Positions 1 through 63,169 of a stretch of 63,169 nt of DNA are shown here, piece by piece. The DNA comes from a virus, in IMG/VR virus record IMGVR_UViG_3300043468_000449, positions 1 through 63,169 of that record. One strand, written 5' to 3'. A program made the translations under genes and the position numbers. The notes under the pieces were generated by a model. That model had not been told where the DNA came from and ran no database searches. It saw only the letters and a program-made list of their open reading frames with translations. The stretch's first letter is position 1. Every line of letters begins with the position of its first letter.

Positions 1-127
1 TGTCATTTTCAGCCTGCTTGATCCCAGTAGGCGTATAGTCATAAGTATACTGGTAGTCTGGCAATCGTACGCCTCTTTCTAATCGAGGTCCGATAGGTGC
101 GCCATTAAAGCAAATGGCAATGCGGAG
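1..127. repeat. Terminal direct repeat, copy 1 (circular closure)
   Basis: Bases 1-127 are identical to bases 63043-63169. A repeat of exactly 127 bp is the usual assembler overlap when a circular or circularly permuted genome is closed with k=127. The 66-codon gene crossing the junction is intact, which supports closure over a physical terminal repeat. Confidence 0.95.
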
Positions 128-145
128 TGAGAGTTCAGGCTTCAA
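1..145 (-). CDS. Junction-spanning 66-aa hypothetical protein, N-terminal part
   Basis: This is the 5' part of a 66-aa protein whose 3' part lies at 62987-63042. Read across the closure, it starts at TTG (145-143), overlaps the stop of the small-terminase-like gene by 11 nt, and ends with TAG at 62987-62989; the 201 bp are exactly 67 codons. The protein begins LKPELSLRIAICFNGAP and has a charged C-terminus ending KYHGVIKRK. No homologue is recognised. The TTG start is inferred from the absence of ATG and the tight overlap. It would be missed by any annotation of the linear contig. Confidence 0.6.
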   Translation of the reverse strand, partial: MKPELSLRIAICFNGAPIGPRLERGVRLPDYQYTYDYTPTGIKQAEND

Positions 146-602
146 GGGTCTTTTGGTTTGACTCTAGTTCGATGCGTTCTGTGGCGCGGGAAGGTAGCTG
201 GAAAGCGAGCGTGAGCGGTTGGCTAGTCTCTACCTCTATCTTGTCTCCGTACTTCTTTGGAGCCATTTTACTCGCGGCCCACTTTAGTGCATCAACACGA
301 AGTCTGCCGATTGCGGCGTCATGTGAAGAGTAAGACTCATCTACTATAAGTTCTGCGTAGTAATCGGCTTGCTCTGCTCTAGCTTTTGTGTATTGGTTAC
401 GAAAGTCTTCATTATCAGCATTCCATCTGTATATGGTAGTCCTTGATGGCAAGTGTGGGGATGAAGCAATGATGGTGCGAAGGGTTTCGCCATGAGCGAG
501 TCTGTTGCAGATTTCGTCGGCTAATTCTTGTGAGTAGCTGGAGGGTCTACCGAATGGTTTTTCTTCAGATTTTTGATCTGGATTTGTTGTTGCCTCGCTC
601 AT
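135..602 (-). CDS. Terminase small subunit-like DNA-binding protein
   Basis: This 155-aa protein resembles the small-terminase-like HTH proteins common in phages. Residues about 19-60 (GRPSSYSQELADEICNRL, then TIIASSPHLPSRTTIYRWN) form a helix-turn-helix of the kind that recognises packaging sites. The middle (DAAIGRLRVDALKWAASKM and PKKYGDK) is a signature of that group. It would deliver phage DNA to the large subunit. The large terminase gene is about 6 kb away across the circle, with sugar and nucleotide enzymes between. The start overlaps the upstream 60-aa gene by ATGA. The assignment rests on family resemblance. Confidence 0.75.
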   Translation of the reverse strand: MSEATTNPDQKSEEKPFGRPSSYSQELADEICNRLAHGETLRTIIASSPHLPSRTTIYRWNADNEDFRNQYTKARAEQADYYAELIVDESYSSHDAAIGRLRVDALKWAASKMAPKKYGDKIEVETSQPLTLAFQLPSRATERIELESNQKTLEA

Positions 603-781
603 TTTGGCATGAGTTGTTTTGCGAGTTCGATCTTGAGGTCGAGTATTTGTTTTTTGATTTGATCGCGCTCTGTTGGTTCTGTGATTTTGTGTAGTGAATC
701 GCGAAGGAAATCGATTTTGTTTTGTAGCGATTCTAGGACTAAATTTTTTTCTGAAATATTTTGCGAATATGCTTGACTCAT
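599..781 (-). CDS. Small coiled-coil hypothetical protein
   Basis: This 60-aa protein is almost entirely charged helix (ESLQNKIDFLRDSLHKI, then KKQILDLKIELAKQ), predicted as a short coiled coil. It overlaps the small-terminase-like gene by 4 nt, so the two are probably translated together. A packaging accessory role would fit the position but is inference. It follows a 49-bp gap after the RusA-like gene that contains one of the repeated CTGCGAA boxes. Confidence 0.6.
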   Translation of the reverse strand: MSQAYSQNISEKNLVLESLQNKIDFLRDSLHKITEPTERDQIKKQILDLKIELAKQLMPK

Positions 782-802
782 AAATTAGGTGGTGTGTATA
801 AT
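773..802 (+). promoter_or_regulatory. Possible sigma70-type promoter facing right (antisense)
   Basis: The plus strand carries TTGACT (773-778), an 18-bp spacer and a perfect TATAAT (797-802). It would fire rightward, antisense to the RusA-like and SSB-like genes, which is unexpected in a genome with one plus-strand gene. The -35 box overlaps the start of the 60-aa gene. The TATAATTA core is close to palindromic and may serve a leftward promoter instead. Motif match only. Confidence 0.3.
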
Positions 803-830
803 TAGCTCACTTCGTTCGCAGGGCTAGTGT

Positions 831-1232
831 TTATGGGGTTGTGCGGGTGGGTGGTGTGAGTGGTTGGTAGGTGATTTGGATGATGGTTTTCTCGTCCTTT
901 TTGTGTTTGCACTTTTGTTGTGAATAGTGGGCGATGATGGAAGCTGGGTCATCGTCAGGGATGATACCAAGGTATCGTAGTTGGTCGGTGAGAGGTTTTG
1001 TTCCGCCCACGAAGTTATCAAAGTCTTGGAGTTTGGTGGCAACTCTTTCAATGCGGAGAGCAACGCGGTTTTTGCGTTTTGTTTGTGCTTGTGGAGGTTT
1101 GACCAATGGGATGATAGGATTGTGTTGAGGGATGGGGTTAGATAGCCGTGGAGATGGAGGGTTAGGGTAGTAGGCTCCGTCTGGGTGGAGATGGTATCCG
1201 AGTTTGATGAGTTGATCATGTGTCCAATTCAT
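831..1232 (-). CDS. RusA-like Holliday junction resolvase
   Basis: The 133-aa protein ends with a RusA-like core at residues about 60-115: KLQDFDNFVGGTKPLTDQL, then LGIIPDDDP. The D.DN and DDD acidic residues match the metal-binding positions of RusA family enzymes, which cut four-way junctions. The N-terminus (MNWTHDQLIKLGYHLHPDG) is a type often found ahead of this domain in phage proteins. It lies next to the SSB-like gene and the loader, fitting replication and recombination. A second open frame overlaps most of it (824-1219) and is treated as a shadow. Confidence 0.72.
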   Translation of the reverse strand: MNWTHDQLIKLGYHLHPDGAYYPNPPSPRLSNPIPQHNPIIPLVKPPQAQTKRKNRVALRIERVATKLQDFDNFVGGTKPLTDQLRYLGIIPDDDPASIIAHYSQQKCKHKKDEKTIIQITYQPLTPPTRTTP

Positions 1233-1324
1233 GTTGGAGGGTGTGATCCGCTTTTATGCGGTTACGGATCGGGCGTTAATGATGACCAGCAATAGCAGAG
1301 ATGCCGCCGCAATACCCAAGGTTG
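1233..1324. other. 92-bp intergenic region with hairpin
   Basis: This gap between the SSB-like and RusA-like genes holds a stem-loop at 1246-1271, where GATCCG pairs with CGGATC or, inside it, CCGC pairs with GCGG around ATAAAA. It could be a transcript-processing or pausing element. It also contains a possible 21-codon hydrophobic ORF (1254-1319). Confidence 0.4.
1254..1319 (-). CDS. Possible 21-aa membrane peptide (TTG start)
   Basis: A minus-strand frame of 22 codons starts at TTG (1319) and ends at TAA (1254-1256), lying between the SSB-like and RusA-like genes. Its translation would be MGIAAASLLLLVIINARSVTA, a strongly hydrophobic helix followed by a short polar tail. It starts 5 nt after the upstream stop. 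There is no other support, and a chance ORF of this length is plausible. Confidence 0.25.
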   Translation of the reverse strand: MGIAAASLLLLVIINARSVTA

Positions 1325-1915
1325 TTAGAACGGGATTTCGTCGCCTTCCTCGTCGTGCGTCTTTAGTTGAGGCGTTGGTCTATTTGTAGTTTTGGAAGCT
1401 ACTGCGGTCTTTGTAGGAGTGGCAACAGGCTTTCCTGCGGAGCGTCGAGGAGCGGCTGATAGCAATTCTTTTGCGATCTCTGCTGATTTTGCTTTAGCTT
1501 CTGCCTTTTCAGCTTCGATCTCTTCTGGTGATTTGCCACCATTGGAACGATCCATATTAGGATTGTTAAGCCACTTTACTTTCGGGCGTGTCTTGCCATC
1601 ATATTCTTCAAGCTCGACTACAACTTCTGCTTGTTGTCCTGCCCAGTTGATGTTGTCCCAATCCCAGTTGATACCAAAGCAATTCTCCAAGGTTTCGACT
1701 GTGCGTTGCGTTTTTGTTTTCCCGTCTCGTCCTACATCTTCTCCGAGGTATCCATACCAATCGATGGTTTTGTTTTTTTGATCTCCTTCGGTGCTGATTG
1801 TTACTGACAGGCGAACATATCGTGATCCTCTTTTATTTTCTCCCAACCATCCATAGATAGGTTCTGATACGACACCGAGGTATGTTCCATCTTGGTCGAT
1901 TTGATATTTAGACAT
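1325..1915 (-). CDS. Single-stranded DNA-binding-like protein
   Basis: This 196-aa protein has a beta-rich N-terminal half (residues about 1-115) with many aromatic residues (WYGYLGEDVG, NWDWDNINWAG), an Ala/Lys-rich linker, and the C-terminal tail HDEEGDEIPF. An acidic tail ending in a hydrophobic-Phe pair is the partner-docking signature of bacterial and phage SSBs. The N-domain resembles the DUF669 group found beside phage recombination genes. It likely coats ssDNA during replication and annealing. It starts two bases after the upstream stop (TAATTATG). Confidence 0.65.
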   Translation of the reverse strand: MSKYQIDQDGTYLGVVSEPIYGWLGENKRGSRYVRLSVTISTEGDQKNKTIDWYGYLGEDVGRDGKTKTQRTVETLENCFGINWDWDNINWAGQQAEVVVELEEYDGKTRPKVKWLNNPNMDRSNGGKSPEEIEAEKAEAKAKSAEIAKELLSAAPRRSAGKPVATPTKTAVASKTTNRPTPQLKTHDEEGDEIPF

Positions 1916-1917
1916 AA

Positions 1918-2169
1918 TTAAGCGATAGATTCTGGTTGGATTGCAGGTTCAGGTGCTGTTTGAACTTCTGGTTCGTCAGCATGGGTTGGATACCTGCTTG
2001 CTTCGATCTCGGCCTTGATTGCCTCGATGCGAGAGCCAATGGTGTTTGCCCAGTTAACTGCGAGTTCATGCGGTAGCATGACTTCGATGGAATGCCCTGT
2101 GGGTTTGGTGTGCTTCTTCTTGGTGACCGCGCTGATCACCAACTTTGTTGGTTTACTGTGTTTACTCAT
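1918..2169 (-). CDS. Hypothetical basic protein
   Basis: This 83-aa protein has a Lys-rich N-terminus (KLVISAVTKKKHTKPTGHS), a helix containing HELAVNWANTIGSRIEAIK, and an acidic, Pro-rich C-terminal tail. No family is recognised. It lies between the SSB-like gene and a possible ABA-sandwich protein, with the typical AAATAGATT leader before ATG. Confidence 0.55.
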   Translation of the reverse strand: MSKHSKPTKLVISAVTKKKHTKPTGHSIEVMLPHELAVNWANTIGSRIEAIKAEIEASRYPTHADEPEVQTAPEPAIQPESIA

Positions 2170-2180
2170 AATCTATTTAT

Positions 2181-2549
2181 TTATAATTCTCGTAATACGC
2201 AAAAGGCAAGACATCTTTCATGTGCCGATGCGAATACCATTGATATAGGATTGAAAGGAATCCCGTCAACTAATTCTTCACCGAATATTATTTTAGATAA
2301 AAGAGCAGTATACAAATGCTCCTCGTTTTCGCGGAAGTCATCGTAAAAGTCTTGACATAGGTTGAGGTCAGTCATGTAGCTGGGAACCTCGGTAAATACT
2401 AGGTCTGCGCGTGTCCAGACATTTTTTTTGTATTCAAATTTCCATCCCAATTCTGCGGCAATTTCACCATTAACAAGGTGAATGAATGCATCGTGAACTT
2501 CAGTTGTTGCACCATCATTTGGTGCAGAATCCCATATTGATTTATTCAT
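2181..2549 (-). CDS. Hypothetical protein (possible phage ABA-sandwich type)
   Basis: This 122-aa protein overlaps the DnaC-like gene by 4 nt. The C-terminal segment (PISMVFASAHERCLAFCVLREL) resembles the Cys-containing helix ending phage ABA-sandwich proteins, but the central strands are not clearly matched. The function is unknown. It probably belongs to the replication operon. Confidence 0.5.
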   Translation of the reverse strand: MNKSIWDSAPNDGATTEVHDAFIHLVNGEIAAELGWKFEYKKNVWTRADLVFTEVPSYMTDLNLCQDFYDDFRENEEHLYTALLSKIIFGEELVDGIPFNPISMVFASAHERCLAFCVLREL

Positions 2550-3271
2550 ATTTTTATTATAGTTGAGAAGTCTTTAATTCGGCGAAGAATTGGTTGGCGG
2601 CGATCCTCGGAGAGCATTGCTCCAAGCTGAATGCTAGTTGCGTTTGTGGTGATTATCGTGGGTTTCAGATTGGTTGTGCGATGCTCAAGGACATCGTAAA
2701 GTTCAGTCTCACCACGCTCGGTCATCTTTTGCTTTCCAAGGTCGTCTAGGAGCAAGATCGATGTGCGGCGGCATCGTTCCATTGCTTCGATTGCAAAGCC
2801 CTTTTCTTCGGCATTTGAGTGCCATTGATCGGCGGCAAATTTTGCGAACTGGGTCGAAGTCAATCCATAGATTGATCTGCCTTCGTGCGCCATTCGTTTG
2901 AGGATGTGCCAACCTGCACGGGTCTTGCCAGTCCCCGGCTTGCCTTCCATGAAGACTCCAGTCGGGCCGAATTGCCAATTTGTGGCAATTGCGTTTAAAT
3001 CCCCGTGGATGCGTTTTAAATCACTTTCCCTATACAAGGGTGGGCAGATAGCATCAAAAGCGTTTTTAGCCCTGTCCTCGCGCAATTGCTGGGCTTTCCT
3101 GTCCTGCTCTTCCGTTAACTTTTGCTCGCAGTCATTGCATAGCACTTTGAAGTCGAGTGATCGACCGAATAGTGCAATGATCGGAACTTCAAGCACTTCA
3201 AAGCAGTTCTCGCCAGCGCATGGTCGGAGTTCAGTATTCATAGTTTTACCAAGTAAAGTCATAGTCTTCAT
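2546..3271 (-). CDS. DnaC-like AAA+ helicase loader
   Basis: This 241-aa AAA+ ATPase loads the replicative helicase in lambda P/DnaC-type systems. Walker A is GKPGTGKT (110-117) and Walker B is ILLLDDLGK (about 172-180), followed by a sensor-I-like TIITTNAT. An N-terminal four-cysteine set (C18, C23, C45, C48) suggests a zinc-binding domain. It follows directly the DUF1376 gene, giving an initiator-loader pair. A second Met at 3241 gives a 231-aa product that starts 4 nt after the upstream stop; the longer start overlaps by 26 nt. No helicase gene was recognised, so a host helicase is the likely client. Confidence 0.8.
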   Translation of the reverse strand: MKTMTLLGKTMNTELRPCAGENCFEVLEVPIIALFGRSLDFKVLCNDCEQKLTEEQDRKAQQLREDRAKNAFDAICPPLYRESDLKRIHGDLNAIATNWQFGPTGVFMEGKPGTGKTRAGWHILKRMAHEGRSIYGLTSTQFAKFAADQWHSNAEEKGFAIEAMERCRRTSILLLDDLGKQKMTERGETELYDVLEHRTTNLKPTIITTNATSIQLGAMLSEDRRQPILRRIKDFSTIIKI

Positions 3272-4022
3272 TGCGTAACGCAGGTTTTTGTGGTTCTGGA
3301 GCTAGTTCTGTCTGGCATCGATTGAGCCAACCAATGATGAATTTGCGAGTCTTGCGCCTGCCGGGGTGGAGTGCAAGCCATGCGTCCATCTTTCGCAGTT
3401 CCTCGTCAACATCGATGGTTGGGTAATGCCGTTTGATGTCGGCAATCCATGCCTCATCCACGGGTTTTGTTTCACGCTTTGGCTTATCCGATGGCAATGC
3501 CATGGCATCTTCGCCTTCCGCCCCTTCCGCCTTGGAAGGGGTAACAATAGCGTCAGCTATTGTGTTAACGAAGTTTGAAGTATGAAGAGCATCCGTTTGG
3601 CATATGCCAACTGGTATGCCAATTTGATGCGATGGCATATCCGATGGCATATGCGATGGGATATCCCGTGGGATATCCGATGGCATAAAAGTATTCGCTT
3701 TCTGCTGTTTTTGCCATCTTTTCTCTGCATTAGCTTTTTGAGCATTTTTATACTCAATTTGCTTAATTCTTACATCTTCTAATCTGGCATTGCGAAGTTT
3801 ACCATCTTGGCATATGCCAAACTTATGCCGAATAGATGCCACGGCATTCCCATCGCATCCAGCCAATCGTTGCAATTGTGCTTCATCGTCAGGTAAACCA
3901 TCATGTGTCCAACTATAGCAAAGCAGGCGAATATATGCGCCAGTCTCCTCGGCAGACATCATTGCTGTGCCAACAAGGAAATCTTGTGCGTAGAATTGAA
4001 ATGCGGGTGATTTAGATTTCAT
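3246..4022 (-). CDS. DUF1376 replication protein (YdaU-like)
   Basis: This 258-aa protein carries an N-terminal DUF1376 winged-helix domain (AFQFYAQDFLVGTAMMSAEE, then IRLLCYSWTHDGLPDD), the family of phage replication initiators. The C-terminal part (residues about 180-240: HYPTIDVDEELRKMDAWL, then RKFIIGWLNR) resembles the DnaT/YdaU-type tail that contacts the loader. Between them, residues about 112-132 repeat P-S-D/H-I/M in tetrads, encoded by a 12-bp DNA repeat (3630-3689). An origin lying inside the initiator gene is the arrangement known from lambda O. Confidence 0.75.
   Translation of the reverse strand: MKSKSPAFQFYAQDFLVGTAMMSAEETGAYIRLLCYSWTHDGLPDDEAQLQRLAGCDGNAVASIRHKFGICQDGKLRNARLEDVRIKQIEYKNAQKANAEKRWQKQQKANTFMPSDIPRDIPSHMPSDMPSHQIGIPVGICQTDALHTSNFVNTIADAIVTPSKAEGAEGEDAMALPSDKPKRETKPVDEAWIADIKRHYPTIDVDEELRKMDAWLALHPGRRKTRKFIIGWLNRCQTELAPEPQKPALRNEDYDFTW
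3597..3610. repeat. 14-bp palindrome TTGGCATATGCCAA, copy 1
   Basis: A perfect palindrome 19 bp from the iteron array, identical to the copy at 3807-3820. It contains the GGCATAT core of the 12-bp repeats, so the same protein may bind both. A truncated copy (GGTATGCCAA) follows at 3613-3622. Confidence 0.65.
3630..3689. repeat. Five tandem 12-bp iterons (candidate replication origin)
   Basis: Five adjacent 12-mers read CGATGGCATATC (3630), CGATGGCATATG (3642), CGATGGGATATC (3654), CCGTGGGATATC (3666) and CGATGGCATAAA (3678). A degenerate copy is at 3489-3500. They lie within the DUF1376 gene and are flanked by two identical 14-bp palindromes. Iterons inside the initiator gene are the lambda-type origin layout; origin function is inferred. 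Confidence 0.65.
3807..3820. repeat. 14-bp palindrome TTGGCATATGCCAA, copy 2
   Basis: Identical to the palindrome at 3597-3610, on the other side of the iteron array. The two copies are exactly 210 bp apart, close to 20 helical turns, so they face the same side of the DNA. Both are in coding sequence. Confidence 0.65.
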
Positions 4023-4365
4023 TTATTAATTCTGTTAGTTTAAAAGCTGGATGACCTAATTTCCTGATTGCCCTGCATTCAAGTTGCCTGACTCTTTCTC
4101 TACCACTTCCAATTTGTTTTGCGATACATGAAAGTGTTTCAGGGTTGTTTCCAAAAAGACCGAATCTTTTGGTTATTACAAACTGCTCTTTATCTGTTAA
4201 TTTAATAATGCAATTAGATAAAACATTTATTAATGACCCGGTATTTGCATACTCATCAGGAGGAATAACCGATTCATCTTTTATTTCTAATATTCTGTTT
4301 ATGTCAAGATCAAATTCCTCGCAACATAAATTGGTATTTATAATTTTATTAATCATTTCACTCAT
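4012..4365 (-). CDS. Sigma70 region 4-like protein
   Basis: This 117-aa protein consists of a short N-terminal segment and a sigma region 4 domain (residues about 52-108): LTDKEQFVITKRFGL, then ETLSCIAKQIGSGRERVRQL and CRAIRKLGHPA. The spacing and RERVRQLE-type recognition helix match primary sigma factors, including the KLxHP ending. Regions 1-3 are absent. It may compete for or retarget the -35 contact of host RNA polymerase, so it could switch phage transcription. It overlaps its neighbours by 8-11 nt. Confidence 0.72.
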   Translation of the reverse strand: MSEMINKIINTNLCCEEFDLDINRILEIKDESVIPPDEYANTGSLINVLSNCIIKLTDKEQFVITKRFGLFGNNPETLSCIAKQIGSGRERVRQLECRAIRKLGHPAFKLTELINEI

Positions 4366-4690
4366 CTGCTATGCTTTTTTTAGTTTGAAAAATACCTTTC
4401 AGGTCTGGTTCTTGGCTCATAATCAAACGAGCGTAGCAAGCCCGAAAATCATTGGACAACTTATAATCGTCCTCTGATTCAGTAGTCATGTAATAGTTCC
4501 AACGAAGCACCTCATACAGCATTCCGATGCCGATCTTGCTGTCACCTCGGCGTTGCCGAAACTGGCGAGCGAGGTTGACTAGAGCATCGTAGACATGGCG
4601 ATTAGCGGCATGAAATCTTTTGAATCGTTCAGGAATGCTATCACCTTTTATTTCAATTATAGGCTCGAAATTAAGATTTAATTGGCTCAT
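4358..4690 (-). CDS. Conserved phage hypothetical protein
   Basis: This 110-aa protein has a pattern familiar from many phage early regions: RFHAANRHVYDALVNLARQF, then a G-x-S-K-x-G-I-G stretch, EVLRWNYYM, and a C-terminal YARLIMSQEPDL. The function is not known. It lies between the sigma-4-like gene and a 71-aa gene and is preceded by a TAAATAAATATG start context. Confidence 0.6.
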   Translation of the reverse strand: MSQLNLNFEPIIEIKGDSIPERFKRFHAANRHVYDALVNLARQFRQRRGDSKIGIGMLYEVLRWNYYMTTESEDDYKLSNDFRACYARLIMSQEPDLKGIFQTKKSIADE

Positions 4691-4886
4691 ATTTATTTAA
4701 TTTATTAGCTAGAATTTTTACTAAAGATTCAAGTGCTTCTTCGCGATTCCAACTTAATCCGCTAGGTATTACTTCATGCCACTTGCTTCCGATCTTAACT
4801 TCGTAGTCCCAACGCTCGCAGTCATCTTGATGCGCTGGCAGACAACGAAGTTCAAATCCCATAAATTCATTATATTTCTCGCTCAT
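4671..4886 (-). CDS. Hypothetical protein
   Basis: This 71-aa protein has a beta-rich first half (GFELRCLPAHQDDCERWDYE, then SKWHEVIPSG) and a C-terminal helix. No family is recognised. It overlaps the downstream gene by 20 nt and the nuclease gene by ATGA, so it is translated within the recombination operon. Confidence 0.5.
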   Translation of the reverse strand: MSEKYNEFMGFELRCLPAHQDDCERWDYEVKIGSKWHEVIPSGLSWNREEALESLVKILANKLNKYEPIKS

Positions 4887-5875
4887 TTCTTTGCCTCAAT
4901 CATTTTAGTCGTTTCTTTTTTACGGACTGAATCCTCGGCAGACGGGAAGTAATCGCGAGCGTTTGCCCACTTGCGGAAGTCTTCCGCTCCGATGTTTCCG
5001 TAGAGTTCTGCCAGTTCTTTAAAAGTCGCGCCTGTAGCCTGTGCCGCTTCTGCTACAACTTCAGGCGTGTATTCCTCTGCGCCTTTGACTTTGGAGAGCC
5101 TCCAACCGGGAACTTCTTCTCCTCGCTCCAGCTTGGCTTTAGCTTCATCTTTCGCCCAGTCCCAGAGTTCCTTCTTGAAAATGTTGCAAGCCTTCAAAAA
5201 CTTGCCCAGCTTTTCTGGTTCCGCGAGTTGTGTTTTCAAGGTATCAATTGATACCTCATTATTAACAACACGAAGCGTCTGCTCGGTAGGCTTGACAACC
5301 TGTGGGCAGGTATTTTTCTTGGCGCACCAATTACAATACGAATTACTTACAGGCTTTTTATCTGGATCGTTATATGCCTTGATGATCGATTCGACCAACT
5401 CTGTAGCCGAATCCATCGTGAACTTGTGTTCTACAACTCGATTTTGGTCAACGAATAACAGGTAGCAAGTCCACTCTGGCTCAAAGAACCTAGTCATGTT
5501 GCCAAGAGCATATGCACTCATTTGAGCCTCGTAATCATAGACCTGACCTGACTTTACATCGAACGAGACGCGAATCTTCTGGGCGCGGATATCTTCAGTT
5601 CCCACATGATCCATGCCGGGGGTCTTCACCCAGAGTTCGGATTCGCGGGTTTCAAGTTCAGTTCCTTCAGGAACCAAACTCTTGACCATCTCGACGCCTC
5701 GCTTTGCCGCCTCTTGATCGTCGGCGGATAGTTCTGCCATGCAGTCCTCGCCTTGAAGGGTTCTGCGGACAACAGAGTCGATCTTCGTCCCCCTGCTTGC
5801 CGCTGGGGATGTACCCCCAGCGGATTCAAAGCATGGGCATTTTTGCAACTTCGGTAGTGCTGAATGCCGAATCAT
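4883..5875 (-). CDS. PD-(D/E)XK nuclease, DUF2800/Cas4-like
   Basis: This 330-aa protein resembles the DUF2800/Cas4-type nucleases. It has a PD-(D/E)XK core with D-V-K at 106-108 and a QMSAYALG helix (Q118). C181, C184 and C190, with C13 or C15 near the N-terminus, fit the four-cysteine Fe-S cluster of Cas4 and AddB. It is immediately upstream of the annealing protein, giving an exonuclease plus annealing pair analogous to lambda Exo/Bet. It starts after a genuine Shine-Dalgarno (AAAGGAG), which is rare in this genome. Confidence 0.72.
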   Translation of the reverse strand: MIRHSALPKLQKCPCFESAGGTSPAASRGTKIDSVVRRTLQGEDCMAELSADDQEAAKRGVEMVKSLVPEGTELETRESELWVKTPGMDHVGTEDIRAQKIRVSFDVKSGQVYDYEAQMSAYALGNMTRFFEPEWTCYLLFVDQNRVVEHKFTMDSATELVESIIKAYNDPDKKPVSNSYCNWCAKKNTCPQVVKPTEQTLRVVNNEVSIDTLKTQLAEPEKLGKFLKACNIFKKELWDWAKDEAKAKLERGEEVPGWRLSKVKGAEEYTPEVVAEAAQATGATFKELAELYGNIGAEDFRKWANARDYFPSAEDSVRKKETTKMIEAKK

Positions 5876-5876
5876 A

Positions 5877-6677
5877 TTACTCCTTTGTAGCGGTTGCGGC
5901 GTTTACGAATCCCTCTGGATTCGCGATGATGCGTTGGCGATAGGTAGCGTCTGGAAGGTCGCGCCATGTCTGCCCCGGCTCGATCTGTCCCTTGGTTGCG
6001 AGGAACGCATTAACGGCAACTTCATTCGCGCCTAATGATGCCTCAAGAGGTGCTGTCCAGCTTGCGTCCTGCACAGGTTCTGGAGTTGTCTCTACAACTT
6101 CCGCCTCGATTACGGGAGCAACCTCCTTGGCTTTCTTCGCTTTCGGCTTATCCTCGATGACAGGTGTAGCGGATACTGCAACAGGTGCGTTAACGGCTGG
6201 AGCAGACACGAAATCCTGAACCTCCTCTGGAGTGTAGAATCCTTGTAAAACAGCAGGATACACCCCGCGAACGGCATCGCTGACCACTCTGGCGCGAAGC
6301 ATCTGTCGGGGGTATTTTTTCCAGTTATCTTTTCCTCCGAGTCCTGCGGCTTTAGCCCTGTCCATATCCCACTCGACATAGAGTGATCCACCAGCAGGGT
6401 GACTGAATGTGCCAGACACTTTCGTGTCTCTGTAGTCCTTCCACTCGACCTTGCCTCCTGCACTCTGGAATCGAGCTAGGATTGCGTCAGCTTTGAGTGC
6501 TGGTCTGCCTTGGATTATGTGATACTCGGCGGCAACTGTGCCGGGATGCCTGCCCTCGGCTTGCGCGACAAGCATGAGTGCTACTGCTTCCTCCTGACGC
6601 TTCAGGCCGAAAAGACCAGATTTAACAATGTGCGAAGCCATTGCTTCCAGTTCGGTGATGGGTACTAGTTGTGACAT
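5877..6677 (-). CDS. RecT-like single-strand annealing protein
   Basis: This 266-aa protein has the conserved core of phage RecT-type annealing proteins in residues about 25-155: EEAVALMLVAQAEGRHPGTV, then IIQGRPALKADAILARFQ, SAGGKVEW, and WKKYPRQMLRARVVSDAVR. The second half is a Pro/Ala/Glu linker and a short C-terminal domain. It promotes annealing of complementary strands during recombination. The nuclease gene follows one base after its stop. The usual family length is similar; the linker is low complexity. Confidence 0.75.
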   Translation of the reverse strand: MSQLVPITELEAMASHIVKSGLFGLKRQEEAVALMLVAQAEGRHPGTVAAEYHIIQGRPALKADAILARFQSAGGKVEWKDYRDTKVSGTFSHPAGGSLYVEWDMDRAKAAGLGGKDNWKKYPRQMLRARVVSDAVRGVYPAVLQGFYTPEEVQDFVSAPAVNAPVAVSATPVIEDKPKAKKAKEVAPVIEAEVVETTPEPVQDASWTAPLEASLGANEVAVNAFLATKGQIEPGQTWRDLPDATYRQRIIANPEGFVNAATATKE

Positions 6678-6689
6678 ATATTTATTTTA

Positions 6690-7016
6690 TTAGTTGAGGT
6701 TTTGAAGTGCTTGGTTGTAGGCCCGTGCCTCAAGCAATTCGTTTTCGTGTTTGAGCCGCTCGATCTCGGCGGTGATTTGTTCTGCGTTGTTTGTTGGTAT
6801 AACCTCCGAGTCTGGCAGTATGCCTGCGTAGTCTGGAGTGTTATTGGTTGGTTGTGGTTGCGGTTGTGCTTCTACCTCTGGTTGGAGGTAGAAATCTTTT
6901 AGGTGAGGAGTGATTCCCTTCGGGTATCGGAGGGTGCGTGTTTCTGTGTATGTCTCTTTCGAGACGCTTGAGCAGGCGCAAAGCGCAAGCGTTATGGTTG
7001 CTGTCAGCAGTTTCAT
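6690..7016 (-). CDS. Lipoprotein with coiled-coil C-terminus
   Basis: Starting at ATG 7016, which overlaps the upstream stop (ATGA), this is 108 aa. The N-terminus MKLLTATITLALCACSSVSK is a lipoprotein signal peptide with lipobox LCAC. The mature part is Pro/Gln-rich (QPQPQPT) and ends in a helix (AEQITAEIERLKHENELLEA). It resembles outer-membrane spanin-type or exclusion lipoproteins but is encoded among DNA-metabolism genes. A longer upstream frame is out of keeping with the overlap. The leader is rich in CCAAAA. Confidence 0.6.
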   Translation of the reverse strand: MKLLTATITLALCACSSVSKETYTETRTLRYPKGITPHLKDFYLQPEVEAQPQPQPTNNTPDYAGILPDSEVIPTNNAEQITAEIERLKHENELLEARAYNQALQNLN

Positions 7017-7150
7017 TTTTTTTGTTTTTTTGGTTTTGGTGGGTAAACAGACGATTTGAATTTGGGTGGTTGATCGTTTGTGCAACGAGCGATGATGCGA
7101 ATGTATGCTTCGGGAGGAAGGCAAGTTGGTTCGGTTTTTTCTGTAGCCAT
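7013..7150 (-). CDS. Hypothetical 45-aa basic protein
   Basis: This 45-aa protein (MATEKTEPTCLPPEAYIRII to the Lys-rich end PPKPKKQKK) sits between two membrane-protein genes. It overlaps the lipoprotein gene by ATGA and starts one base after the 51-aa gene. The short size and the coupled overlaps at both ends support this start. Function unknown. Confidence 0.5.
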   Translation of the reverse strand: MATEKTEPTCLPPEAYIRIIARCTNDQPPKFKSSVYPPKPKKQKK

Positions 7151-7151
7151 G

Positions 7152-7307
7152 TCAGTCCTCCTCCTCAAATTCGCGCCAACGGATTTCCCGTTCTTTGCGC
7201 TTCTTCTTGTATTGTTCCCACTCGTCGAGGATCGACAACTGTCCCTGCCTGTAGGCAACGAAGATGCCGATAATTCCGACGATTGCTGTAAGTGCGATCT
7301 CGTTCAT
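7152..7307 (-). CDS. Small membrane protein with charged tail
   Basis: This 51-aa protein has one transmembrane helix at residues 5-20 (ALTAIVGIIGIFVAY) followed by a highly charged helix (QYKKKRKEREIRWREFEEED). The start at ATG 7307 overlaps the stop of the upstream 37-aa gene (ATGA). The topology (one TM plus a long charged helix) is that of small inner-membrane proteins such as inner spanins, but a function cannot be assigned. Confidence 0.55.
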   Translation of the reverse strand: MNEIALTAIVGIIGIFVAYRQGQLSILDEWEQYKKKRKEREIRWREFEEED

Positions 7308-7417
7308 TTTTTGTTTATGGTTAAAAGCAAAGTTAAGAGAGCGAGTCCCGCGATTGGCGCGAGTGCTACAAACGCATCCCAGCAATGCTGGAGAACTACT
7401 ATTGTTGGTATTTCCAT
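7304..7417 (-). CDS. 37-aa membrane peptide
   Basis: This 37-aa peptide is MEIPTIVVLQHCWDAF followed by an apolar stretch, ALAPIAGLALLTLLLTI, ending NKK. It has one helix with two positive charges at its end. The start follows a TAATATG junction with the upstream gene and its stop overlaps the next gene by ATGA. It is the first gene of a four-gene membrane/lipoprotein cluster. Confidence 0.5.
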   Translation of the reverse strand: MEIPTIVVLQHCWDAFVALAPIAGLALLTLLLTINKK

Positions 7418-7418
7418 A

Positions 7419-8171
7419 TTAAGCCTCGCAGAAGACCAGATCACAAAGACGAGAATATTCCGATTTAAATGCTTTGCTGTTTGCGCGGCCTTTCTCTTTT
7501 GCGACGATCTCCACAAAGATTGAAAGACCTCGTTCTCTGACTTCTTGACCAGCAAGAATAGAGTTAGCAATGCTCGCCGCAAATCCACCGAAAGGGTAAT
7601 CCGCATATGAACGCAAGCGATCCAAACCAAAAATGTCAATTAGGCGGGACTTTTTGACTTCGCGTTCTTGCTCTTCCTCGGCAATGATCGGAGCGAGAAG
7701 TTGCTTGGCAATCGCCGCACAATGTTTCCCGTCACCAGAGTCCCAGCCTGCCACAAATTTGACATAACCGGGATCAGTATTGATCAGGTTGCGGAGGTCT
7801 TCCCCAGCGTGTTTTCCGAATGGCAGGATATTCCAATCGGTGGTGCGAATGCGTTCCGCTTCGCGATCCCGCTCGGCTTGCAAGTCTGCCGCCTTGCGGC
7901 GTTGGATTTCATCCAAATCCCAATCGATTCCGAGGCGGCGACGAAGAGGTTCTACACCATGCTCGTCAAGCCATGCGGTAGCAGAGACGAGTGCCTGATC
8001 TTTATCGGTGGATAGGTTCTTGATGAAGTGGTCACGCTCGACCAAAGTTGCTTCGACAGCACCAGTCGATTCGTAACCTTCAGACCGCACATAGACGATC
8101 TCATCGAACCTGTGTTTGAGGGTATAAAACCCGTTAAGGTCACCCGTGGAAATGTAGTAGTAGTTTTTCAT
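7419..8171 (-). CDS. ExoX C-terminal/DUF3820-like domain protein
   Basis: This 250-aa protein has a central segment, residues about 114-145 (ILPFGKHAGEDLRNLINTDP, then YVKFVAGWD), of the type found at the C-terminus of exodeoxyribonuclease X and in DUF3820 proteins, often with RecT/Bet modules. The N-terminal 110 residues are unlike a DEDD exonuclease. The C-terminal 80 residues are unassigned. A DNA-linked role is likely but not defined. It is separated from the LuxR-type gene by a stem-loop. Confidence 0.55.
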   Translation of the reverse strand: MKNYYYISTGDLNGFYTLKHRFDEIVYVRSEGYESTGAVEATLVERDHFIKNLSTDKDQALVSATAWLDEHGVEPLRRRLGIDWDLDEIQRRKAADLQAERDREAERIRTTDWNILPFGKHAGEDLRNLINTDPGYVKFVAGWDSGDGKHCAAIAKQLLAPIIAEEEQEREVKKSRLIDIFGLDRLRSYADYPFGGFAASIANSILAGQEVRERGLSIFVEIVAKEKGRANSKAFKSEYSRLCDLVFCEA

Positions 8172-8186
8172 TAGGAGTCAAAATTA

Positions 8187-8203
8187 ACCCAACCGCTTTG
8201 GGT
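8187..8203. terminator. Stem-loop between LuxR-like gene and 250-aa gene
   Basis: ACCCAA (8187-8192) and TTGGGT (8198-8203) pair around a 5-nt loop. Plus-strand transcripts would run into a T-tract about 8 nt downstream (8212-8220). Minus-strand transcripts run into TAATTTTG. It may terminate in either direction. Confidence 0.4.
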
Positions 8204-8218
8204 GGTCAATATTTTTTT

Positions 8219-8467
8219 TTATAGCCATTCATTTTTTAACAGACCCTGCGCCAATGCCCATCTGGTCAGGTCTGCCGTGTTACGGAATAAAAATTTCTTG
8301 TGCAGATTGTCGCGATGTTTTTCGACTGTCTTGATGCTGATTCCGAGCAAGTCTGCGGTCTGTTGATTTGTGAATCCAGACGCTAGATGCGTTGCCACTT
8401 CACGCTCGCGTTTTGTTGCTGGACGGGTTCCGCGAACCTCGAAAAGTTTTTGCAAGATATTTTTCAT
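8219..8467 (-). CDS. LuxR/GerE-type HTH regulator
   Basis: This 82-aa DNA-binding protein is essentially a GerE (LuxR C-terminal) domain: KREREVATHLASGFTNQQTA, then ISIKTVEKHRDNLHKKFLFRN. It has no receiver or ligand domain, so it belongs to the single-domain type and would bind constitutively or with a partner. It lies between hairpins at 8187-8203 and 8484-8508, so it may be a unit of its own. A role in early/late switching or host gene control is inference. Confidence 0.75.
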   Translation of the reverse strand: MKNILQKLFEVRGTRPATKREREVATHLASGFTNQQTADLLGISIKTVEKHRDNLHKKFLFRNTADLTRWALAQGLLKNEWL

Positions 8468-8483
8468 TTTATAAATTTGGTTT

Positions 8484-8508
8484 GGGGCGAGGGATTGAAC
8501 CTCGCCCC
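8484..8508. terminator. Perfect 9-bp hairpin, T-arm-like
   Basis: GGGGCGAGG (8484-8492) pairs perfectly with CCTCGCCCC (8500-8508) around a 7-nt loop. On the minus strand the loop is TTCAATC, the consensus of a tRNA T-loop, flanked by CGAGG/CCTCG. No T-tract follows, so it is a poor classic terminator; it could protect RNA ends or be a tRNA remnant. Confidence 0.45.
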
Positions 8509-8516
8509 TGTTGTGA

Positions 8517-9302
8517 TCAGTTGAGGAGATACTGCTCGGTGAGGTTCCACAATTGTTTGTTAACCTTCAGGTCTGCGGCTGGAGCAGTCAGTTTGCGGAT
8601 GCCAGAACCGGAGCGTCCTTTAGTCAGGTTCTCCTGAACACGATTGAATGTTTGCCAGAGGTTCGTGCCGCCGTCTGCGTAGCGACGAGCGCGATTCAAG
8701 TAGAACAGGCGAGTGTCCCATTCCCGGCGATCTGCGAAGTCAGCATCGACCTCTGGTTGATCGTATCGGAGCGACAATGCATCGACCAAATACTGTTTTT
8801 GCGCGGCAGGCGTGAGTTCCTTCTGCTTGAAGAGGCTCACACGCTCGACCAGTTGAGGAACATTAGAACGAAGGTCATTCGCCGCCGCAATAAAGTCACC
8901 CACCGAGGTATTGCGATGATATACTTTCAGAGTCTGGAAAATGTCACCCGTGACCAATCCGTTTAGGCAGGCAAACACTCGCAGACCGAGCGAGAGTTGC
9001 GCCGAGGAGGTTCCATCATGCGAGTTGATCAAAACGAATTCTGGAGCAACTTCGCCGCCGAGATTGGTCAGGTCGGTGTGCTGGAATTTGATGATGTGCT
9101 TCTGGAATCCCTTGTTCTCATCCTTGCGGACTTTGCCATACTGGATTTGACGAGGAGTGTAGCCAGACTCTCCGAGAGCATTGACGATCTCTTGAGTGCT
9201 GATGAATCCGTAGCGGGTGCTACGGGTTGGCGCGGCATGGACTGCCGTGATGGGGTTCGTGTTGACGAGTTCAGTTTCGAGTGTTGGGACGATGATATTC
9301 AT
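8517..9302 (-). CDS. DUF932 phage/plasmid-like protein
   Basis: This 261-aa protein matches the DUF932 family of phage and plasmid proteins of unknown function: RSTRYGFISTQEIVNALGES, then HIIKFQHTD, PEFVLINSHDGTSSAQLSLG and FACLNGLV. The start at ATG 9302 follows an A/C-rich leader that is nearly repeated before the next upstream gene (9518-9540). The frame is open for a further 102 codons upstream but those residues are low complexity and unlike the family. It may act in replication or recombination. Confidence 0.7.
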   Translation of the reverse strand: MNIIVPTLETELVNTNPITAVHAAPTRSTRYGFISTQEIVNALGESGYTPRQIQYGKVRKDENKGFQKHIIKFQHTDLTNLGGEVAPEFVLINSHDGTSSAQLSLGLRVFACLNGLVTGDIFQTLKVYHRNTSVGDFIAAANDLRSNVPQLVERVSLFKQKELTPAAQKQYLVDALSLRYDQPEVDADFADRREWDTRLFYLNRARRYADGGTNLWQTFNRVQENLTKGRSGSGIRKLTAPAADLKVNKQLWNLTEQYLLN

Positions 9303-9327
9303 TGTATTGGTTTTTCTGTTGGTGGTT
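9303..9327 (-). promoter_or_regulatory. A/C-rich leader of DUF932 gene
   Basis: The minus strand reads CCACCAACAGAAAAACCAAT before the ATG. Eighteen of these bases recur before the GTG start at 9517. No Shine-Dalgarno is present. It is probably an unstructured initiation leader. Confidence 0.45.
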
Positions 9328-9358
9328 GTGTTCTGGGAGGAACAGAGATCAAGGAGGG

Positions 9359-9517
9359 TTAGTTTCCGTTGCGAAGCGGGATGATTTTGCGAAGTGCTTT
9401 TAAATATTCTTCCTCTGGTTGAGACTGGTTCCTCGCATCCCTTAATAAGTTGATGACTGTGCGAATTACTCTGCGTCCTTGAATAATGTCCGATTTGGTG
9501 GTGGTGGTTGTTTTCAC
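9359..9517 (-). CDS. Small helical protein (GTG start)
   Basis: With GTG at 9517 this is 52 aa: a Thr-rich start (VKTTTTTKSD), then IIQGRRVIRTVINLLRDARN and a basic tail. GTG was chosen because the leader before it (ACCAACAGAAAAACCAATA) is almost identical to that of the next gene, DUF932. An ATG at 9643 would add 42 residues of poor coding character. Function unknown. Confidence 0.45.
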   Translation of the reverse strand: MKTTTTTKSDIIQGRRVIRTVINLLRDARNQSQPEEEYLKALRKIIPLRNGN

Positions 9518-9540
9518 TATATTGGTTTTTCTGTTGGTTT
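9518..9540 (-). promoter_or_regulatory. A/C-rich leader, second copy
   Basis: Shares ACCAACAGAAAAACCAATA with the leader at 9303-9327, just ahead of a GTG start. The duplication in two neighbouring genes suggests a shared translation signal or a copied leader. Confidence 0.45.
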
Positions 9541-9650
9541 TTGTTTTTGGTTCGTCGGCGGGTTGCCTTCGATGGAGATGACAATATCGAACCTGCTTGG
9601 GTTTGCAATAATTATTTTTAAAGATATTTTTGTCATACTTCAAAAATCTA

Positions 9651-9688
9651 TTGACACCCGCAGATGCCGATAGAATCAGGCTTCGCAG
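9651..9688. promoter_or_regulatory. Repeated two-box motif, copy 1
   Basis: Plus strand: TTGACA (9651), CCGCAGA (9658-9664), 16 bp, CTTCGCAG (9681-9688). The same two boxes with the same 16-bp gap are at 11885-11915, and with a 14-bp gap at 47584-47612. The CTTCGCAG box lies in the end of the 54-aa gene. Located upstream of the 52-aa/DUF932 genes. Confidence 0.4.
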
Positions 9689-9840
9689 GCTACCGCAGTC
9701 TTGCGAGGTCTTCCGCCTTTGAGTCCATTGATTGCCGCCGCTAATCTTTTTTTGTCAGTCGATGCGCTACCTCCACGCTTTCCGATCTCACTCAAGAAGC
9801 GTCGAACAGAGGATGGCAGAGTGTCGTTTTTACTTTTCAT
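9676..9840 (-). CDS. Small KGGRPRK-type basic protein
   Basis: From ATG 9840 this is 54 aa: FLSEIGKRGGSASTDKKRLA then NGLKGGRPRKT. The KGG and GGRPRK segments are typical of small basic phage and plasmid proteins thought to bind DNA. It overlaps the upstream gene by 11 nt. A 90-nt longer frame reads low-complexity sequence and is not preferred. Confidence 0.5.
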   Translation of the reverse strand: MKSKNDTLPSSVRRFLSEIGKRGGSASTDKKRLAAAINGLKGGRPRKTAVACEA

Positions 9841-9973
9841 TTTGCTTTGATTTTTTGTGTGCCGTCCAGTCGATGGCGTCGAAGTTTTCCTGATACTTTT
9901 TGGACTGCGTGTCGGTTCTTGGTTTGTCACCCTTGCCGTTGCGAGTCCATTCGGAATCCTTAACTTTGTTCAT
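9830..9973 (-). CDS. Conserved small phage protein (NGKGDKPR type)
   Basis: This protein of about 47 aa (MNKVKDSEWTRNGKGDKPR, then SKKYQENFDAIDW) contains the NGKGDKPR motif and Y..NFD..W ending seen in many short phage proteins of unknown function. The start is taken at Met 9973 (14-nt overlap with the upstream gene); Met 9985 is an alternative. Confidence 0.5.
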   Translation of the reverse strand: MNKVKDSEWTRNGKGDKPRTDTQSKKYQENFDAIDWTAHKKSKQNEK

Positions 9974-10208
9974 CGCTTTTTGCATCGCCAGATTTTGCGA
10001 GATCACGAATGTGAAGTTGCTCCAGCAATGCCGAGGCAACCATCAGGCGGAAGCTGAAAAGTTTCGAGTTGTGCATCAAATCGTGAAACACATCGTCCTT
10101 GGTGATCTTGTCGAAATCGATCTTGGCAAGCACCGCATCGATGCTGTTGGCAATCTCTTCTTCCGGGGTTCCCGGCGTTTCGTTGTCAATGTTATTTTCT
10201 TTATTCAT
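9960..10208 (-). CDS. Hypothetical helical protein
   Basis: This 82-aa acidic protein has an N-terminal Glu/Asn-rich segment and a helix FSFRLMVASALLEQLHIRDL. No family is recognised. It overlaps both neighbours. Confidence 0.5.
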   Translation of the reverse strand: MNKENNIDNETPGTPEEEIANSIDAVLAKIDFDKITKDDVFHDLMHNSKLFSFRLMVASALLEQLHIRDLAKSGDAKSDEQS

Positions 10209-10429
10209 ATATTTTCGTTTTGTCGTTTCTCCAGCATCGCATCTGCATCCCTGAAGGACAGGTCAGCAACTAAACGCGAATCGGCTTGGGAAAATTTATC
10301 ACTCGCTCGATACCCCTGCAAGGCAGAACCTGCGAACCAGTCGCGCATAGACATACCCGAATTGCTTTTGATCAGAGGATTCGTTCCTCCAGTAAAAGGA
10401 AAAGCAGGGTGGTTGACAGGTCGCGCCAT
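10205..10429 (-). CDS. Conserved small phage protein (GMSMRDWFAG type)
   Basis: This 74-aa protein has the pattern GMSMRDWFAGSALQG, then ADLSFRDADAMLEKR, found in many phage early regions (G-M-T/S-x-R-D-x-F-A and A-D-A-M-L). The function is unknown. It overlaps the downstream gene by 4 nt. Confidence 0.6.
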   Translation of the reverse strand: MARPVNHPAFPFTGGTNPLIKSNSGMSMRDWFAGSALQGYRASDKFSQADSRLVADLSFRDADAMLEKRQNENI

Positions 10430-10464
10430 CGCGCAAAAATGCCGTATGGCGCAACCTTGTCAAA

Positions 10465-11058
10465 TCAGAGAGGCTTTAAATCGACCTCGGTGACTATCGG
10501 TGATTTCGAGTAAGAATCGACCTCTATAGGCTTGCCTGCGAGAATCCACTTCTCGTACGCGTCGAGCGAATAGTCGCTCAATTCCTTCGCCAAAAGGCGA
10601 GATGCCTCTTCTTTGTCGTTAGGCGCGACAACTGATACTGTCCAGCCTCCTGTAGCATTAATCGCCCCCCAGCGGACATGGTCAACTGGAGCGACATCGT
10701 CTATTCCGACAACTTCAGATACTCGACCATCGTATATTCCCCGTTTGATTTTTTTAGCCTCCAAGGCGGCAATTACCTCTTCAGGACTGCCGGGTCCATT
10801 AGACTTACCACAGATCGATTTCAGGAAGGATGATGCCCTCTTGATAGCGGACAGGGATTTTGATTCGATGTTGATGTTGTTGCCATACCATTCGCCTGAT
10901 CCCTTGTGGGACTGCCATTGAAGGCTGAATTCGGTATTACTGCGTCCGAATTGATCGTGACGCCAATACGATTCGATAAGCTCAATGTGGATGTGTGCGT
11001 ATTCGCCGCGATTTTCGCGGGAGAGTCTGTAGTAGGTTTTGGATGTTTTATTTTTCAT
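10465..11058 (-). CDS. Hypothetical protein
   Basis: This 197-aa protein has a beta-rich N-terminal region (TYYRLSRENRGEYAHIHIEL, then FSLQWQSHKGSGEW) and a helical C-terminal half (KEEASRLLAKELSDYSLDAY). No homologous family was recognised. The leader (AATAAATAAATACC before ATG) is the AAATAAAT type. Confidence 0.5.
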   Translation of the reverse strand: MKNKTSKTYYRLSRENRGEYAHIHIELIESYWRHDQFGRSNTEFSLQWQSHKGSGEWYGNNINIESKSLSAIKRASSFLKSICGKSNGPGSPEEVIAALEAKKIKRGIYDGRVSEVVGIDDVAPVDHVRWGAINATGGWTVSVVAPNDKEEASRLLAKELSDYSLDAYEKWILAGKPIEVDSYSKSPIVTEVDLKPL

Positions 11059-11083
11059 GGTATTTATTTATTGATGGTTGAGG

Positions 11084-11254
11084 TTAGTTACAGCACCCAC
11101 AGCAAGGAGCGTCCTCGCAACGGGAGAATTGTTTCTTGTAGTTTTCGACATCTTGCTCGGTCAGGGTTTTCACCCATGCCGCAAAGCGGATTCTGTCTTG
11201 GTTAGCGTTCACCCACTCGGTGAACAGTTCGTTGATGGTATCTTGGTTGTTCAT
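11084..11254 (-). CDS. 56-aa cysteine-rich C-terminal protein
   Basis: This small gene encodes MNNQDTINELFTEWVNANQD, then RIRFAAWVKTLTEQ and the C-terminus CEDAPCCGCCN. The five C-terminal cysteines (C46, C51, C52, C54, C55) could bind metal or form disulfides. The leader has AACCTCAACC and AAATAAAT, nearly repeated ahead of the next gene. The start is the only ATG. Confidence 0.55.
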   Translation of the reverse strand: MNNQDTINELFTEWVNANQDRIRFAAWVKTLTEQDVENYKKQFSRCEDAPCCGCCN

Positions 11255-11286
11255 GGATTTATTTATGGTTGAGGTTGCGTCTGGGG

Positions 11287-11550
11287 TTACTTCTCCTGCG
11301 ATTGCAAAGAGAGAAGATGTTGGAGCAGGTATTCCTCGATTTGTGCGAGTGCCTGTCGTTGTTCGTTGCGGTGATCTCGCGCATTTGTGAAGGCATCTGC
11401 ATCCTGCACATAATAGTCGCGAGCATTAAACTCGATCTTTCCAATTGCCTCCTGCGCGGCTCGGACAGCATCGTAAGCCGCCTCGTAGCCTGCCCACAGG
11501 TCTTTGGCAGAGGTTCCGTTCAGGTGGACTGTTGGTGCGGTGATGGTCAT
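11287..11550 (-). CDS. Hypothetical helical protein
   Basis: This 87-aa protein starts MTITAPTVHLNGTSAKDL and continues as a long helix (AYDAVRAAQEAIGKIEF, then RNEQRQALAQIEEYLLQHLL). It resembles a common small phage early protein. It starts from a TAATATG junction. Confidence 0.6.
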   Translation of the reverse strand: MTITAPTVHLNGTSAKDLWAGYEAAYDAVRAAQEAIGKIEFNARDYYVQDADAFTNARDHRNEQRQALAQIEEYLLQHLLSLQSQEK

Positions 11551-11551
11551 A

Positions 11552-11839
11552 TTAAAAGGTAAAAGCTAAAGTTTGTTCTTGGCGGCGAAGAATTGCTCCT
11601 TCGATTTTGCTGTTGGTTTTTGTCGCATTATCGGCGGCAGTTGTATCAATTGATTTTGGTTCGATGACTGGTGCGATAGCTATCCAATCAATGATGTTGG
11701 CTAGGCGTAAAGCCTCTGGCGTGTTGTTGCTTTCGAGTGCTACCAAGAAAGCGGAGTGAAGTTCTGTGTTGCTCATAACGCCAATCACAATACCAAACCT
11801 GCTTGGGTTATCAAGAAATATTTTTATCCGTTGTGTCAT
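11552..11839 (-). CDS. Hypothetical protein
   Basis: This 95-aa protein has an internal Met (11776) that would give 74 aa beginning MSNTELHSAFLVALESNN. The first 21 residues (IKIFLDNPSRFGIVIGV) are plausible either way. The A-rich leader lies in a 79-bp gap with the two-box motif and the tRNA. No family recognised. Confidence 0.45.
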   Translation of the reverse strand: MTQRIKIFLDNPSRFGIVIGVMSNTELHSAFLVALESNNTPEALRLANIIDWIAIAPVIEPKSIDTTAADNATKTNSKIEGAILRRQEQTLAFTF

Positions 11840-11863
11840 AGTAAAAACATTTTTGCTTGACGC

Positions 11864-11915
11864 TTGACAGAAAACCCAATCAGTCCGCAGACCCGCATAA
11901 ACACTAGCTTCGCAG
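11864..11915. promoter_or_regulatory. Repeated two-box motif, copy 2
   Basis: Plus strand: TTGACA (11864-11869), CCGCAGA (11885-11891), 16 bp, CTTCGCAG (11908-11915). It matches the 9658-9688 boxes including the spacing and lies in the gap between the initiator-like tRNA and the 95-aa gene. It is likely a shared regulator or promoter site. Confidence 0.4.
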
Positions 11916-11918
11916 GGG

Positions 11919-11989
11919 TTGCAGGAGAGGGAATCGAACCCTCAACTGTAGGTTATGGGCCTACCGAGATACCTTTTCTCTATCCTGCG
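11919..11989 (-). tRNA. tRNA-Met(CAU), initiator-like
   Basis: The 71-nt cloverleaf has acceptor CGCAGGA/TCCTGCA, D-stem GAGA/TCTC, anticodon stem GTAGG/CCTAC with anticodon CAT and T-arm GAGGG-TTCGATT-CCCTC. C1 faces A72 (mismatch) and the D-stem has A11-U24, both marks of bacterial initiator tRNA. Unusual points: C at position 33 instead of U, a two-G:C rather than three-G:C end to the anticodon stem, a 4-nt variable loop, and an encoded ACCC instead of ACCA end. It may be a mimic or a degenerate copy. Confidence 0.8.
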
Positions 11990-11991
11990 AT

Positions 11992-12150
11992 TTAATTTTT
12001 CTTACGAGTCGCCGCCGCTTTTTTCGCCTTTGCCTTGCGTTGCACAGAGTAGGCAATTGCGGCGGCTTGCGCTGGCTTTTTACCTGCACGAATTTCAGTC
12101 GCAATGTTTCGGTCAAAACAATTTTGCGAAGCGCACTTTCGGAGAGGCAT
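11992..12150 (-). CDS. Conserved small basic phage protein
   Basis: This 52-aa protein reads [20 protein letters not shown], then [19 protein letters not shown] and a Lys/Ala tail. It matches the widespread short phage proteins with the pattern M-P-L-x-K-G...N-I...P-Q-A-x-A-I-A-Y. The function is not known; it is often next to structural genes. It lies 4 nt after the giant polyvalent gene. Confidence 0.6.
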
Positions 12151-12154
12151 AGTT

Positions 12155-15100
12155 TTACTCTATCGGAGATTTCATTCCTGTCAAAGGCGCGGCTGAACCA
12201 ACTGCCGGGGGTTTTAAATCAGATAATAGTTTTTCCGCTTTCGCTAAAGCCACCGCAAGTTTTTGTTTGGTTTTTTCATTCGTAGGATCGACCTCTGATA
12301 ATTCTCGTTTTGTTTTATCGACCTTCAATTCTGCTTTTTCAATTTTCTCCGCTTCTTTCTTGGCATCTTCTTTTTCTTTTTTTCGAGCGGCAACAAGTTG
12401 AGCATACTCTTCTGGAGTTTTTGGTTTTTGAACACCTGTCAAGCCCACCTCTGTGTCATAAGGAAGCAACCTGATTAATTCTTTTTTCTTTGTGCCGTCA
12501 TCTTGATCGATTGTGCGTTCTAACTGGAAAAGCGTTCCGTAATCCAACATCTCTTCGACATTCTCTGCGGCATCTGCGTAGTCAGCAGGTTCAGCACCCG
12601 AAACCTGCGCTCCGTACAATCCAAACAACTCTTTTTCATTGTACCAGAGTGCCGCTTGCATATCGGCAATAGTGATGTCAATTCCTTTTCTGCGGAGTTT
12701 TTTTTGCGCCAGTTCCATTGTCGATTGTTGGAAGTCACGCTCAAGATCGGTGCGAGGCGCGGCAACAGGATCGGCTCGATTTTCTACCCAGTTTTTTGCC
12801 GCCCTACGCAAATCGCTTTTTTGCTTGTATTGTCCGCTACGGAATCGTTTTTCCAATGTAGTAGCCAAATCCAGCATTGCTTGAGGATCATTGAATAGTT
12901 CTTGAATTTCTTCATTGGTTTTTCCAGTCAATTCTGCCTCATCGTAATACTCTACATATTCATAAACCTTTTTTCCGTCTTTCTCTTTTACCTTTTTTAG
13001 TAATGGCTCAAACTTTTCTCCTGCGGCTTTTGCGACATCACTTCGATACTGTTCAATTAGTGCTTTTTGAAAAGCGACATATTGATTTGCCTCTTTAAGT
13101 GGGGCGTGTTGAAAAACATTCCCAAGGATACGATTCCAAGTGCGAGTGTACCACAAGTCAGCAGTCAGCGTAGAATAGTCGCCATGTAGGTTATTGATGA
13201 ACGATCCAATCTTCGGGCCAAACACGCTAAACCCTGTTACCATCTGCTCCGCTTGACCATCAACAGTCAAAGGCTCTCCTTTAAACCATAAATTTTTATT
13301 TTGTTTTAAATATGCATTCCATTCAGAAACTGACATTTTTTTCCTGAATAATTTGTCCAGTTTTTTAATGTCGTTATTCTGTAAAAGTTCATGCAATTTT
13401 AAGAAATTATTTTCAACAGCACGGGTTTCACCGCCGAATGTGCCATACAATTCGCCAACATCTTTTTTAACAAGTTCAGGAAGAGTTTTGCCACCTTCCA
13501 ACAAGAATTGTACCCTCGCCGCCATTTTCCCATTCTCGAAAACATTGTTTCCTTGAGAAGTAATTCCTAGCACCGCATCAAAAATAAACTCTTTATTGGC
13601 ATCATAGTTTTTTGATTTTCGGTCAAGGAACGGGAAGAATTTCGCGTACCTTTCCTTCATTAGTTTTAATGCGGTATCGTACCAACCAATGGCATTCGGT
13701 GCATTTGGGTCTTGCTTCGCTCGCTCAATGTGACCCAAAACCTCGTCTACAATTGTTTCAGAGATGATTTGTCCTGCCCGTGGACTGTAATCTCCCGGCT
13801 CGATAAACCCATCGTCAGCACTACGCTTTTGTAGTGCATACAACAAATCGTCAACTTTTGTTTTTAATTTGCCCTCTTTTGTATAAAAGGAATCTGGAAC
13901 AACGAACTTTTCTGTTCCTTCCAGAATAGGTGTAACTGACCTGCTTAACCCTGTTGCAGGGTACAACTGCTCTCGGATGTAATCTGCAACTTCCTGCCCT
14001 AATCCGTATCGTTCTGCGAATCTGTTCGGGTCGAAAGTGAACCCTTGTCCTGCGAGGACTTTTGCGTAGGGGACAAGAATTGTATCGATGCCCCTTCGGA
14101 GTAATATGGTGAGTCCTCCGGGAGCGGAGTCCCCCCCAACGCCTCGCACTCCTTCCTCCATTCCTCCCTGCTGATTTTGTATATCTGTTTCATTTGTTTG
14201 TTTTCCTGTTAACCAATCTGGAACCCTGACACTCCCATCTTCTGCTGTAAAGTCTGAAGTTGTGTCATAATAAAACGAATCGACAAGAGTATCGTGGAAA
14301 TTTTTAATATTCGCCGCTTTTTGAATTTCAATGAGTTTTTTCCCGAATTCTTTGATCCCATCAAAATTCGCGGCTTTGATGCCTTTGCCATCGACTGTCA
14401 ATGACAACCCATCGATGCCCACTTCTTCCGCTTTTACGAATGCATTTTTGATTTGCTCTTCGGTAAGTTTTTTGTCGTGGACAAGGTAAACAGCAGGCGC
14501 ACCATCGGTGAGTCCTATGCTGGGTTTCCATGCGATCCCGGCATCTTGAGTCATTAAAAATGACAACCATTTGGTCACAGTCTGCGCCTGATCCCAAGTC
14601 ATCCCCGGAGCATTAAACACGAAGCTAGGCTCAACCTCAAATTTCCATGTTCCCAGAATATTGTCGAAATTGATTCCCTGCAACCCAGCCGCATCAACTA
14701 TAAAATCCTTAAATTTTTTAGATTTAAAAATTGTGGTTAATGTCGATTGAAGATCAGGAACCAAAACTCTCCGATCCACCGGGAATTTGAATGGAGGAGG
14801 AGTCATGCCCAGCTTGGCATCATTAATTGCCTTAATAGAACGATCCACCTCGACCATGCGAATTGCATCCCGCAAAGTAAATTCTTTGTCAGGAAGTTCC
14901 TCAAAACCTTCCAAGAGTTTTTTATTCTGTTCGTATATTTCAACATCTCTTTCTTTGAAGGGTTGCTGTTTTGGATCGACATCTTGAATTGCCCACCATG
15001 CTTTGCCGATTGCGGTCAAGGCATCTTTCTTTGCATTTAAATTATCAAGATTTGGATTTAAATAAGACAACAATCTTTCTTTGCGTTGTTCCGCGCTTTC

Positions 15101-18100
15101 CAGCTTCGGCTGAAGTTCAGCTATAGAAGTAAAGTCAAATCCATATCTTCCCGGTTTGCCGCCAATCACAACAGAAAAATCCCCAGCATCTTTCTGCATG
15201 GTTCTTTCAACAGATTTTGGCAAAAATTGAATTGCAGGTGGCATGAATTGAGCAATCGGACCAACAGGCTTATCGTCCTTCTCAAGAATTTTGATTAACT
15301 TGTCATCGAAGACCACATAGTTGCTCGTTCCCTCTCCCGCGCCCCGGCTCAAAGCATCCCAATACCGAATGCCGGGAACCCCTTGCTCCAGCAGAAATTT
15401 AGATGCTTTCGGAGCATCTTCGGCGGGTCTTCCACCAAATGCATTTGTTATGTATACATAAGCCGATTTCCCTGTTATCGATAACGGGTCTGGCATTGGT
15501 TTTTGAAGTCTCTCCAACTCGCCGGGGCGGAATGGTCTTCCACCTAATCGTGTTCCTCTTTGGATAATTGCTTCTCTTGCTTTTTGAGTTTTGTCGAATT
15601 CACTTAAAATTGTAGGAAGAACAGCATCTTGGACTTTTTTGCTTTGTTCACTCAAGGGTTTATCCCAATCCAATAAATCACCTTCTTCAACATCAATATC
15701 AACCTTATACAGGCTACCAACTTGAATTTTGGAAGGGTCTTTTAAACCTTTAACTCCAGCATTGAACCACCAATTTAAAATTTCTTCAGCATAGGCATTG
15801 TCAGTAGCCGCATCTTTTTCATCTTCAAGCATTCTGATTGCACGATCAATAGTTTTACGATCAGGCATCCCTCCACTTTTTCTTGCTTTTAAAGCGTCTG
15901 TTAAAATTCCAAACAAATCAATAATTTGTTGATTTTGAATAACATCTTCACTTGGAGATTCGACTCCATCAATTCTTATGTTTTTTGCTAATTTAGTTTG
16001 GTAGCCTTCTGATACTTGCCTTAAACCTGCAAAATATAATCCCCATCCATAAGCCTGCGCTCCCTCGCCTTCTCCTATTTTTTCAATGCTAAATCTATCA
16101 AAATCGTAAGGAGAACCATGCCATGCAGGAAGATATTGTATTCCCGGTGGTGCAACAACTGCGTTGGAGAATTCTGTTCCACTTTGAATTCGCGAGTTAA
16201 GCGAATCACGATATTGTATTAAATCGTTTGACGCCGATTCAATCTCTTTGAATTGCGAATCAGCAGGCATTTCCTGCACGGGACGCACAGGAGGCTCAAT
16301 ATCGCGCAAAGGCGGAATCATATCGCTAATCCTGCGGTATTGCGTAGGCAGTTCGATGCCTTGCAAGCCTTCTGGTTCAGTAGTTGCGCCTTCAACTTCA
16401 GCAGGCATGAATTGCAACTGCCCTGCGCGAACTACATTCTCCATCTGCGGAGTGATGTTTACTCGCCAGATTGGGGTTGTGTCTCCCTTTCGAGCAAGTT
16501 CTTGAAGTAATTCAGCATCAGTAAAATCATCTATTTTTTTATCAGGTTTTGTAGTAGCAATTTCAGACTTCTCAACCTTGCCACCCATCTTGGATACATA
16601 TTTGCCAATCTCTTTTGGAAGGATCGTGTCGTAGAATCCTTTCATGCCTTCGCCTCCGACATCAAGATCAAGACCTTCAAATTCTGCGCTTGCTAATGAT
16701 GGTTGTGGTGAGGACTTAATTTTTTCAATTGATTGAGCAGAAAGTTCCTTACCAATAAATTCGCTTAATTTTGCTTCAGGAATTTTTTCTTCATTGATTC
16801 TTGATTGACCATCTTTGTATGCACTTAATGCATATGTGTTTTCTCCATCAAGAATTACAACAATAGAGTCAACTTGTTTGCTCAATTTATAGCGTTCAGC
16901 CTGCGTTTCTCCAGTAGTCCAGCCAATCCATTGCTTGCCAGATTCAACGGCATCACGCAATGCTCGTTTGAAGAGTTGTAATGACCAATCTTTGCGGAAT
17001 GGTGCGTCTGGGATTGAGCCGGGAACCTCCCCTGAATTTGCGCTTTTAATCGCTTCTTCTTTTGTTTTTGCCCCAAACCCTACTTGAGTTTTAGAGGCAT
17101 CAAAAACCATCCATTCAGTTCCCGTCTGGCGACCTCCACGATATTCGTATACAGGGACTTCTTCGACAGTCCAACCATCTGGGAGGACATCGCCTTGCCC
17201 TTGGTATCCCTTCTCCCTCCCCGCTTGATGCCGATCAGATTGCAACTCTTCGATAAACAATCCATCGTTGCCTTCAGCATCTGTGCGCTCGTTAAGACGC
17301 ATATGCGCTACATAGTTGGGGATGTCAGGGAAATGAGATGAAGTGTATGATTGATCATCTCGCGAAGCGGCATTGTTCTCGTCTATCCGAATGAATAGTT
17401 GGTCAAGTCTTGCTTGTTGCTCTGGGGTTCTATTATCCGTTTCAAATCTCAATTTTTGATACTCATCCAGTTCGGATTTGGTCAAAAATTTTGATTCTTC
17501 GACTCTTGGCATTGCCATCACAACTTCACGATAGTTTTCACCGCCGGGGAGTTGGTATTTGCCAAATTTAGGAGGTTTAGTTAATCCTTCGCCTTGCAAA
17601 TCTAATTTCTCTGCTCGCGTATTTAAGAATTCATTCTCTCTAAAATACTTTTCAGCAGTCTTTTTGTCGCCACGCCTTTGAGCCTGTTGAGCTAACCTCA
17701 TCACTCGTTCAGCCTCATCGTAAAGCGTATCAGTAGTGCTTTGATCTCTGATGTTCATCAAGCGAATCAACTCATCATACTTCTCTTCGCCAAATGATGG
17801 ATCATCAACGGGATGATCTTTTAGATTTTTATATTCTGCCTCAAGTTCAGCAAGACGATTTGCATCAAATGGTTCTTTGCCGCCAAGTGTTACCTCTTCA
17901 AATTTAACTTGTCCCTCGTCGCGCAGATAATTAAGCAATTCTTGCACGGGAACCTTGCCGTTATTTTCACTTGCAAGTCGGTCGATTGCGTCATTGACTC
18001 CAGACCACTTAACTTCTTCCGCTTTGACATTTTGCGGGTTGTTAATAACTGCCTTCAACTGCTCTGGCGTTGCCATTGCACCACGGAACTTGCTTTGAAT

Positions 18101-21100
18101 TTCCATCTGCAATTTGCTTTGGAATCCACGCTCGCCAGATGGTGCTTCGATTTCGGCAACTTCGGCTGGAAGGAAATTCTTCTTTGCTTTTTCGTAATCT
18201 ACAGGAAGTTTTGGAAGATCACTTGCATCGATTAGTTCTGCCATGTGATCGATTCGCATAGACATAATTGTTCTGTCCATGCTCTTGTTTTTCTCGTCGC
18301 CCTTTCGTTTAGGAATCTTTGTTCGATCAAGATTTAATGCTTCTGTTTCTTTAGTGAATAGATTTAGAAAGTCATTAAATATCGATTTCTTTTGTTCTGC
18401 TACAGCAACATTGTCACTTAACTGATTAGTTCCTTCAGGCTCACCTTTGTCATTATATCCACTACCTTGGATGCCTTTAGACCAATTATCTAAATACTTT
18501 GTAGAAAATTCACTCCAGAATGTTTCTTTGCTTCCGTTCCAAGGAGAAAGTCGATTCGGCATCCGATCTGACCAAGCATTCAACTTCGACATCATTCTGC
18601 CAACTGAAATCGTTGTAACTAGAAAATTGCCTGCTTCGGATAAATGCAATCCAATTGGAACGACATCGTAAATCTTTGGTGAGAATGCTCTGTAGTTACC
18701 TTTATCGTCCATTACTGCGGCATAATCGACAAAGAATCGCGATCCATCTTTTTTGACAATCGCATCGTTTAACTCCAGAAGATATTCTTTAATCTTTAGA
18801 GGCACAATCCCCTCTGGCAATGCTTGAATCGCTTTAATCTGAAGCGGAGTAAAAGTGCCTCGGTAAGTATCGGAACCTTCAGAGACTGCCTCAAATCGCC
18901 CCGGTGTGCCATAGTCGGGCGTGTCGATTGCCTGCTTGAATAGTGTCGCTCGATCTTTCGCGATCTTCTTTAGATCGGCAGGCTTGAGAAGTTTTGGAGT
19001 GATGCCGTCCGCCTCGGTAACAATCTTTTTCGAGATAGCCAGAGTTCCACCTTCGGGAACTTGCAATTGACGCAATTCAACGGGGATTTGCCCATAACCA
19101 TTCAGTCGTTCTTCGCCATCCTTGGTAATGCGCCAAGTGCCTTCAAAAACCGCAGGATCGGTCACATCGACTGGAGTGCCTACAGGATTGCCATCTGCGT
19201 CGAATACCTGCGCCTGAACCTTTGTTGCAAACAATCCAGAGTCCATGCCGTAGCGTTCTGCCGCGATCTTGCTTTTACGAATATCAGCTTTCGAGATAGT
19301 TGCCGTTTCTGGTTGATTTTCAATCGTTGCAAAGTCTCCATTTAAACTCTCCAGCAACCGCATTGCATTTCGAGCGGCACTTTGAACTTCTGGTGGCAGA
19401 TTGGCTTTCGATGCATAGCCGACAACATCTCCAGAAAATCCGAGTCCTAGCAACTTCGTCGTAGCTTTTTTGATCAGGTTGTTTTTAAGTTTTGCCCTTG
19501 CGACATCCAACAAGTGAATGCTTTTTGGATCGATATTTTTACCAAGATTCCGAGAAAGCGTGTTAGAGAACAAGTCTGCAAGAATTTCTTCTTGCATATA
19601 GTCTGCCACATTCTTTCTGCTCAAAGAATTTGTCCCGTAGTCCCAGAGTCCGCTATTTTTTGCAAAGACCTCGATCTGTTTTTTATTGTAATTCTTTAAG
19701 TATGTCTTCTCGTAAAGATCGATCAATTGATCTTCGTTGTAGAGTCCAGTTGTGACTTCTTTAACATTGCCTGCCGCATCTCGGATTTGATTGCTGAATA
19801 GTAATTTTCTTGCTTCAGAAACCGCATCTTGAATTTCTTTGATTCGCAGGATTGCGTGACCTGTTTCGTGATTCAAAGCGTCGATTGGAGTCTCTCCGTA
19901 AATATCAATTCGATTGCGAAGAGCATCCGAATTAATAACAATCGATGGTTGCGCCTGATTGAATACAACATTCTTGACGGCATCGCTAACTTCCATGCCG
20001 GGTCGAAATTCGTTTTGACCTGTTCCACTATAAAATCCCTGCTGTCCTGCAATTTCGTAAATCATCTCGTCAGGCACATCGCGCAATGCAGGATTCTGCC
20101 TGAAATGATTGAAGATTTGATCTGTGCTTAAAATGTGAATGCCAACATTGTTTTGACCCGCTTTAAGCGCACCATTCAGCAAAAGATTATTTCGACCAAG
20201 TGCTGTTAGAAACTGCCTTCCAAATTCGTTTCGAGTCTGAACATTTGCAGTCTTGAGTAACGACAAGGATTTCTTTTCTGCCTCTAGTCTTTTTTCAGCT
20301 TCTTCAATTTTTTTGTTGTCAGGTGACTCGTTTACCAGTTTCTGAACTTCAGCCTCGGTATCTGCTACTCTCTTTGCCTGCCTTCCGATGACCAAGTCCC
20401 AATCGGTCAATTTATCAATCTCACCTCGTGTTTCAGGCGTCGAATCGCGATATGCCTTCAAAGCGTCCATATTGGCTTGCTTTGCCCTCCGAATCTGGAT
20501 CACGGGGTCTTGGCCCACAAACTTGTGATAAGTCTGCTGGACTGCCCTTCCGCCTAAAGAATAAGCCAATCCTTGGCCTACCATAGCCTTTAATTCTTCT
20601 TCGTCGGCAGAATCAATGATTCCAACTGCCAAGCTAATTAAAGTTGGCTCAACTCCCATCCTTGCATATTCACCAATATTAGCAATCGTGTCATCGCCAA
20701 CAAAACGCAGAATGCGTTTAGTAGTATCGCTTACCCTTCCGATTCCTTCGTAATCAACAATGCCTTCATTTTTAACTCTAGATTTTGCTACTTCTAAAGC
20801 CTGCTTCGTTTCAACATATTCATCAGTTCCCTCTGAAAGTGTTTTTAATTTCTGCGTCAAAGTCTTTACTTCATCTTGCTGTTTAGCAATAGCCCCCAAA
20901 GTAGCAAGTGGGCCTACGCTTCCTCCAGCAGATATCCTTCGTGCCGCTTGAACTTCTTTGATAACTTTTGGGATGTCTGCGAGTGTTCGCCCTCCATACT
21001 TCAATCCATACCTAGTTGCCAGCGCACCTAACCCCATTGAAGTCAATGCATTTTCTGGACTCAATTCATATCCAAGTGCCGCGCCGCCAATTGCAGTAAG

Positions 21101-22741
21101 TCCAGTTCCGAGTTTTTGCAATCTCGGACTCCTTTCAATATAATCACCCGTTTTTTCAATTCCTTTTGATACTGCTCCTGCGCCTTGCTCAACCAATCCG
21201 GGTTTTTTCAATGCCTCAAGTCTCTTGAGTTGTTTTGCTTTTAATAGTTCTTGCGCTCGTTTTTCAATCGCATTGATTTGATCATCAGTATAACGCAGTT
21301 TTTGAAAGGTTTTTCGAGCAATAGGAGTCAATTGTCCTGCCGCACGAACAACATTCATTGCATAGCCAACTTGATCAAGTCCAAATGCTTCAGGTAAAGC
21401 TAAATCAGCAAATGCCGCCATTTCTGGATCGGTTTCTGGAATTGATTTTTTAACATCATCGACTACAGAAATAATTGAACTTTCAATGTCAGCTTCGCGT
21501 TTAGATGCCGCTTCCTCTGCACTCAAATCAGGATACATAATCATGTATTCCTTAACTGATGGATGTGTAAGACTAGAAAATGATTTTAATGTTGGAACAT
21601 AATAAGTATCAACAAAACGCTTCCATTCGTTTGGTTGTGCTTTTAACCATTTTGCTTGAGCGGTATCTACTTCGTTTCTTGCGCTCCATCGATTATAGGC
21701 ATCTTCTTTAGATAGAAATCCAAATTTTTCACTTACATTATCCCATGTTTGCATCCCTCCACTTCCAACCTTTTGTGCAGTCCATGTTATAGATGGAGGC
21801 AATGCCGCAATTGGAGCAGTCAAAGAATATGGAACTTGCTTTGCCTTGTATCTCTTTTCTTCAAATTCTTTGTCGATACTAGCACTCTGTTCTGGAGTTA
21901 GATATTCTTTGATTTTAGCAAGATACTTTGCGTCAGTATAAGCATCAGGATTTGGTTGCTCTCCACCTTTTACTGGAGTATTAGCAATCTGCCATGCTCG
22001 TTTACGCCAGCTCTCAACTTCTGCTTTTTTGTCTTCTGGTAATAACTTCTCTGCCGCTTTTGCTTCAGCGTAATCAGATGTCATCCCAACTAATGCTGGC
22101 GCACCTTGAACTACGGCTTTTCCCGCACCATATGCTCCTTGCTCTAAAGATTTAACTAATGTCTCAAATATATCTCCAGCATCTTCGGTAACATTGATAC
22201 CTAAATTAAACCATTCCTCTGCATTCGTTGGAACCTTTCCGTATGGAGATGATTCTCTTTTTTGTCTCTCAAATTCAAATATTTGACGATTTTGCTTTTC
22301 TGTAAAAGTTACATCAGGTCGTATTTTTTTAAATTCGTATAAATTTTCAGGATCAAGTGTCTCAATTAATTGCCTATCTTCTAGCGTAAATTGTTCATCA
22401 GGTTTTTCACCAATTACAGTAGATACAATGTTAATTGGTTTTGAGAAGTCGATCTCTGGCTCCTTTTCTGTAATAGGAGCAGGAGTAGGAGCAGGAGCAG
22501 GAGCAGGAGCAGGTGTAGGCGCAGAAATGGTAGCACCCTCTTCTTTTGGTTCTTCAACTGCCTGCGGAATTTCTTCCTTCGGCTTTTCTTCAGTAGGTTG
22601 TTGAGGAGATAAAACAGAATCAATTTCTGACATTAATGAGTCAGCATCGTCTTCTTTATCTTCCTTCGGTTGCGTTGATTCAGTTTGATCTCCAAGAACA
22701 TTATCAATGTCTTTGAGCAATTCATCAATTCCTTCAGCCAT
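12155..22741 (-). CDS. 3528-aa polyvalent protein with zincin motif and ADP-ribosyltransferase domain
   Basis: This 10.6-kb uninterrupted ORF is 17% of the genome. Features in order: repeated amphipathic motif (about 5-18 and 36-46), Pro/Ala linker (about 73-89), helical regions, HETGH zincin motif (H958-H962), an LPD-type region at about 1810-2070 ([13 protein letters not shown], then [11 protein letters not shown]), and an ART-PolyVal ADP-ribosyltransferase from about 2203 to 2490 ([13 protein letters not shown]2208; [29 protein letters not shown]). The C-terminal conserved region is at about 3171-3206 ([10 protein letters not shown], then [16 protein letters not shown]). Such proteins are thought to be packaged and injected to modify host proteins. 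It overlaps the 564-aa gene as TAATG. Confidence 0.8.
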
Positions 22742-24435
22742 TATTTTTTAAGTTTGATTTGAATTTCACGCAATTGTGCCTTTAAAGCCTCTTTATCGTT
22801 TCCTTCTGGAATTTGTTTAATTTGATTAACTAATTGTCTAGCTGAATTCACTAAATTTTCCGATTCAGGAACCTGTTCTGTAACTTTAAAATTTTCTATA
22901 TCGTATCCAGCTTTTTCTAAATTTCCTATTGTTATTTTTTTTCTGGTTTGCAAAGTATTTAACAAATCATCCATTAATATTTTAGCTACTTTTGGGTCTC
23001 TTTGAATGTTTGGAATTAATGCTTTATATCTACGAACATCATCATCCGTAAGAACTCCAACCTCACCAAATACACCTCTAGCCAACCCCGGAGTTAAACT
23101 ATCAACCAAATTATTAAGCCTTATTGCAAGACTATCATAGCCAACGCCACCAATCAATTGCCTTAATCTGCCAACCATAGGCCCACTTTTATTTCCAACT
23201 TCCGACAATACACCTTGAATATCTTTCAATGTCGCTTCAGCAGAATCAATATTATTGAACTTTTCTAAATGTGCTTGAAGAAGTTTATGTTTTTCTACTC
23301 CTTTCCCTTTTTCTTCAGCAAGTTCTTTAGCGGTTTTTCTTTTTGGAGGATTAACCCTGAATCCTCTTCGTCCTTTTTTAGTAATTACTTGAATTTCTGC
23401 CTCGTTATATTCAGGCCCAAAATGTTCGGCAAGTTGTTTTTGAGATTTCAAAGCGTTTTCATAATTCGCATAATCATTCACAAGATTGCTAATTTGAGTT
23501 TCAACAGGTTGTTGTGGAACTCGCTTTACTTGCTGTCTTTCTTTTTCTGGAAGTGGAACTTTAGTCAAAGCACCCATACCAAGTGGCATCTCGCCTGTTT
23601 CCGCATAAAACTTCTCGGCAATCGCAGAACGCTCTTGCGGAGTCATCAATGACATTGACCTTGTATTAATATCTACACTAGGTTGCGCCTGAACTAGTGC
23701 TTTGCCAGCAACAACATCTGTGGACATTGGCGCAATAATTGGCGCAAGACTTGTGCTTGTCAATTGATCATATTGTTTTTGCGGAGATGCTTCGGCAGTC
23801 AATTCAGAAAGTGGTTTACTCAATAAAGCCTGCACATCTTGTTCAGTTGGGCCAACTGAAGATAATGGGTTTAATACATCTTCAGTTTCTTCTGGCAATC
23901 CTAAATCCCATATTCCAGAAGGCAATTCTTCATCTGTAACATCATAGGCATCCATGTCAGATAAATTTTGTTCATCTGCAAATCCACCTTGATTGCCATC
24001 TTCATCTACAAATCCTTCTTCACCTTCTTCTTGAGCTTTCTTTTTTCTTTCTTCAATTTGAAGTTTAAGATTTTCTAGTTGAGCGTTTTTATACTCTTCT
24101 TTTTGCTTGTCTTCTTCAGCACCTTTAGAACCTCTTGCAATGGCAACAGCAAGTCGATTATCTCTATCAAGTTGTTCTTTTGTTTTTTGTGCTTTAGCTT
24201 TTCTATCATCAACAAATGCCGCAGTAATGCCTTTCAACGCATCACCAATGCCTTCTTTCAAACCACTCGCCCATGCATTGGAAACCAGTTCTGGTTGCTC
24301 GGATTTAACCTCTAAAAACTTTTGAGGCTGAAATTGCAAAGCGGTGTGAATCGCTTTAACTGGTCGCATTCCTTCTAATGGAGATGCAGAACGAATTGTA
24401 GCGAATTGCGGTGTGAAAGAGTATGATTCAGGCAT
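22741..24435 (-). CDS. Putative virion/ejection protein with coiled-coil region
   Basis: This 564-aa protein has an N-terminal segment with EQPELVSNAWASGLKEGIGD, a motif also found in the 144-aa protein at 26358. A charged coiled-coil follows (about 85-140) and a Pro-rich middle. The C-terminal part has GPMVGRLRQLIGG, then LTPGLARGVFGEVGVLTDDD, a pattern common in phage internal or DNA-transfer proteins. It sits between the MGG proteins and the polyvalent protein and overlaps both by TAATG. A role as internal core or ejection protein is inference. Confidence 0.6.
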   Translation of the reverse strand: MPESYSFTPQFATIRSASPLEGMRPVKAIHTALQFQPQKFLEVKSEQPELVSNAWASGLKEGIGDALKGITAAFVDDRKAKAQKTKEQLDRDNRLAVAIARGSKGAEEDKQKEEYKNAQLENLKLQIEERKKKAQEEGEEGFVDEDGNQGGFADEQNLSDMDAYDVTDEELPSGIWDLGLPEETEDVLNPLSSVGPTEQDVQALLSKPLSELTAEASPQKQYDQLTSTSLAPIIAPMSTDVVAGKALVQAQPSVDINTRSMSLMTPQERSAIAEKFYAETGEMPLGMGALTKVPLPEKERQQVKRVPQQPVETQISNLVNDYANYENALKSQKQLAEHFGPEYNEAEIQVITKKGRRGFRVNPPKRKTAKELAEEKGKGVEKHKLLQAHLEKFNNIDSAEATLKDIQGVLSEVGNKSGPMVGRLRQLIGGVGYDSLAIRLNNLVDSLTPGLARGVFGEVGVLTDDDVRRYKALIPNIQRDPKVAKILMDDLLNTLQTRKKITIGNLEKAGYDIENFKVTEQVPESENLVNSARQLVNQIKQIPEGNDKEALKAQLREIQIKLKK

Positions 24436-24965
24436 TACATTCCTCCAAATTGAAGTCCTTGAGCGGACGGGAGTGAGAAGTTAGTGTTTTGTTGAGTTCC
24501 GCCAACGCCAGCATTGGATGCCAGAATAGGTGGAATCCCCATTTGCATAGAAGATGGCGCATTAGTCGAAGCAGGCCCAGCAACGCCGCCTGCCGCCGCA
24601 ATCTTTTGCTGTTGCGCGGAACCTACATTGTAGCCACTTCCGCCTGCGGTAGTGCTGGCGGCATTCTGCGCGGCTTGCTGGTCGAGTCGTTGCTGATTCT
24701 GCGCGGCACTAGTGAAATCTTTTTGAATCTGTGTTTCTGCCTGCCTGCGGAAGTCTGCGGCTTTTTGATTTTCAGCTTGGATGTTCTGTTCACGAATCCT
24801 TGCCGCTTCTTCGTCATCTCTTTTTTTCTTTGCGGCATCTGCGGCTTTTCTGGCATCATCCATTTGTTTCCGCATAGCCGCTTGCTGTGCGGCAATCTGC
24901 GATGAATAGTCAGGTTGACTGCTTCCGCCGCCACTTTTTTTGCCTCCACCTTTACTTCCGCCCAT
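24435..24965 (-). CDS. MGG-type putative internal virion protein (FGG tag)
   Basis: This 176-aa protein starts MGGSKGGGKKSGGGSS, has a long Ala/Gln/Lys coiled coil (about 25-105) and ends with NFSLPSAQGLQFGGM. The same ending pattern, F-[ST]-[LM]-P...[LI]-[QK]-F-G-G, occurs in the next two upstream proteins. Gly-rich starts and Gln-rich helices are typical of podovirus internal core proteins. The gene overlaps the 564-aa gene by TAATG. Confidence 0.6.
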   Translation of the reverse strand: MGGSKGGGKKSGGGSSQPDYSSQIAAQQAAMRKQMDDARKAADAAKKKRDDEEAARIREQNIQAENQKAADFRRQAETQIQKDFTSAAQNQQRLDQQAAQNAASTTAGGSGYNVGSAQQQKIAAAGGVAGPASTNAPSSMQMGIPPILASNAGVGGTQQNTNFSLPSAQGLQFGGM

Positions 24966-24967
24966 AA

Positions 24968-25468
24968 TTAAGTTCCTCCGAATTGTAGCCCGGTAGTCTT
25001 GGGCATTGTGAATACATTAGTAGTTGTCGGCTGATTTGCTTCCGTAGTAGGAAGATTTGCAGTCCCTCCCATTCCAACCAAAGCGCGTTGACGAGCGGCA
25101 TTTAGATTGTATCCAGCACCAGTCGCCGCCGCTCCTGCGGACAATGCCGCTTGACGCTCTTGCTCCTGCTTTTGCTGATCCGCCATCGTTTGTGCGCTAG
25201 AGATTGCAGAAAGTTCTTGTTGCGCCTTCGACTCTTGTTGCCTACGAAGTTGTGCGGCGGCGGCATTCTGGCTTTCAATTGCCGCTTGCTTTTGTTGTTC
25301 TTCAAGTCGCCTGCGCTCTTCCTCATAGGCTTGCTGTTGCTGTTGATACATCTGCATCTGCTGTTGCATCTGCTGATTGAACATTGCCTGTTGCATCTGC
25401 ATTTCTTGCTGACGCAAGGCTTGCTCTGCTTTTATTTGACTTTTGCTGGGGCCGCCTCCTCCACCCAT
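24968..25468 (-). CDS. MGG-type putative internal virion protein (FGG tag)
   Basis: This 166-aa protein starts MGGGGGPSKSQIK and is mostly Gln-rich helix (MQQAMFNQQMQQQMQMYQQQ). It ends with NVFTMPKTTGLQFGGT, which shares the FGG tag with both adjacent proteins. It is likely a paralogue of the 176-aa neighbour: both have a helix followed by a GAGYN or GSGYN segment (AAATGAGYNLNAA; TTAGGSGYNVGSA). Confidence 0.6.
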   Translation of the reverse strand: MGGGGGPSKSQIKAEQALRQQEMQMQQAMFNQQMQQQMQMYQQQQQAYEEERRRLEEQQKQAAIESQNAAAAQLRRQQESKAQQELSAISSAQTMADQQKQEQERQAALSAGAAATGAGYNLNAARQRALVGMGGTANLPTTEANQPTTTNVFTMPKTTGLQFGGT

Positions 25469-25495
25469 AGTTTTATTTTCCTTTCAGTTTATTGT

Positions 25496-26077
25496 TTATG
25501 CCCCGCCGAATTTAATACTCGACATATCAGGCAATGAAAATGTATTGGCAGTTGCAACTTTTGGAGTTGTTGTTGTTGGTTTGTATGTGAAATCGATTGG
25601 CAAATCAGACGGCATAGTTGTATCACTAGTTTTAGTTTGTGCAAGTGTTGCAGTCGTAGGTGATGTTGCCGCAGTTGCAGTAGTTGTAGCAGGTGAAGTT
25701 GTTGCCGCAGTAGTCGTTGGATAGGTCGGAGATTGCGTTCTTAAATTAGCAAGTTTTTCGCGTTGCTGTGCTTGCATATTTTGCAAGACTTGTTGCTGTT
25801 GATGAAAGTATTCAGGATTGGATGACAATCCTTTTGTCATTGGAGCATATGAACTTTGCTTTGGACTAATCCAGTTCATTAATGGCGCACCATAGTTTTT
25901 ATCAACAGTTAACCACTTGCCTCCACTTGTTGGCAAAACATTAAGCGGATCCATTATATTCAGAGGATCAACAACTTTTCGCAATTTAGCCGAATACTTG
26001 CCTAGTCCTACTTGGTGTAGTGGATCAAGATTTTTTGTTACAAATGTGCCAACAGATTTAGTGAATGAACCACCCAT
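25496..26077 (-). CDS. MGG-type putative internal virion protein (FGG tag)
   Basis: This 193-aa protein starts MGGSFTKSVGTFVTKNLDPL and ends with NTFSLPDMSSIKFGGA, the third copy of the FGG tag. The middle has a short Gln-rich helix (FHQQQQVLQNMQAQQREK) and a Thr/Ala-rich linker. It differs from the two downstream proteins in its N-terminal half. Confidence 0.55.
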   Translation of the reverse strand: MGGSFTKSVGTFVTKNLDPLHQVGLGKYSAKLRKVVDPLNIMDPLNVLPTSGGKWLTVDKNYGAPLMNWISPKQSSYAPMTKGLSSNPEYFHQQQQVLQNMQAQQREKLANLRTQSPTYPTTTAATTSPATTTATAATSPTTATLAQTKTSDTTMPSDLPIDFTYKPTTTTPKVATANTFSLPDMSSIKFGGA

Positions 26078-26079
26078 AA

Positions 26080-26361
26080 TTATAATCCTATTTTTGACCT
26101 AGCTTCCAAGCAAAGTTTCGATCCGGGTTCAAATAATCTACACGCAGTAGGTCGGCAATTATAAACAGAACACTTAACTGCGGTTCCAACTTCACCTACT
26201 AAAGCTACGCACCTGTTATTTTCAGTCTTCATCAGAGGATAGTCAGTTCGTTGCATTTCTTGCGGGATGCCAGTTGCATCTGATCGATCTCGTTTGAAGA
26301 TCGGCCATGACCACTTAAAACTGCAACAAGCTCCGCATTTTTCACAATCATAGTTTGTCAC
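26080..26361 (-). CDS. YkgJ-type cysteine-cluster (putative Fe-S/Zn) protein
   Basis: This 93-aa protein has the YkgJ/UPF0153 cysteine pattern: C6, C9, C12, C13 near the start (YDCEKCGACC), then C51, C64, C69, C74 and C84, with the typical NNRCVAL and CSVYNCRPTACRLFEPG. These proteins are predicted to bind Fe-S or Zn; their substrates are unknown. It lies between two MGG genes in the ejection block, near a PAPS-reductase-like gene. It overlaps the 144-aa gene by 4 nt. Confidence 0.75.
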   Translation of the reverse strand: MTNYDCEKCGACCSFKWSWPIFKRDRSDATGIPQEMQRTDYPLMKTENNRCVALVGEVGTAVKCSVYNCRPTACRLFEPGSKLCLEARSKIGL

Positions 26362-26792
26362 ATTCCGTACATTTTTCCAACCCCAGAAAGCGCACTAGTT
26401 GCCAATGTTTTTCCTGCATTTGCCCATGCGTTACTGACTAATTCAGGGTTCGTGCTATGGATTTCAAATGGATTCATAACCATAAAATTTAAGGCATCTG
26501 GATTATTTTTTAGTTTTTCATTCATCTCTAGTTGTTTTTGCATTTCCAGATATTTCTTATACATTTCAGATTGATTTTGACTCGTCAAAGCGGCAGATGC
26601 TGGACTACTGAAATCAATATCGCTAATACCCTGTGCTAATGCGCCAAGACCTTGACCTATTCTTTTATTTTGCGCTTGCTGTGCATCAAATGCCGCTAGG
26701 TCTGCGGCGGTTGCTTGAGTTGCTTTAGGGACTGTGCCTGCCGCAAATTGCGCTTCGCCTATTTTATTTGTTCCTGTGTTTGCTCCACCCAT
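26358..26792 (-). CDS. MGG-type putative internal virion protein
   Basis: This 144-aa protein starts MGGANTGTNKIGEAQFAAGT, has a helix-rich centre, and contains NPELVSNAWANAGKTLATS near the C-terminus. The PELVSNAWA motif is shared with the 564-aa protein but the DNA coding for it differs. It lacks the FGG tag. It starts one base after the PAPS-reductase stop. Confidence 0.55.
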   Translation of the reverse strand: MGGANTGTNKIGEAQFAAGTVPKATQATAADLAAFDAQQAQNKRIGQGLGALAQGISDIDFSSPASAALTSQNQSEMYKKYLEMQKQLEMNEKLKNNPDALNFMVMNPFEIHSTNPELVSNAWANAGKTLATSALSGVGKMYGM

Positions 26793-26793
26793 A

Positions 26794-27627
26794 TTATTTC
26801 TCCCAAGTTACTGGTTTGAATCCTAAATCTGGTATCACGATATCTTCGTATGGTGCAAGATGTGATATATTTGTCACAGTTGCTTTTAACTTTGGGCAAT
26901 ACACTTGATTGCCTTGATGTCGATCTACACAATTTAAGCAAGTCGGATAGAAGTCTGCGTTCAAAGATTTATCAGGATTGTTTGTCCACCCAGATTTTGT
27001 TTTAATATATCGGGTTGGATCGGCTTTTACTTTGTTATCTTCTAGATATTGATAAATGTCGCGATCAGTCCAATCGCGCATAAGGTAAAGCGAAACGGGA
27101 CTGCCATCAGCATGGCGAATATCCTGCGAAATAGGCACATGACCCTTGATCAAATCAGTATCGGAATTCTTTGTTCCAATCCAAACAGACTCCCACGGCC
27201 AATTAAAGGTTCCTGTGGGTCGTTTTAGGAAGTCATCCACACCGCACATGAATTTCTCGCCTTTCTTTGGACGCTCGGTTCCTAATGACAAAACAACTGC
27301 TTTGGTTCCCCATTGGAAGTAGTGCAGAAGATCAAAGCGCACCTCGCCAGTTTCTGTATCAGGACCATCTGCTAATGCAAATCGGCTTGCAGGGTAGTCA
27401 AAGACAGTCAAATCCCAGTCTCGGATCAATTGATCTGAATACGCATAACGCTCGCGAAATTTCGGTTGCCTAAATTGAATTACAGGGACATCGATTCCAG
27501 CTTGAAATTTGAGCAAATGAAGCATCGCAGTCGAGTCTTTGCCGCCTGACCACAGAACGACAGAATTGGGCCAATTTTTCGCCCATAACTTGGCTTTCTC
27601 GATTGTTTCGTTAATAAGTTGATCCAT
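26794..27627 (-). CDS. PAPS reductase-family (adenine nucleotide alpha hydrolase) protein
   Basis: This 277-aa enzyme has the PP-loop SGGKDST (27-33) binding ATP or PAPS. Downstream are FMCGVDDFLKRPTGTFNWP and the C-terminal Cys set FYPTCLNCVDRHQGNQVYCP, forms seen in phage PAPS-reductase homologues. Family members act in sulfate assimilation, tRNA thiolation and DNA phosphorothioation (DndC). Which of these applies here cannot be told. It is flanked on both sides by MGG virion genes, with a YkgJ-like protein nearby. Confidence 0.75.
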   Translation of the reverse strand: MDQLINETIEKAKLWAKNWPNSVVLWSGGKDSTAMLHLLKFQAGIDVPVIQFRQPKFRERYAYSDQLIRDWDLTVFDYPASRFALADGPDTETGEVRFDLLHYFQWGTKAVVLSLGTERPKKGEKFMCGVDDFLKRPTGTFNWPWESVWIGTKNSDTDLIKGHVPISQDIRHADGSPVSLYLMRDWTDRDIYQYLEDNKVKADPTRYIKTKSGWTNNPDKSLNADFYPTCLNCVDRHQGNQVYCPKLKATVTNISHLAPYEDIVIPDLGFKPVTWEK

Positions 27628-27644
27628 ATAGACAGATTTTTTGT

Positions 27645-28517
27645 TTATATGATAATCGCCGCCGCACCGATTGCCGCACCACCAAGTGCCGCACCACTTT
27701 CAATCATCTTCCCTTTTGCGGAATTTTGGCTAATTGCATTATTTACTGCCGCATTGTATAAAGATTGATCATAAGCCTGACGATTTTGTCTTTGAACATT
27801 AGATAGATTTAAAATCTCTCCCATATTTTTACTTAAATAGTCAAAAGTATTCTGTTGTGCTTCTCCAAGTCCAGTCCCTAATTGTTGCGCTCCTGCAAAA
27901 ATATTCTTCTGCCAATCCGCCATTGCGCCAAGGTTCTGCGCTTCTTGTCCCATCCTCGCGCCAATTAAAGTGCCGGGATCAAGTCCCCCAGTCGGGCGTT
28001 GCTGGCTAGAAACGAACCTATTTCGCAGTTCAATATCTTCCAGCATCCGCTTGCGTCCCTCTTCGGTGGACACATCTGCAAGCATGGATCGACCAAAAGA
28101 TGACGAAGGATCGACTCCAGTTCCGCTGACCGCAGAAATGCCTTTATTTTTCAACCAAGCATCCATGCGGTTTTTAAAAGACTCGTCAGAGGTCACCGCT
28201 TCGATTTGCTCTGGCAATTGATACCGCATACGAGCGGTGGCTGGAGAAAGCAACTCTTCGCCTTGCCTTGTTCTTGCCTCATTCGATAAACCAAATTGCG
28301 CGGCTTGCCGAGAAGTCTGCTCTGCATCGAAATCCTGCATCAATGGTTGCGTCTGCCGATACAGATCAAATAACTGACTTTTAGTTCCAATGTCAGCAAG
28401 TTGACCTTCTAATGCGCCTTGACCATATTGAAATTTTTGCGCTAGAATAGCATTATCTGTTTGATAATCAGGTCGGCTCATGTATTGACCCGGATTGACT
28501 GTTGCGGCTCCACCCAT
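27645..28517 (-). CDS. MGG-type putative internal virion protein
   Basis: This 290-aa protein starts MGGAATVNPGQYMSRPDYQT and consists of helices (GALEGQLADIGTKSQLFDLY, then LGTGLGEAQQNTFDYLSKN), ending in a small-residue apolar segment (GAALGGAAIGAAAIII). The hydrophobic end could insert into membranes. Such architecture suits a DNA-ejection protein; the function is inferred from position. Confidence 0.6.
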   Translation of the reverse strand: MGGAATVNPGQYMSRPDYQTDNAILAQKFQYGQGALEGQLADIGTKSQLFDLYRQTQPLMQDFDAEQTSRQAAQFGLSNEARTRQGEELLSPATARMRYQLPEQIEAVTSDESFKNRMDAWLKNKGISAVSGTGVDPSSSFGRSMLADVSTEEGRKRMLEDIELRNRFVSSQQRPTGGLDPGTLIGARMGQEAQNLGAMADWQKNIFAGAQQLGTGLGEAQQNTFDYLSKNMGEILNLSNVQRQNRQAYDQSLYNAAVNNAISQNSAKGKMIESGAALGGAAIGAAAIII

Positions 28518-28519
28518 AA

Positions 28520-28909
28520 TTAATCCTTTCGTTTAATGTAAAATACTTCTCGATTTAATCGTTCCATTCCTAACTTATCCATGATTTCATTGGTGAATGT
28601 AAATCGCTCACTTTGCAATGGAACTCCAACATAGCCGGGACCACCTGTAAGTTGGTTGTAAACTCGCCAGTCATGCATAGTTTGTATCACATCCCGTGGC
28701 GTTGTAAAATCTGGATGGAAAGCAGGATAAATTGTTGGGATGAATACATGGTCACTATAGCCAACTAGCTTGTTATCTTTGTAATGACCATATACATTGA
28801 TTTGAGGATGATCTACAACCTTGTGATCAAATGTTTCCGCGAAATCAGCAAGTTCAAGAAACTCTGCTGAATCTTTAGGTATTAGCTTATATTCAATTGG
28901 TGATCTCAT
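28520..28909 (-). CDS. GNAT-like protein
   Basis: This 129-aa protein has the order of a small GNAT-like fold: INVYGHYKDNKLVGYSDHVF (beta4-like) and a C-terminal NEIMDKLGMERLNREVFYIK. A canonical acetyl-CoA loop (Q/R-x-x-G-x-G/A) is not evident, so activity is uncertain. Similar proteins occur between tail and PAPS-reductase genes in other phages. Confidence 0.5.
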   Translation of the reverse strand: MRSPIEYKLIPKDSAEFLELADFAETFDHKVVDHPQINVYGHYKDNKLVGYSDHVFIPTIYPAFHPDFTTPRDVIQTMHDWRVYNQLTGGPGYVGVPLQSERFTFTNEIMDKLGMERLNREVFYIKRKD

Positions 28910-28920
28910 GTATTTATTTA

Positions 28921-29172
28921 TTAGTTAAACCCAACAAAAATCTCATCTGGAACTGGGCCTTGTTTAAAACCTGTATACTGCGAAGCAACTTGATCCAAGA
29001 CATCTTGACGATCATTGTATGTGCCGCACAACGCACACGGCAAGCACTCATTTTGATTTTTTTCAAAAGGAATAGACGAGTAGACAGGAACCAGAAATTC
29101 ATCTGCAAAAGGCGAGATGAATTTATTCGGAAACTCTGTCAATCTTTCTTTTGATTTGGCAATACTTGGCAT
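28921..29172 (-). CDS. Hypothetical protein with CxxC
   Basis: This 83-aa protein has one CPC..LCG-type site (ECLPCALCGTYNDR) and short hydrophobic stretches. It is compatible with a small structural or zinc-binding protein but no family is recognised. It follows the nozzle-like gene by two bases. Confidence 0.5.
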   Translation of the reverse strand: MPSIAKSKERLTEFPNKFISPFADEFLVPVYSSIPFEKNQNECLPCALCGTYNDRQDVLDQVASQYTGFKQGPVPDEIFVGFN

Positions 29173-29174
29173 AA

Positions 29175-31304
29175 TTAGCAGGGATTTTTTGCCTTGAATT
29201 CTTGCGCGGCATTGGTTGCGGCTTGCTCTGCCAGCGTTTCAGCCTCTTCTCGCGCATGAGCATAGCTAACTGTGGAAATATACGAGGCAGATGCGGTAGC
29301 AGAAATCGTCTTGCTAGAACTTGTGCAATTTACAGTCACAGTCTTATAAACTTTGGCACTCCAGTTTTCTTGTGACAAGGATAAATTTTCATACGGACTT
29401 TCTTTCAAGTCGATAGTAAAATTGTCACCATTTTGACCTACAACGCACGATTTGGTTTCAATATATTGAGGAATTCCAGTAGCTTTTTCGCTCCAAGGAT
29501 CAAGAAAAATCCTAACGATTTCGACGCCCATTTGACCGCACCATTCAATTAATACAGAGAAAGCCTTGTCTACATCGTTAGTTAATGGGCTTTCGCAAGT
29601 CTCGTATGTAGCTAATCTATTTGCTGATTCTGTAATTAAACGACGATATTGCGTATTCAGAAATCCAGCTTTTTCTACTTGGCTTTCGTAATCTGTGCCT
29701 CTCCATTGGTAATCATTAGTAACTGCTAAAATCCTAGTATTTAGAATTGATAAATACCTTCCTTTTGATCCCTTATAGCTTACTTTTACATCTACAGTTC
29801 CGCCGATTTCAGTAGCTTCAATTTCGGAATAAATAAACTGCTTTAAATCCATTCCGTCTCCAAGCAATGGAGTTTCAAGCTGGCAATAAATTCGATTGTA
29901 TAAATCAGTTGTAGTTCCATCAGGATTTATCTGAAGATAACTGTCATACTTTTCTGGCATGAAAGCCTCCCACAAATGATTGTATGAACCATCTGCGGTT
30001 GGTGCATAATCGATAGAGAATTGAAAGCACCGATTCTGACTATCAATCTTTCCTGTTGTCCATTGAACAGGTCGAGTGCCTGTCCAAACTCCCGCCCATG
30101 CTGGTTGCCGTCCACTCCCCCACTCGGCGGCAGGAGCATAGTCCATAACCATTGTGTCTGTGTTTAACTTTGACAAGTATGGAACGGAATACATCAAGTA
30201 GTTTTCAAACGACACAGCACAAATATTCGATGGGTTTCCATCTAAAAATCGCTTTGTTCGCGCCATCTCGATATCTTTAAATAATACTTGAGAACTTAAA
30301 TACGATGCCGCCGCCACATCCGCCGCAACCAATCCGCCATCAGAATACCACCACATTTGTCCTGCTTGGAATGCAATTGACCGAGGCGCAACGCATCCAA
30401 CAGTTGGATAAAGCGTATTCTGAAAATTAGTAGTTGTAGTCCATTGCGTCCTATCCAGCACACCAGATGCTAGTGAGTAAGTAGCTCGATCTGTGAAAAC
30501 AATTAGCCGAGTAGATGTATCTTGACCAACATAAGAAACAAGACCAGTCACAGGTCGCACAAACGCGAAATCGCCCCTGCCTGTGCCTGTCGTGCGTTCC
30601 TTCCAGCTAGTTGGATCGCCAAGGTCACTAGCAAGAACGATATTTTTTTCAGCAATCCACATCCTGTTGCCGCTATAAGCCATGTGTGTGCCTGTAGGAA
30701 TGCCGTGATCTTGCGTTCCTTGTTTGTCGCTACCATCCCACCATGCTGGCGCAGAGATGCCATCCTGTATCATTACAATTGTGTGAGCAGGCGTTACTAA
30801 TTCGTTTTCTGATGTCGCAAGATTTGCTGTTTTTGTGGCAAGCGCAAAGAAAAGATTTTCAACATCAGGATCGAACTTAATGTTGTTCAGTTTGTAGTCA
30901 TTCCAGTTTTTAGGCTGAACTAGTGGGAAAGGTGCGTAGTAAACATTACCATCTACTGCAAAGACCATGTAGCTTAATTCTGTTGCAATGACTCCTTCGC
31001 CATTTACATCGAAAATCTTTGCAGGAACTACTCGATCAACTCCATTTTCCTCGCGGCTAAATGATGCGTATTTCTGTTTGTTTGCCTGAAATATAATGCC
31101 ACCTTGCAGGTTTCCGGGTGGCAGAGAAAGGCGCATTGCGTAGCCGGGTCGAGTCTGCGCGATTCCACCTCGAATAGAAAGGTTAGTTCCCCACTTAAAC
31201 TGGTTTTCAGGCAATGCCCAAGGATTGCGAACAGAATTGACTCCCTGCGTCCATCCTGTGGTGATCTTTTGAAGTCTACCTGATGTGATATTTTCACTTT
31301 TCAT
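29175..31304 (-). CDS. Tail nozzle/stabilisation-like protein
   Basis: This 709-aa protein has the pattern of podovirus nozzle or tail-stabilisation proteins: an N-terminal GWTQGVNSVRNPWALPENQF, a segment NRMWIAEKNIVLASDLGDPT and beta-rich repeats through the middle. The last 50 residues (CTSSSKTISATASASYISTV, then EAETLAEQAATNAAQEFKAK) resemble the DUF5977 type tail module. It overlaps the large adaptor-like gene by TAATG. Short-tail placement is inferred, as no tape measure or sheath gene is seen. Confidence 0.55.
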   Translation of the reverse strand: MKSENITSGRLQKITTGWTQGVNSVRNPWALPENQFKWGTNLSIRGGIAQTRPGYAMRLSLPPGNLQGGIIFQANKQKYASFSREENGVDRVVPAKIFDVNGEGVIATELSYMVFAVDGNVYYAPFPLVQPKNWNDYKLNNIKFDPDVENLFFALATKTANLATSENELVTPAHTIVMIQDGISAPAWWDGSDKQGTQDHGIPTGTHMAYSGNRMWIAEKNIVLASDLGDPTSWKERTTGTGRGDFAFVRPVTGLVSYVGQDTSTRLIVFTDRATYSLASGVLDRTQWTTTTNFQNTLYPTVGCVAPRSIAFQAGQMWWYSDGGLVAADVAAASYLSSQVLFKDIEMARTKRFLDGNPSNICAVSFENYLMYSVPYLSKLNTDTMVMDYAPAAEWGSGRQPAWAGVWTGTRPVQWTTGKIDSQNRCFQFSIDYAPTADGSYNHLWEAFMPEKYDSYLQINPDGTTTDLYNRIYCQLETPLLGDGMDLKQFIYSEIEATEIGGTVDVKVSYKGSKGRYLSILNTRILAVTNDYQWRGTDYESQVEKAGFLNTQYRRLITESANRLATYETCESPLTNDVDKAFSVLIEWCGQMGVEIVRIFLDPWSEKATGIPQYIETKSCVVGQNGDNFTIDLKESPYENLSLSQENWSAKVYKTVTVNCTSSSKTISATASASYISTVSYAHAREEAETLAEQAATNAAQEFKAKNPC

Positions 31305-34300
31305 TAGAACATCACAGGTTCACTTCCATCAGCATAAACAAGGTTTGCAATCTGTGGAGGTTGGAATGCATGACCATCAAGATGCTCTTGCTGATTTTTA
31401 AGGTAATTGAACGCAACGCCCCAGTAACGAGTCGCCTGCTCTGCAAAGTCTTTATCTTCCAAATCGCAAGCGTGAACTGCGGTTATAATTGCTCGTTCAT
31501 GCTCCAGAGGAATGTAATCCTGCTTGGAAGTCACAGTTGGAGGCGAGACACGATAAATGATTCGCGCCCAAGCACATTTCTTGCCAATGCGAACTCGTCT
31601 GTAACTAGGGTTAATTTCGGTTGGATGATATTGACCAATCAGAGTCAAATCATTACTGCGCCCGTAATCCCATGCATAAAGACTTACATATCCATCTGTT
31701 ACTGGTTTTTCAATATGTGCGATACTCTTAACTAGAACTGGACCCTGAACATTATCTACAAAGAAAGTAGAGGTAGTTTTATTTCCAGTCGTTAAATATT
31801 CAACTCGACCAGTAGTCGAAGATAAGTTTCTAGCGTTATTTAAAGTGTCATAAAGCTCAAATTCATCGCTTTTAATCTTGCGAACATAGTATGTAGTTCC
31901 TGCAACAAGACCACTTGGTAATACATCGTTTTCAGTTGCGCGAACAGTTACGGAATCGCCAGTTTCATACAAGCAAGCAGGCGCATAAATGCTAGTCGAA
32001 GGCTGGACTGTCATTACCCTACGAATGTCTAGCGTCAATCGACCAGTCCCCGGCGTTGCAATCGGAACTAATACGCCACCAGAATAAACTTTAACACGAT
32101 TACCAAATAGCTTTACAGTATAATCCGTTCCAGCAACCAACGGAGATGGCAATGTTCCAGATGATGTAAAGCTAACTATCTCATCATCTGCAATGTATTG
32201 AATGTTATCTGGCTCAATTAAATCATCGTAAACACTAGGAGTGACAGTAAAACGAATTCCAAAATATGTTTGACCAGTTCCAAATGCCGTTGCAATAACC
32301 TTGCCTTTAGAAGCAAATATATTCCCTGTAGCAGGGACAAGATTTATAGAAACGCTATAACTAAATTGCGTTGGCGATATATATGTTATTGTTTTAATTC
32401 CATTATATTCATTTTGATCAGCACCGCTAATTAGAATTTGATTTCCATTTGAAAATCCATGTGCAGAGCTTGTTGTAACAGTAGCAATCAATGAAGATGT
32501 GGTGATGCTAAAAACACTTTTGTCTCCTATTAAAGCGTTTGCTTCAGAAGTATAAACCTTTCCAGACACATCACTATCTTTGCGTAACCAAAATTGCGTT
32601 ACTCCATTATCAATCGATGGAGTTGTAGTTGGAAGCAAGAAATCAGTTCCAAAGTAAAAGCCTTGAGTTTGTCCTAGAGAGGTATAGTCACCTCGCCAAT
32701 TTCCAGTAAATGCAACGCCAAATGCGCGAGAAAGAACTACATATAATGTTCCTGATCCAGAAGATTTGATATCTACATCTGAATAGTCAGTATTCTTAAT
32801 CGTAAAAGTATTGCCAGCAGTAGGATTTTCTGCACGATATACAGTTCCTGCCGCTAATGGAGATGGTAATGTTCCTGTGCTTTGGAATTCAACAAAAACT
32901 CCAGTAGACGGAGAAATCGTGACGCTGGGCGGCGATGTGTATCCAGTTCCTTGCGTAATAATGTCAATGGAAGTAACTTGCCCTCCAAATACATTTGCTT
33001 TTGCTGTTGCTCCAGTTCCTCCACCACCTTCAATTTTAACTTGTGGTGCTTCAGTATACCCAGAGCCACCAGAAACCTGTGTGAATTTCGAGATAAACGA
33101 TGTGGTAATGCTTGCAGTTGCAGTAGCTTGATTGCCTGATGCAACTTTAGCGGCAGTAATGTTTCCTGTAGCTGGGTCTAATGCAGATGTAACAATATAA
33201 GTAAATGTATTAGTAGCAACATCTGATATTGTTTTAGTTCCGTTATAGTCGTCTGGAAAAGCACCGCTAATTAAAATTTGATTTCCATTTGCAAACCCAT
33301 GAGCAACAGCAGTTGTTACTGTTGCTATTAAAGTAGCAGGATCGGTCGCAATACTTGTAACAGTAAAATTTGTAGTTGTAGGTGGCGCAATTGTTACTGT
33401 AGGAGCAGATGTATATCCTAATCCAGAATCTGTAATAATCACTTCAGAGATAGTATTACTTACTGTATTGCGAATTGCATAACCAGTTGCAGTCCTAAAT
33501 TGCTGACCAGCAGGAGGAGTTGGAGGATCGCTAAATGTCACAGCAGGTTCAGTTGTATATCCTGAACCTCCAGCAGAAACACGAACAGATGTTACAGAAC
33601 CTACAGGAACTGCCGCAAATTGCGCTCCTGTTCCAGATGGTGCAGGAATTGTAAGCCCCGCCGCAGAAATCTGATTAGTTTTTCCAACGCTTGCCGTAGC
33701 AGAGATTAATTTTACCAACGAAAACACACCGCTACCGGGTGTAAGAAGAACGATAGGATCGACAAAGAATGTTCCAGTTGAAGCAACTGCGTCTGCTTGA
33801 TTTTCGTGAAGCGTTACCGATGTCGAATCAATTACATTTACAAAGTAATTTTTATTACTAATTAATGGACGGGGTAATACGCCACCAGATGTAAATGCTT
33901 CGACCTGATCTCCATCAACAAATAAGTGAGGAATTGTAAAAGTTAACTTTGTTTCAGGAAAAATTTCTTTACGAATATCAACATTGATAGGAGATGTCGA
34001 TCCAGTTGTGTAAACCTCATTGTAATTATTTTCAGCGTTTTCCTCTGTTTCAAAAACTTGAAGATTCGTGGAGTCTAAAAGATTGCCAAAGTAAGTTGTT
34101 TCTGACTTCAATGGAGCAGGCAATGTCTGTCCCGCAGGAAATACAATAGGGTTTGCAGGACTAATGCCAATCGTTGGAGCGGTTGCAAAGCGTAATGCTG
34201 TTACAACACGGCTTGCTCTTTGATCAAGAAACTCTAGCGGACTAGAACCAACGATTGATTGTAATAAAATTGGATAATCTCCTGCTTGAGCATTAAGTGA

Positions 34301-35026
34301 ATCATTGTAAATCTTAATCGTGAGCGCATCGACAACGCCGATGTAATATGTTTTGCCACTAGACAAAGGAATTGGCATAGTCCCAGAAATCGGAATTGGA
34401 GTAATAGTCATTCCCTGCCCAGAATCTAACTGGTGAGCAGTAGCAGATTTGAAAGTCTGAATAGGCGAAATTGACACTTCGCGAGTATTAACTTTTGATC
34501 CAGATGGAGCGATAGTTCCGTAAGGAAAGTCAGAAATGCTATTGATAGGAACAAGCAACCCATCCACACCAGTCCCATCAGGCAATTGACTCCGAATATC
34601 TCGGTTTAAATTATCTGTGCCAATAATACGAAGAACTTTGCCGACATCATTGCTTGATTCAGCAATAGCAACCAACTCGGAAGGCTGGATGACTTCCATG
34701 AGGGTAGCAACATATCCTCTATCGTCCCATGCCCACTCGACAGGGTTATACTTTCCGCCTTTATTTACATGGTATTGAAAGAGACGATTGCGGAAGTATG
34801 TTGGACTGCCGTCTACATTAACCGCTAACGGCACAGAAACGCCGCGAGGCAACGCAATAGAGCATCCATCCCACCCCGTGCAGACATCTACCTCTGCGGT
34901 AGAATGCATCCAATGCCCACTCTCCATGAGAGTCTGGACTGCCTGACTGATCTTGCGAAAAATTTTAGTCTGATCTGTCGTTCCTAAAATTTCCGCGCAT
35001 TCCTCGAAAATTTGCGATACGAACAT
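31304..35026 (-). CDS. 1240-aa adaptor/neck-like protein with inserted beta repeats
   Basis: The ends resemble a head-tail adaptor: N-terminal IFEECAEILGTTDQTKIFRK, and C-terminal YIPLEHERAIITAVHACDLE. In between are at least six copies of a module with LP.PL..GT.Y (for example TLPSPLAAGTVYRA, TLPSPLVAGTDYTV), four of GxGYT.xPxVxI, and two longer near-duplicates (ATVTTAVAHGFANGNQILIS and ATVTTSSAHGFSNGNQILIS). The insert is more than 800 residues. It likely forms collar or whisker structures. Confidence 0.6.
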   Translation of the reverse strand: MFVSQIFEECAEILGTTDQTKIFRKISQAVQTLMESGHWMHSTAEVDVCTGWDGCSIALPRGVSVPLAVNVDGSPTYFRNRLFQYHVNKGGKYNPVEWAWDDRGYVATLMEVIQPSELVAIAESSNDVGKVLRIIGTDNLNRDIRSQLPDGTGVDGLLVPINSISDFPYGTIAPSGSKVNTREVSISPIQTFKSATAHQLDSGQGMTITPIPISGTMPIPLSSGKTYYIGVVDALTIKIYNDSLNAQAGDYPILLQSIVGSSPLEFLDQRASRVVTALRFATAPTIGISPANPIVFPAGQTLPAPLKSETTYFGNLLDSTNLQVFETEENAENNYNEVYTTGSTSPINVDIRKEIFPETKLTFTIPHLFVDGDQVEAFTSGGVLPRPLISNKNYFVNVIDSTSVTLHENQADAVASTGTFFVDPIVLLTPGSGVFSLVKLISATASVGKTNQISAAGLTIPAPSGTGAQFAAVPVGSVTSVRVSAGGSGYTTEPAVTFSDPPTPPAGQQFRTATGYAIRNTVSNTISEVIITDSGLGYTSAPTVTIAPPTTTNFTVTSIATDPATLIATVTTAVAHGFANGNQILISGAFPDDYNGTKTISDVATNTFTYIVTSALDPATGNITAAKVASGNQATATASITTSFISKFTQVSGGSGYTEAPQVKIEGGGGTGATAKANVFGGQVTSIDIITQGTGYTSPPSVTISPSTGVFVEFQSTGTLPSPLAAGTVYRAENPTAGNTFTIKNTDYSDVDIKSSGSGTLYVVLSRAFGVAFTGNWRGDYTSLGQTQGFYFGTDFLLPTTTPSIDNGVTQFWLRKDSDVSGKVYTSEANALIGDKSVFSITTSSLIATVTTSSAHGFSNGNQILISGADQNEYNGIKTITYISPTQFSYSVSINLVPATGNIFASKGKVIATAFGTGQTYFGIRFTVTPSVYDDLIEPDNIQYIADDEIVSFTSSGTLPSPLVAGTDYTVKLFGNRVKVYSGGVLVPIATPGTGRLTLDIRRVMTVQPSTSIYAPACLYETGDSVTVRATENDVLPSGLVAGTTYYVRKIKSDEFELYDTLNNARNLSSTTGRVEYLTTGNKTTSTFFVDNVQGPVLVKSIAHIEKPVTDGYVSLYAWDYGRSNDLTLIGQYHPTEINPSYRRVRIGKKCAWARIIYRVSPPTVTSKQDYIPLEHERAIITAVHACDLEDKDFAEQATRYWGVAFNYLKNQQEHLDGHAFQPPQIANLVYADGSEPVMF

Positions 35027-35029
35027 ATT

Positions 35030-35329
35030 TTAAGCATTCCCGCGAGATAATTCCTCGGCAAATGCGGCAAGATCGGCATCTTCCATCGCGCCTTCTGGCG
35101 TTGCAGGAGCGGTAGCAGACATTTCGCCACCACCCGTTGCCTGTTGTTCGACTTGAACAGCAAGTGCGTCGATAGCCTCTGCCAATTGCACCACGATGCC
35201 GTGTAATTGGTCAAAAGTAGATTTAGGGATGCTCATCATTACCTCGCCGCCACCAGAAGGGGCAGGAGGCATTGCGGACATTTCGTCGGTCATAGCCTCT
35301 TCAGGCATTGGTGCATTTGTTTTTTTCAT
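35030..35329 (-). CDS. Hypothetical protein
   Basis: This 99-aa protein is Ala/Glu/Met-rich with one helix (FDQLHGIVVQLAEAIDALAV) and low-complexity flanks. It lies between the adaptor-like and fibre genes, in TAATTATG context. It may be a small virion or assembly protein. Confidence 0.5.
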   Translation of the reverse strand: MKKTNAPMPEEAMTDEMSAMPPAPSGGGEVMMSIPKSTFDQLHGIVVQLAEAIDALAVQVEQQATGGGEMSATAPATPEGAMEDADLAAFAEELSRGNA

Positions 35330-35331
35330 AA

Positions 35332-35709
35332 TTAATCTTCTTCTTCAGCTTCATTTAAGCCGTTCTCAATTTCATCCTCGTCATCGTATTCTTCGGATTC
35401 CATTTCGGATTCAGTTACTGAACTTGGTTTAATACCGCAAATTTGAAGTTCTACGCAATGCCGTTTTTTCTCCTCACCATCACGCATCGTAACTTCTTTT
35501 TTCTCCATTACCTTTTTAAAATGAATAACAGCAGTTCCTTCTTTCGGAAGTTTACTTAACTCTTCTGCATTGTCGAAATAAAGAGAAGGATAGTGATATT
35601 CGTTTTTAGGAGTTTCGATTTCGATTTCAGTCATTCCCATTGAAGGAACTTCTTCGCCTAAATCAATGAATCCTTCTGGCAATTCGGCTTTTTCTTTAGT
35701 ATATGGCAT
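35332..35709 (-). CDS. Hypothetical acidic protein
   Basis: From ATG 35709, one base after the fibre stop (TAATATG), this is 125 aa. It has VIHFKKVMEKKEVTMRDGEE and a very acidic C-terminal tail (EYDDEDEIENGLNEAEEED). A longer start adds 13 residues. No family is recognised; the tail suggests an assembly helper. Confidence 0.5.
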   Translation of the reverse strand: MPYTKEKAELPEGFIDLGEEVPSMGMTEIEIETPKNEYHYPSLYFDNAEELSKLPKEGTAVIHFKKVMEKKEVTMRDGEEKKRHCVELQICGIKPSSVTESEMESEEYDDEDEIENGLNEAEEED

Positions 35710-35710
35710 A

Positions 35711-36571
35711 TTAACGAATCCTTCTTGCTTCAATTGTTCCGTAGGCACTTAAAGTTGGTGTACTTCCTCCAAATGTTGCACTACAAACTAAATAAATAGG
35801 CGTAGGTGTACTAGATGTCAAAACAATTCTTTGTCCACGAATTGGAATCCCAATATCACTAGCCGCAGTTGGAACAACTGCCGCCATTACAAGACGAGTA
35901 AATGTATCTTGACCTCCAAGTTGCACAGTAGTTTGACTAATTCCTTGAGTAAGATTTGTAATACTAGCAGTAGAATTTGCTTTATAATTAACTTGTCCAT
36001 TAATATACCATTCTCCTGCTGGCAATGAAATGCTTGTAACATTTGCAATTACTCCAGAAGTTAATGTAACAGCATTTCCAACAGGAATTGTAGATAATAT
36101 GACTTGACCAACAAATCCAGATGCTCCGCTTGATCCATCTGTTACACCATAAATTAATGTGCTTGGTATTTGCGCTCCAGTAGCCCCAATAACAGTTCCA
36201 GAAATAATTGGAGATGTAATTGTTGCTCCAGATGAAATCGTGACTGGAATTGAAATATTAGAAGAACCATCAAAAGATGTTGCCGTTCCAGTTATTGCTC
36301 CAGAAATAGCAATTGTTCTTGGTGTAGATAAAGTTGATGCTGACCCTCCAGCATTGCCAGTAACATTGCCAGTAACATCACCAGTAACATTGCCAGTAAC
36401 ATTGCCAGTAACATCACCAGTAACATCACCAGTAACATTGCCGCTTAAATTTCCAGTAACATTACCAATAATTGAATTAGTAAATGTTTTATTACCAGTA
36501 ATTGTCTGCGTTGTATCTGTCGTGCAGATATTTGGGCTAATTACTGCTTGAGTTGCTTTTCGTAGTGGCAT
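35711..36571 (-). CDS. Tail-fibre-like protein with VTG repeats
   Basis: This 286-aa protein starts MPLRKATQAVISPNICTTDT, a virion-attachment-type N-terminus shared with the 394-aa gene. It then has eight NVTG/DVTG-type tetrads (about 37-74) and a beta-rich C-terminal domain (TPTPIYLVCSATFGGSTPTL). The DNA repeat (36358-36458) would favour slippage or recombination. Confidence 0.6.
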   Translation of the reverse strand: MPLRKATQAVISPNICTTDTTQTITGNKTFTNSIIGNVTGNLSGNVTGDVTGDVTGNVTGNVTGDVTGNVTGNAGGSASTLSTPRTIAISGAITGTATSFDGSSNISIPVTISSGATITSPIISGTVIGATGAQIPSTLIYGVTDGSSGASGFVGQVILSTIPVGNAVTLTSGVIANVTSISLPAGEWYINGQVNYKANSTASITNLTQGISQTTVQLGGQDTFTRLVMAAVVPTAASDIGIPIRGQRIVLTSSTPTPIYLVCSATFGGSTPTLSAYGTIEARRIR

Positions 36572-36583
36572 ATTATTTATTTT

Positions 36584-37768
36584 TTACAATACACTCATTA
36601 AAATATGAACACTGGTTGTGCTATAATATTCTATTGTTGCTGTATTTGCTGTAGTGTGTGGTCTTATTTGCAATGTTAAACTTCCGTTATTAGATGTTGT
36701 TTCTCTAACAGCAATAATTGATGCAAATCCTGTTGCTGGCGCACCACCAAGTGTTGGTGCAATTCCTGCGGCAGTTGTGAAATTTACTTGTGTTGATGTG
36801 CCTGTTCCGGGTTGAGTCGTTGATAGTGAGTTTGCTGTATATCCAATAAAATCTGGAGTTACGCCATCGAACCCACTACTCCCATATACACCAATAACTA
36901 CACTCCCAGAATATGCACCTCTTTGAAATATTCTTTTTCCAGTAGTTAGATTCGATTGAATTGTTTTTACAAGCACTTTTACTTCTAACAACACAGAATT
37001 ATCTGGATTGCTAATAATTTTATTAACTGATGGATATGGTTGATCCAATATAGCTAATAGATCAGTATCTAAAGGCGCATCTCCGCTTGACATAAATGTA
37101 TATGGAGAATTTCTCCATTCAAACTGCGATCCCGTCATTTGGCTTCCTCCAAAAAGTGAACCCAATCTAGGATTTAATGATCCATTTCCAAAAATCATTC
37201 CCGTAGTTGCTGGCGCAAACGGTTGAAATCTTTGGCAAAATAGTCCATTTACATATATATCGTTATCTGCTTGGTAATTACCGATAGTTGGCATACTTGT
37301 TGCGCCAACTAATATTTTACCTTGATTTGTAACTATAGTTTCTATGCTATTTGTATTTGTTGTATTTCCAATTTTAACAGTAGGAGCATTCCCATTTTGT
37401 GTAAGAGTCAATGCTGGAGTTGTGCTATTGTTATTTATTTCCCACGATGTCCATGATCCAGACGAGTTTTCAAATGTAATATTAGCAGTCAACTGACCAG
37501 TTGAAGAATTATAGCTTGTGACTGTTCCAGTCATAAAAGCATAATTAAATGGATATGTCCTAGAAATTTTTATGCCATCACCAGAAATAAAAGCTAGACC
37601 TGTATTTGTAGTTAATGTTTTACTTCCTGTTGTAAATGATAAAGATGTAGTTGACGAGCCGACATAATTAGATGTTTGAAATGTTTTTTCTTTACTAATT
37701 GTTTGATTAGTGTCAGTCGTAACAATGTTTGGCGTAATGACATTTTGAGTTGCTTTTGTGATAGGCAT
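36584..37768 (-). CDS. Tail-fibre-like protein
   Basis: This 394-aa protein starts MPITKATQNVITPNIVTTDT, followed by QTISKEKTF, closely matching the N-terminus of the 286-aa neighbour. The rest is beta-rich, with TGSKTLTTNTGLAFISGDGI and YVNGLFCQRFQPFAPATTGM. The shared 30-residue N-terminus is likely the docking unit for fibres of different tips. Confidence 0.6.
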   Translation of the reverse strand: MPITKATQNVITPNIVTTDTNQTISKEKTFQTSNYVGSSTTSLSFTTGSKTLTTNTGLAFISGDGIKISRTYPFNYAFMTGTVTSYNSSTGQLTANITFENSSGSWTSWEINNNSTTPALTLTQNGNAPTVKIGNTTNTNSIETIVTNQGKILVGATSMPTIGNYQADNDIYVNGLFCQRFQPFAPATTGMIFGNGSLNPRLGSLFGGSQMTGSQFEWRNSPYTFMSSGDAPLDTDLLAILDQPYPSVNKIISNPDNSVLLEVKVLVKTIQSNLTTGKRIFQRGAYSGSVVIGVYGSSGFDGVTPDFIGYTANSLSTTQPGTGTSTQVNFTTAAGIAPTLGGAPATGFASIIAVRETTSNNGSLTLQIRPHTTANTATIEYYSTTSVHILMSVL

Positions 37769-37786
37769 ATTTTTGTTTTTTCTAAT

Positions 37787-40702
37787 TTAGGCTATTGAAA
37801 GTGATATGATGTTAATTTCTGATCCACTTGGAACTGGTTGACTGAATGTTAATGTTCTTGGTGTAACATTATCAATTGTATAGTTTGTTGTTTTTTGTAC
37901 GATACCATCAATAGTTACAAGGTAAGCTGGAGAAAGTATAGACAATCCTCCAGTAATTGCAAATATAGTTTGAGTTCCATTTCCAATGTAAGACCATGCA
38001 TTGCCAAAATTGGATGGAGGCAGTTCTGCACTTCCAGTAGCTCCTTGAAATCCAGTAGCTCCTTGAAAACCAGTTGATCCAACTCCTGTTGCACCAACTA
38101 ATCCAGTTGCGCCAACCAAACCAGTTGCGCCAACTAAACCTGTAGCTCCAGTAGCTCCTGCTCCTGTCGCTCCAATTAATCCCGTAGCTCCAATTAATCC
38201 CGTAGCTCCAATAAAACCTGTGGCTCCAACAAATCCAGTAGCTCCAATAAAACCTGTCGCTCCAACAAATCCAGTAGCTCCTATCGGGCCTACAATTGGT
38301 CCTACATTAACCCATGTTCCAGAACTTTTTACCCACAAATTACCAGTATCTAAAGCAATTACCCCATTTCCATTAATAGCAGATGGAAATGCAGTATTAA
38401 GCGTAGCTTGCGGGTCTGCACCTACAGTTGGAACATTTCCAATAATTGAAACAGAAGTGCCATCATTTCCTTTTTCTCCAGTAGCTCCGACAAATCCAGT
38501 TGCCCCGACAAATCCAGTTGCCCCGATAAATCCAGTAGCTCCAATTTCTCCAGTAGCTCCAATGAAACCAGTCGATCCAACTAATCCCGTGGCTCCAATT
38601 TCTCCAGTAGCTCCGACAAGTCCTGTAGCTCCAAATTCTCCAGTAGCTCCGACAAATCCAGTTGCACCTTGAAATCCTGTCGCTCCGACTAATCCTGTGG
38701 CTCCAACCGATCCAGTTGCGCCAACTGCTCCAGTTGCGCCAATCAAACCTGTAGCTCCGACCGATCCAGTTGTGCCAACTGCTCCAGTTGCGCCAATCAA
38801 ACCTGTAGCTCCGACTGATCCAGTTGAACCAACTGCTCCAGTCGATCCAATTAATCCAGTAGCTCCTTGAGTTCCTATGCCTGTTGCTCCTTGCGAACCA
38901 TTTAAACTAACAATAACAATTTGCGATCCATCAGGGATGGCAGTTGACATTGTTAGCGTAGTTCCGCTAATTGTATAATTATTTGGGTCTTGAACAATTC
39001 CATCTATAGCAATTAAATAGGCAGTAGATAAATTAGTTATCGCTCCAATTATAGTATAATTAGTTTGTAGCCCATCTCCAATAAATGACCATCTAATTCC
39101 TCCTGCTGGAGCGGCACTTCCAGTTGCGCCAACTAAACCTGTAGCTCCAATTGATCCACTAGCTCCTGTCGCTCCCGTCAATCCTGATCCAGTAGCTCCT
39201 GTAGCACCTTGCGATCCTATCCCTGTAGCTCCTGTTGCTCCGTTACCTGTAGCTCCAGTCAATCCAATTCCCGTTGCACCAGTTGATCCAATTGATCCTA
39301 CTCCCGTTGCACCAGTTGCGCCAATTCCAGTTGATCCAGTTGCTCCTTGCGTTCCAATTCCTGTTGCACCAGTTGCGCCAATTCCAGTTGATCCTCGCAA
39401 TCCTGTTGCTCCTTGCAACCCAATTGCGCCTGTCGCGCCTGTGGCTCCAATCGGTCCTCCACTTGGCCCAGTCGATCCTTGAAAACCAGTTGCTCCTTGT
39501 AGACCTATTCCAGTTGCACCAGTTGAACCAATTAATCCTACTCCAGTTGCACCAGTTGCTCCAATTGATCCTACTCCAGTTGCACCAGTTGCTCCACTAC
39601 CTGTTGATCCTTTTTGTCCTGTAGCTCCAATAAAACCACTTGCTCCAGTTGCTCCGATTGGCCCAATACCTCCATCACCAGTAATCCCAATCATCCAGTC
39701 AGCAAAATTCCCTGCTCCTTGAATAGTATCAACCCATAAACGAACCCATGAATTATTTACTTCCATTACATTTCCCTCGACCCAGTCATAAGGGTATGCA
39801 GAATTAGCTACTGCGCGAAGTCGAGTTCCGTATGTCCATCCAATGTCGGCTGAAGGAACATAATCAAATTGTTTTAATCCTGTTGTAATGTCGTGAGCAG
39901 TAAAACTTTGACGAGTAATGACTGGAGAAATTCCGCTTGCTCCCGCGCTTCCCCTGAAACCCGTGCTACCAGTCGCGCCAACAGGTCCAATAAGACCTTG
40001 CAAACCAGTAGCACCAGTCGATCCGATTCCCGTTGCGCCAACTGGACCTATATTTCCCGTGGCTCCAGTTGCGCCAGTTACACCTAAACCTGTCGCTCCA
40101 ATCGGCCCTGTGCTTCCTGTGGCTCCAATTGGGCCTGTGGAACCAGTTGATCCAACGCCAGTTGCGCCTGTTGATCCAGTTGCTCCGAAACCAGTTGCGC
40201 CAGTATCTCCCTTTAATTGCAATTGAACAACAGTTAAGTAACTTCCAATTGGAACAATAGCATCAGTAAATGTTAATACAGGAGGCAATGTTGAGCTAAT
40301 TGTATAAGTAATTGGGTCTTGAACAACTCCATCCACATATACTAAATATGCGCTACTATATGTATTTGTTGCTCCAGTAAGCGTGAACGATGACCCATTA
40401 TTTCCATCAAATCCGATTCTATAAAATGGACTTAAATTACTAATTTGATTATTAAAGACGCGAATTAAATAACACAACAATCCTTCACCTTCTTCGCGAG
40501 GGATATCGTCAACTTCTGCTGTATTATTAGGATCACATGGAATATCCCAAACCACCCTTCCATTAACTACACTTTTTGTAATATCCCCATAAAGAGCATA
40601 AACAAGATTAGAGATTAAAGAAGGAACGCTTTCAGGAGAAACTTGTGGATATGGAATATCCTGACGGCAGATGTTGTTGTAGTTATCGTTGTTGCAACTC
40701 AT
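37787..40702 (-). CDS. 971-aa collagen-like fibre protein
   Basis: It has an N-terminal attachment-like region (about 1-90: [20 protein letters not shown]), then alternating collagen-like G-x-T/G-A-T arms and three copies of a beta domain ([39 protein letters not shown]). Gly-x-y triplets form triple helices in phage fibres. The triplets GATG, GSTG and GPIG vary by few bases, so copy number may change. Confidence 0.7.
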
Positions 40703-40704
40703 AA

Positions 40705-41238
40705 TTAAGCCTCAATTAGTAGATACGGAATTGTTTTTTGTGAAAATCGATCCATCTGATCGTATACTAAAGAAATAAACGAGTCGTATTGCGATGAAGG
40801 AATCGTCTGACAACCGAGCGACGAGGTAGATTTACCTCCGCGATGGATGTTTATATTATAACCAATCGAAATGCCTTCGCCATCGCGATAAACAGGCAAC
40901 GCTTCGTCTTTTGTCGCAGGACGCAAAGCTGGATACCCCGGCCCTTTTGAAATGCCATGTTTGCCTTTTTTGTAAATGTGGACTCCCGGCACTAACGATG
41001 CGATTCCTTTGCGATAGATTGTCGGATCGGTATTCGCATTGTACGAAACATACGCTTCAGGCGAAACTAGGAAAATCGCATCATCGTAAATTCCTCTTTG
41101 ATTGCCTGCTGGTGGAAATGTTTCAGAATAATATCCTCTAATTCCAAGCAAAACAACACTAGCTGTGATTCCAGCTTTTTTAATCATGCTCAATGATTTT
41201 TCTTTTGATTGTTTTGGAGTTGACTTTGGAATCATCAT
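40705..41238 (-). CDS. YkuD-like (L,D-transpeptidase-type) lysis candidate
   Basis: This 177-aa protein has an N-terminal hydrophobic helix (about 22-36: [16 protein letters not shown]) and a C-terminal [20 protein letters not shown] with H132 and C143. The HxG...SxGC pattern resembles the YkuD catalytic site, which acts on peptidoglycan cross-links. It is the only peptidoglycan-active candidate recognised. It neighbours the holin and spanin genes with the HNH gene between. It is separated by 17 bp from the divergent HNH gene. Confidence 0.55.
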
Positions 41239-41255
41239 ATATTACTCTTCACTTT

Positions 41256-41786
41256 ATGAAGACTTGTTGCCGATGCGAAATTAATAAAGAGTTGAATGAA
41301 TTTGTCAAATCTAAAAGAATGAAAGATGGTTTTAGTAATAGGTGCAAATCTTGCCATAGAATTGCAAGTATTGAGTCGTGCAGGAATAATCCACATGGAA
41401 GAAAAAAAGCACACCAAAAATATTACCAAACACACAAACAAGAACACATTCAAAAATGTATTGAATGGGCTAAAAGAAATCCTCAAAAAGTTAAAGAAAT
41501 CAGGTTGAGATGTCGTCGTAATTTGACAGAGGATCAAATTAAAAAACTCAATGAGTGTAGAAAAAAATCCACAAAACAACAAAGACAAAAGTTCCCTGAT
41601 AAATACAAAGCAAGAAATAAAGTTAACAATGCTGTTGCTAAAAAGAAAATCCCAAAAGTTACAACATTGCAATGCATAGATTGCGGAAGTCCAGCAAAAC
41701 AATATCACCATCATAAAGGATACGATGTTGAACATTGGCTTGATGTTGTTCCAATGTGTATTTCTTGTCATTCTTTAGCTAAATAA
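41256..41786 (+). CDS. HNH endonuclease (only plus-strand gene)
   Basis: From ATG 41256 this is 176 aa with a CxxC..CxxC zinc finger at the N-terminus (CCRC...CKSC) and a C-terminal HNH core: CIDCGSPAKQYHHHKGYDVE, then CISCHS. Composition is AT- and Lys-rich, unlike the surrounding genes. It sits divergently between the YkuD-like and holin-like genes, touching the holin stop. This is the usual placement of a free-standing homing endonuclease that has invaded a cassette. An upstream Met at 41193 would overlap the neighbour. Confidence 0.8.
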   Translation: MKTCCRCEINKELNEFVKSKRMKDGFSNRCKSCHRIASIESCRNNPHGRKKAHQKYYQTHKQEHIQKCIEWAKRNPQKVKEIRLRCRRNLTEDQIKKLNECRKKSTKQQRQKFPDKYKARNKVNNAVAKKKIPKVTTLQCIDCGSPAKQYHHHKGYDVEHWLDVVPMCISCHSLAK

Positions 41787-41960
41787 TCATTTTCCTTTAC
41801 GAACTACATTAATTAAGCCGATTGCGCCTAAACCTGCCGCTAAAATAGCGTTCTGCAATTCAGGCTCAAGTTTTACTCCAAGTGCCGTAGCGATAAGGAG
41901 TAAACCACGCCATGTGCTATTCTCCGAGAGTCGTTCTAATACGATATTTACGATTTTCAT
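41787..41960 (-). CDS. Holin-like small membrane protein
   Basis: This 57-aa protein reads MKIVNIVLERLSENSTWRGL, then LLIATALGVKLEPELQNAIL and AAGLGAIGLINVVRKGK. It has two hydrophobic helices with a short turn and a basic end, matching the small phage holin-like group. It overlaps the o-spanin gene by ATGA; its stop touches the HNH stop. Confidence 0.65.
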   Translation of the reverse strand: MKIVNIVLERLSENSTWRGLLLIATALGVKLEPELQNAILAAGLGAIGLINVVRKGK

Positions 41961-42115
41961 TTCTTTGTTCCTGTTGGTTCTGGAAGTTCATATGTGAATC
42001 TTCCGTATTGTGTCTCTAACGAAATACCTAAAGTAGTGCAAGATGTCAAGAGTGCCATTCCTAAAAATACAAACGAGATCAGAATTAAAAACAAAGCAAT
42101 TTTTTTAGGATTCAT
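41957..42115 (-). CDS. o-Spanin-like lipoprotein
   Basis: This 52-aa protein starts MNPKKIALFLILISFVFLG with the lipobox LTSC (C26) and a short polar mature part ending in PEPTGTKK. The size and lipobox fit an outer-membrane spanin subunit. It overlaps both the i-spanin-like and holin-like genes by ATGA, giving the order i-spanin, o-spanin, holin. Confidence 0.65.
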   Translation of the reverse strand: MNPKKIALFLILISFVFLGMALLTSCTTLGISLETQYGRFTYELPEPTGTKK

Positions 42116-42402
42116 AGCGATTCAATCTTTCTTTCAATTCGATCCAAGATCAACATATTTCTTCCGATTGCTTGATTGCTAACACTCAAGACTTCCATCA
42201 TCTCTTTATTCACATTGCGAAGATGGTCGTTAAATTCGTGCTGAACCTGATCCATCTTTTTTTCTACTTTGTCAAGGCGAGATGTCAAATATTTGAAAAC
42301 AACGGATACCGCAATAATTCCTAAAGCCAAAAGCGCAACAAACATGAATCTGTCTCCTTTCGTTGATGCCAAATCTATTGTTTTTAATATGCTTTCTTCC
42401 AT
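42112..42402 (-). CDS. i-Spanin-like inner-membrane coiled-coil protein
   Basis: This 96-aa protein has one N-terminal TM helix (about 19-39: FMFVALLALGIIAVSVVFKYL segment) followed by a coiled coil (about 42-95: VEKKMDQVQHEFNDHL, ILDRIERKIESL). This is the topology of inner spanin subunits, which bridge to the lipoprotein during outer membrane disruption. It overlaps the o-spanin gene by ATGA. Confidence 0.65.
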   Translation of the reverse strand: MEESILKTIDLASTKGDRFMFVALLALGIIAVSVVFKYLTSRLDKVEKKMDQVQHEFNDHLRNVNKEMMEVLSVSNQAIGRNMLILDRIERKIESL

Positions 42403-42405
42403 ATT

Positions 42406-43878
42406 TTATAAATTGTTTGGTATGAATGCCGCTTGTTTCGAGCAAACGATAATTGTTGAAGAATATGTTATTTGGGCATAAGCGAAAACATAACGAGTCC
42501 CATCAGAATATGGAAATTGCGCGCTCCATGTTCCGTTTCCATTGTTTGTAGTCGTTGCGGAAACCCAAGTCCTGCTCATTGGATCAGCAGTTACAAGCGC
42601 ATAGTAAAATTGAACTGCTGTTACATCTTCTGGTTGAGATGGCGAAACTGTTGCCTTCGCAGTTCCAATCGAAACAATACTTGGAATTGTGTTTGGATTA
42701 GAAGGCCAAGTGATTGCAGAACCTTTTAGATACTTGTCAAACCACAGGCGAACATCCTGCTCAAATCCAGTAATGTCATGCGATGCATTAGCCTTAAAAG
42801 CATAGCTTCCTTGGACTGGAGTTATTTCAAAGTTGCGGAATCCTCGATCAAATTGACCATGAAAGTCATTCGTTGACATCATCCACAACATTGGGTTCCT
42901 AGCGTATTTTGCGTAGGCTTGGCATTCCAGAGTTGAGATATAAAGATTATTTCCGTCTGAAAACGGAGGCTCCGAATATGGAATGTTATACAACCAAACG
43001 GAGTTTGTTTTCCAATAATGAATCCATCCATTCCCATATTGAGCCACACAACATTTAATATCTGGGTCGATATTCATGTTGTAAGCAATCTGACCACCCC
43101 AGCTATTCCCGTAGAAGCCGATCTTGGTAATGTCAATGTCGGCGGTTAGAGTTTTGGTATACGCAAGAACCCTGCGAGGCATGGCGAACCAATAATACAT
43201 ATCTTGGTTGCGGACATCCTCAATAGTCGCAACAGATGCTTGGTTGGTATAGTTCGCGTTGGGATTCGTTACTTGGTTCAGCCGATTCAAAGCCGCTGGA
43301 TAAAGCGTCATCAAGGTGGTTGGATAACTATAAGTCCCATTGAAAGTTCCGCGCCAATCGTATTGTATTACTGCATAACCTAGATTTGCGTAAGTTGTAA
43401 AATCATCTACGGATGCGCCCCAGCCATTTGAGAAAATAAAACAAGGAAGGTTTCCCGATCCGCGAAGCGATGCCTTGACTTGGTATTTAACATACACACG
43501 AATCAGATAGCCGTTGATCGGCATATCAATGAAAGAATTTTGCGTGAATACTCCGTTTAATGTTGATGCGCCAATAATCGTTTCATTGAACGCTCCAGTA
43601 TTGGGATTGTAGTTGTTGTAAAGAGAACCAACATCCCAGACGCTCAAAGGGTTCGGAGTTACTGGCGTATTAGTGTCAGTCCTAACCCAGCTTCCGTTTG
43701 AGGCATAGGCAATCGCTTGATTGTTTACACCTTGCTTGCCGAAACCTATTCCATCCGTGCAATAGACTTGCGTTCCATTTGAAGAAGAAACAGAAAGTTC
43801 ATTAACTGGCAGTTGGACTAGACCTCCCGTTGTGGCATAGTCTAATTTGCGTGTAAATGGATTGAACTTAAACCCCAT
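42406..43878 (-). CDS. Tail fibre with alpha/beta-hydrolase (esterase) domain
   Basis: From ATG 43878 this is 490 aa. The N-terminus MGFKFNPFTRKLDYATTGG matches the attachment peptide of the 615-aa fibre. A hydrolase of the acetyl-xylan esterase/cephalosporin deacetylase type follows, with GFYGNSWGGQIAY (nucleophile elbow G-x-S-x-G-G), DVRNQDMYYWFAMPRRVLAY and a late KANASHDITGFE (His candidate). It could deacetylate capsule or O-antigen. A further 11-residue start is possible but overlaps more. Confidence 0.72.
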   Translation of the reverse strand: MGFKFNPFTRKLDYATTGGLVQLPVNELSVSSSNGTQVYCTDGIGFGKQGVNNQAIAYASNGSWVRTDTNTPVTPNPLSVWDVGSLYNNYNPNTGAFNETIIGASTLNGVFTQNSFIDMPINGYLIRVYVKYQVKASLRGSGNLPCFIFSNGWGASVDDFTTYANLGYAVIQYDWRGTFNGTYSYPTTLMTLYPAALNRLNQVTNPNANYTNQASVATIEDVRNQDMYYWFAMPRRVLAYTKTLTADIDITKIGFYGNSWGGQIAYNMNIDPDIKCCVAQYGNGWIHYWKTNSVWLYNIPYSEPPFSDGNNLYISTLECQAYAKYARNPMLWMMSTNDFHGQFDRGFRNFEITPVQGSYAFKANASHDITGFEQDVRLWFDKYLKGSAITWPSNPNTIPSIVSIGTAKATVSPSQPEDVTAVQFYYALVTADPMSRTWVSATTTNNGNGTWSAQFPYSDGTRYVFAYAQITYSSTIIVCSKQAAFIPNNL

Positions 43879-44032
43879 CGCTCGGTCTTTCTGGCAGAGA
43901 ATGTAAATCAATCTCGCTGGCTAATTTCGCTTGAGTCCCAGCGGGAGGTTGCCAATCTTCAAGATTGCCATTCCAGACCACAAGGTTAACCAACCATCCG
44001 CCTTCTTTATCAATTATTGCGTAAGTGTCCAT
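43868..44032 (-). CDS. Hypothetical small protein
   Basis: This 54-aa protein (MDTYAIIDKEGGWLVNLVVW, then NGNLEDWQPPAGTQAKL) starts after a TAATATG junction with the upstream fibre gene. Similar short proteins accompany fibre genes in phages, sometimes as assembly chaperones; the role here is inferred. An earlier start extends into low-quality sequence. Confidence 0.55.
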   Translation of the reverse strand: MDTYAIIDKEGGWLVNLVVWNGNLEDWQPPAGTQAKLASEIDLHSLPERPSDGV

Positions 44033-44033
44033 A

Positions 44034-45881
44034 TTAGAAATATGTAGTAACAATGACGATTCCTTGCGCTCCGTTTCCGCCAGCACCAGAAGTTAAAACG
44101 CTTCCTTGGGTTCCTTGGCATCCACCACCACCACCACCACCTCCATAAAGCCCCCCATTTCCACCCCTGCCAGCATTAACAGTTACACCACCAGCACCAC
44201 CACCAGCACCCCCGCCAGCGTGAATAAATGATCCCATAGAAGTTCCATTTGCCCCAGCCGCTCCCTCGGTTTGTCCTCCTAATGCTTGGCCTCCAGATGT
44301 AGAAGGATTGTTTCCGAGAACCCATTGACCATTCCCTCCGATAAACCATGACCCAGAAAGATTGCATCCACCACCCGATCCGCCACCAGCGGCAGAAATT
44401 AAAGTAGTCCCACCAGCACCTCCAGCACTTGCTATTGAACCAGTTCCGCCAGCACCTCCGGGGTTTACATTTCGTCCATTTGATCCACCTCCACCTCCAG
44501 AAGATCCAGAGCCAGTTCCTCCTCCACCTCCTCCAGCATAAACCCAAGGAGAAAACGCACTTCCTCCAATTGCTCCAAAACTTGAATCTCCACCAGCGGT
44601 TCCAGCAAGTCCTTGTGCGTTAGGGCCAGTAACAGCATTTCCTCCAGTCCCGCCAGCACCAACTGTTACAGCTTCGGTGGCAAGCAGAGAAGAAGCGGGG
44701 ATTTGTGTTCTAAAAGTTAAGCCACCACCAGCACCTCCACCTCCACCGATTTGACCAGCGTTGACTCGTCCAGATGCACCTCCACCACCACCTGCGATGA
44801 CAAGAACATCTACCGATCTTGCTCCCGCTGGCTTCGTCCAAGTGCCTGACGAGGTAAAGATTTGAACATCCGTAGGTGTTGATGTTCCAGCAGGGCCAGT
44901 TGCACCTGTAGCCCCAACGCCAGTTGCGCCTGTCGCGCCATTATTGCCAGCAACGCCAGTTGCGCCTTGAGGCCCAAGCTGGTTATACATCACTTGCATT
45001 ACTGTGATGATTACTGATGGTATCGCAGGAGCGGGTGAGACTGCTGTATTATGGTCGATGCCGATGTTTGTATTGTCAGTTGACCACATCAACTGGAAAT
45101 TATCTCCAGAAACAAAGTTGTCCATGAAGTCCCATGCCGCTACTACATAAGGATTATTCGTGGGAACAGATATACGGGTAGCGGAATCTGGAAGATCGGT
45201 TCCATTTTTACGGAACCAGATTTGAACAGTATTACCAGAACCTCCACCACCATTGTTATGAAATTGTGCAGAGAACTGAATGTCGTATGTTCCCGGCGAA
45301 GTAAAAGTAATTTGTGATCCACTAACTACCGAAATGCCATTTTGTCCAATGACATTATTTACTGTCATGGCATATGCGGTATTGGCCGCAACAGCAGTTT
45401 GATCTACATTGCTGAAATACGATCCATAAAAACCAGATGCACCACCAGCACCAGCAGGGCCAGTTGAACCAGTTGCTCCTTGAATACCTATTCCAGTTGA
45501 GCCAGTTGCGCCAATTTCCCCAGCAACGCCTGTGCTTCCTGTGGCTCCGATTGGCCCTGTGCTTCCCGTGGCTCCGTTTAATCCAGAAATACCCGTGGCT
45601 CCAGTACTTCCAACTCCCGTGGCCCCGACTGGGCCTGTGCTACCCGTGGCCCCGATGCTTCCAACTCCCGTGGCCCCGACTGGCCCGGTACTTCCCGTGG
45701 CTCCGACTGGCCCGTCCACGCCCGTGCTTCCTGTCGCTCCCTGTACACCTATTCCTGTGCTACCCGTGGCTCCAACTGGCCCTCCACTTGGCCCAGTTGC
45801 GCCAGTCGCTCCAATTGCGGCAGTCGATTGGCTACTAGTAAAATCAAGTTTACCAGTAAATGGATTAAATGTAAGTGCCAT
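44034..45881 (-). CDS. 615-aa collagen-like fibre with jelly-roll and Gly-rich tip
   Basis: The N-terminus [19 protein letters not shown] is the attachment peptide shared with the esterase fibre. A collagen-like G-x-T arm (about 23-145) leads to a C1q-like beta domain ([40 protein letters not shown]), a second short G-A-T arm, and a Gly-rich C-terminal domain ([20 protein letters not shown]). Gly-rich C-terminal domains can form polyglycine-II receptor-binding tips. Confidence 0.68.
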
Positions 45882-45882
45882 A

Positions 45883-46134
45883 TTAAGATATTGCTACATT
45901 AACAAGGTTTGCATCATTAGAAACTGGAGGCTGAACAGAGTAAGTAAGCGTAAGCGTTGCTACAGGAGAAGAATCTTTTTTATAAATAACAGTAGCAATG
46001 TTATTAGTTGATCCATAATATGTCAACGCTAGTTCATCATATTCTGGAATTTGAAAGCCTTTTAAGCTATTAAGGTTTTCAAGAACTAAATGCCTGAAAT
46101 CGGCAGTATCAAGGATAGGAGGTAAGTTTGCCAT
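45883..46134 (-). CDS. Hypothetical protein
   Basis: This 83-aa protein ([20 protein letters not shown], then [19 protein letters not shown]) lies between the capsid gene and the fibre genes. It has a beta-rich C-terminal half. It may be a tail-tip or head-tail connector; no family recognised. Confidence 0.5.
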
Positions 46135-46201
46135 AGGATTAATAAGTTAAACTGATTAGAGGGAGCCAGAACTTAATCTGACTCCCTCGTTATCAATCTA
46201 C

Positions 46202-47410
46202 TTACAGACCACCAACCGAGGTCGAGCAGGGAAGTGGCAGACCATCATAAGGACAACGCTTATAGAGGATAGCGCACACATTCTGCGGACGAATCGGCTG
46301 AATAGCACGGGAGATTTGGTAGATGTGCTGACCAAAATCACCATACAAGTTGCAGTCGTTATCGCGGAAATAAGTCCATTCCAGTTCACCCATAGCAAGT
46401 TGCGGAGCGAAACGGAAGGTTCCTTCACCAGTATAGGTTTCAGGAACGAGACGCTTGAAAGCCTCGCCAGCGATAACAAACATGACTTCGTATTGGGCGG
46501 CAACCCACGCAGGATTGCGGCGTTGAGCGAAGCCATTGGTAACGGCAGTCGAGGTGATTGGGTTGATAAGAACCAAATCGCCAGAACCATTGTAGCCAGA
46601 GGCGCGAAGAGGTTGCTGATCGATGCCGAAAGCAAATCCACGATAACCAAAGAACTGATAGCCTTTGATCGAATCTTCACCGAGTTTGAACGAACCAGTC
46701 GTAAGAGCAACGAGGTCTTCTTTGACATCAGCATCGTTGCGGAAAGCCTCGATCTGATCGGCGGATGCCATGACTTGGAAGAATTCGCCATCCTTGGAAC
46801 CAAAAGGCTCGGCAAGCATCTCTTCGCGAAGGAAAGTGCCAATGCGGTAAAGAGTCTTGAAGTTCATTGGGCTATCAGGAAGAATGCCAGTAGCAAACTT
46901 CGTGTTGATTGCCTGCATATCGCCAGTAAGATTCTGGGTGAAAGTGCGGGTCGAATTCGACACATACTTAATGCCAGATTGAATTAAATACTGATAACGA
47001 ATATCGGCATTGATCAACTGGAGAATGGTCTTCTCAAGCGAAATCTGCGCCTGAAGGTAAGAACCTTTGAAAGCGGTACGCGAGGTCTTCACGCAAACGC
47101 GAGGGCCAGCACCACGCAAGGTCTGTAGCTGGAACTGATATTCAGTCGAGCCAACTTGATCGGGAGTAGCACCAACGCCACAGAGGGTGGTGTCGTTAGC
47201 GAACGATGGGGCGGCAAGTGACGCGGCAGGAACTGCCATCTCTTGCACTACCGAGCGAACAACATCCGAAACATTCGGAAGAGTGCCACCATCGATAGAG
47301 TTAATGTATGGGGATTTACGAGCAAGAACTCGTCCAATTTGACCGATGATTCGGTTGACATCTTTAGCCGCGAAGTTTTGAACTGCGGCGAGTGAAATAC
47401 AATCTGACAT
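46202..47410 (-). CDS. Putative major capsid protein
   Basis: This 402-aa protein lies downstream of the portal and scaffold-like genes and upstream of tail genes, with a 236-bp leader. Features compatible with an HK97-type fold include a long helix region (FKGSYLQAQISLEKTILQLI) and EMLAEPFGSKDGEFFQVMAS. The assignment is by position, size and leader. It is preceded by repeated-motif copy 3 and an A/C-rich leader. Confidence 0.65.
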   Translation of the reverse strand: MSDCISLAAVQNFAAKDVNRIIGQIGRVLARKSPYINSIDGGTLPNVSDVVRSVVQEMAVPAASLAAPSFANDTTLCGVGATPDQVGSTEYQFQLQTLRGAGPRVCVKTSRTAFKGSYLQAQISLEKTILQLINADIRYQYLIQSGIKYVSNSTRTFTQNLTGDMQAINTKFATGILPDSPMNFKTLYRIGTFLREEMLAEPFGSKDGEFFQVMASADQIEAFRNDADVKEDLVALTTGSFKLGEDSIKGYQFFGYRGFAFGIDQQPLRASGYNGSGDLVLINPITSTAVTNGFAQRRNPAWVAAQYEVMFVIAGEAFKRLVPETYTGEGTFRFAPQLAMGELEWTYFRDNDCNLYGDFGQHIYQISRAIQPIRPQNVCAILYKRCPYDGLPLPCSTSVGGL

Positions 47411-47646
47411 ATGTTTAGTTTTCTAATTTTGAGGTTTTGGTTTCTTGGTTTCCCCTCAAGTTTAAAAAACCATTGGGGCAACAAATATTTTATAGCGTTT
47501 TACTGCTAATTTTTAATTCGTTTGCCCCGGCTACGCTGGGCGTTTTTCGGCCTGATTTACAATTTTTATGGTCTTTGTATTGACCGCAGAATAACGCTTC
47601 TACACTTCGCAGTATGCTTCGTCTAATACACTATTTTTTTTTAGTG
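47411..47646. promoter_or_regulatory. 236-bp upstream region of capsid gene
   Basis: This is the longest gap in the genome. It contains the two-box motif copy 3 (47580-47612), an imperfect hairpin (47524-47541: GCCCCGGC/GCTGGGC), and the leader with GAAACCAAGAAACCAAAACC and CCTCAA ahead of the start. TATAAAAT (47487-47494, minus) could be a -10, but no convincing -35 is seen. Confidence 0.5.
47580..47612. promoter_or_regulatory. Repeated two-box motif, copy 3
   Basis: Plus strand: TTGACC (47580), CCGCAGA (47584-47590), 14 bp, CTTCGCAG (47605-47612). It matches the copies at 9658-9688 and 11885-11915 except for a 2-bp shorter gap. It lies upstream of the capsid gene. Confidence 0.4.
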
Positions 47647-48225
47647 TCAAATAGAACTAGTAAATTTTTTTGAAAATTTTTCTTTCATCAAATTAAAATC
47701 TTTTGTGTGTTCCAAAGCATCTATGTCTAGGTTCAAAAATGGATTGAAGAAATCTGCCTCGTAGCGCATCAATCCATCGTCTGTAATTAATTCCTCGTTC
47801 CAGATTTTTGTCATTGCGGCATTACAAATTTCTTTTGAAATAAACATCACGCAAGCTGGGTTTCCAGCAATGACAAATGAATTTCCTTCGTGTGCAGTAG
47901 CGAGCGTTGGAGTGAATCCATAATTCAAAACATCGTAGTCGCTAATCCATCCTCCACCTGCGGCATGGAGCGCACAAATTCGATTGAATCTAGCCTGAAT
48001 TAATTCTTGTGACTCGTTCTTTTCTTTGTTCAACAAAGGATAGGTCTGAAGCAGTTTTTTAGTAATTTTAATTCGTTGCGGAGAGATTTGTGAATGACTG
48101 GAATTTAGCATCACGGGATTCCATCCTGCGCGAGTCCAACTGTCCTTCCAAAGATTAGCTTTTGAGAATTCTAAAGCCTGATCTTTTGCCTGAATTGCCT
48201 CGTAGTAAGCGTAAATAGTTTTCAT
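47647..48225 (-). CDS. Glycosyltransferase-like (DXD) protein
   Basis: From ATG 48225 (TGATG overlap) this is 192 aa. RFNRICALHAAGGGWISDYD (D-Y-D at 96-98) matches the DXD sugar-nucleotide-binding segment of the Gly_transf_sug group. The rest is only weakly matched. It pairs with the next upstream glycosyltransferase between the scaffold and capsid genes. Confidence 0.55.
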   Translation of the reverse strand: MKTIYAYYEAIQAKDQALEFSKANLWKDSWTRAGWNPVMLNSSHSQISPQRIKITKKLLQTYPLLNKEKNESQELIQARFNRICALHAAGGGWISDYDVLNYGFTPTLATAHEGNSFVIAGNPACVMFISKEICNAAMTKIWNEELITDDGLMRYEADFFNPFLNLDIDALEHTKDFNLMKEKFSKKFTSSI

Positions 48226-49205
48226 CAGTAGCAACGATATCCGACATGAAATGTTGGAACGGAAAGGTCAATAAAAGTAGAGTGACCCGCTTTTTTAGCG
48301 CGAATGCAGAACGAGATGTCCTCACCAGTTTTGCCGTCAATCGGATGGAAGAAGTTCCCATCAATATCTGGGTAGTTTTTAGCAATATCTTCAAAAACCC
48401 GACGATGAACTAACATTGCGCCTGTGCCTAACCAATCGACTTCTACAACGGCATCTTCGTAGTTCCTTGCGCGAGGAACTAAAGACTGATCAGAGCAGAC
48501 TAATCCAGCACCTTCCCTGCGCTCAAAATATGCCGCACCAACGACGCTTTTATTGTCTCCAACCAACTTGTGAATGATATGCCTCTGGAGCGGCAAATCT
48601 AGCACATTGCGAGCGGAAGGAACCCAATGTCGCATCCATGCTGGTCGCCCAATGCACGGAATCATATCATCGTCTAGCATGAGCATCCACCTAGCGTCAG
48701 TTTCGAGAAATTTTGCGGCGAGACGATTTCGCGCCTGATAAATCATGGAATTGCCTAACTCAAGATCAAAGCGTATTTTGTCGCGCCCAAAATCAAGAGC
48801 AAGTGCCGTCAATACCATCGCAGTCACGGGATTAGTAGTCTTGTATGAAAGCAAGCCAACAAAGATGTCCCTGCCTGCGAATTCACACCGATAGCTAGGC
48901 ATTCCATCTGAATTGCGCGATTCGATGATCGGATTATCTTGCGATTCGACTTTGATATTCTCTGGTTCTGGAGGAAGAACAGATTCCAACTTTGCTTTGC
49001 GAGCAGGTTTTTTCTCTTTCTGTGATTTTTTCACAACTGGTTCTTCTTTTTTGGGTGGTTCAGCTTGTTTTTTTGCTTCAGCTTCTTTGGCTTTATCTCG
49101 CTCATACTTTTTCAACGAAAAGCCGGGGATTGGAAGGTTAGCAAATGGGTCAAATGACTCCAATTGTTTCGCCGCATTTTGTTCAAGTGGTGATAGTTTT
49201 TCCAT
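48225..49205 (-). CDS. GT-A fold glycosyltransferase
   Basis: This 326-aa protein has an N-terminal Lys/Glu/Pro-rich tail (about 35-85), then a GT-A-type domain with DIFVGLLSYKTTNPV, YQARNRLAAKFLETDARWML, the metal-binding D-D-D at 178-180, and a C-terminal GEDISFCIRAKKAGH. It is placed between the scaffold and the capsid gene, so it may glycosylate virion proteins or be carried as a fibre-modifying enzyme. The linker could anchor it to a partner. Confidence 0.65.
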   Translation of the reverse strand: MEKLSPLEQNAAKQLESFDPFANLPIPGFSLKKYERDKAKEAEAKKQAEPPKKEEPVVKKSQKEKKPARKAKLESVLPPEPENIKVESQDNPIIESRNSDGMPSYRCEFAGRDIFVGLLSYKTTNPVTAMVLTALALDFGRDKIRFDLELGNSMIYQARNRLAAKFLETDARWMLMLDDDMIPCIGRPAWMRHWVPSARNVLDLPLQRHIIHKLVGDNKSVVGAAYFERREGAGLVCSDQSLVPRARNYEDAVVEVDWLGTGAMLVHRRVFEDIAKNYPDIDGNFFHPIDGKTGEDISFCIRAKKAGHSTFIDLSVPTFHVGYRCY

Positions 49206-49237
49206 ATTTATTTATTAAGTAAAAGTTTTTATGTTAA

Positions 49238-49322
49238 TTGCGTAGGTGGGACTTGAACCCACACTCCGTTTTCACGAAATCGGATTTTAAGTCCGATGCG
49301 TCTGCCATTTCGCCACTACGCA
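49238..49322 (-). tRNA. tRNA-Leu(UAA)
   Basis: The 85-nt gene has acceptor TGCGTAG/CTACGCA, D-arm, anticodon stem TCGGA/TCCGA with loop CTTAAAA (anticodon TAA), a long variable arm typical of class II tRNA, and T-arm GTGGG-TTCAAGT-CCCAC. CCA is not encoded. It is located between the scaffold and glycosyltransferase genes and would decode UUA and UUG. Confidence 0.9.
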
Positions 49323-49328
49323 TCAAAA

Positions 49329-50606
49329 TTAGCCTCCGAGTGCCTCGTCCAACCCGGCGTCGATTGCGTCAGCAGATGACATTTTCAAGCGATCTCCGAG
49401 GCTATTAGACACTCGATTTGGTGCGTTTACATTCTGCCGTGGCAGTTTGCCTGCCGATTTTAAACGATTGTTTTCTTCGGTCAGTTTTTTGAGTTGTTCA
49501 CTCATCTTAACTTTTGCGGATTGCTCAACTCGCAGTTGCTCGGTCAGCACATGGCTAAATACTGCCGCCGCCGCCACATTAGCGCGATCTTGTGCAGAAG
49601 TAGGCCAAAGTGCCGCATTGAACTTTTCTGCGAGGCTACCAACCGCCGCATTGTGCTGTTCGACTTCGCGAATCTGATCAGGAGTAGCATTGCTCGGTGC
49701 TTCTTTGAATCGCGCCCAAGGCAAGTCTTTGGTGACTTGATCCATGTAGTTATCAATTTCGTTCGTCGTATTGTGATACCACTCCTCGTTCTGTTGTGCT
49801 TTCTGCTGATAATACTGGTCAGCATTTTTAGTCGCATTCTCGATCTCAAATTGTTGCTTTTCTTTTAGCTCAACAACATCAACCAAGTTGCGTTTCAAAC
49901 GCTCCGCTTCAGTCAGAGGCAAACGATCAATTGCATTTGCCTTCCACCACTTGGAATCGATCTTGTCAGGCCCACCTGCTTCCTCGATTGATTTAATGAC
50001 CTCTTCCGAGGCTCCATTGGCTTTTAAAATGCGGTAGATGTTTTCCTTGGCATCAGAGATAGGCTTTTCAAATTTCGAGCGAAATTCTGGATCATTCTGG
50101 ATGTCGAAAATTGCCCGAAATCGACGCAACTCTTCGTAATCGTCAGGAGTCTTTACCTGTTGTTGCGCCTCCTCTAGCTTCTGGCGCAATTGCGCCGCTT
50201 CGTCGGCTTGCTTTTTGTAGTTGCTTGCAGTCTCCTGCAACTTGCGCCAGTTGCTTTGATTCTTCTCTGATAGATTGCGTGGACGCTCGATTGCCGCAAT
50301 TTCAGGATCAAGTTCTGGTTCAGGTTCTGGCGTGGATACTTCAGTAGTTTCAGACGATTCAGTAGACTCTTCTACTGGTTCATTAACCACTTCAGGAACC
50401 TCTTCAGTAGTCTCTTCGACAACTTCTGTAGACTCTGGTTCAGTTGGCTCATCTGTCTGTTCTGGGATGATTCCTTCAGCCTCGTCTAAAAGACGATCCA
50501 AGGACTCATCAACATCAGGATCAATTGGATCAGCATCAAGTGATGGTTCTCCAAATCCTGCGGCTACATTCGGTTCGATTACTTCGTTTTCTGTTTCGTT
50601 TTCCAT
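49329..50606 (-). CDS. Scaffold-like acidic coiled-coil protein
   Basis: This 425-aa protein begins with a very acidic Glu/Thr/Pro-rich region (residues about 1-100), followed by a long helical coiled-coil region (NWRKLQETASNYKKQADEAA) and a C-terminal helix (SADAIDAGLDEALGG). Its place just before the capsid gene and after the portal suits a scaffolding protein. The composition is consistent with it; no catalytic motif is seen. Confidence 0.6.
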   Translation of the reverse strand: MENETENEVIEPNVAAGFGEPSLDADPIDPDVDESLDRLLDEAEGIIPEQTDEPTEPESTEVVEETTEEVPEVVNEPVEESTESSETTEVSTPEPEPELDPEIAAIERPRNLSEKNQSNWRKLQETASNYKKQADEAAQLRQKLEEAQQQVKTPDDYEELRRFRAIFDIQNDPEFRSKFEKPISDAKENIYRILKANGASEEVIKSIEEAGGPDKIDSKWWKANAIDRLPLTEAERLKRNLVDVVELKEKQQFEIENATKNADQYYQQKAQQNEEWYHNTTNEIDNYMDQVTKDLPWARFKEAPSNATPDQIREVEQHNAAVGSLAEKFNAALWPTSAQDRANVAAAAVFSHVLTEQLRVEQSAKVKMSEQLKKLTEENNRLKSAGKLPRQNVNAPNRVSNSLGDRLKMSSADAIDAGLDEALGG

Positions 50607-50635
50607 ATATTTATTTATTACTATTTTCTACTAAT

Positions 50636-50923
50636 TTAGTAGTTGATTTTACCTTCTGCGTTTACTTTGCCATGATATCGTTTTGCCCACTCATCTGCTT
50701 GCGATACTGTTTTGAATGATGGGTATTTATCAATCCCATATTGTTTTGCAGTATTAAATGCATCTCTGTCTGATAATTGTTTTCCTTCTACCATTGTTGG
50801 GATGACATACTGCCTGTCATCAATTCCGAATGTTCCCAACTTCACATTGCTTTCGCTCCCATCTGGATTTTTTACAGATGGATGTTTTGTAGGAAAACCT
50901 TTATAAGTTGCACTACCGCCCAT
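50636..50923 (-). CDS. Conserved small phage protein (MGG start)
   Basis: This 95-aa protein starts MGGSATYKGFPTKHPSVKNP and contains SNVKLGTFGIDDRQYVIPTM and YGIDKYPSFKTVSQADEWAK, a pattern seen in many phage structural regions. Function unknown. The MGG start matches the ejection-block proteins elsewhere in the genome. Confidence 0.6.
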   Translation of the reverse strand: MGGSATYKGFPTKHPSVKNPDGSESNVKLGTFGIDDRQYVIPTMVEGKQLSDRDAFNTAKQYGIDKYPSFKTVSQADEWAKRYHGKVNAEGKINY

Positions 50924-50924
50924 A

Positions 50925-51179
50925 TTATTTCATTGATTTACTGCCTTTGCACTTCCATTTTTTCCGAGAAAGGCGGTTTGGACTATTCGGATCGTTCTTC
51001 CAATCACCTTTGATTTTTGCAGAACGAGCGCAATATGCGTCCGCTTTTTTTGTGCTGGGACGAATGCGATCTTTGCCATCTGCCGCCTTTCCTGCTTGTC
51101 CAAACTTAACTGTCCGCTTGCGCCCAGTTTTTGGATTAACAACGATTTTTGTGAAGCGATGTTTAATTTCAGCACTCAT
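50925..51179 (-). CDS. Conserved small basic phage protein
   Basis: This 84-aa Lys/Arg-rich protein contains KDRIRPSTKKADAYCARSAK, then NRLSRKKWKCKGSKSMK, a widespread phage signature of unknown function, often near the portal. It starts after a TAATTATG junction. Confidence 0.6.
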   Translation of the reverse strand: MSAEIKHRFTKIVVNPKTGRKRTVKFGQAGKAADGKDRIRPSTKKADAYCARSAKIKGDWKNDPNSPNRLSRKKWKCKGSKSMK

Positions 51180-51181
51180 AA

Positions 51182-51421
51182 TTACATATCTGTAAATTTT
51201 CCACTCGACGGGTCTTCTTCTTTATCATCGAAGTTCAATAGGAAATCAATTTGCGCCAATGCATATTCGTATCCTTCTTTGTATTTTGCCTGCAATGCAA
51301 CCTGCTCAATTGTTTTTCCATCGCACTTTGGAACAAGTGCAGAAAGAAACTTTTTTACTTTGTCACCAGCAGACTTGTTGTATTCGCGAAATTTTACTGC
51401 GTCAGAGTTAGTCCAGTCCAT
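51182..51421 (-). CDS. Hypothetical protein
   Basis: This 79-aa protein (WTNSDAVKFREYNKSAGDK, then EGYEYALAQIDFLLNF) is helical and lies between the 125-aa protein and the 84-aa protein. No family recognised. Confidence 0.5.
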   Translation of the reverse strand: MDWTNSDAVKFREYNKSAGDKVKKFLSALVPKCDGKTIEQVALQAKYKEGYEYALAQIDFLLNFDDKEEDPSSGKFTDM

Positions 51422-51422
51422 G

Positions 51423-51800
51423 TTAGTCCATATACTCTTTCACTTTTTTTACGCCTGCTTTCGCGGCCTCAACAGCACCTTTAGCAACTTTTTTCACGCC
51501 AGCTTTCGCGCCTTTGTAAACATCTTTGCCGAATTCTTTAAGTTCTTTAGGACTAACAATGCCTTGGTCACTCATGCCTTGCTTTTCAATGCGCTCGTAA
51601 TTCTTTGCAAGTGCCTCTTCTTCGGAAAGCAAGTCTTCGATCTCCTGTTCTTTCTCGGATGTGGAACCTAATCCAGTTTTCTTTTTTAGCATTTCCTTTT
51701 CTTTAAGGTTAGGCTTTTCCATTTTTTTAATTTTACTCAAAGCATATTCTTTCTCTGTAGTAGCTTTGCTCATTGGTTTTAGTGTTTTTAATTCTGGCAT
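51423..51800 (-). CDS. Hypothetical charged helical protein
   Basis: This 125-aa protein is Lys/Glu-rich (KMEKPNLKEKEMLKKKTGLG; KEQEIEDLLSEEEALAKNYE) with a C-terminal KAGVKK repeat that occurs twice. It follows the portal by 6 nt and may be a head assembly accessory protein. Confidence 0.5.
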   Translation of the reverse strand: MPELKTLKPMSKATTEKEYALSKIKKMEKPNLKEKEMLKKKTGLGSTSEKEQEIEDLLSEEEALAKNYERIEKQGMSDQGIVSPKELKEFGKDVYKGAKAGVKKVAKGAVEAAKAGVKKVKEYMD

Positions 51801-51806
51801 ATAATT

Positions 51807-54224
51807 TTATCCTGCTGTTGGTGGTTTGCCGGGAGCGGCAATTGAATTAACTCCCGAAAATTGATCTGGCGAAATAGCTTCAGTCGCCTGCTGTGCTTGT
51901 GCGGCACTAACTCGCCCACCGCCCCCGCCGCCTCCTGAAGGCATTCCTGCGCCTGCGGCAGGCATCATTTGATCCATGGGTGGTGCTTGCATACCTGCGG
52001 TTAGATGCTTGTAAGCCTCTTGCACCATCTGCTTGTATTCGGCGATCTTATTTCGATCTGCGCCCTTCATCTCCGCTTGATTGAGATGGGTGATGAAATG
52101 TTCAAGTGCCTTGGCAAACGGACCAACCATTTCAGGTGGTAATCCGCCTTGTGGCGCATTAGCGATTACAGGCATCAGTTTGGCAACTAGAGTCTCCAAA
52201 TGCACCATATCGTTGTCGCGAGGAGAAACTGGCACTTCTTGACCAGCAATAATGCTCTGCAATTCGATAATTTGGGCGCGAGTTGCCTCGATTGCAACTG
52301 CTTCAACCTGATCTTTCGGCAAAATTACTTGATTTGCTAGTTCTTGACCCATTTTTTTGCTCCAATCGAGCTTAATTAACTCATCTTGGTTGATAGCAGG
52401 ATTTCCGCTATACCTTTGGATCAAAAGATCAAGGATTGCGCCCTCTTGAGCGGCATTATCAGGAATTAGTTCTTGTGCAGGAGCGAATGCCATCATAAGG
52501 ATGTCACTAGGAGGCAAATTGCGCTCCAGCATTGCCAAACAACACGAAACTGCGTCCTCATCTAGGTGTGAAGGAAGGTCAAACGGCACTAAAAACGGAG
52601 GCATATCGAATTCGGACTGCTGGAAAGCCTCTACAACCTCTTTTCTAGCCCAAATTGCGTCCTGATTCGTCATTCTTGCCACATCCAACAGCATTTTGAG
52701 TTCAGATGCCGCCTTAATGTGTTCAGGATGGCAGATTCCTCTCTGCATTCGCGCAACTGCCTCGGAATATTGCTTGCTCCAACGCATCAAAATGCCTTCG
52801 CGAATCTGATTTTCAATTGCCGCCACCCGATTAATCTCGGATGCGGTCTTGTCACCAGTCTGGATGCCTAAAGCAGACGATGGAAGGAAGGTTCCAAGCT
52901 GGATTTCTGCTAGTCCACTAATAAATTGGTCGAGTTTTAGGAAATCATCCACATCTGCGGGAGCAGATTGCGGAACCACCTCGTATCCCTCGGCAACATA
53001 CGCCACAGGATGCATGACAGTCAGCGGTGCAATGCCGGGTTTTGCCGTTGCGGTTTTCTTTAGCAACAACATTCCCTTGAGATACACATTGTCCTGCACA
53101 AGATTTCGCGCCTTATCGATTGCGATATGCGAATTGTACAAGTCGCGCCCTGCACCACGGCTGGACATCAACGATCCAGACCCGATTTCAACGCTAAATA
53201 ACGCCAAGCAATCCGACATTCGCGAATAGCGATCAAGTTGAGTGCAGATTTCGTTGCCGCTCTTATCATCGAAGAGAAATCGACTGATCTTGCCATGTGG
53301 TTCCTTAACCAAAAGTTCGCCTAGCTCGACATATTTAGCGTCATTCTCGTAGCTTGCTCCGTAGCTTCCCTCGCGAATCCAATCCTCGATTCGGCGAGCA
53401 TCATCATCAGAATCTAATGTGCGTCCTGCGGGAGTGGCATTGTTAATTGCTTTAATCAAGTTTTTGATATTCCAACCAGCAAGACTAGAGGTCTGCGGGT
53501 CTTCAAGAATCGGAAGAAGTTCACTAATTTGGTATCGGCGTTTCCTCGCCCAGATCGGCGTTGCCTCGACTTCTTGCGGAGTCTCAATGGAAAAGAAAGT
53601 ATAATCTTGACGCAGGAATTCAGGTTTCCAATCGCGAGGATCGTCCCAGCAGAGTGCCGCAAATCCAAAGGTTGTGTTTTCGTGGACTACTTGAGAAATA
53701 ATATCATCGTTACCAGACCACCCGCGAACACAATTGGTAATCTCTTCTCGGAAAATATTAGTTTTGTGTTCCGCATCTACACCTTTACCGGGATATTTTG
53801 TAAATGTAACATATGTGCTAGACTCAACAACCTGTTTAAATGGAGGCTGAATGCGGCTAACCATTGTTGAGAGAAATCCTGTAGGTCGATTTGACCTCCA
53901 ATTCTGCCCCATCGATTCTAGTTTCTTCGGAGCATACGGAGGCTCATTATTTAGCTTTTTCTGGATCAAAGCATTTTTACGATTCCGCTCAACATTCTGT
54001 TGTTTCAGTCTGCGATACGAACTATAAGCCTGCTCGGTATTTCGGAATGTGCGCTTAACTTCTAGCGTCTCGTCATTAACAACCTCGTCGGTCTGATTGA
54101 CCCCCGGCATGATAACCTTGAGTTGCGAACGATTGTTTTTATCCCCTGCTTCCAAAGTACGAGGTGCTTTGGTAGCGAATACATTAATTACATTGCCGTC
54201 GAGCGGTTCAAGAAAGTTTGCCAT
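51807..54224 (-). CDS. Portal protein
   Basis: This 805-aa protein has the size and pattern of podovirus-type portals: an N-terminal region with QAYSSYRRLKQQNVERNRKN, a central QPPFKQVVESSTYVTFTKYP, and ETPQEVEATPIWARKRRY. The C-terminal ~150 residues are helical with Gly/Pro-rich ends. It follows the large terminase via a 192-aa gene, the standard packaging order. No alternative family is apparent. Confidence 0.75.
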   Translation of the reverse strand: MANFLEPLDGNVINVFATKAPRTLEAGDKNNRSQLKVIMPGVNQTDEVVNDETLEVKRTFRNTEQAYSSYRRLKQQNVERNRKNALIQKKLNNEPPYAPKKLESMGQNWRSNRPTGFLSTMVSRIQPPFKQVVESSTYVTFTKYPGKGVDAEHKTNIFREEITNCVRGWSGNDDIISQVVHENTTFGFAALCWDDPRDWKPEFLRQDYTFFSIETPQEVEATPIWARKRRYQISELLPILEDPQTSSLAGWNIKNLIKAINNATPAGRTLDSDDDARRIEDWIREGSYGASYENDAKYVELGELLVKEPHGKISRFLFDDKSGNEICTQLDRYSRMSDCLALFSVEIGSGSLMSSRGAGRDLYNSHIAIDKARNLVQDNVYLKGMLLLKKTATAKPGIAPLTVMHPVAYVAEGYEVVPQSAPADVDDFLKLDQFISGLAEIQLGTFLPSSALGIQTGDKTASEINRVAAIENQIREGILMRWSKQYSEAVARMQRGICHPEHIKAASELKMLLDVARMTNQDAIWARKEVVEAFQQSEFDMPPFLVPFDLPSHLDEDAVSCCLAMLERNLPPSDILMMAFAPAQELIPDNAAQEGAILDLLIQRYSGNPAINQDELIKLDWSKKMGQELANQVILPKDQVEAVAIEATRAQIIELQSIIAGQEVPVSPRDNDMVHLETLVAKLMPVIANAPQGGLPPEMVGPFAKALEHFITHLNQAEMKGADRNKIAEYKQMVQEAYKHLTAGMQAPPMDQMMPAAGAGMPSGGGGGGGRVSAAQAQQATEAISPDQFSGVNSIAAPGKPPTAG

Positions 54225-54225
54225 A

Positions 54226-54804
54226 TTAAATTTTTAGCCAGCAATTTTGCGGAACTGAATCTGTTACATCAAAATGATCTTTGTCAAAGAAAACTGCGGC
54301 TCGATTGTCATGCCGCATAACGCTACACCCATGAATTTTTTTAGTAGAATAGGTATCCCTGCCTTGCCGAATGGATGCCGTTAAACGATCCGTTGCGGCA
54401 ATGCAACTATAACAACCTGTGCGATATTTAATGTTTTTCGGACATTGAGCGCAAGTTAATGCCCTAGCTTCTGCCAATTCATCAGAAACCAATCGAATTT
54501 GCTTCTGGCTCAAAAGTATATTCTTGGCCCATACAGTAATGTCGTTAAGTAATTCACTCTGTCGATTAGGAGCATCCACAGAAGTAACAACAACCGAATC
54601 AACCCCGTGACAATTGTTAGGAAAGTTACCGCAGATATAAGAATCGACATCACCATGAACATCGCCAATAGGTAAATGGTTTTCTGCGCGATAATGCTGT
54701 ACAAGTTCATATAGGTTGCTTAACGAATAAGCATCTAACTTTACATCACTTTCAAAGTAATGCCATCCTCCGGGCGGAATTAATCCATCAATAGGTTTTG
54801 CCAT
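54226..54804 (-). CDS. Cysteine-rich (CxxC) hypothetical protein
   Basis: This 192-aa protein has CAQCPKNIKYRTGCYSCIAA in its middle, a CxxC...CxxC pair that could bind zinc or Fe-S. The N-terminal part starts MAKPIDGLIPPGGWHYFESD. It is between the portal and large terminase with TAATATG-type joins. Function unknown. Confidence 0.55.
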   Translation of the reverse strand: MAKPIDGLIPPGGWHYFESDVKLDAYSLSNLYELVQHYRAENHLPIGDVHGDVDSYICGNFPNNCHGVDSVVVTSVDAPNRQSELLNDITVWAKNILLSQKQIRLVSDELAEARALTCAQCPKNIKYRTGCYSCIAATDRLTASIRQGRDTYSTKKIHGCSVMRHDNRAAVFFDKDHFDVTDSVPQNCWLKI

Positions 54805-54822
54805 TGCTTATTTCATATAAAT

Positions 54823-56694
54823 TTATTCGGAAAAGTCAACATATTCCATTGACTCTAGTATGGGAAGTTTTTTTTCAAAATGTTCTTGTTTTTTTTGCTC
54901 TGTCATCGTCGCAATCGACCCACCTCGTTGACGCATCAAGTAAACTAACAAGGATAACGAATCGAGTTGGTCTGGGCTATTCTGCCGAGTGCGCTTTGTA
55001 TAATCACCTTTACTCTCAACTCTTACTAGTCCCTGCCCAACCTGCTTGTATCTGCGGGAGGTTGCCTGACGAACCAACTCCTCTGTTCGGAACGAAGGCG
55101 AGATTTTTAGAAACTCAAACTCTAAATATTTTGCTAATCCAAAAATTAATTCTGTGACAACACCAGAATAAAGTTCGTTTGCTCTTTGCGAATCGTCGCC
55201 TAGCACATGAGTTTCGCTTGCCGCCCAGCTATAATTCACACCCATCGCTTCATTACCGAATAGACTGCACAACGCATCGTGGATTCCTGATCCGTTTCCA
55301 GTTCGATCCACGCATAGCCAGTTCGGCCCGATCCTCATCTGCTTGCAAAAATTTATAATAGCATTCGCCTGATCTAGCGTTGTCTTTTTAGGAAAGTTAA
55401 TTAGCGAATCCAACTGCAAGACTGTCTTTGGCGATTTAAATTCTCGAAACTTGCCGTCGAGCGGTGTAAATCCGTCAGAAAGCCCGAATCTGCCGTAGCT
55501 ACACACAACTTGATCCTTGCCTTCCAACGCCAGATCGAACGCACACAGAGGCACTACAGGGCCAATAAACCGCACAACGCCCATTGCGTTGTCCATCATT
55601 GCAGGCGTTATTATCGCCATCGCAATACCCTCTTGCGGGAAAAACCCCCTCGCCATCGTATAATATTCGGCAGTTTTTCCTCGCGCCTCGTATGCCATGT
55701 AGCCTTCGTAAGACTGAAAGCCGGGAAAAATTATTTTTTTCTGAATGACATTCTCGCACCTCGCGGCGTCGAGTCGCAGGATGTGCCAGTCTTCTCTGCT
55801 TTCCCACTCGAAATCCTCTTCGCAGTCCACCTTCAACCATCCACCAGCAGGCTCGCATCGTTTTCCAAATTCACTATTGCGATCCTTCGGGTTTGATGCG
55901 CCGAAAATCTTGATGCGTCCCTTGCTCGATTTTGTATCGGCGGCAGACAAGATGTTTTGCAGACCTTCCCAGACCCCCGGTGGAATTTCTTCCGCCTCAT
56001 CCAGCACAACATGAGTTCTCGACATCGATCCCCATTTGGGGTGCGGCTTGACCCGTGGACTAGGGTGAAACCCGCGAAGCGTTCCAGTTCCAGCATCACC
56101 TTTCGGAATAGCAACTAGGTGAATGCCGTTTTTGTCATCGTCGTTTACCTGAATCGATTTAACTAGATCAGATTCGCCTTTGTACTCTGGCTTAACCAAT
56201 GCCGTACGATAAAATGTTTTAATTGCCGCAAACACATTTCGTTGAGCGTGTGCCTCGGTAAGAGAAACTACTTTAATACAAGTGTATTCTGGGTCGCGCA
56301 TCCAGTCGAGAAGAAACCATGCGGCGGCATTGAAAGTTTTCCCCATTGCTCCCGCGCCCTGCACAAGTAGTTTATCGTAATCGAACAAGCATCTCCAAGT
56401 ATCCTGTGCTGATTGAGGTCGCCAGTCGTAGACCCCCGGTCCCCATAGCACAGTCGCCGCCGCTTCAAAATGATCTTCCTCCAACAAGCTCTGCACAAAC
56501 TGCATCACAATGCTATTCGCCACTTTCTCATCAATTACCAAATTAGATGACACTCCACCAGTCGCGACATTTGCAAGGATATACTTCGCCGCATACAGAA
56601 TCCCCATGCGGTCATCTCGATCCGCTTCTGCCCTGACTGCCTCGGCAATCGCCAATACTTGTCTTACTGAATCTACCATTTTCCCTCTGGGCAT
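54823..56694 (-). CDS. Terminase large subunit
   Basis: This 623-aa ATPase/nuclease drives DNA packaging. Walker A is GAGAMGKT (113-120) and Walker B with catalytic glutamate is VVLDEAEE (229-236). The C-terminal nuclease shows CAFDLALEGKDQVVCSYGRF and LCVDRTGNGSGIHDAL with conserved aspartates. The start overlaps the upstream zinc-protein by 22 nt; Met6 (56679) is an alternative. Its small partner is at 135-602, separated by the sugar/nucleotide enzyme region. Confidence 0.85.
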   Translation of the reverse strand: MPRGKMVDSVRQVLAIAEAVRAEADRDDRMGILYAAKYILANVATGGVSSNLVIDEKVANSIVMQFVQSLLEEDHFEAAATVLWGPGVYDWRPQSAQDTWRCLFDYDKLLVQGAGAMGKTFNAAAWFLLDWMRDPEYTCIKVVSLTEAHAQRNVFAAIKTFYRTALVKPEYKGESDLVKSIQVNDDDKNGIHLVAIPKGDAGTGTLRGFHPSPRVKPHPKWGSMSRTHVVLDEAEEIPPGVWEGLQNILSAADTKSSKGRIKIFGASNPKDRNSEFGKRCEPAGGWLKVDCEEDFEWESREDWHILRLDAARCENVIQKKIIFPGFQSYEGYMAYEARGKTAEYYTMARGFFPQEGIAMAIITPAMMDNAMGVVRFIGPVVPLCAFDLALEGKDQVVCSYGRFGLSDGFTPLDGKFREFKSPKTVLQLDSLINFPKKTTLDQANAIINFCKQMRIGPNWLCVDRTGNGSGIHDALCSLFGNEAMGVNYSWAASETHVLGDDSQRANELYSGVVTELIFGLAKYLEFEFLKISPSFRTEELVRQATSRRYKQVGQGLVRVESKGDYTKRTRQNSPDQLDSLSLLVYLMRQRGGSIATMTEQKKQEHFEKKLPILESMEYVDFSE

Positions 56695-56906
56695 TCCTCT
56701 GTTTCCATCACAGTCTTAATTTCCATGTTGCAACCGCAGACCTTGCACTCGCCAGCACCACTATATGCCATCAAGTCGAAGTTAGGACAATCCGCGCAAA
56801 TGCGTAGCCTCCTAGCTATTTCTTTCTCATCACAGCATGGCATTCCTGCCAGCACAAATGCTGTTGCTGACTTTGCGAAATTAGATGCTTTTTGCAGGAT
56901 GTTCAT
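56673..56906 (-). CDS. Small zinc-ribbon-like protein
   Basis: This 77-aa protein has CADCPNFDL, then CKVCGCNM and CPEGKW, a cysteine pattern for one or two zinc sites, ending in the CPEGKW motif often seen in short phage proteins. It overlaps both TerL and the 58-aa upstream gene. Confidence 0.6.
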   Translation of the reverse strand: MNILQKASNFAKSATAFVLAGMPCCDEKEIARRLRICADCPNFDLMAYSGAGECKVCGCNMEIKTVMETEECPEGKW

Positions 56907-57057
56907 TTAGAAATTTAACTGACTTCTTTGCGTCTTCTGAACATACATCTTTTGCCATTAATGCATTGTCGCTAACAATTCCGCGATCTTGTAAATCGTT
57001 CATCGTCTTAACTTCGTCACTCCAGCTTTCTTCAATGTACTTTTGCAGGTCGTTCAT
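56881..57057 (-). CDS. 58-aa hypothetical protein
   Basis: This small gene encodes MNDLQKYIEESWSDEVKTMN, then SDNALMAKDVCSEDAKKS. It is acidic and helical. It overlaps the neighbouring genes by 26 nt at each end, as is common for this cluster. Function unknown. Confidence 0.5.
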   Translation of the reverse strand: MNDLQKYIEESWSDEVKTMNDLQDRGIVSDNALMAKDVCSEDAKKSVKFLNEHPAKSI

Positions 57058-57208
57058 TAATTAATTTCCCTTCTTTTACTTCAGATTTCAGCTTCTTTGC
57101 AACTAGTTTTACCACATCGTAAATTGATACATTAGGATTCGTTGCTTTCAATTCGTACTCGTAATTGCAAAATCCATCGCTAATGCGAATCGTCCATTTA
57201 CCATTCAT
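57032..57208 (-). CDS. 58-aa hypothetical protein
   Basis: This small gene encodes MNGKWTIRISDGFCNYEYEL, then YDVVKLVAKKLKSEVKEG. It looks like a small beta-alpha fold. It overlaps the PD-(D/E)XK gene by 11 nt and the next gene by 26 nt. Confidence 0.5.
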   Translation of the reverse strand: MNGKWTIRISDGFCNYEYELKATNPNVSIYDVVKLVAKKLKSEVKEGKLINERPAKVH

Positions 57209-57692
57209 CTTCTTTATTGTTAATAGAATTCAAAATGTTTTTTAGTTCCTGAATTGGACGCAATTTATCTTCAGTAACAAAGTGCGCCGATTGATATCCC
57301 AAACCTTTATTGCTTAATGGAACTATTTTTTTAGCATCCTTCGCATAAATCCATCCAACTATTCTGAATTTAGGCATATTCCCAAAAACCAATGCTACAA
57401 TTCTATCGTCAGGAATATGTTCGTAAACTGGCAACTCAACACTCGATCTTGCTGTCTTAACCTCAACAATTCCTACATCTGGGACAGAAAATGTTTTATT
57501 TCCTCCAGACCAATACAAATTCATTCCTTTAGCAAACGCCATCTCTCCTGCCGCACCATCAATATCAGCAGAAAAGTCCATCTTCCTTCCTGCTCTGTCT
57601 TTCATTCCGTCAGCAATCGAAGTGTATCTGCGAAGCACTCCAACTTGCGAAGCAAGAAAAATTTCATGCGGTTCTAGCGTAACCCAATTCAT
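57198..57692 (-). CDS. PD-(D/E)XK-like nuclease
   Basis: This 164-aa protein has an E50 and the core SVPDVGIVEVKT (D72, E77, K79), matching the PD-(D/E)XK pattern, and DGAAGEMAFAKGMNLYW in between. Similar small phage proteins are predicted nucleases of unknown target. It is in the nucleic-acid operon upstream of the large terminase. Confidence 0.6.
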   Translation of the reverse strand: MNWVTLEPHEIFLASQVGVLRRYTSIADGMKDRAGRKMDFSADIDGAAGEMAFAKGMNLYWSGGNKTFSVPDVGIVEVKTARSSVELPVYEHIPDDRIVALVFGNMPKFRIVGWIYAKDAKKIVPLSNKGLGYQSAHFVTEDKLRPIQELKNILNSINNKEDEW

Positions 57693-57704
57693 CGATATGC
57701 CATA

Positions 57705-57875
57705 TTATTTATACCATTTTTTGAAGTGACCGAAATCCTTTGGTTCGGTCACATTCTTGTTCTTCTCACAAACATCGCACTTCCCATAGTGCCATGTCGA
57801 AACACTTTTCCTTCCCCTGCCGTGCTTCTTGCCGCACTCCTCACACGCCCAGTTTGGATACTCTTTGGTTTTCAT
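57705..57875 (-). CDS. 56-aa zinc-finger-like protein
   Basis: This small gene encodes MKTKEYPNWACEECGKKHGR, then STWHYGKCDVCEKNKNV and EPKDFGHFKKWYK. Two CxxC pairs (C11, C14, C33, C36) fit a zinc ribbon; the pattern W.CE.CG...TWH.G.C.VC...VTEP.DFG is widespread in phages. Confidence 0.65.
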   Translation of the reverse strand: MKTKEYPNWACEECGKKHGRGRKSVSTWHYGKCDVCEKNKNVTEPKDFGHFKKWYK

Positions 57876-58084
57876 TTTTGTTTAGTGAATGGAAAGGCAT
57901 TGATTAAATCCATCTCAACTTCGCGAATCGCAAAATTGATTTTCCATAGGTGATTCCAGACCTCTTTGGTTTTTACCCAGTCGAATGCTTTTGACATCGC
58001 ATCTTTATGGTCTTTTGCGAAAATGCAGAGTTCACCCTTAAAAATGTTAACAGGAGATTCGTAGTTGACGATATATGATTTCAT
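57872..58084 (-). CDS. Hypothetical protein
   Basis: This 70-aa protein (MKSYIVNYESPVNIFKGEL, then KAFDWVKTKEVWNHLWKI) has a beta-alpha pattern. It overlaps both neighbours by 4 nt. A clear Shine-Dalgarno (GGAGG) precedes its ATG, unlike most genes here. Confidence 0.5.
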   Translation of the reverse strand: MKSYIVNYESPVNIFKGELCIFAKDHKDAMSKAFDWVKTKEVWNHLWKINFAIREVEMDLINAFPFTKQK

Positions 58085-58185
58085 TTTCCTCCGCTCAATA
58101 TAGAAAACATTTCAGATGCTATATTCCCATCTGATCCTTCTTCGCAAAATTTAGCGATTGCGATGTTGATTTGTTCGGTTGTCAT
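58081..58185 (-). CDS. 34-aa hypothetical protein
   Basis: This small gene encodes MTTEQINIAIAKFCEEGSDG, then NIASEMFSILSGGK. ATGA overlaps at both ends support it. The pattern T-x-E-Q-I-N-x-A-I-A is a common phage one, of unknown function. Confidence 0.5.
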   Translation of the reverse strand: MTTEQINIAIAKFCEEGSDGNIASEMFSILSGGK

Positions 58186-58451
58186 TTTGCGCCCTCCTTG
58201 AGTTGGTCGAGTTCGGCGCGGAGTCTTAATCCTTCTTCTTTAATTGTTTGGATTGCACTTACATCGGGCAAGCAAACTCCATTCACCGATCTCCAAATCG
58301 CCCTCTCCGCGATGTCTCGCAGTTTGGCATTCTGCTCCCGCGCCTCGTCGCGCTCGCGTTCCAGTCGTCGAGCAAAATCTGAATCAACTAATTCCAGTTG
58401 CTCGCAAGGCCAAAATTTTCCTGCCTTATTTGTCTCTGGTGTGTCACTCAT
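58182..58451 (-). CDS. Conserved small phage protein (MSDTP type)
   Basis: From ATG 58451 this is 89 aa: MSDTPETNKAG, then ELVDSDFARRLERERDEARE. The start pattern and the ARxLERE coiled-coil are common to a family of phage early proteins. A longer start is possible but overlaps more of the upstream gene. Confidence 0.55.
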   Translation of the reverse strand: MSDTPETNKAGKFWPCEQLELVDSDFARRLERERDEAREQNAKLRDIAERAIWRSVNGVCLPDVSAIQTIKEEGLRLRAELDQLKEGAK

Positions 58452-58686
58452 AGTTTCTGCACTCATTAAACATTTTATCAATCGCCGCCTTTAGTGTCGC
58501 CCATTCCTCTTTTTCAATTTGGATCGATCCTTCGCTATGCTCGCTACATTGCGATATCTTCAGGAACTCGCCTGCCGCTTCATCGATGATCTCGATCTCT
58601 GTCATGGAATCGTCAAATATTTGATAACCTTTACGGCACACTCCAATCTTTAGCGTTCGGATTTCGTGACTCATTTCGTGACTCAT
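58444..58686 (-). CDS. Hypothetical protein
   Basis: From ATG 58686 this is 80 aa, starting MSHEMSHEIRTLKIGVCRKG. The start overlaps the upstream stop (ATGA) and has an adjacent GGAGG. The tail (KEEWATLKAAIDKMF) is helical. No family is recognised. Confidence 0.5.
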   Translation of the reverse strand: MSHEMSHEIRTLKIGVCRKGYQIFDDSMTEIEIIDEAAGEFLKISQCSEHSEGSIQIEKEEWATLKAAIDKMFNECRNYE

Positions 58687-58841
58687 TCCTCTCCTCCTTT
58701 GTATTGATGCACATTGTAGCCATACGGAAGATTTGGATTCCGCTTCTCCCATCGCTCCAGACGCTCTTTGCCGTCTGCTTCTTCCCGTTCTTTCTTCTCT
58801 TGCCAGTAACCTTCAGGGTCGTCGTGAAAATCAGATTTCAT
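58683..58841 (-). CDS. 52-aa hypothetical protein
   Basis: This small gene encodes MKSDFHDDPEGYWQEKKERE, then RNPNLPYGYNVHQYKGGEE. It is charged and helical. It overlaps the next gene by ATGA. Confidence 0.5.
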   Translation of the reverse strand: MKSDFHDDPEGYWQEKKEREEADGKERLERWEKRNPNLPYGYNVHQYKGGEE

Positions 58842-58859
58842 AAGGCTTAATTTAAATTC

Positions 58860-59123
58860 CTAGTCTGCTTGGTTTGTCAATGAGATTTTATGTTTCAAAT
58901 GTTCTCGATATAATTCGACATCCTGCCCCAACGCTTCGCCCCATCTCTCAAACTCTTCCCCTGCGAACCACTCCCTTGCCTGCTCTCTGTTCTTTTGAGT
59001 CTCTTCGTTAACATAGTCGCTCTTATACTTCTTAATATTCAAAGCGTCTTCCCACGCCTGCTCGATAACTCGGCACATGACGCATCTCGTAAAATAAAGT
59101 TCATTCAATTCTTGTTGCGTCAT
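58860..59123 (-). CDS. Hypothetical helical protein
   Basis: From Met4 (59123) this is 87 aa, starting MTQQELNELYFTRCVMCRVI. It overlaps the dCMP deaminase gene by 23 nt; the first Met (59132) adds three residues. It is rich in charged helices (KNREQAREWFAGEEFERW). Confidence 0.5.
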   Translation of the reverse strand: MTQQELNELYFTRCVMCRVIEQAWEDALNIKKYKSDYVNEETQKNREQAREWFAGEEFERWGEALGQDVELYREHLKHKISLTNQAD

Positions 59124-59502
59124 ACAATTCAATCCCCATCAAGCCTGCTACATCCAATGAACTCTCATCGCTCGGATATGTTTCACCATACACTATCTTT
59201 TTGATGCCGTATGACACAATCGTCTTCAGACAATTATTGCATGGCAATGTCGTACTCGCGATCAACCATCCCTCATCAGGCTTGACATACCTCAATGCAT
59301 TTGCCTCTGCGTGGACAACGAACAATCGCCGCCTCTCCCTGCACTCCCAGTCCTCATCAACGCCTGATGGAAAGCCGTTGAATCCCACTCCAGCAACAGT
59401 CTTGTCATGCCGCAACACAACCGCTCCTACCTGTCTCCACGGGTCTTTGCTTTTCATCGCCGCCACCCTCGCCAACTCCAATGCGTAGCGTTCCCAATTC
59501 AT
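59101..59502 (-). CDS. Deoxycytidylate deaminase
   Basis: This 133-aa enzyme converts dCMP to dUMP. It has the zinc-binding H64-A-E66 motif (VVHAEANALR) and PCNNC (C88, C91), the standard catalytic set of dCMP/cytidine deaminases. It feeds dTMP synthesis during phage replication; no thymidylate synthase is seen in this genome. It overlaps the next glycosyltransferase gene by 4 nt. Confidence 0.85.
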   Translation of the reverse strand: MNWERYALELARVAAMKSKDPWRQVGAVVLRHDKTVAGVGFNGFPSGVDEDWECRERRRLFVVHAEANALRYVKPDEGWLIASTTLPCNNCLKTIVSYGIKKIVYGETYPSDESSLDVAGLMGIELYDATRIE

Positions 59503-60401
59503 ATCGTGAATAAGTCAATCCAATTTTTAATCTTGACACTCCAGTCGTAATTCTTCCGCGCATACTCTCGCACCATTTCGCACTTTAACCGATATGCCCT
59601 CGAATCGTTTTTGAAATCTTTTAAAATCATCGATGTGACATTAACAAATTCATTGTCATCCATTGGTACAAGCACACCTCCACCTTTAATTGCATTCTCC
59701 TCAAAGTATCCCACAGGAGTTCCAATCGGCAACCTGCCTGCCGCCGCACATTCCATCATTGGCAGTCCTCCTGCTTCCTCGATACTGCCCATCACAACTG
59801 CACCTACCTGCTTGTAATAAGCTGGCATCGCAAGGTGGTTGTAAAACTGGTGCTTCTTTAGCTCCAGTCCGCTTTTCTCAATAGCCAACTCAACCAACTT
59901 GGGTCGCTTTATTTCAACCCCAAACCAGTTCTTCGTCTCGCCTGATCCACCATATCCCACAACCTCTAGCTTCTCCGCTATCGGCCCATCGTACACATCA
60001 ACATGGATTCCCAATTCAGCAATTTTTGGAATACGCGAAATACCCCATTCACAACACTTGCTTTTCAGTACCTCGCTAATCACTCCAAACCCTCCCAACT
60101 TCGGGTAGAAGTCCTGATCCGCTTGCTGTTTTGCCAACAAGATATCCCATTGCCCGTGAGCCACAGCAACGATCCTCTCCAACTCGACCCCGTACCTGTA
60201 GTGCAATGCCAACACCGCATCAGGCATCGTTACGAAAACATCGTACGAATCCCTCAACAACTTGAACTCTTCAGCAGTATAGCCCTGCGTCCAGTCCAAA
60301 AGGTTCGCATAGATGCCGTGCTTCCATAGTTCCTTTGCCAGTCCATGATGGATCGATCCAAACGCCCATCGATTTTGCGTGAAAAACAATACCCTCTTCA
60401 C
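59499..60401 (-). CDS. GT-B glycosyltransferase
   Basis: With GTG at 60401, which overlaps the upstream stop (GTGA), this is 300 aa. The N-terminus VKRVLFFTQNRWAFGSIHHG and the C-terminal SIEEAGGLPMMECAAAGRLP (E-x7-E donor-binding pattern) fit the GT4-type family. It is one of several sugar-transfer genes here. The ATG 90 nt upstream is not consistent with the overlap rule. Confidence 0.65.
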   Translation of the reverse strand: MKRVLFFTQNRWAFGSIHHGLAKELWKHGIYANLLDWTQGYTAEEFKLLRDSYDVFVTMPDAVLALHYRYGVELERIVAVAHGQWDILLAKQQADQDFYPKLGGFGVISEVLKSKCCEWGISRIPKIAELGIHVDVYDGPIAEKLEVVGYGGSGETKNWFGVEIKRPKLVELAIEKSGLELKKHQFYNHLAMPAYYKQVGAVVMGSIEEAGGLPMMECAAAGRLPIGTPVGYFEENAIKGGGVLVPMDDNEFVNVTSMILKDFKNDSRAYRLKCEMVREYARKNYDWSVKIKNWIDLFTI

Positions 60402-60973
60402 AATGATACATTCCTTTTCACCACATAGCCTCGCATCACAGCATAGTTGTACCAGCAATGCGTCATCTCCGAATCGTTCCAATGGAACCATCCAAAGACC
60501 TTCTTGTAATACTGGACATCGAACCTCGACGCCAAATCTAGTAGGCTAAAATTGTTCTTGTGTATCTCGTATCCGTTCCCTTCCCAAGCATCCTGCGGCA
60601 TCTGGCTGGGCCAAATCGCAATCACCCATTGCGCTCGGTATAAGAAGTAATCCAGATAGTCGATTGCTTGCGATCTGAAGAAGTGTTCCAGCACATCACC
60701 AAAGATCACCACATCGTGCCTTTCGCTCGCCTGCTTATCGCAGTACGACATCAAATCCATCTCGTACAACTCGTCGTACACCTCTTTCAATTTATACTCG
60801 TCAATATAAACCTTCGTCGGCTCGACCCCGCCAATCCTAGCTTGAGGACATAACTCGCGAACCATCTTGCCGTGCTTGCCTGCTCCAGCACCGACATCAA
60901 GAACACTATTCGGATTTATCTTGACCAGATGCTCTGTCAGCACCTCGTCAAATGTAGATGATGAAAATGGCAT
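60398..60973 (-). CDS. Class I SAM-dependent methyltransferase
   Basis: This 191-aa protein has the SAM-binding motif VLDVGAGAGKHG (24-35) and DVVIFGDVLEHF (motif IV-like). The target is unknown: sugars, lipids or nucleic acid are all possible. It lies between two glycosyltransferase genes, so a sugar or cell-surface target is favoured. It overlaps the next gene by TGATG. Confidence 0.65.
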   Translation of the reverse strand: MPFSSSTFDEVLTEHLVKINPNSVLDVGAGAGKHGKMVRELCPQARIGGVEPTKVYIDEYKLKEVYDELYEMDLMSYCDKQASERHDVVIFGDVLEHFFRSQAIDYLDYFLYRAQWVIAIWPSQMPQDAWEGNGYEIHKNNFSLLDLASRFDVQYYKKVFGWFHWNDSEMTHCWYNYAVMRGYVVKRNVSL

Positions 60974-61230
60974 CAGATTAAATTAGGCAGTTTGCGTTCT
61001 TCCTTCTGTTCGATGATCCAGTTCCAAACCCTACGCAAAGTCTCTGGACATCCTTCGCAGATTTCTCCTTCTTCATTTGTCCATTCGGTAAAGTATCCGC
61101 AATCGTGCTTGAGAAATTCCCTTATTGTTTCTTCAAGGTCGTTAAGCAATAGAAGCGCATCGACTCCAGCTAATGCGTAGCGATGCTCCTGCTCCTCCTC
61201 TGGCAAGTCGAATTCAAGTGTCGCCTTCAT
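60973..61230 (-). CDS. Conserved small phage protein
   Basis: This 85-aa acidic protein (MKATLEFDLPEEEQEHRYAL, then DLEETIREFLKHDCGYF) follows a pattern seen in phage early genes. Function unknown. Confidence 0.55.
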   Translation of the reverse strand: MKATLEFDLPEEEQEHRYALAGVDALLLLNDLEETIREFLKHDCGYFTEWTNEEGEICEGCPETLRRVWNWIIEQKEERKLPNLI

Positions 61231-61577
61231 TGTTTGTCCTTCCGTTCAATTGCCGCTTCGTTGCTGTACCGCTCCCCGTATCGTTTCTCCAGCTTTAGAC
61301 GATTGATCTCGACAACCTCATCCAGTCTGACTCCGCGATGGTTCAGCACTCCTTGGATGTAGAACAGCAGATCACCGCATTCCTCGATGACATTCTCCCA
61401 ATCCAGAGGCTTGCCGTAGATTGCTGACTTCTTGATTGCATCTAGCAATTCTCCTGCCTCGCCAGACACTCCCATAGCCATGTGGACTAGGTGAGCCTGC
61501 TCTGGCGTTAGTTCTGCTGTGATTTGCTCGCCTGATTTGCACAGGCGAGAAACGAATTCGTGATATGGATAGTTCAT
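61227..61577 (-). CDS. MazG-like nucleotide pyrophosphohydrolase
   Basis: From ATG 61577 (ATGA overlap) this is 116 aa. It has the MazG-type motif: SGEAGELLDAIKK (E40, E43) and EECGDLLFYIQG (E65, E66, D69), which bind Mg2+ and hydrolyse NTPs or ppGpp-like nucleotides. It probably regulates host nucleotide pools. The longer frame is not preferred because it ignores the overlap. Confidence 0.72.
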   Translation of the reverse strand: MNYPYHEFVSRLCKSGEQITAELTPEQAHLVHMAMGVSGEAGELLDAIKKSAIYGKPLDWENVIEECGDLLFYIQGVLNHRGVRLDEVVEINRLKLEKRYGERYSNEAAIERKDKQ

Positions 61578-62695
61578 AGTGGATATTTCTTGGTTAGCGC
61601 ATAGATGCCGTTGCCCTCGGCGTACCACCCCTTGCCTTCGTAAACATCAAGGATGTCCTGAAAGTACTTTTCATACATTGGCATCACAGAGTCGATGCTG
61701 AAGTTGTTCGCGAATAGCCTGCAATCCTCTGACTTGATCTTGCCTTGCTGGATAGCCTTCACCGCATCTACGAAGTCTCCCATCGTCCTGCATCGATAGC
61801 CTGTGATGCCATGCAGGTTATTCTCTGCGAAACTGCCCCAGTCGGTGGTAATCGTCGGTGTGCCAGAGAACAGGTTCTCGACCTGAACCCCGCCGAATGG
61901 CTCGACATACTGCGATGGTACGAATGATGCCATAGCTTTCGACATGAGTTGCTTCCGTCTCTCTACATCAGCATAGCCGACATACTCGACATGGCTAGGC
62001 AACTGATAGCCCTCTTCCTTCTGACCTGCCACTACTAGCCGCACTCCTGCTCGTTCTGCCGCTTGAAAGGCTATATCGCATCCCTTGCCACCATAGACCC
62101 TGCCAAGGTACAAGAAATAATCCTCCTTCTCGTCATTGCCTCGGTAAACGAAATCTTCAGGATCGAAGTAATTCGGAATGACAACCTCGTACCAGTCCTG
62201 CCGACAGGTTCCTACATTGCCCAGACCGCAGTACGCATGGTAGATTGCGTAGCTCTCAAAGACCTTCCATCGCGCCCAATGCCCGCCAGCATAGCCGATA
62301 CCCGGCTCAACACAGATTAAGTCAGGACGGGCGTCACAGACAGGACGCACTCCGCTACCCCAGAACGGCAGGATAAAGTCATGCTTCTGCTTCCGCTTGC
62401 CTACCTCGCGAATAGCGTTGCGATAGAAGGTCTGGTACGCATGGTCATTGACATCAAACTTGAAGAAGGTCTTGCGCCAATCGTGCGATCCGTACGCTTG
62501 CTTCAAGTCATCGTTCCCAACCACAGAGATGTGTTCAGCACACTCTAGCTGGCTATCTTCATGCCCATAGTGCAAGACCTCATGTCCTCGCCGGGTCATG
62601 CCTTGCGCGAATTTAAGTACCTTCTGCGTGTAGGCACACGCTACATACTCTTTACTGGTTACTGTGTGCGGCAAGCCGAGGATGTGAAATCTCAT
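61574..62695 (-). CDS. GT4-type glycosyltransferase
   Basis: From ATG 62695 (ATGA overlap) this is 373 aa. It contains YLGRVYGGKGCDIAFQAAER and VPSQYVEPFGGVQVENLFSG, the second with the E-x7-E donor-binding pattern of GT4 enzymes. With the GT-B gene downstream and a methyltransferase between, it suggests a sugar modification pathway for DNA, fibres or host surface. Confidence 0.7.
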   Translation of the reverse strand: MRFHILGLPHTVTSKEYVACAYTQKVLKFAQGMTRRGHEVLHYGHEDSQLECAEHISVVGNDDLKQAYGSHDWRKTFFKFDVNDHAYQTFYRNAIREVGKRKQKHDFILPFWGSGVRPVCDARPDLICVEPGIGYAGGHWARWKVFESYAIYHAYCGLGNVGTCRQDWYEVVIPNYFDPEDFVYRGNDEKEDYFLYLGRVYGGKGCDIAFQAAERAGVRLVVAGQKEEGYQLPSHVEYVGYADVERRKQLMSKAMASFVPSQYVEPFGGVQVENLFSGTPTITTDWGSFAENNLHGITGYRCRTMGDFVDAVKAIQQGKIKSEDCRLFANNFSIDSVMPMYEKYFQDILDVYEGKGWYAEGNGIYALTKKYPL

Positions 62696-62940
62696 GGCTT
62701 GATCCATTGTACTGGTGACTTGGGCGATATTGCGATGCCTTCCATACGGAATACCGCGAACGGAGTGTCAGGGAACTGCTTTGCAAGCCGCTCGCACTCG
62801 ATTGACGCATCCATGTGACTTGGGTGCATTGTGGTTGGAGGGTAGCTGGAATGTATCTGATAATTCTCGTTGTGATTAAGCCAGAGACGCACGATCAAGT
62901 ACCTCTCTTTTGTTTTGCGTTGGTTTTCTGTATTTTGCAT
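62692..62940 (-). CDS. Hypothetical protein
   Basis: This 82-aa protein (MQNTENQRKTKERYLIVRL, then SIECERLAKQFPDTPFAVFR) overlaps the glycosyltransferase gene by 4 nt. No family recognised. The 46-bp gap before the junction gene may hold its leader. Confidence 0.5.
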   Translation of the reverse strand: MQNTENQRKTKERYLIVRLWLNHNENYQIHSSYPPTTMHPSHMDASIECERLAKQFPDTPFAVFRMEGIAISPKSPVQWIKP

Positions 62941-62986
62941 AAATGCTGTTCAAGTATCAACTACTGCCGTTATTGGAAGTTATAGC

Positions 62987-63169
62987 CTATTTCCGCTTGA
63001 TAACTCCATGGTATTTATCGATATACGCCTGAATCTTGATCATGTCATTTTCAGCCTGCTTGATCCCAGTAGGCGTATAGTCATAAGTATACTGGTAGTC
63101 TGGCAATCGTACGCCTCTTTCTAATCGAGGTCCGATAGGTGCGCCATTAAAGCAAATGGCAATGCGGAG
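62987..63169 (-). CDS. Junction-spanning 66-aa hypothetical protein, C-terminal part
   Basis: This is the same gene as 1-145: the last 61 codons, ending with TAG at 62987-62989; on the circle the start is TTG at 145. It is C-terminally complete here. The frame is exact across the closure. No homologue recognised. Confidence 0.6.
   Translation of the reverse strand, partial: LRIAICFNGAPIGPRLERGVRLPDYQYTYDYTPTGIKQAENDMIKIQAYIDKYHGVIKRK
63043..63169. repeat. Terminal direct repeat, copy 2 (circular closure)
   Basis: This is the second copy of the 127-bp repeat at 1-127. Removing one copy gives a 63,042-bp circle. It is coding (C-terminal part of the junction gene), which is atypical for a packaging-defined terminal repeat. 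Confidence 0.95.

Follow-up and report, generated by a model that had tools for sequence, protein, structure and literature searches.

Introduction

In phage lambda and systems of its type, the replication origin lies midway along the initiator gene O, with iterons followed by a low-GC stretch and the helicase loader gene P adjoining (PMC7466680, PMC6022878, PMC5043065). The RepA_N initiators, exemplified by that of pSK41, likewise use sites within their own gene, their winged-helix N-domain binding four Rep boxes central in rep (PMC5703833). For the Acinetobacter phages Brutus and Scipio of the genus Obolenskvirus, one sentence in the literature notes that a replication gene contains repeats with a possible link to the origin (PMC10888812), and we find a DUF1376-type gene in Scipio. 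Among papers that name DUF1376, taken at the level of titles and abstracts and with few subscription journals covered, we found none that treats DUF1376 origins as a class. Similar cases may be covered in Weigel and Seitz's 2006 review of replication modules in phages.

Here we analyse a 63,169-nt IMG/VR virus record, IMGVR_UViG_3300043468_000449, the whole of which constitutes the window referred to below. A first-pass annotation had proposed an iteron origin inside a replication initiator gene, with the layout of lambda O and accompanied by an unusual pair of palindromes. We believe that the first part of this reading, which places an origin with iterons within the initiator gene in the manner of lambda O, is well supported by sequence comparison, and that the palindrome pair should be given up as a functional unit.

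Results

The putative initiator gene and its neighbourhood

The putative initiator belongs to the DUF1376 family, as had been suggested: residues 8-83 match PF07120 (Pfam, E 2.2e-11) with 44.4 bits against a curated cut-off of 30.1, and the gene also matches primosomal-protein PHROGs. DUF1376 was the only Pfam assignment, and the search returned neither lambda O homology nor a RepA_N domain. The DnaC/IstB-like helicase loader gene lies directly downstream, as in lambda-type systems, and overlaps the end of the DUF1376 gene (Table 1). RecT-like and exonuclease-like genes are found nearby, as is a gene for a sigma-region-4 protein that could be a phage transcription factor.

For the first 24 kb of the record, the phage collection contained no near DNA match. 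Elsewhere in the window there are two tRNA genes on the minus strand, tRNA-Met (CAT) at 11916-11990 and tRNA-Leu (TAA) at 49238-49322, as well as long 9/18/27/33-bp repeat arrays at 38033-40201 and 44895-45744 that have a collagen-type coding look and probably lie in structural genes. Outside the replication region, a 12-bp tandem repeat, CATTGCCAGTAA, occurs ten times at 36352-36471 with a 36-bp higher unit.

Table 1. Positions of the genes and sequence elements of the putative replication region in the window.
Feature	Position	Strand	Details
DnaC/IstB-like helicase loader gene	2546-3271	minus	PHROG 50, E 4e-21
DUF1376 gene, putative replication initiator	3246-4022	minus	258 aa
Small protein, sigma-70 region 4 only	4012-4365		PF04545, E 7e-10; directly upstream of DUF1376 gene
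Extra iteron-like sites	3486-3508		ATGCCATGGCAT (3497-3508), TTGCCATCGGAT (3486-3497); missing in L006
Invariant block, 69 nt	3542-3610	minus	gene nt 413-481; the same in every distinct relative, with a run of 22 codons free of change
Inverted repeat, perfect 8-bp stem	3544-3563		ACAATAGC-GTCA-GCTATTGT; end of invariant block
Degenerate 7-bp tandem repeat	3567-3587	minus	CTTCATA CTTCAAA CTTCGTT; region P about 0.006
Palindrome TTGGCATATGCCAA	3597-3610		two converging iteron-like half-sites; kept in all relatives
Iteron array, five in-register 12-bp units	3627-3686	minus	linker residues 113-132
Least stable 40-bp stretch of gene	3744-3783		30% GC; other side of array from 7-bp repeat
Second palindrome copy	3807-3820		intact in this genome only; half-site in relatives
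Extra iteron-like sites	3836-3858		ATGCCACGGCAT, TTCCCATCGCAT; other variant in relatives

The iteron array is constrained as DNA

On the gene strand, the five units of the array read, in order, ATGCCATCGGAT, ATCCCACGGGAT, ATCCCATCGCAT, ATGCCATCGGAT and ATGCCATCGCAT, with the consensus AT(G/C)CCA(T/C)(C/G)G(C/G)AT, and they encode MPSD/IPRD/IPSH/MPSD/MPSH, which is the repeat previously described as PSDI/PSHM tetrads, read in another phase. That the repeats are real is indicated by their in-register units, by the TRF call (3630-3687, 4.8 copies, 82% match), and by synonymous-codon shuffling, in which none of 5000 shuffles reached the observed repeat score of 31 (mean 15.7, maximum 29; P = 2e-4). 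The 63 kb hold 23 sites scoring at least 9 bits with the iteron profile, 16 of them inside the DUF1376 gene, versus 4-9 in whole-window shuffles.

Seven close loci, with 80-98% protein identity, were available in IMG/VR, two of them covering part of the gene; four are alike over the gene and one (L009) is a fragment, leaving three distinct relatives (L003, L006 and L007). Each of the three keeps all five repeat units. Across the 20 units of the window and these relatives, the protein-neutral wobble positions carry A in 19 of 20, G in 20 of 20 and T in 20 of 20, that is, 59 of 60 such bases are unchanged, and the remaining variation in the array falls at one third position (a Met/Ile change) and at first and second codon positions. 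In pairwise comparisons, synonymous codon changes in the array number 0-1 and non-synonymous ones 2-4, against 25-44 synonymous and 10-48 non-synonymous changes in the rest of the gene, where the two are about even or mostly synonymous. With the neutral wobble bases almost fixed, the coding positions variable, and the repeat score never reached by shuffling, the alignments argue that the array is selected as DNA while the peptide is free. The first-pass annotation had proposed comparing relatives at the DNA rather than the protein level, and the outcome is the opposite of scrambled repeats with conserved tetrapeptides.

Palindromes, an invariant block and candidate unwinding elements

The two identical 14-bp palindromes reported earlier are present, 210 bp apart, with no other copy of TTGGCATATGCCAA in the 63 kb. 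The window contains five perfect 14-nt palindromes, roughly the chance number, and at least two within the DUF1376 gene would be expected with P = 0.0036 under synonymous shuffling. The exact pair is unusual in this genome. In every relative, the 3807-3820 site reads TTGGCATATGCGA, and comparison of the sequences thus indicates that this copy is probably not functional as the member of a pair.

The 3597-3610 copy, by contrast with its partner, opens the 69-nt invariant block, within which the 7-bp repeats and the hairpin are also found. The run of 22 unchanged codons has a permutation P of 7e-5, and L006, which is 82% identical elsewhere, is an exact match up to the end of the block, where it diverges. 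The invariance could in part reflect recent exchange among these phages, of which three are distinct relatives. L006 parts abruptly from the other relatives just past the conserved hairpin, at gene nt 482 (locus 3482) and beyond, and this point is likely a recombination junction. The block, its 7-bp repeats and its hairpin, like the family-wide pattern described below, do not appear in the first-pass annotation.

The hairpin at 3544-3563 scores z -4.9 as single-stranded DNA; an intrinsic terminator was considered and rejected, there being no T-run after the stem on either strand. The 7-bp repeat is a candidate unwinding or single-strand-binding element, and a possible counterpart of the 6-8-bp arrays in other DUF1376 genes. 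The stretch at 3744-3783 is a candidate alternative unwinding element. These two, the former taken with its flanks, are the candidates for an AT-rich tract beside the iterons; neither is extreme, and 3744-3783 is the less stable. GC skew, put forward as a further check on the origin, was uninformative, giving no clean origin signal.

Predicted structure of the putative initiator

AlphaFold2 predicts a confident N-domain (residues 10-112; pLDDT 87 when modelled alone), a disordered linker (117-186) and a small helical domain (190-240), and the codons of the linker are those holding the array and the 69-nt block. The predicted topology of the N-domain fits a winged-helix-like fold. PDB fold searches with the full model and with the domain alone returned mostly winged helices as top matches, the best at E 0.09, with none below 0.08 and none significant; the nearest structures, all at this non-significant level, include MarR-type regulators, ORC, DnaD and 4pql, the last of which is probably a RepA_N domain. 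A PDB sequence search with the family profile gave no match.

A two-part repeat pattern across the DUF1376 family

We assembled 53 dissimilar DUF1376 genes by protein similarity, blind to repeats, from phages of alpha-, beta- and gamma-proteobacteria, Bacteroidota genomes and uncultured phages; owing to kinship within groups, the 53 are not fully independent. With repeats called at a synonymous-shuffle P of 0.01 or below, 7-bp repeats occur in 26 of the 53, compared with 2 of 112 control ORFs taken mostly from the same loci, and 11-bp repeats in 18 of the 53, compared with 1 of 112. No period-13 repeats were called at this threshold among the 53.

Nearly all of these arrays begin just past the DUF1376 domain: significant 7-bp arrays start at nt 348-456 in all cases, and 11-bp arrays at nt 318-362 in 15 of 18. 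In genes where the two arrays can each be resolved, the short one is 3' of the iterons, usually 0-14 nt away or overlapping the iteron end, and never before them. Of 27 short arrays, 23 have a GC content below that of their own gene, and in most of the arrays one or two of the bases are nearly absent. In Sinorhizobium phage phiLM21, for example, TTCAACGGACG is repeated 3.5 times and followed by 4.6 copies of AAGCCAG, and in Bordetella phage IFTN2 an 11-bp array is followed by AACCAG repeats. The pattern is found in each main group counted separately, and clear repeats are absent from six DUF1376 genes (about a tenth), one of them truncated. In annotated relatives, the next gene often encodes a DnaB helicase, an IstB/helicase loader or replication protein P.

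In one Bacteroidota genome (L055), a DUF1376-like gene carries GGTTCAACCAAC-type repeats at gene nt 218-288, inside the domain region rather than the linker. Bacterial homologues were absent when the genome collection was scanned with the close-family profile; a looser one picked up a single homologue, from an Allomuricauda genome, and PF07120 is present in 3 of 297 sampled genomes of that phylum.

The family also has a member in E. coli K-12, where the DUF1376 gene ydaU of the Rac prophage stands directly before ydaV, which encodes a putative ATP-binding protein. In the ydaU linker, a repeat period of 23 is seen (P 0.006), along with weaker 11- and 12-bp signals (P 0.06 and 0.04, respectively), all of which, with many periods tested, serve as a lead only. 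The literature searched describes no origin for Rac ydaU-ydaV.

Discussion

Because the array is constrained as DNA, the 69-nt block is unchanged, both occupy disordered-linker codons, and a DnaC-like loader gene comes next, we consider it highly probable that in this phage the replication origin lies within the sequence that codes for the initiator, a system working much as lambda O/ori or RepA_N do with a different protein family. By analogy with such systems, we infer the following steps of binding, opening and loading. The N-terminal winged-helix-like DUF1376 domain would bind the TTGGCATATGCCAA palindrome as well as the 12-bp iterons, with the bound initiator wrapping or bending the DNA. 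The strain may then open the adjoining low-stability stretch with its 7-bp CTTCANA repeats, allowing the C-domain and the DnaC-like loader to load the DnaB helicase of the host onto the strand so exposed.

It is very unlikely that the array is instead an operator, bound by the DUF1376 protein or another phage regulator to regulate transcription of the replication operon, with the origin elsewhere. Palindromes and direct repeats would suit an operator as well, and a sigma-region-4 protein is encoded just upstream, but the array sits in mid-gene, far from where the operon begins, direct repeats with short low-GC arrays after them recur family-wide beside helicase or loader genes, and lambda and RepA_N provide precedents for origins at such positions (PMC7466680, PMC5703833). 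Equally, we give little credence to the idea that the repeats came about as a by-product, through slippage and expansion of a low-complexity peptide linker, its PSDI/PSHM tetrads being reflected in DNA of no function of its own. A period of 12 is a multiple of 3, the linker is predicted to be disordered, and tandem duplication alone can yield similar units; nonetheless, it is the protein-neutral positions that are conserved and the coding positions that vary, and other DUF1376 genes have 11- and 7-bp periods at the same place, where a peptide repeat cannot be the explanation since neither period is a multiple of 3. That the array and the two palindromes form a looping unit, spaced by the roughly 20 helical turns noted in the first-pass annotation, is scarcely credible, for all the improbability of two identical palindromes under synonymous shuffling, as all three distinct relatives keep the downstream copy and have the upstream one broken, so that the 210-bp spacing is not conserved.

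Returning to the embedded origin, we think it likely, if less firmly than for this phage itself, that the DUF1376 family as a whole consists of origin-carrying phage initiators sharing a two-part origin in their linker codons, in which 11/12-bp iterons serve duplex binding and a low-GC, strand-biased 6-8-bp array after them serves unwinding or single-strand binding. The repeat sequences would turn over completely from phage to phage while architecture and position stay. If this is true, a widespread phage gene listed in Pfam as of unknown function gains one, and the sequence alone could suffice to place origins in many uncultured phages, the present one among them. The family claim lends itself to a simple test, given that E. 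coli K-12 carries a DUF1376 member in Rac ydaU-ydaV.

Among known systems, lambda O/ori-lambda and its Stx relatives are alike in having repeats in the initiator gene and the loader gene adjacent. The lambda repeats, however, are 18-bp hyphenated inverted repeats, whereas those in the window are 12-bp direct repeats and only partly symmetric; O and P are replaced by DUF1376 and a DnaC/IstB-like loader; and where lambda has a 39-bp AT-rich tract, the window has a 7-bp repeat and a conserved hairpin block. RepA_N initiators such as that of pSK41 similarly bind repeats inside their own gene, as is predicted here, but they belong to Gram-positive plasmids and bind DnaG primase through their CTD, whereas the window protein lacks a RepA_N Pfam match and its match to 4pql is non-significant. 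Rac ydaU-ydaV has the same gene order as the window, with repeats that are weaker and unrelated in sequence, and the Obolenskvirus report concerns one genus, in contrast to the DNA-level test and family-wide pattern given here. An origin within the initiator gene is thus of a kind already known from lambda and RepA_N, and what would be new here is the variant built on the DUF1376 family.

What the first reader, a model, noticed from the sequence alone, without database searches (positions are those of the whole stretch)
24435..26077. Shared C-terminal FGG tag on three consecutive virion-block proteins
The 176-, 166- and 193-aa proteins end with F-S-L-P-...-L-Q-F-G-G-M, F-T-M-P-...-L-Q-F-G-G-T and F-S-L-P-...-I-K-F-G-G-A, although their bodies differ. 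All three also start with MGG. A common short tag at the end of otherwise different proteins suggests a packaging, docking or ejection signal, which I do not know to be described.
Basis: partly seen in the sequence, partly recalled or inferred. Interest (0 to 1): 0.7.

Follow-up and report, generated by a model that had tools for sequence, protein, structure and literature searches.

The report
Shared tail-end tag on phage proteins
A large group of uncultured viruses of bacteria puts the same 16-residue ending on several otherwise different proteins made from one stretch of the genome, most likely an address label that docks them into the virus particle.

Summary
The 176-, 166- and 193-aa ORFs end in N-x-F-x-[LMV]-P-x4-[LI]-x-F-G-G-x, exactly one residue after GG; no other ORF in the window does. 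The tag recurs throughout an uncultured phage lineage: 34 of 36 relatives fetched through a neighbouring gene have 1-3 tagged proteins in the same block. In 16 records of 60-71 kb it occurs 30 times (reversed-pattern control: 0). Of 178 matches in a scan of viral contigs, 176 belong to this lineage.

The 176- and 166-aa proteins are paralogues, so their shared tag is simply inherited. The 193-aa body is unrelated to them (profile comparison sees only MGG). About ten or more further body types in relatives carry the same ending, and hybrids exist.

The main artefact was excluded: GGAGG inside the FGG codons does serve as Shine-Dalgarno for a close downstream gene (90 of 138), but when the next start is at least 15 nt away the codons change (1 of 20) and FGG stays.

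Best reading: a modular C-terminal docking or virion-loading peptide, working like T4's N-terminal capsid-targeting sequence. Destination and binding partner are inferred, not shown.

The parts
24435..24965 (-). 176-aa tagged protein, type A (MGG start, Q/A-rich helical body, flexible C-tail)
   Evidence: ORF; clusters with the 166-aa protein
24438..24485 (-). C-terminal tag TNFSLPSAQGLQFGGM
24441..24446 (-). GGAGGA inside the FGG codons, placed as Shine-Dalgarno for the 564-aa gene (ATG at 24435)
   Evidence: sequence; codon test
24968..25468 (-). 166-aa tagged protein, type A paralogue; model = one long helix (9-116) then a low-confidence tail holding the tag
24971..25018 (-). C-terminal tag NVFTMPKTTGLQFGGT
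24974..24979 (-). GGAGGA inside the FGG codons, placed as Shine-Dalgarno for the 176-aa gene (ATG at 24965)
25496..26077 (-). 193-aa tagged protein, type B (N-terminal ...VVDPLNIMDPLNVLP module, then T/A/P-rich linker)
25499..25546 (-). C-terminal tag NTFSLPDMSSIKFGGA, FGG codons TTC GGC GGG (no Shine-Dalgarno)
25479..25484 (-). separate Shine-Dalgarno-like AAAGGA for the 166-aa gene, downstream of tag 3
22741..24435 (-). 564-aa protein directly downstream of the tagged genes (untagged, poorly conserved)
26358..26792 (-). 144-aa MGG protein, untagged, upstream neighbour of the tag slot
27645..28517 (-). 290-aa MGG protein with hydrophobic C-terminus, untagged, conserved neighbour
29175..31304 (-). 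709-aa conserved protein used to fetch the lineage (weak match to PHROG 511, internal virion protein)
12155..22741 (-). 3528-aa polyvalent-type protein (weak ART-PolyVal match; HETGH motif), block partner

Best explanation
The 16-residue ending N-x-F-x-[LMV]-P-x4-[LI]-x-F-G-G-x-COOH is a modular C-terminal docking peptide. Several small, mostly helical or disordered proteins made from one slot of the late gene block carry it on a flexible tail. It most likely binds a common site on a virion component (portal, internal core, scaffold or inner capsid), so that different proteins are loaded into or onto the particle together. Shown here: the tag is real, kept at amino-acid level, confined to one slot of one lineage, and present on unrelated bodies. 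Inferred: that it binds a partner, that the partner is part of the virion, and that the proteins are internal or ejected. The FGG codons have a second, DNA-level use as the Shine-Dalgarno of the next gene when that gene is close.
For: Tag in 34 of 36 relatives chosen without reference to it, and 1-3 copies in each of 16 records of 60-71 kb with a zero control. Scan of viral contigs: 176 of 178 matches lie in this lineage. Tag columns N, F, P, L, F, G, G are 92-100% conserved; mean entropy is 1.95 bits over the body and 1.17 over the tag. Pro, Leu/Ile and Phe codons vary, so selection acts on amino acids. Bodies stripped of the tag fall into about 20 groups without BLAST similarity; hhalign of type A versus type B sees only MGG. 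Hybrid proteins combine the type B N-terminus with a type A body. The model of the 166-aa protein is one long helix followed by a low-confidence tail that holds the tag. Exactly one residue follows GG in every genuine tag of the unbiased set.
Against: No binding partner was identified and no virion proteomics is at hand; no cultured relative was found. Virion location rests on neighbours: a weak internal-virion-protein match, tail-fibre genes and a weak polyvalent match. The structure of the 709-aa neighbour failed (pLDDT 34). Variable tag positions do not co-vary between tags of one genome, so no sign of co-evolution with a shared partner was seen.
Confidence: 0.6

Rival explanations
1. Inheritance only: all tagged proteins descend from one ancestor by duplication. 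Bodies diverged or swapped N-termini, and the C-terminus is just the best-conserved part of one protein family.
For: The 176- and 166-aa proteins are clear paralogues; type B/A hybrids show that N-termini are exchanged within the family; tagged genes sit next to each other, as tandem duplicates would.
Against: Type A and B bodies show no profile similarity beyond MGG; several tagged bodies (an LTVGEIVIP-type domain, a hydrophobic N-terminus, the cl36 type) look unrelated. Common ancestry of the tag alone would not remove the need for a function that keeps it.
Confidence: 0.25
2. The tag is a self-assembly element: the C-terminal peptide pairs with the same protein or a sister tagged protein to build a hetero-oligomeric helical bundle or fibre, rather than docking to a separate receptor.
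For: Tagged proteins are co-encoded and at least type A is helical; many genomes have two or three.
Against: Several 60-71 kb records have only one tagged protein; bodies of different type would all need the same pairing surface.
Confidence: 0.12
3. By-product of translation signals: FGG is encoded only because GGAGG serves as Shine-Dalgarno for the next overlapping gene.
For: GGAGG/AGGAG lies in the last 15 nt of 90 of 138 tagged genes whose next start is within 8 nt; window tags 1 and 2 have it.
Against: With the next start 15 nt or more away, 1 of 20 has it (Fisher p = 2e-7) yet FGG is kept with GGC/GGT codons; window tag 3 is TTC GGC GGG with its own Shine-Dalgarno-like site further down. 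It cannot explain the N-x-F-x-x-P-x4-L part.
Confidence: 0.02
4. Processed GG tail: the ending resembles ubiquitin precursors (GG plus an extra residue) and could be trimmed and conjugated.
For: Exactly one residue follows GG in all genuine tags of the unbiased set.
Against: No E1-, E2- or JAB-like family among the window proteins scanned with Pfam (not every ORF was scanned); the model shows a long helix, not a ubiquitin-like fold.
Confidence: 0.02
5. A C-terminal degradation or regulatory signal read by a host or phage protease.
For: Disordered hydrophobic C-terminal tails can serve as protease tags (general knowledge, such as ssrA).
Against: Restriction to one late-block slot and a strict 16-residue pattern fit an assembly role better; nothing tested points to a protease.
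Confidence: 0.03

Closest known systems
Phage T4 capsid-targeting sequence (CTS) of internal proteins IPI-IPIII
   Same: A short terminal sequence is the only thing shared by a diverse set of small proteins and directs them into the head (PMC3012670).
   Different: In T4 it is N-terminal and removed by the prohead protease gp21 (own knowledge). Here it is C-terminal, of unrelated sequence, and neither loading nor cleavage has been tested.
Phage P1 DarB N-terminal packaging signal
   Same: A short terminal stretch suffices to load a foreign protein into the head (PMC9024508).
   Different: N-terminal; [quoted passage not shown]
Encapsulin family 1 cargo-loading (targeting) peptides
   Same: Short C-terminal peptide on different cargo proteins that mediates loading into an HK97-fold shell (PMC8346489).
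   Different: Bacterial compartments with enzyme cargo and another motif; here a phage, no recognised enzyme bodies, receptor unknown.
Podovirus ejection proteins (T7 gp14/15/16, P22 gp7/16/20)
   Same: Similar genomic setting (inferred); the last five C-terminal residues of T7 gp16 are needed for infectivity (PMC8954989).
   Different: No sequence match of the tagged proteins to any named PHROG or Pfam family; a tag common to several ejection proteins was not found in the papers searched.

Membership tests
T4-type capsid-targeting sequence | Short conserved terminal sequence shared by otherwise diverse proteins of one phage | tested here: met
T4-type capsid-targeting sequence | N-terminal position | tested here: not met
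   the tag is the last 16 residues in every case
T4-type capsid-targeting sequence | Sufficient to load a reporter protein into the head | not testable with these tools
   needs an experiment and a cultured phage or expressed capsid
Encapsulin cargo-loading peptide | C-terminal peptide on cargo encoded beside an encapsulin shell gene | tested here: not met
   the window is a phage genome with terminase and tail-fibre genes; no Pfam or PHROG match to an encapsulin among the proteins scanned
Podovirus ejection (internal virion) proteins | Sequence similarity to a known ejection-protein family | tested here: not met
   no significant PHROG/Pfam match for the tagged proteins; only the 709-aa neighbour matches PHROG 511
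Podovirus ejection (internal virion) proteins | Present inside the virion and ejected | not testable with these tools
   no isolate or proteome
Full-length paralogue family | All three proteins homologous along their length | tested here: not met
   met for 176 versus 166 aa, not for 193 aa
Shine-Dalgarno by-product | GGAGG present whenever FGG is present | tested here: not met
   1 of 20 when the next start is 15 nt or more away

The most novel reading that the evidence does not exclude
A transferable C-terminal virion-sorting peptide of tailed phages: one address label, kept on ten or more unrelated bodies over a whole uncultured phage lineage, that loads rapidly changing accessory proteins into the particle, with its codons doubling as ribosome-binding site for the next gene.
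Probability: 0.45. Interest if true: 0.75.

Novelty: new variant of a known kind. Interest (0 to 1): 0.6.

Why it matters
Address labels for loading proteins into phage heads are known from T4 and P1, where they are N-terminal. A common C-terminal label with a tight consensus would let one predict packaged proteins from sequence in a lineage with no cultured member found, and would offer a new handle for loading chosen cargo into phage-derived shells in the laboratory. It also gives a clear case of one codon run serving a protein motif and a ribosome-binding site at once.

Tried and rejected
Shine-Dalgarno by-product: tested and rejected as sufficient. Full paralogy of all three: rejected for the 193-aa protein. 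Chance: rejected. Occurrence in cellular genomes: 23 pattern matches in 84,980 genomes against about 11 expected from base composition; only one, L293, a 4.3-kb contig in a Chitinophagaceae MAG, is a clear C-terminal tag of this lineage. Four others (L284, L291, L300, L303) lie in open frames of about 250 codons, but there the pattern's 'stop' is TGG (Trp), so it is not a C-terminus. Within-genome co-variation of tags: none (709 of 2000 permutations reach the observed value). AlphaFold of the 709-aa neighbour failed (pLDDT 34). GNAT/T7 gp13 identity of the 129-aa protein and gp14 identity of the 290-aa protein: suspected by eye, no support from PHROG or PDB sequence searches. Papers on a shared C-terminal motif of ejection proteins: none found.

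Full report
What is there. The three minus-strand ORFs of the finding exist as described and are the only ones in the window with a terminal [FYW]GG. The window is an uncultured viral record of 63,169 bases. No relative of its terminase, of its 709-aa and 805-aa proteins, or of the 176- and 193-aa tagged proteins was found among 50,697 phage records.

The lineage. The 709-aa neighbour found 214 relatives in IMG/VR, of which the best 80 were kept. Among those with at least 4.5 kb downstream of that gene, 34 of 36 carry one to three genuine tagged proteins. This set was chosen mainly through the 709-aa gene, without reference to the tag (one of the 36, L002, had also been found with the 166-aa protein). 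The two without a tag end about 5.0 kb downstream; in L053 the tagged gene begins 5.2 kb downstream, so theirs may simply be cut off. In 16 records of 60-71 kb a relaxed pattern gave 30 matches, each record having matches on one strand only, and the reversed-pattern control gave none; some of these 16 were themselves found by the tag scan. That pattern fixes several residues, so it says nothing about how conserved they are. Conservation comes from the unbiased set: tag positions N, F, P, L, F, G and G are 92-100% conserved, and mean entropy is 1.95 bits over the body against 1.17 over the tag. Exactly one residue follows GG in every genuine tag of that set.

Related or not. The 176- and 166-aa proteins fall in one cluster, are 32% identical and share the G-x-G-Y-N-[VL] region, so their tag is inherited. 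The 193-aa protein has an unrelated N-terminal module (VVDPLNIMDPLNVLP) and a low-complexity linker; hhalign of the two body types without tag finds only MGG. In relatives the tag also ends proteins with an LTVGEIVIP-type N-terminus (L080, L228), a hydrophobic N-terminus (L167), and others. Removing the last 22 residues leaves about 20 groups without BLAST similarity; several singletons are low-complexity and may be distant type A members, so 'about ten or more body types' is a cautious count. Three proteins join a type B N-terminus to a type A body, so modules are exchanged. Common ancestry of the tag with swapped bodies remains possible and does not conflict with a function.

The ribosome-binding-site trap. 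TTY-GGA-GGN contains GGAGG, and the next gene often begins within a few bases. With the next start within 8 nt, 90 of 138 tags contain GGAGG or AGGAG; with the next start 15 nt or more away, 1 of 20 does (Fisher p = 2e-7; first look). The sequences are related to each other, so the p-value is indicative only. In the window, tags 1 and 2 have GGAGGA in ribosome-binding position, whereas tag 3 uses GGC GGG and a separate AAAGGA lies before the next gene. FGG is therefore kept as protein and its codons are tuned to the DNA-level need. Phe, Pro and Leu/Ile codons of the tag vary.

How it may work. The model of the 166-aa protein, made with an alignment of 43 sequences, is one long helix and a low-confidence tail containing the tag: a free end suited to docking. 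Neighbours suggest a late, virion-related block: tail-fibre genes, a protein weakly matching PHROG 511 'internal virion protein' in 15 of 34 members, and a 3528-aa protein with a weak ART-PolyVal match. From this I infer that tagged proteins are loaded into or onto the virion through a common receptor. [quoted passage not shown] P1 DarB has an N-terminal packaging signal (PMC9024508), and encapsulin cargo uses C-terminal peptides (PMC8346489). None is a membership: the position or the setting differs.

What is not shown. No partner, no virion proteomics, no host. One 4.3-kb contig binned with a Chitinophagaceae genome carries the tag (L293), a weak host hint. The tags of one genome do not resemble each other more than expected. 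The structure of the 709-aa protein could not be modelled.

Noticed in passing
window 26358-26792 and 22741-24435: A second shared motif: the 144-aa protein has ...NPELVSNAWANAGK... near its end and the 564-aa protein has ...QPELVSNAWASGLK... near its start; looser versions (SGEEKVSQGWADA, QQELVSMGAAKG) appear in relatives.
   Followed up: partly
window 26358-26792, 27645-28517, 50636-50923: MGG starts are also common on untagged proteins: 60/61 of the 290-aa cluster and 42/42 of the 144-aa cluster (in which MGG starts were preferred), with varied Gly codons. The reason is unknown.
   Followed up: partly
window 12155-22741: A 3528-aa protein with a weak ART-PolyVal match, a HETGH metalloprotease-like motif and a weak match to an 'endolysin' PHROG.
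   Followed up: no
window 26794-27627 and 26080-26361: A PAPS-reductase-like protein and a CxxCxxCC metal-binding protein sit inside the virion-like block.
   Followed up: no
L080:15698-16513, and L228 (tag at 10333 on its minus strand): Tagged proteins beginning MADILEEIEDAGRSTDNVVGHLTVGEIVIP or similar; the domain had no match among phage records.
   Followed up: partly
L293: A 4.3-kb contig in a Chitinophagaceae MAG carries the tag (AASNKFTLPSASGINFGGF): possible host hint or binning error.
   Followed up: partly
window 42406-43911: A weak match to Peptidase S9 (prolyl oligopeptidase) in a phage gene near the tail-fibre genes.
   Followed up: no
L284, L291, L300, L303: Bacterial genomes (Rhodoferax, Comamonadaceae, Hylemonella) have a similar RQLNLFTLPDYFGLRFGGRW-like stretch in an open frame, resembling the tag but not at a C-terminus.
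   Followed up: no
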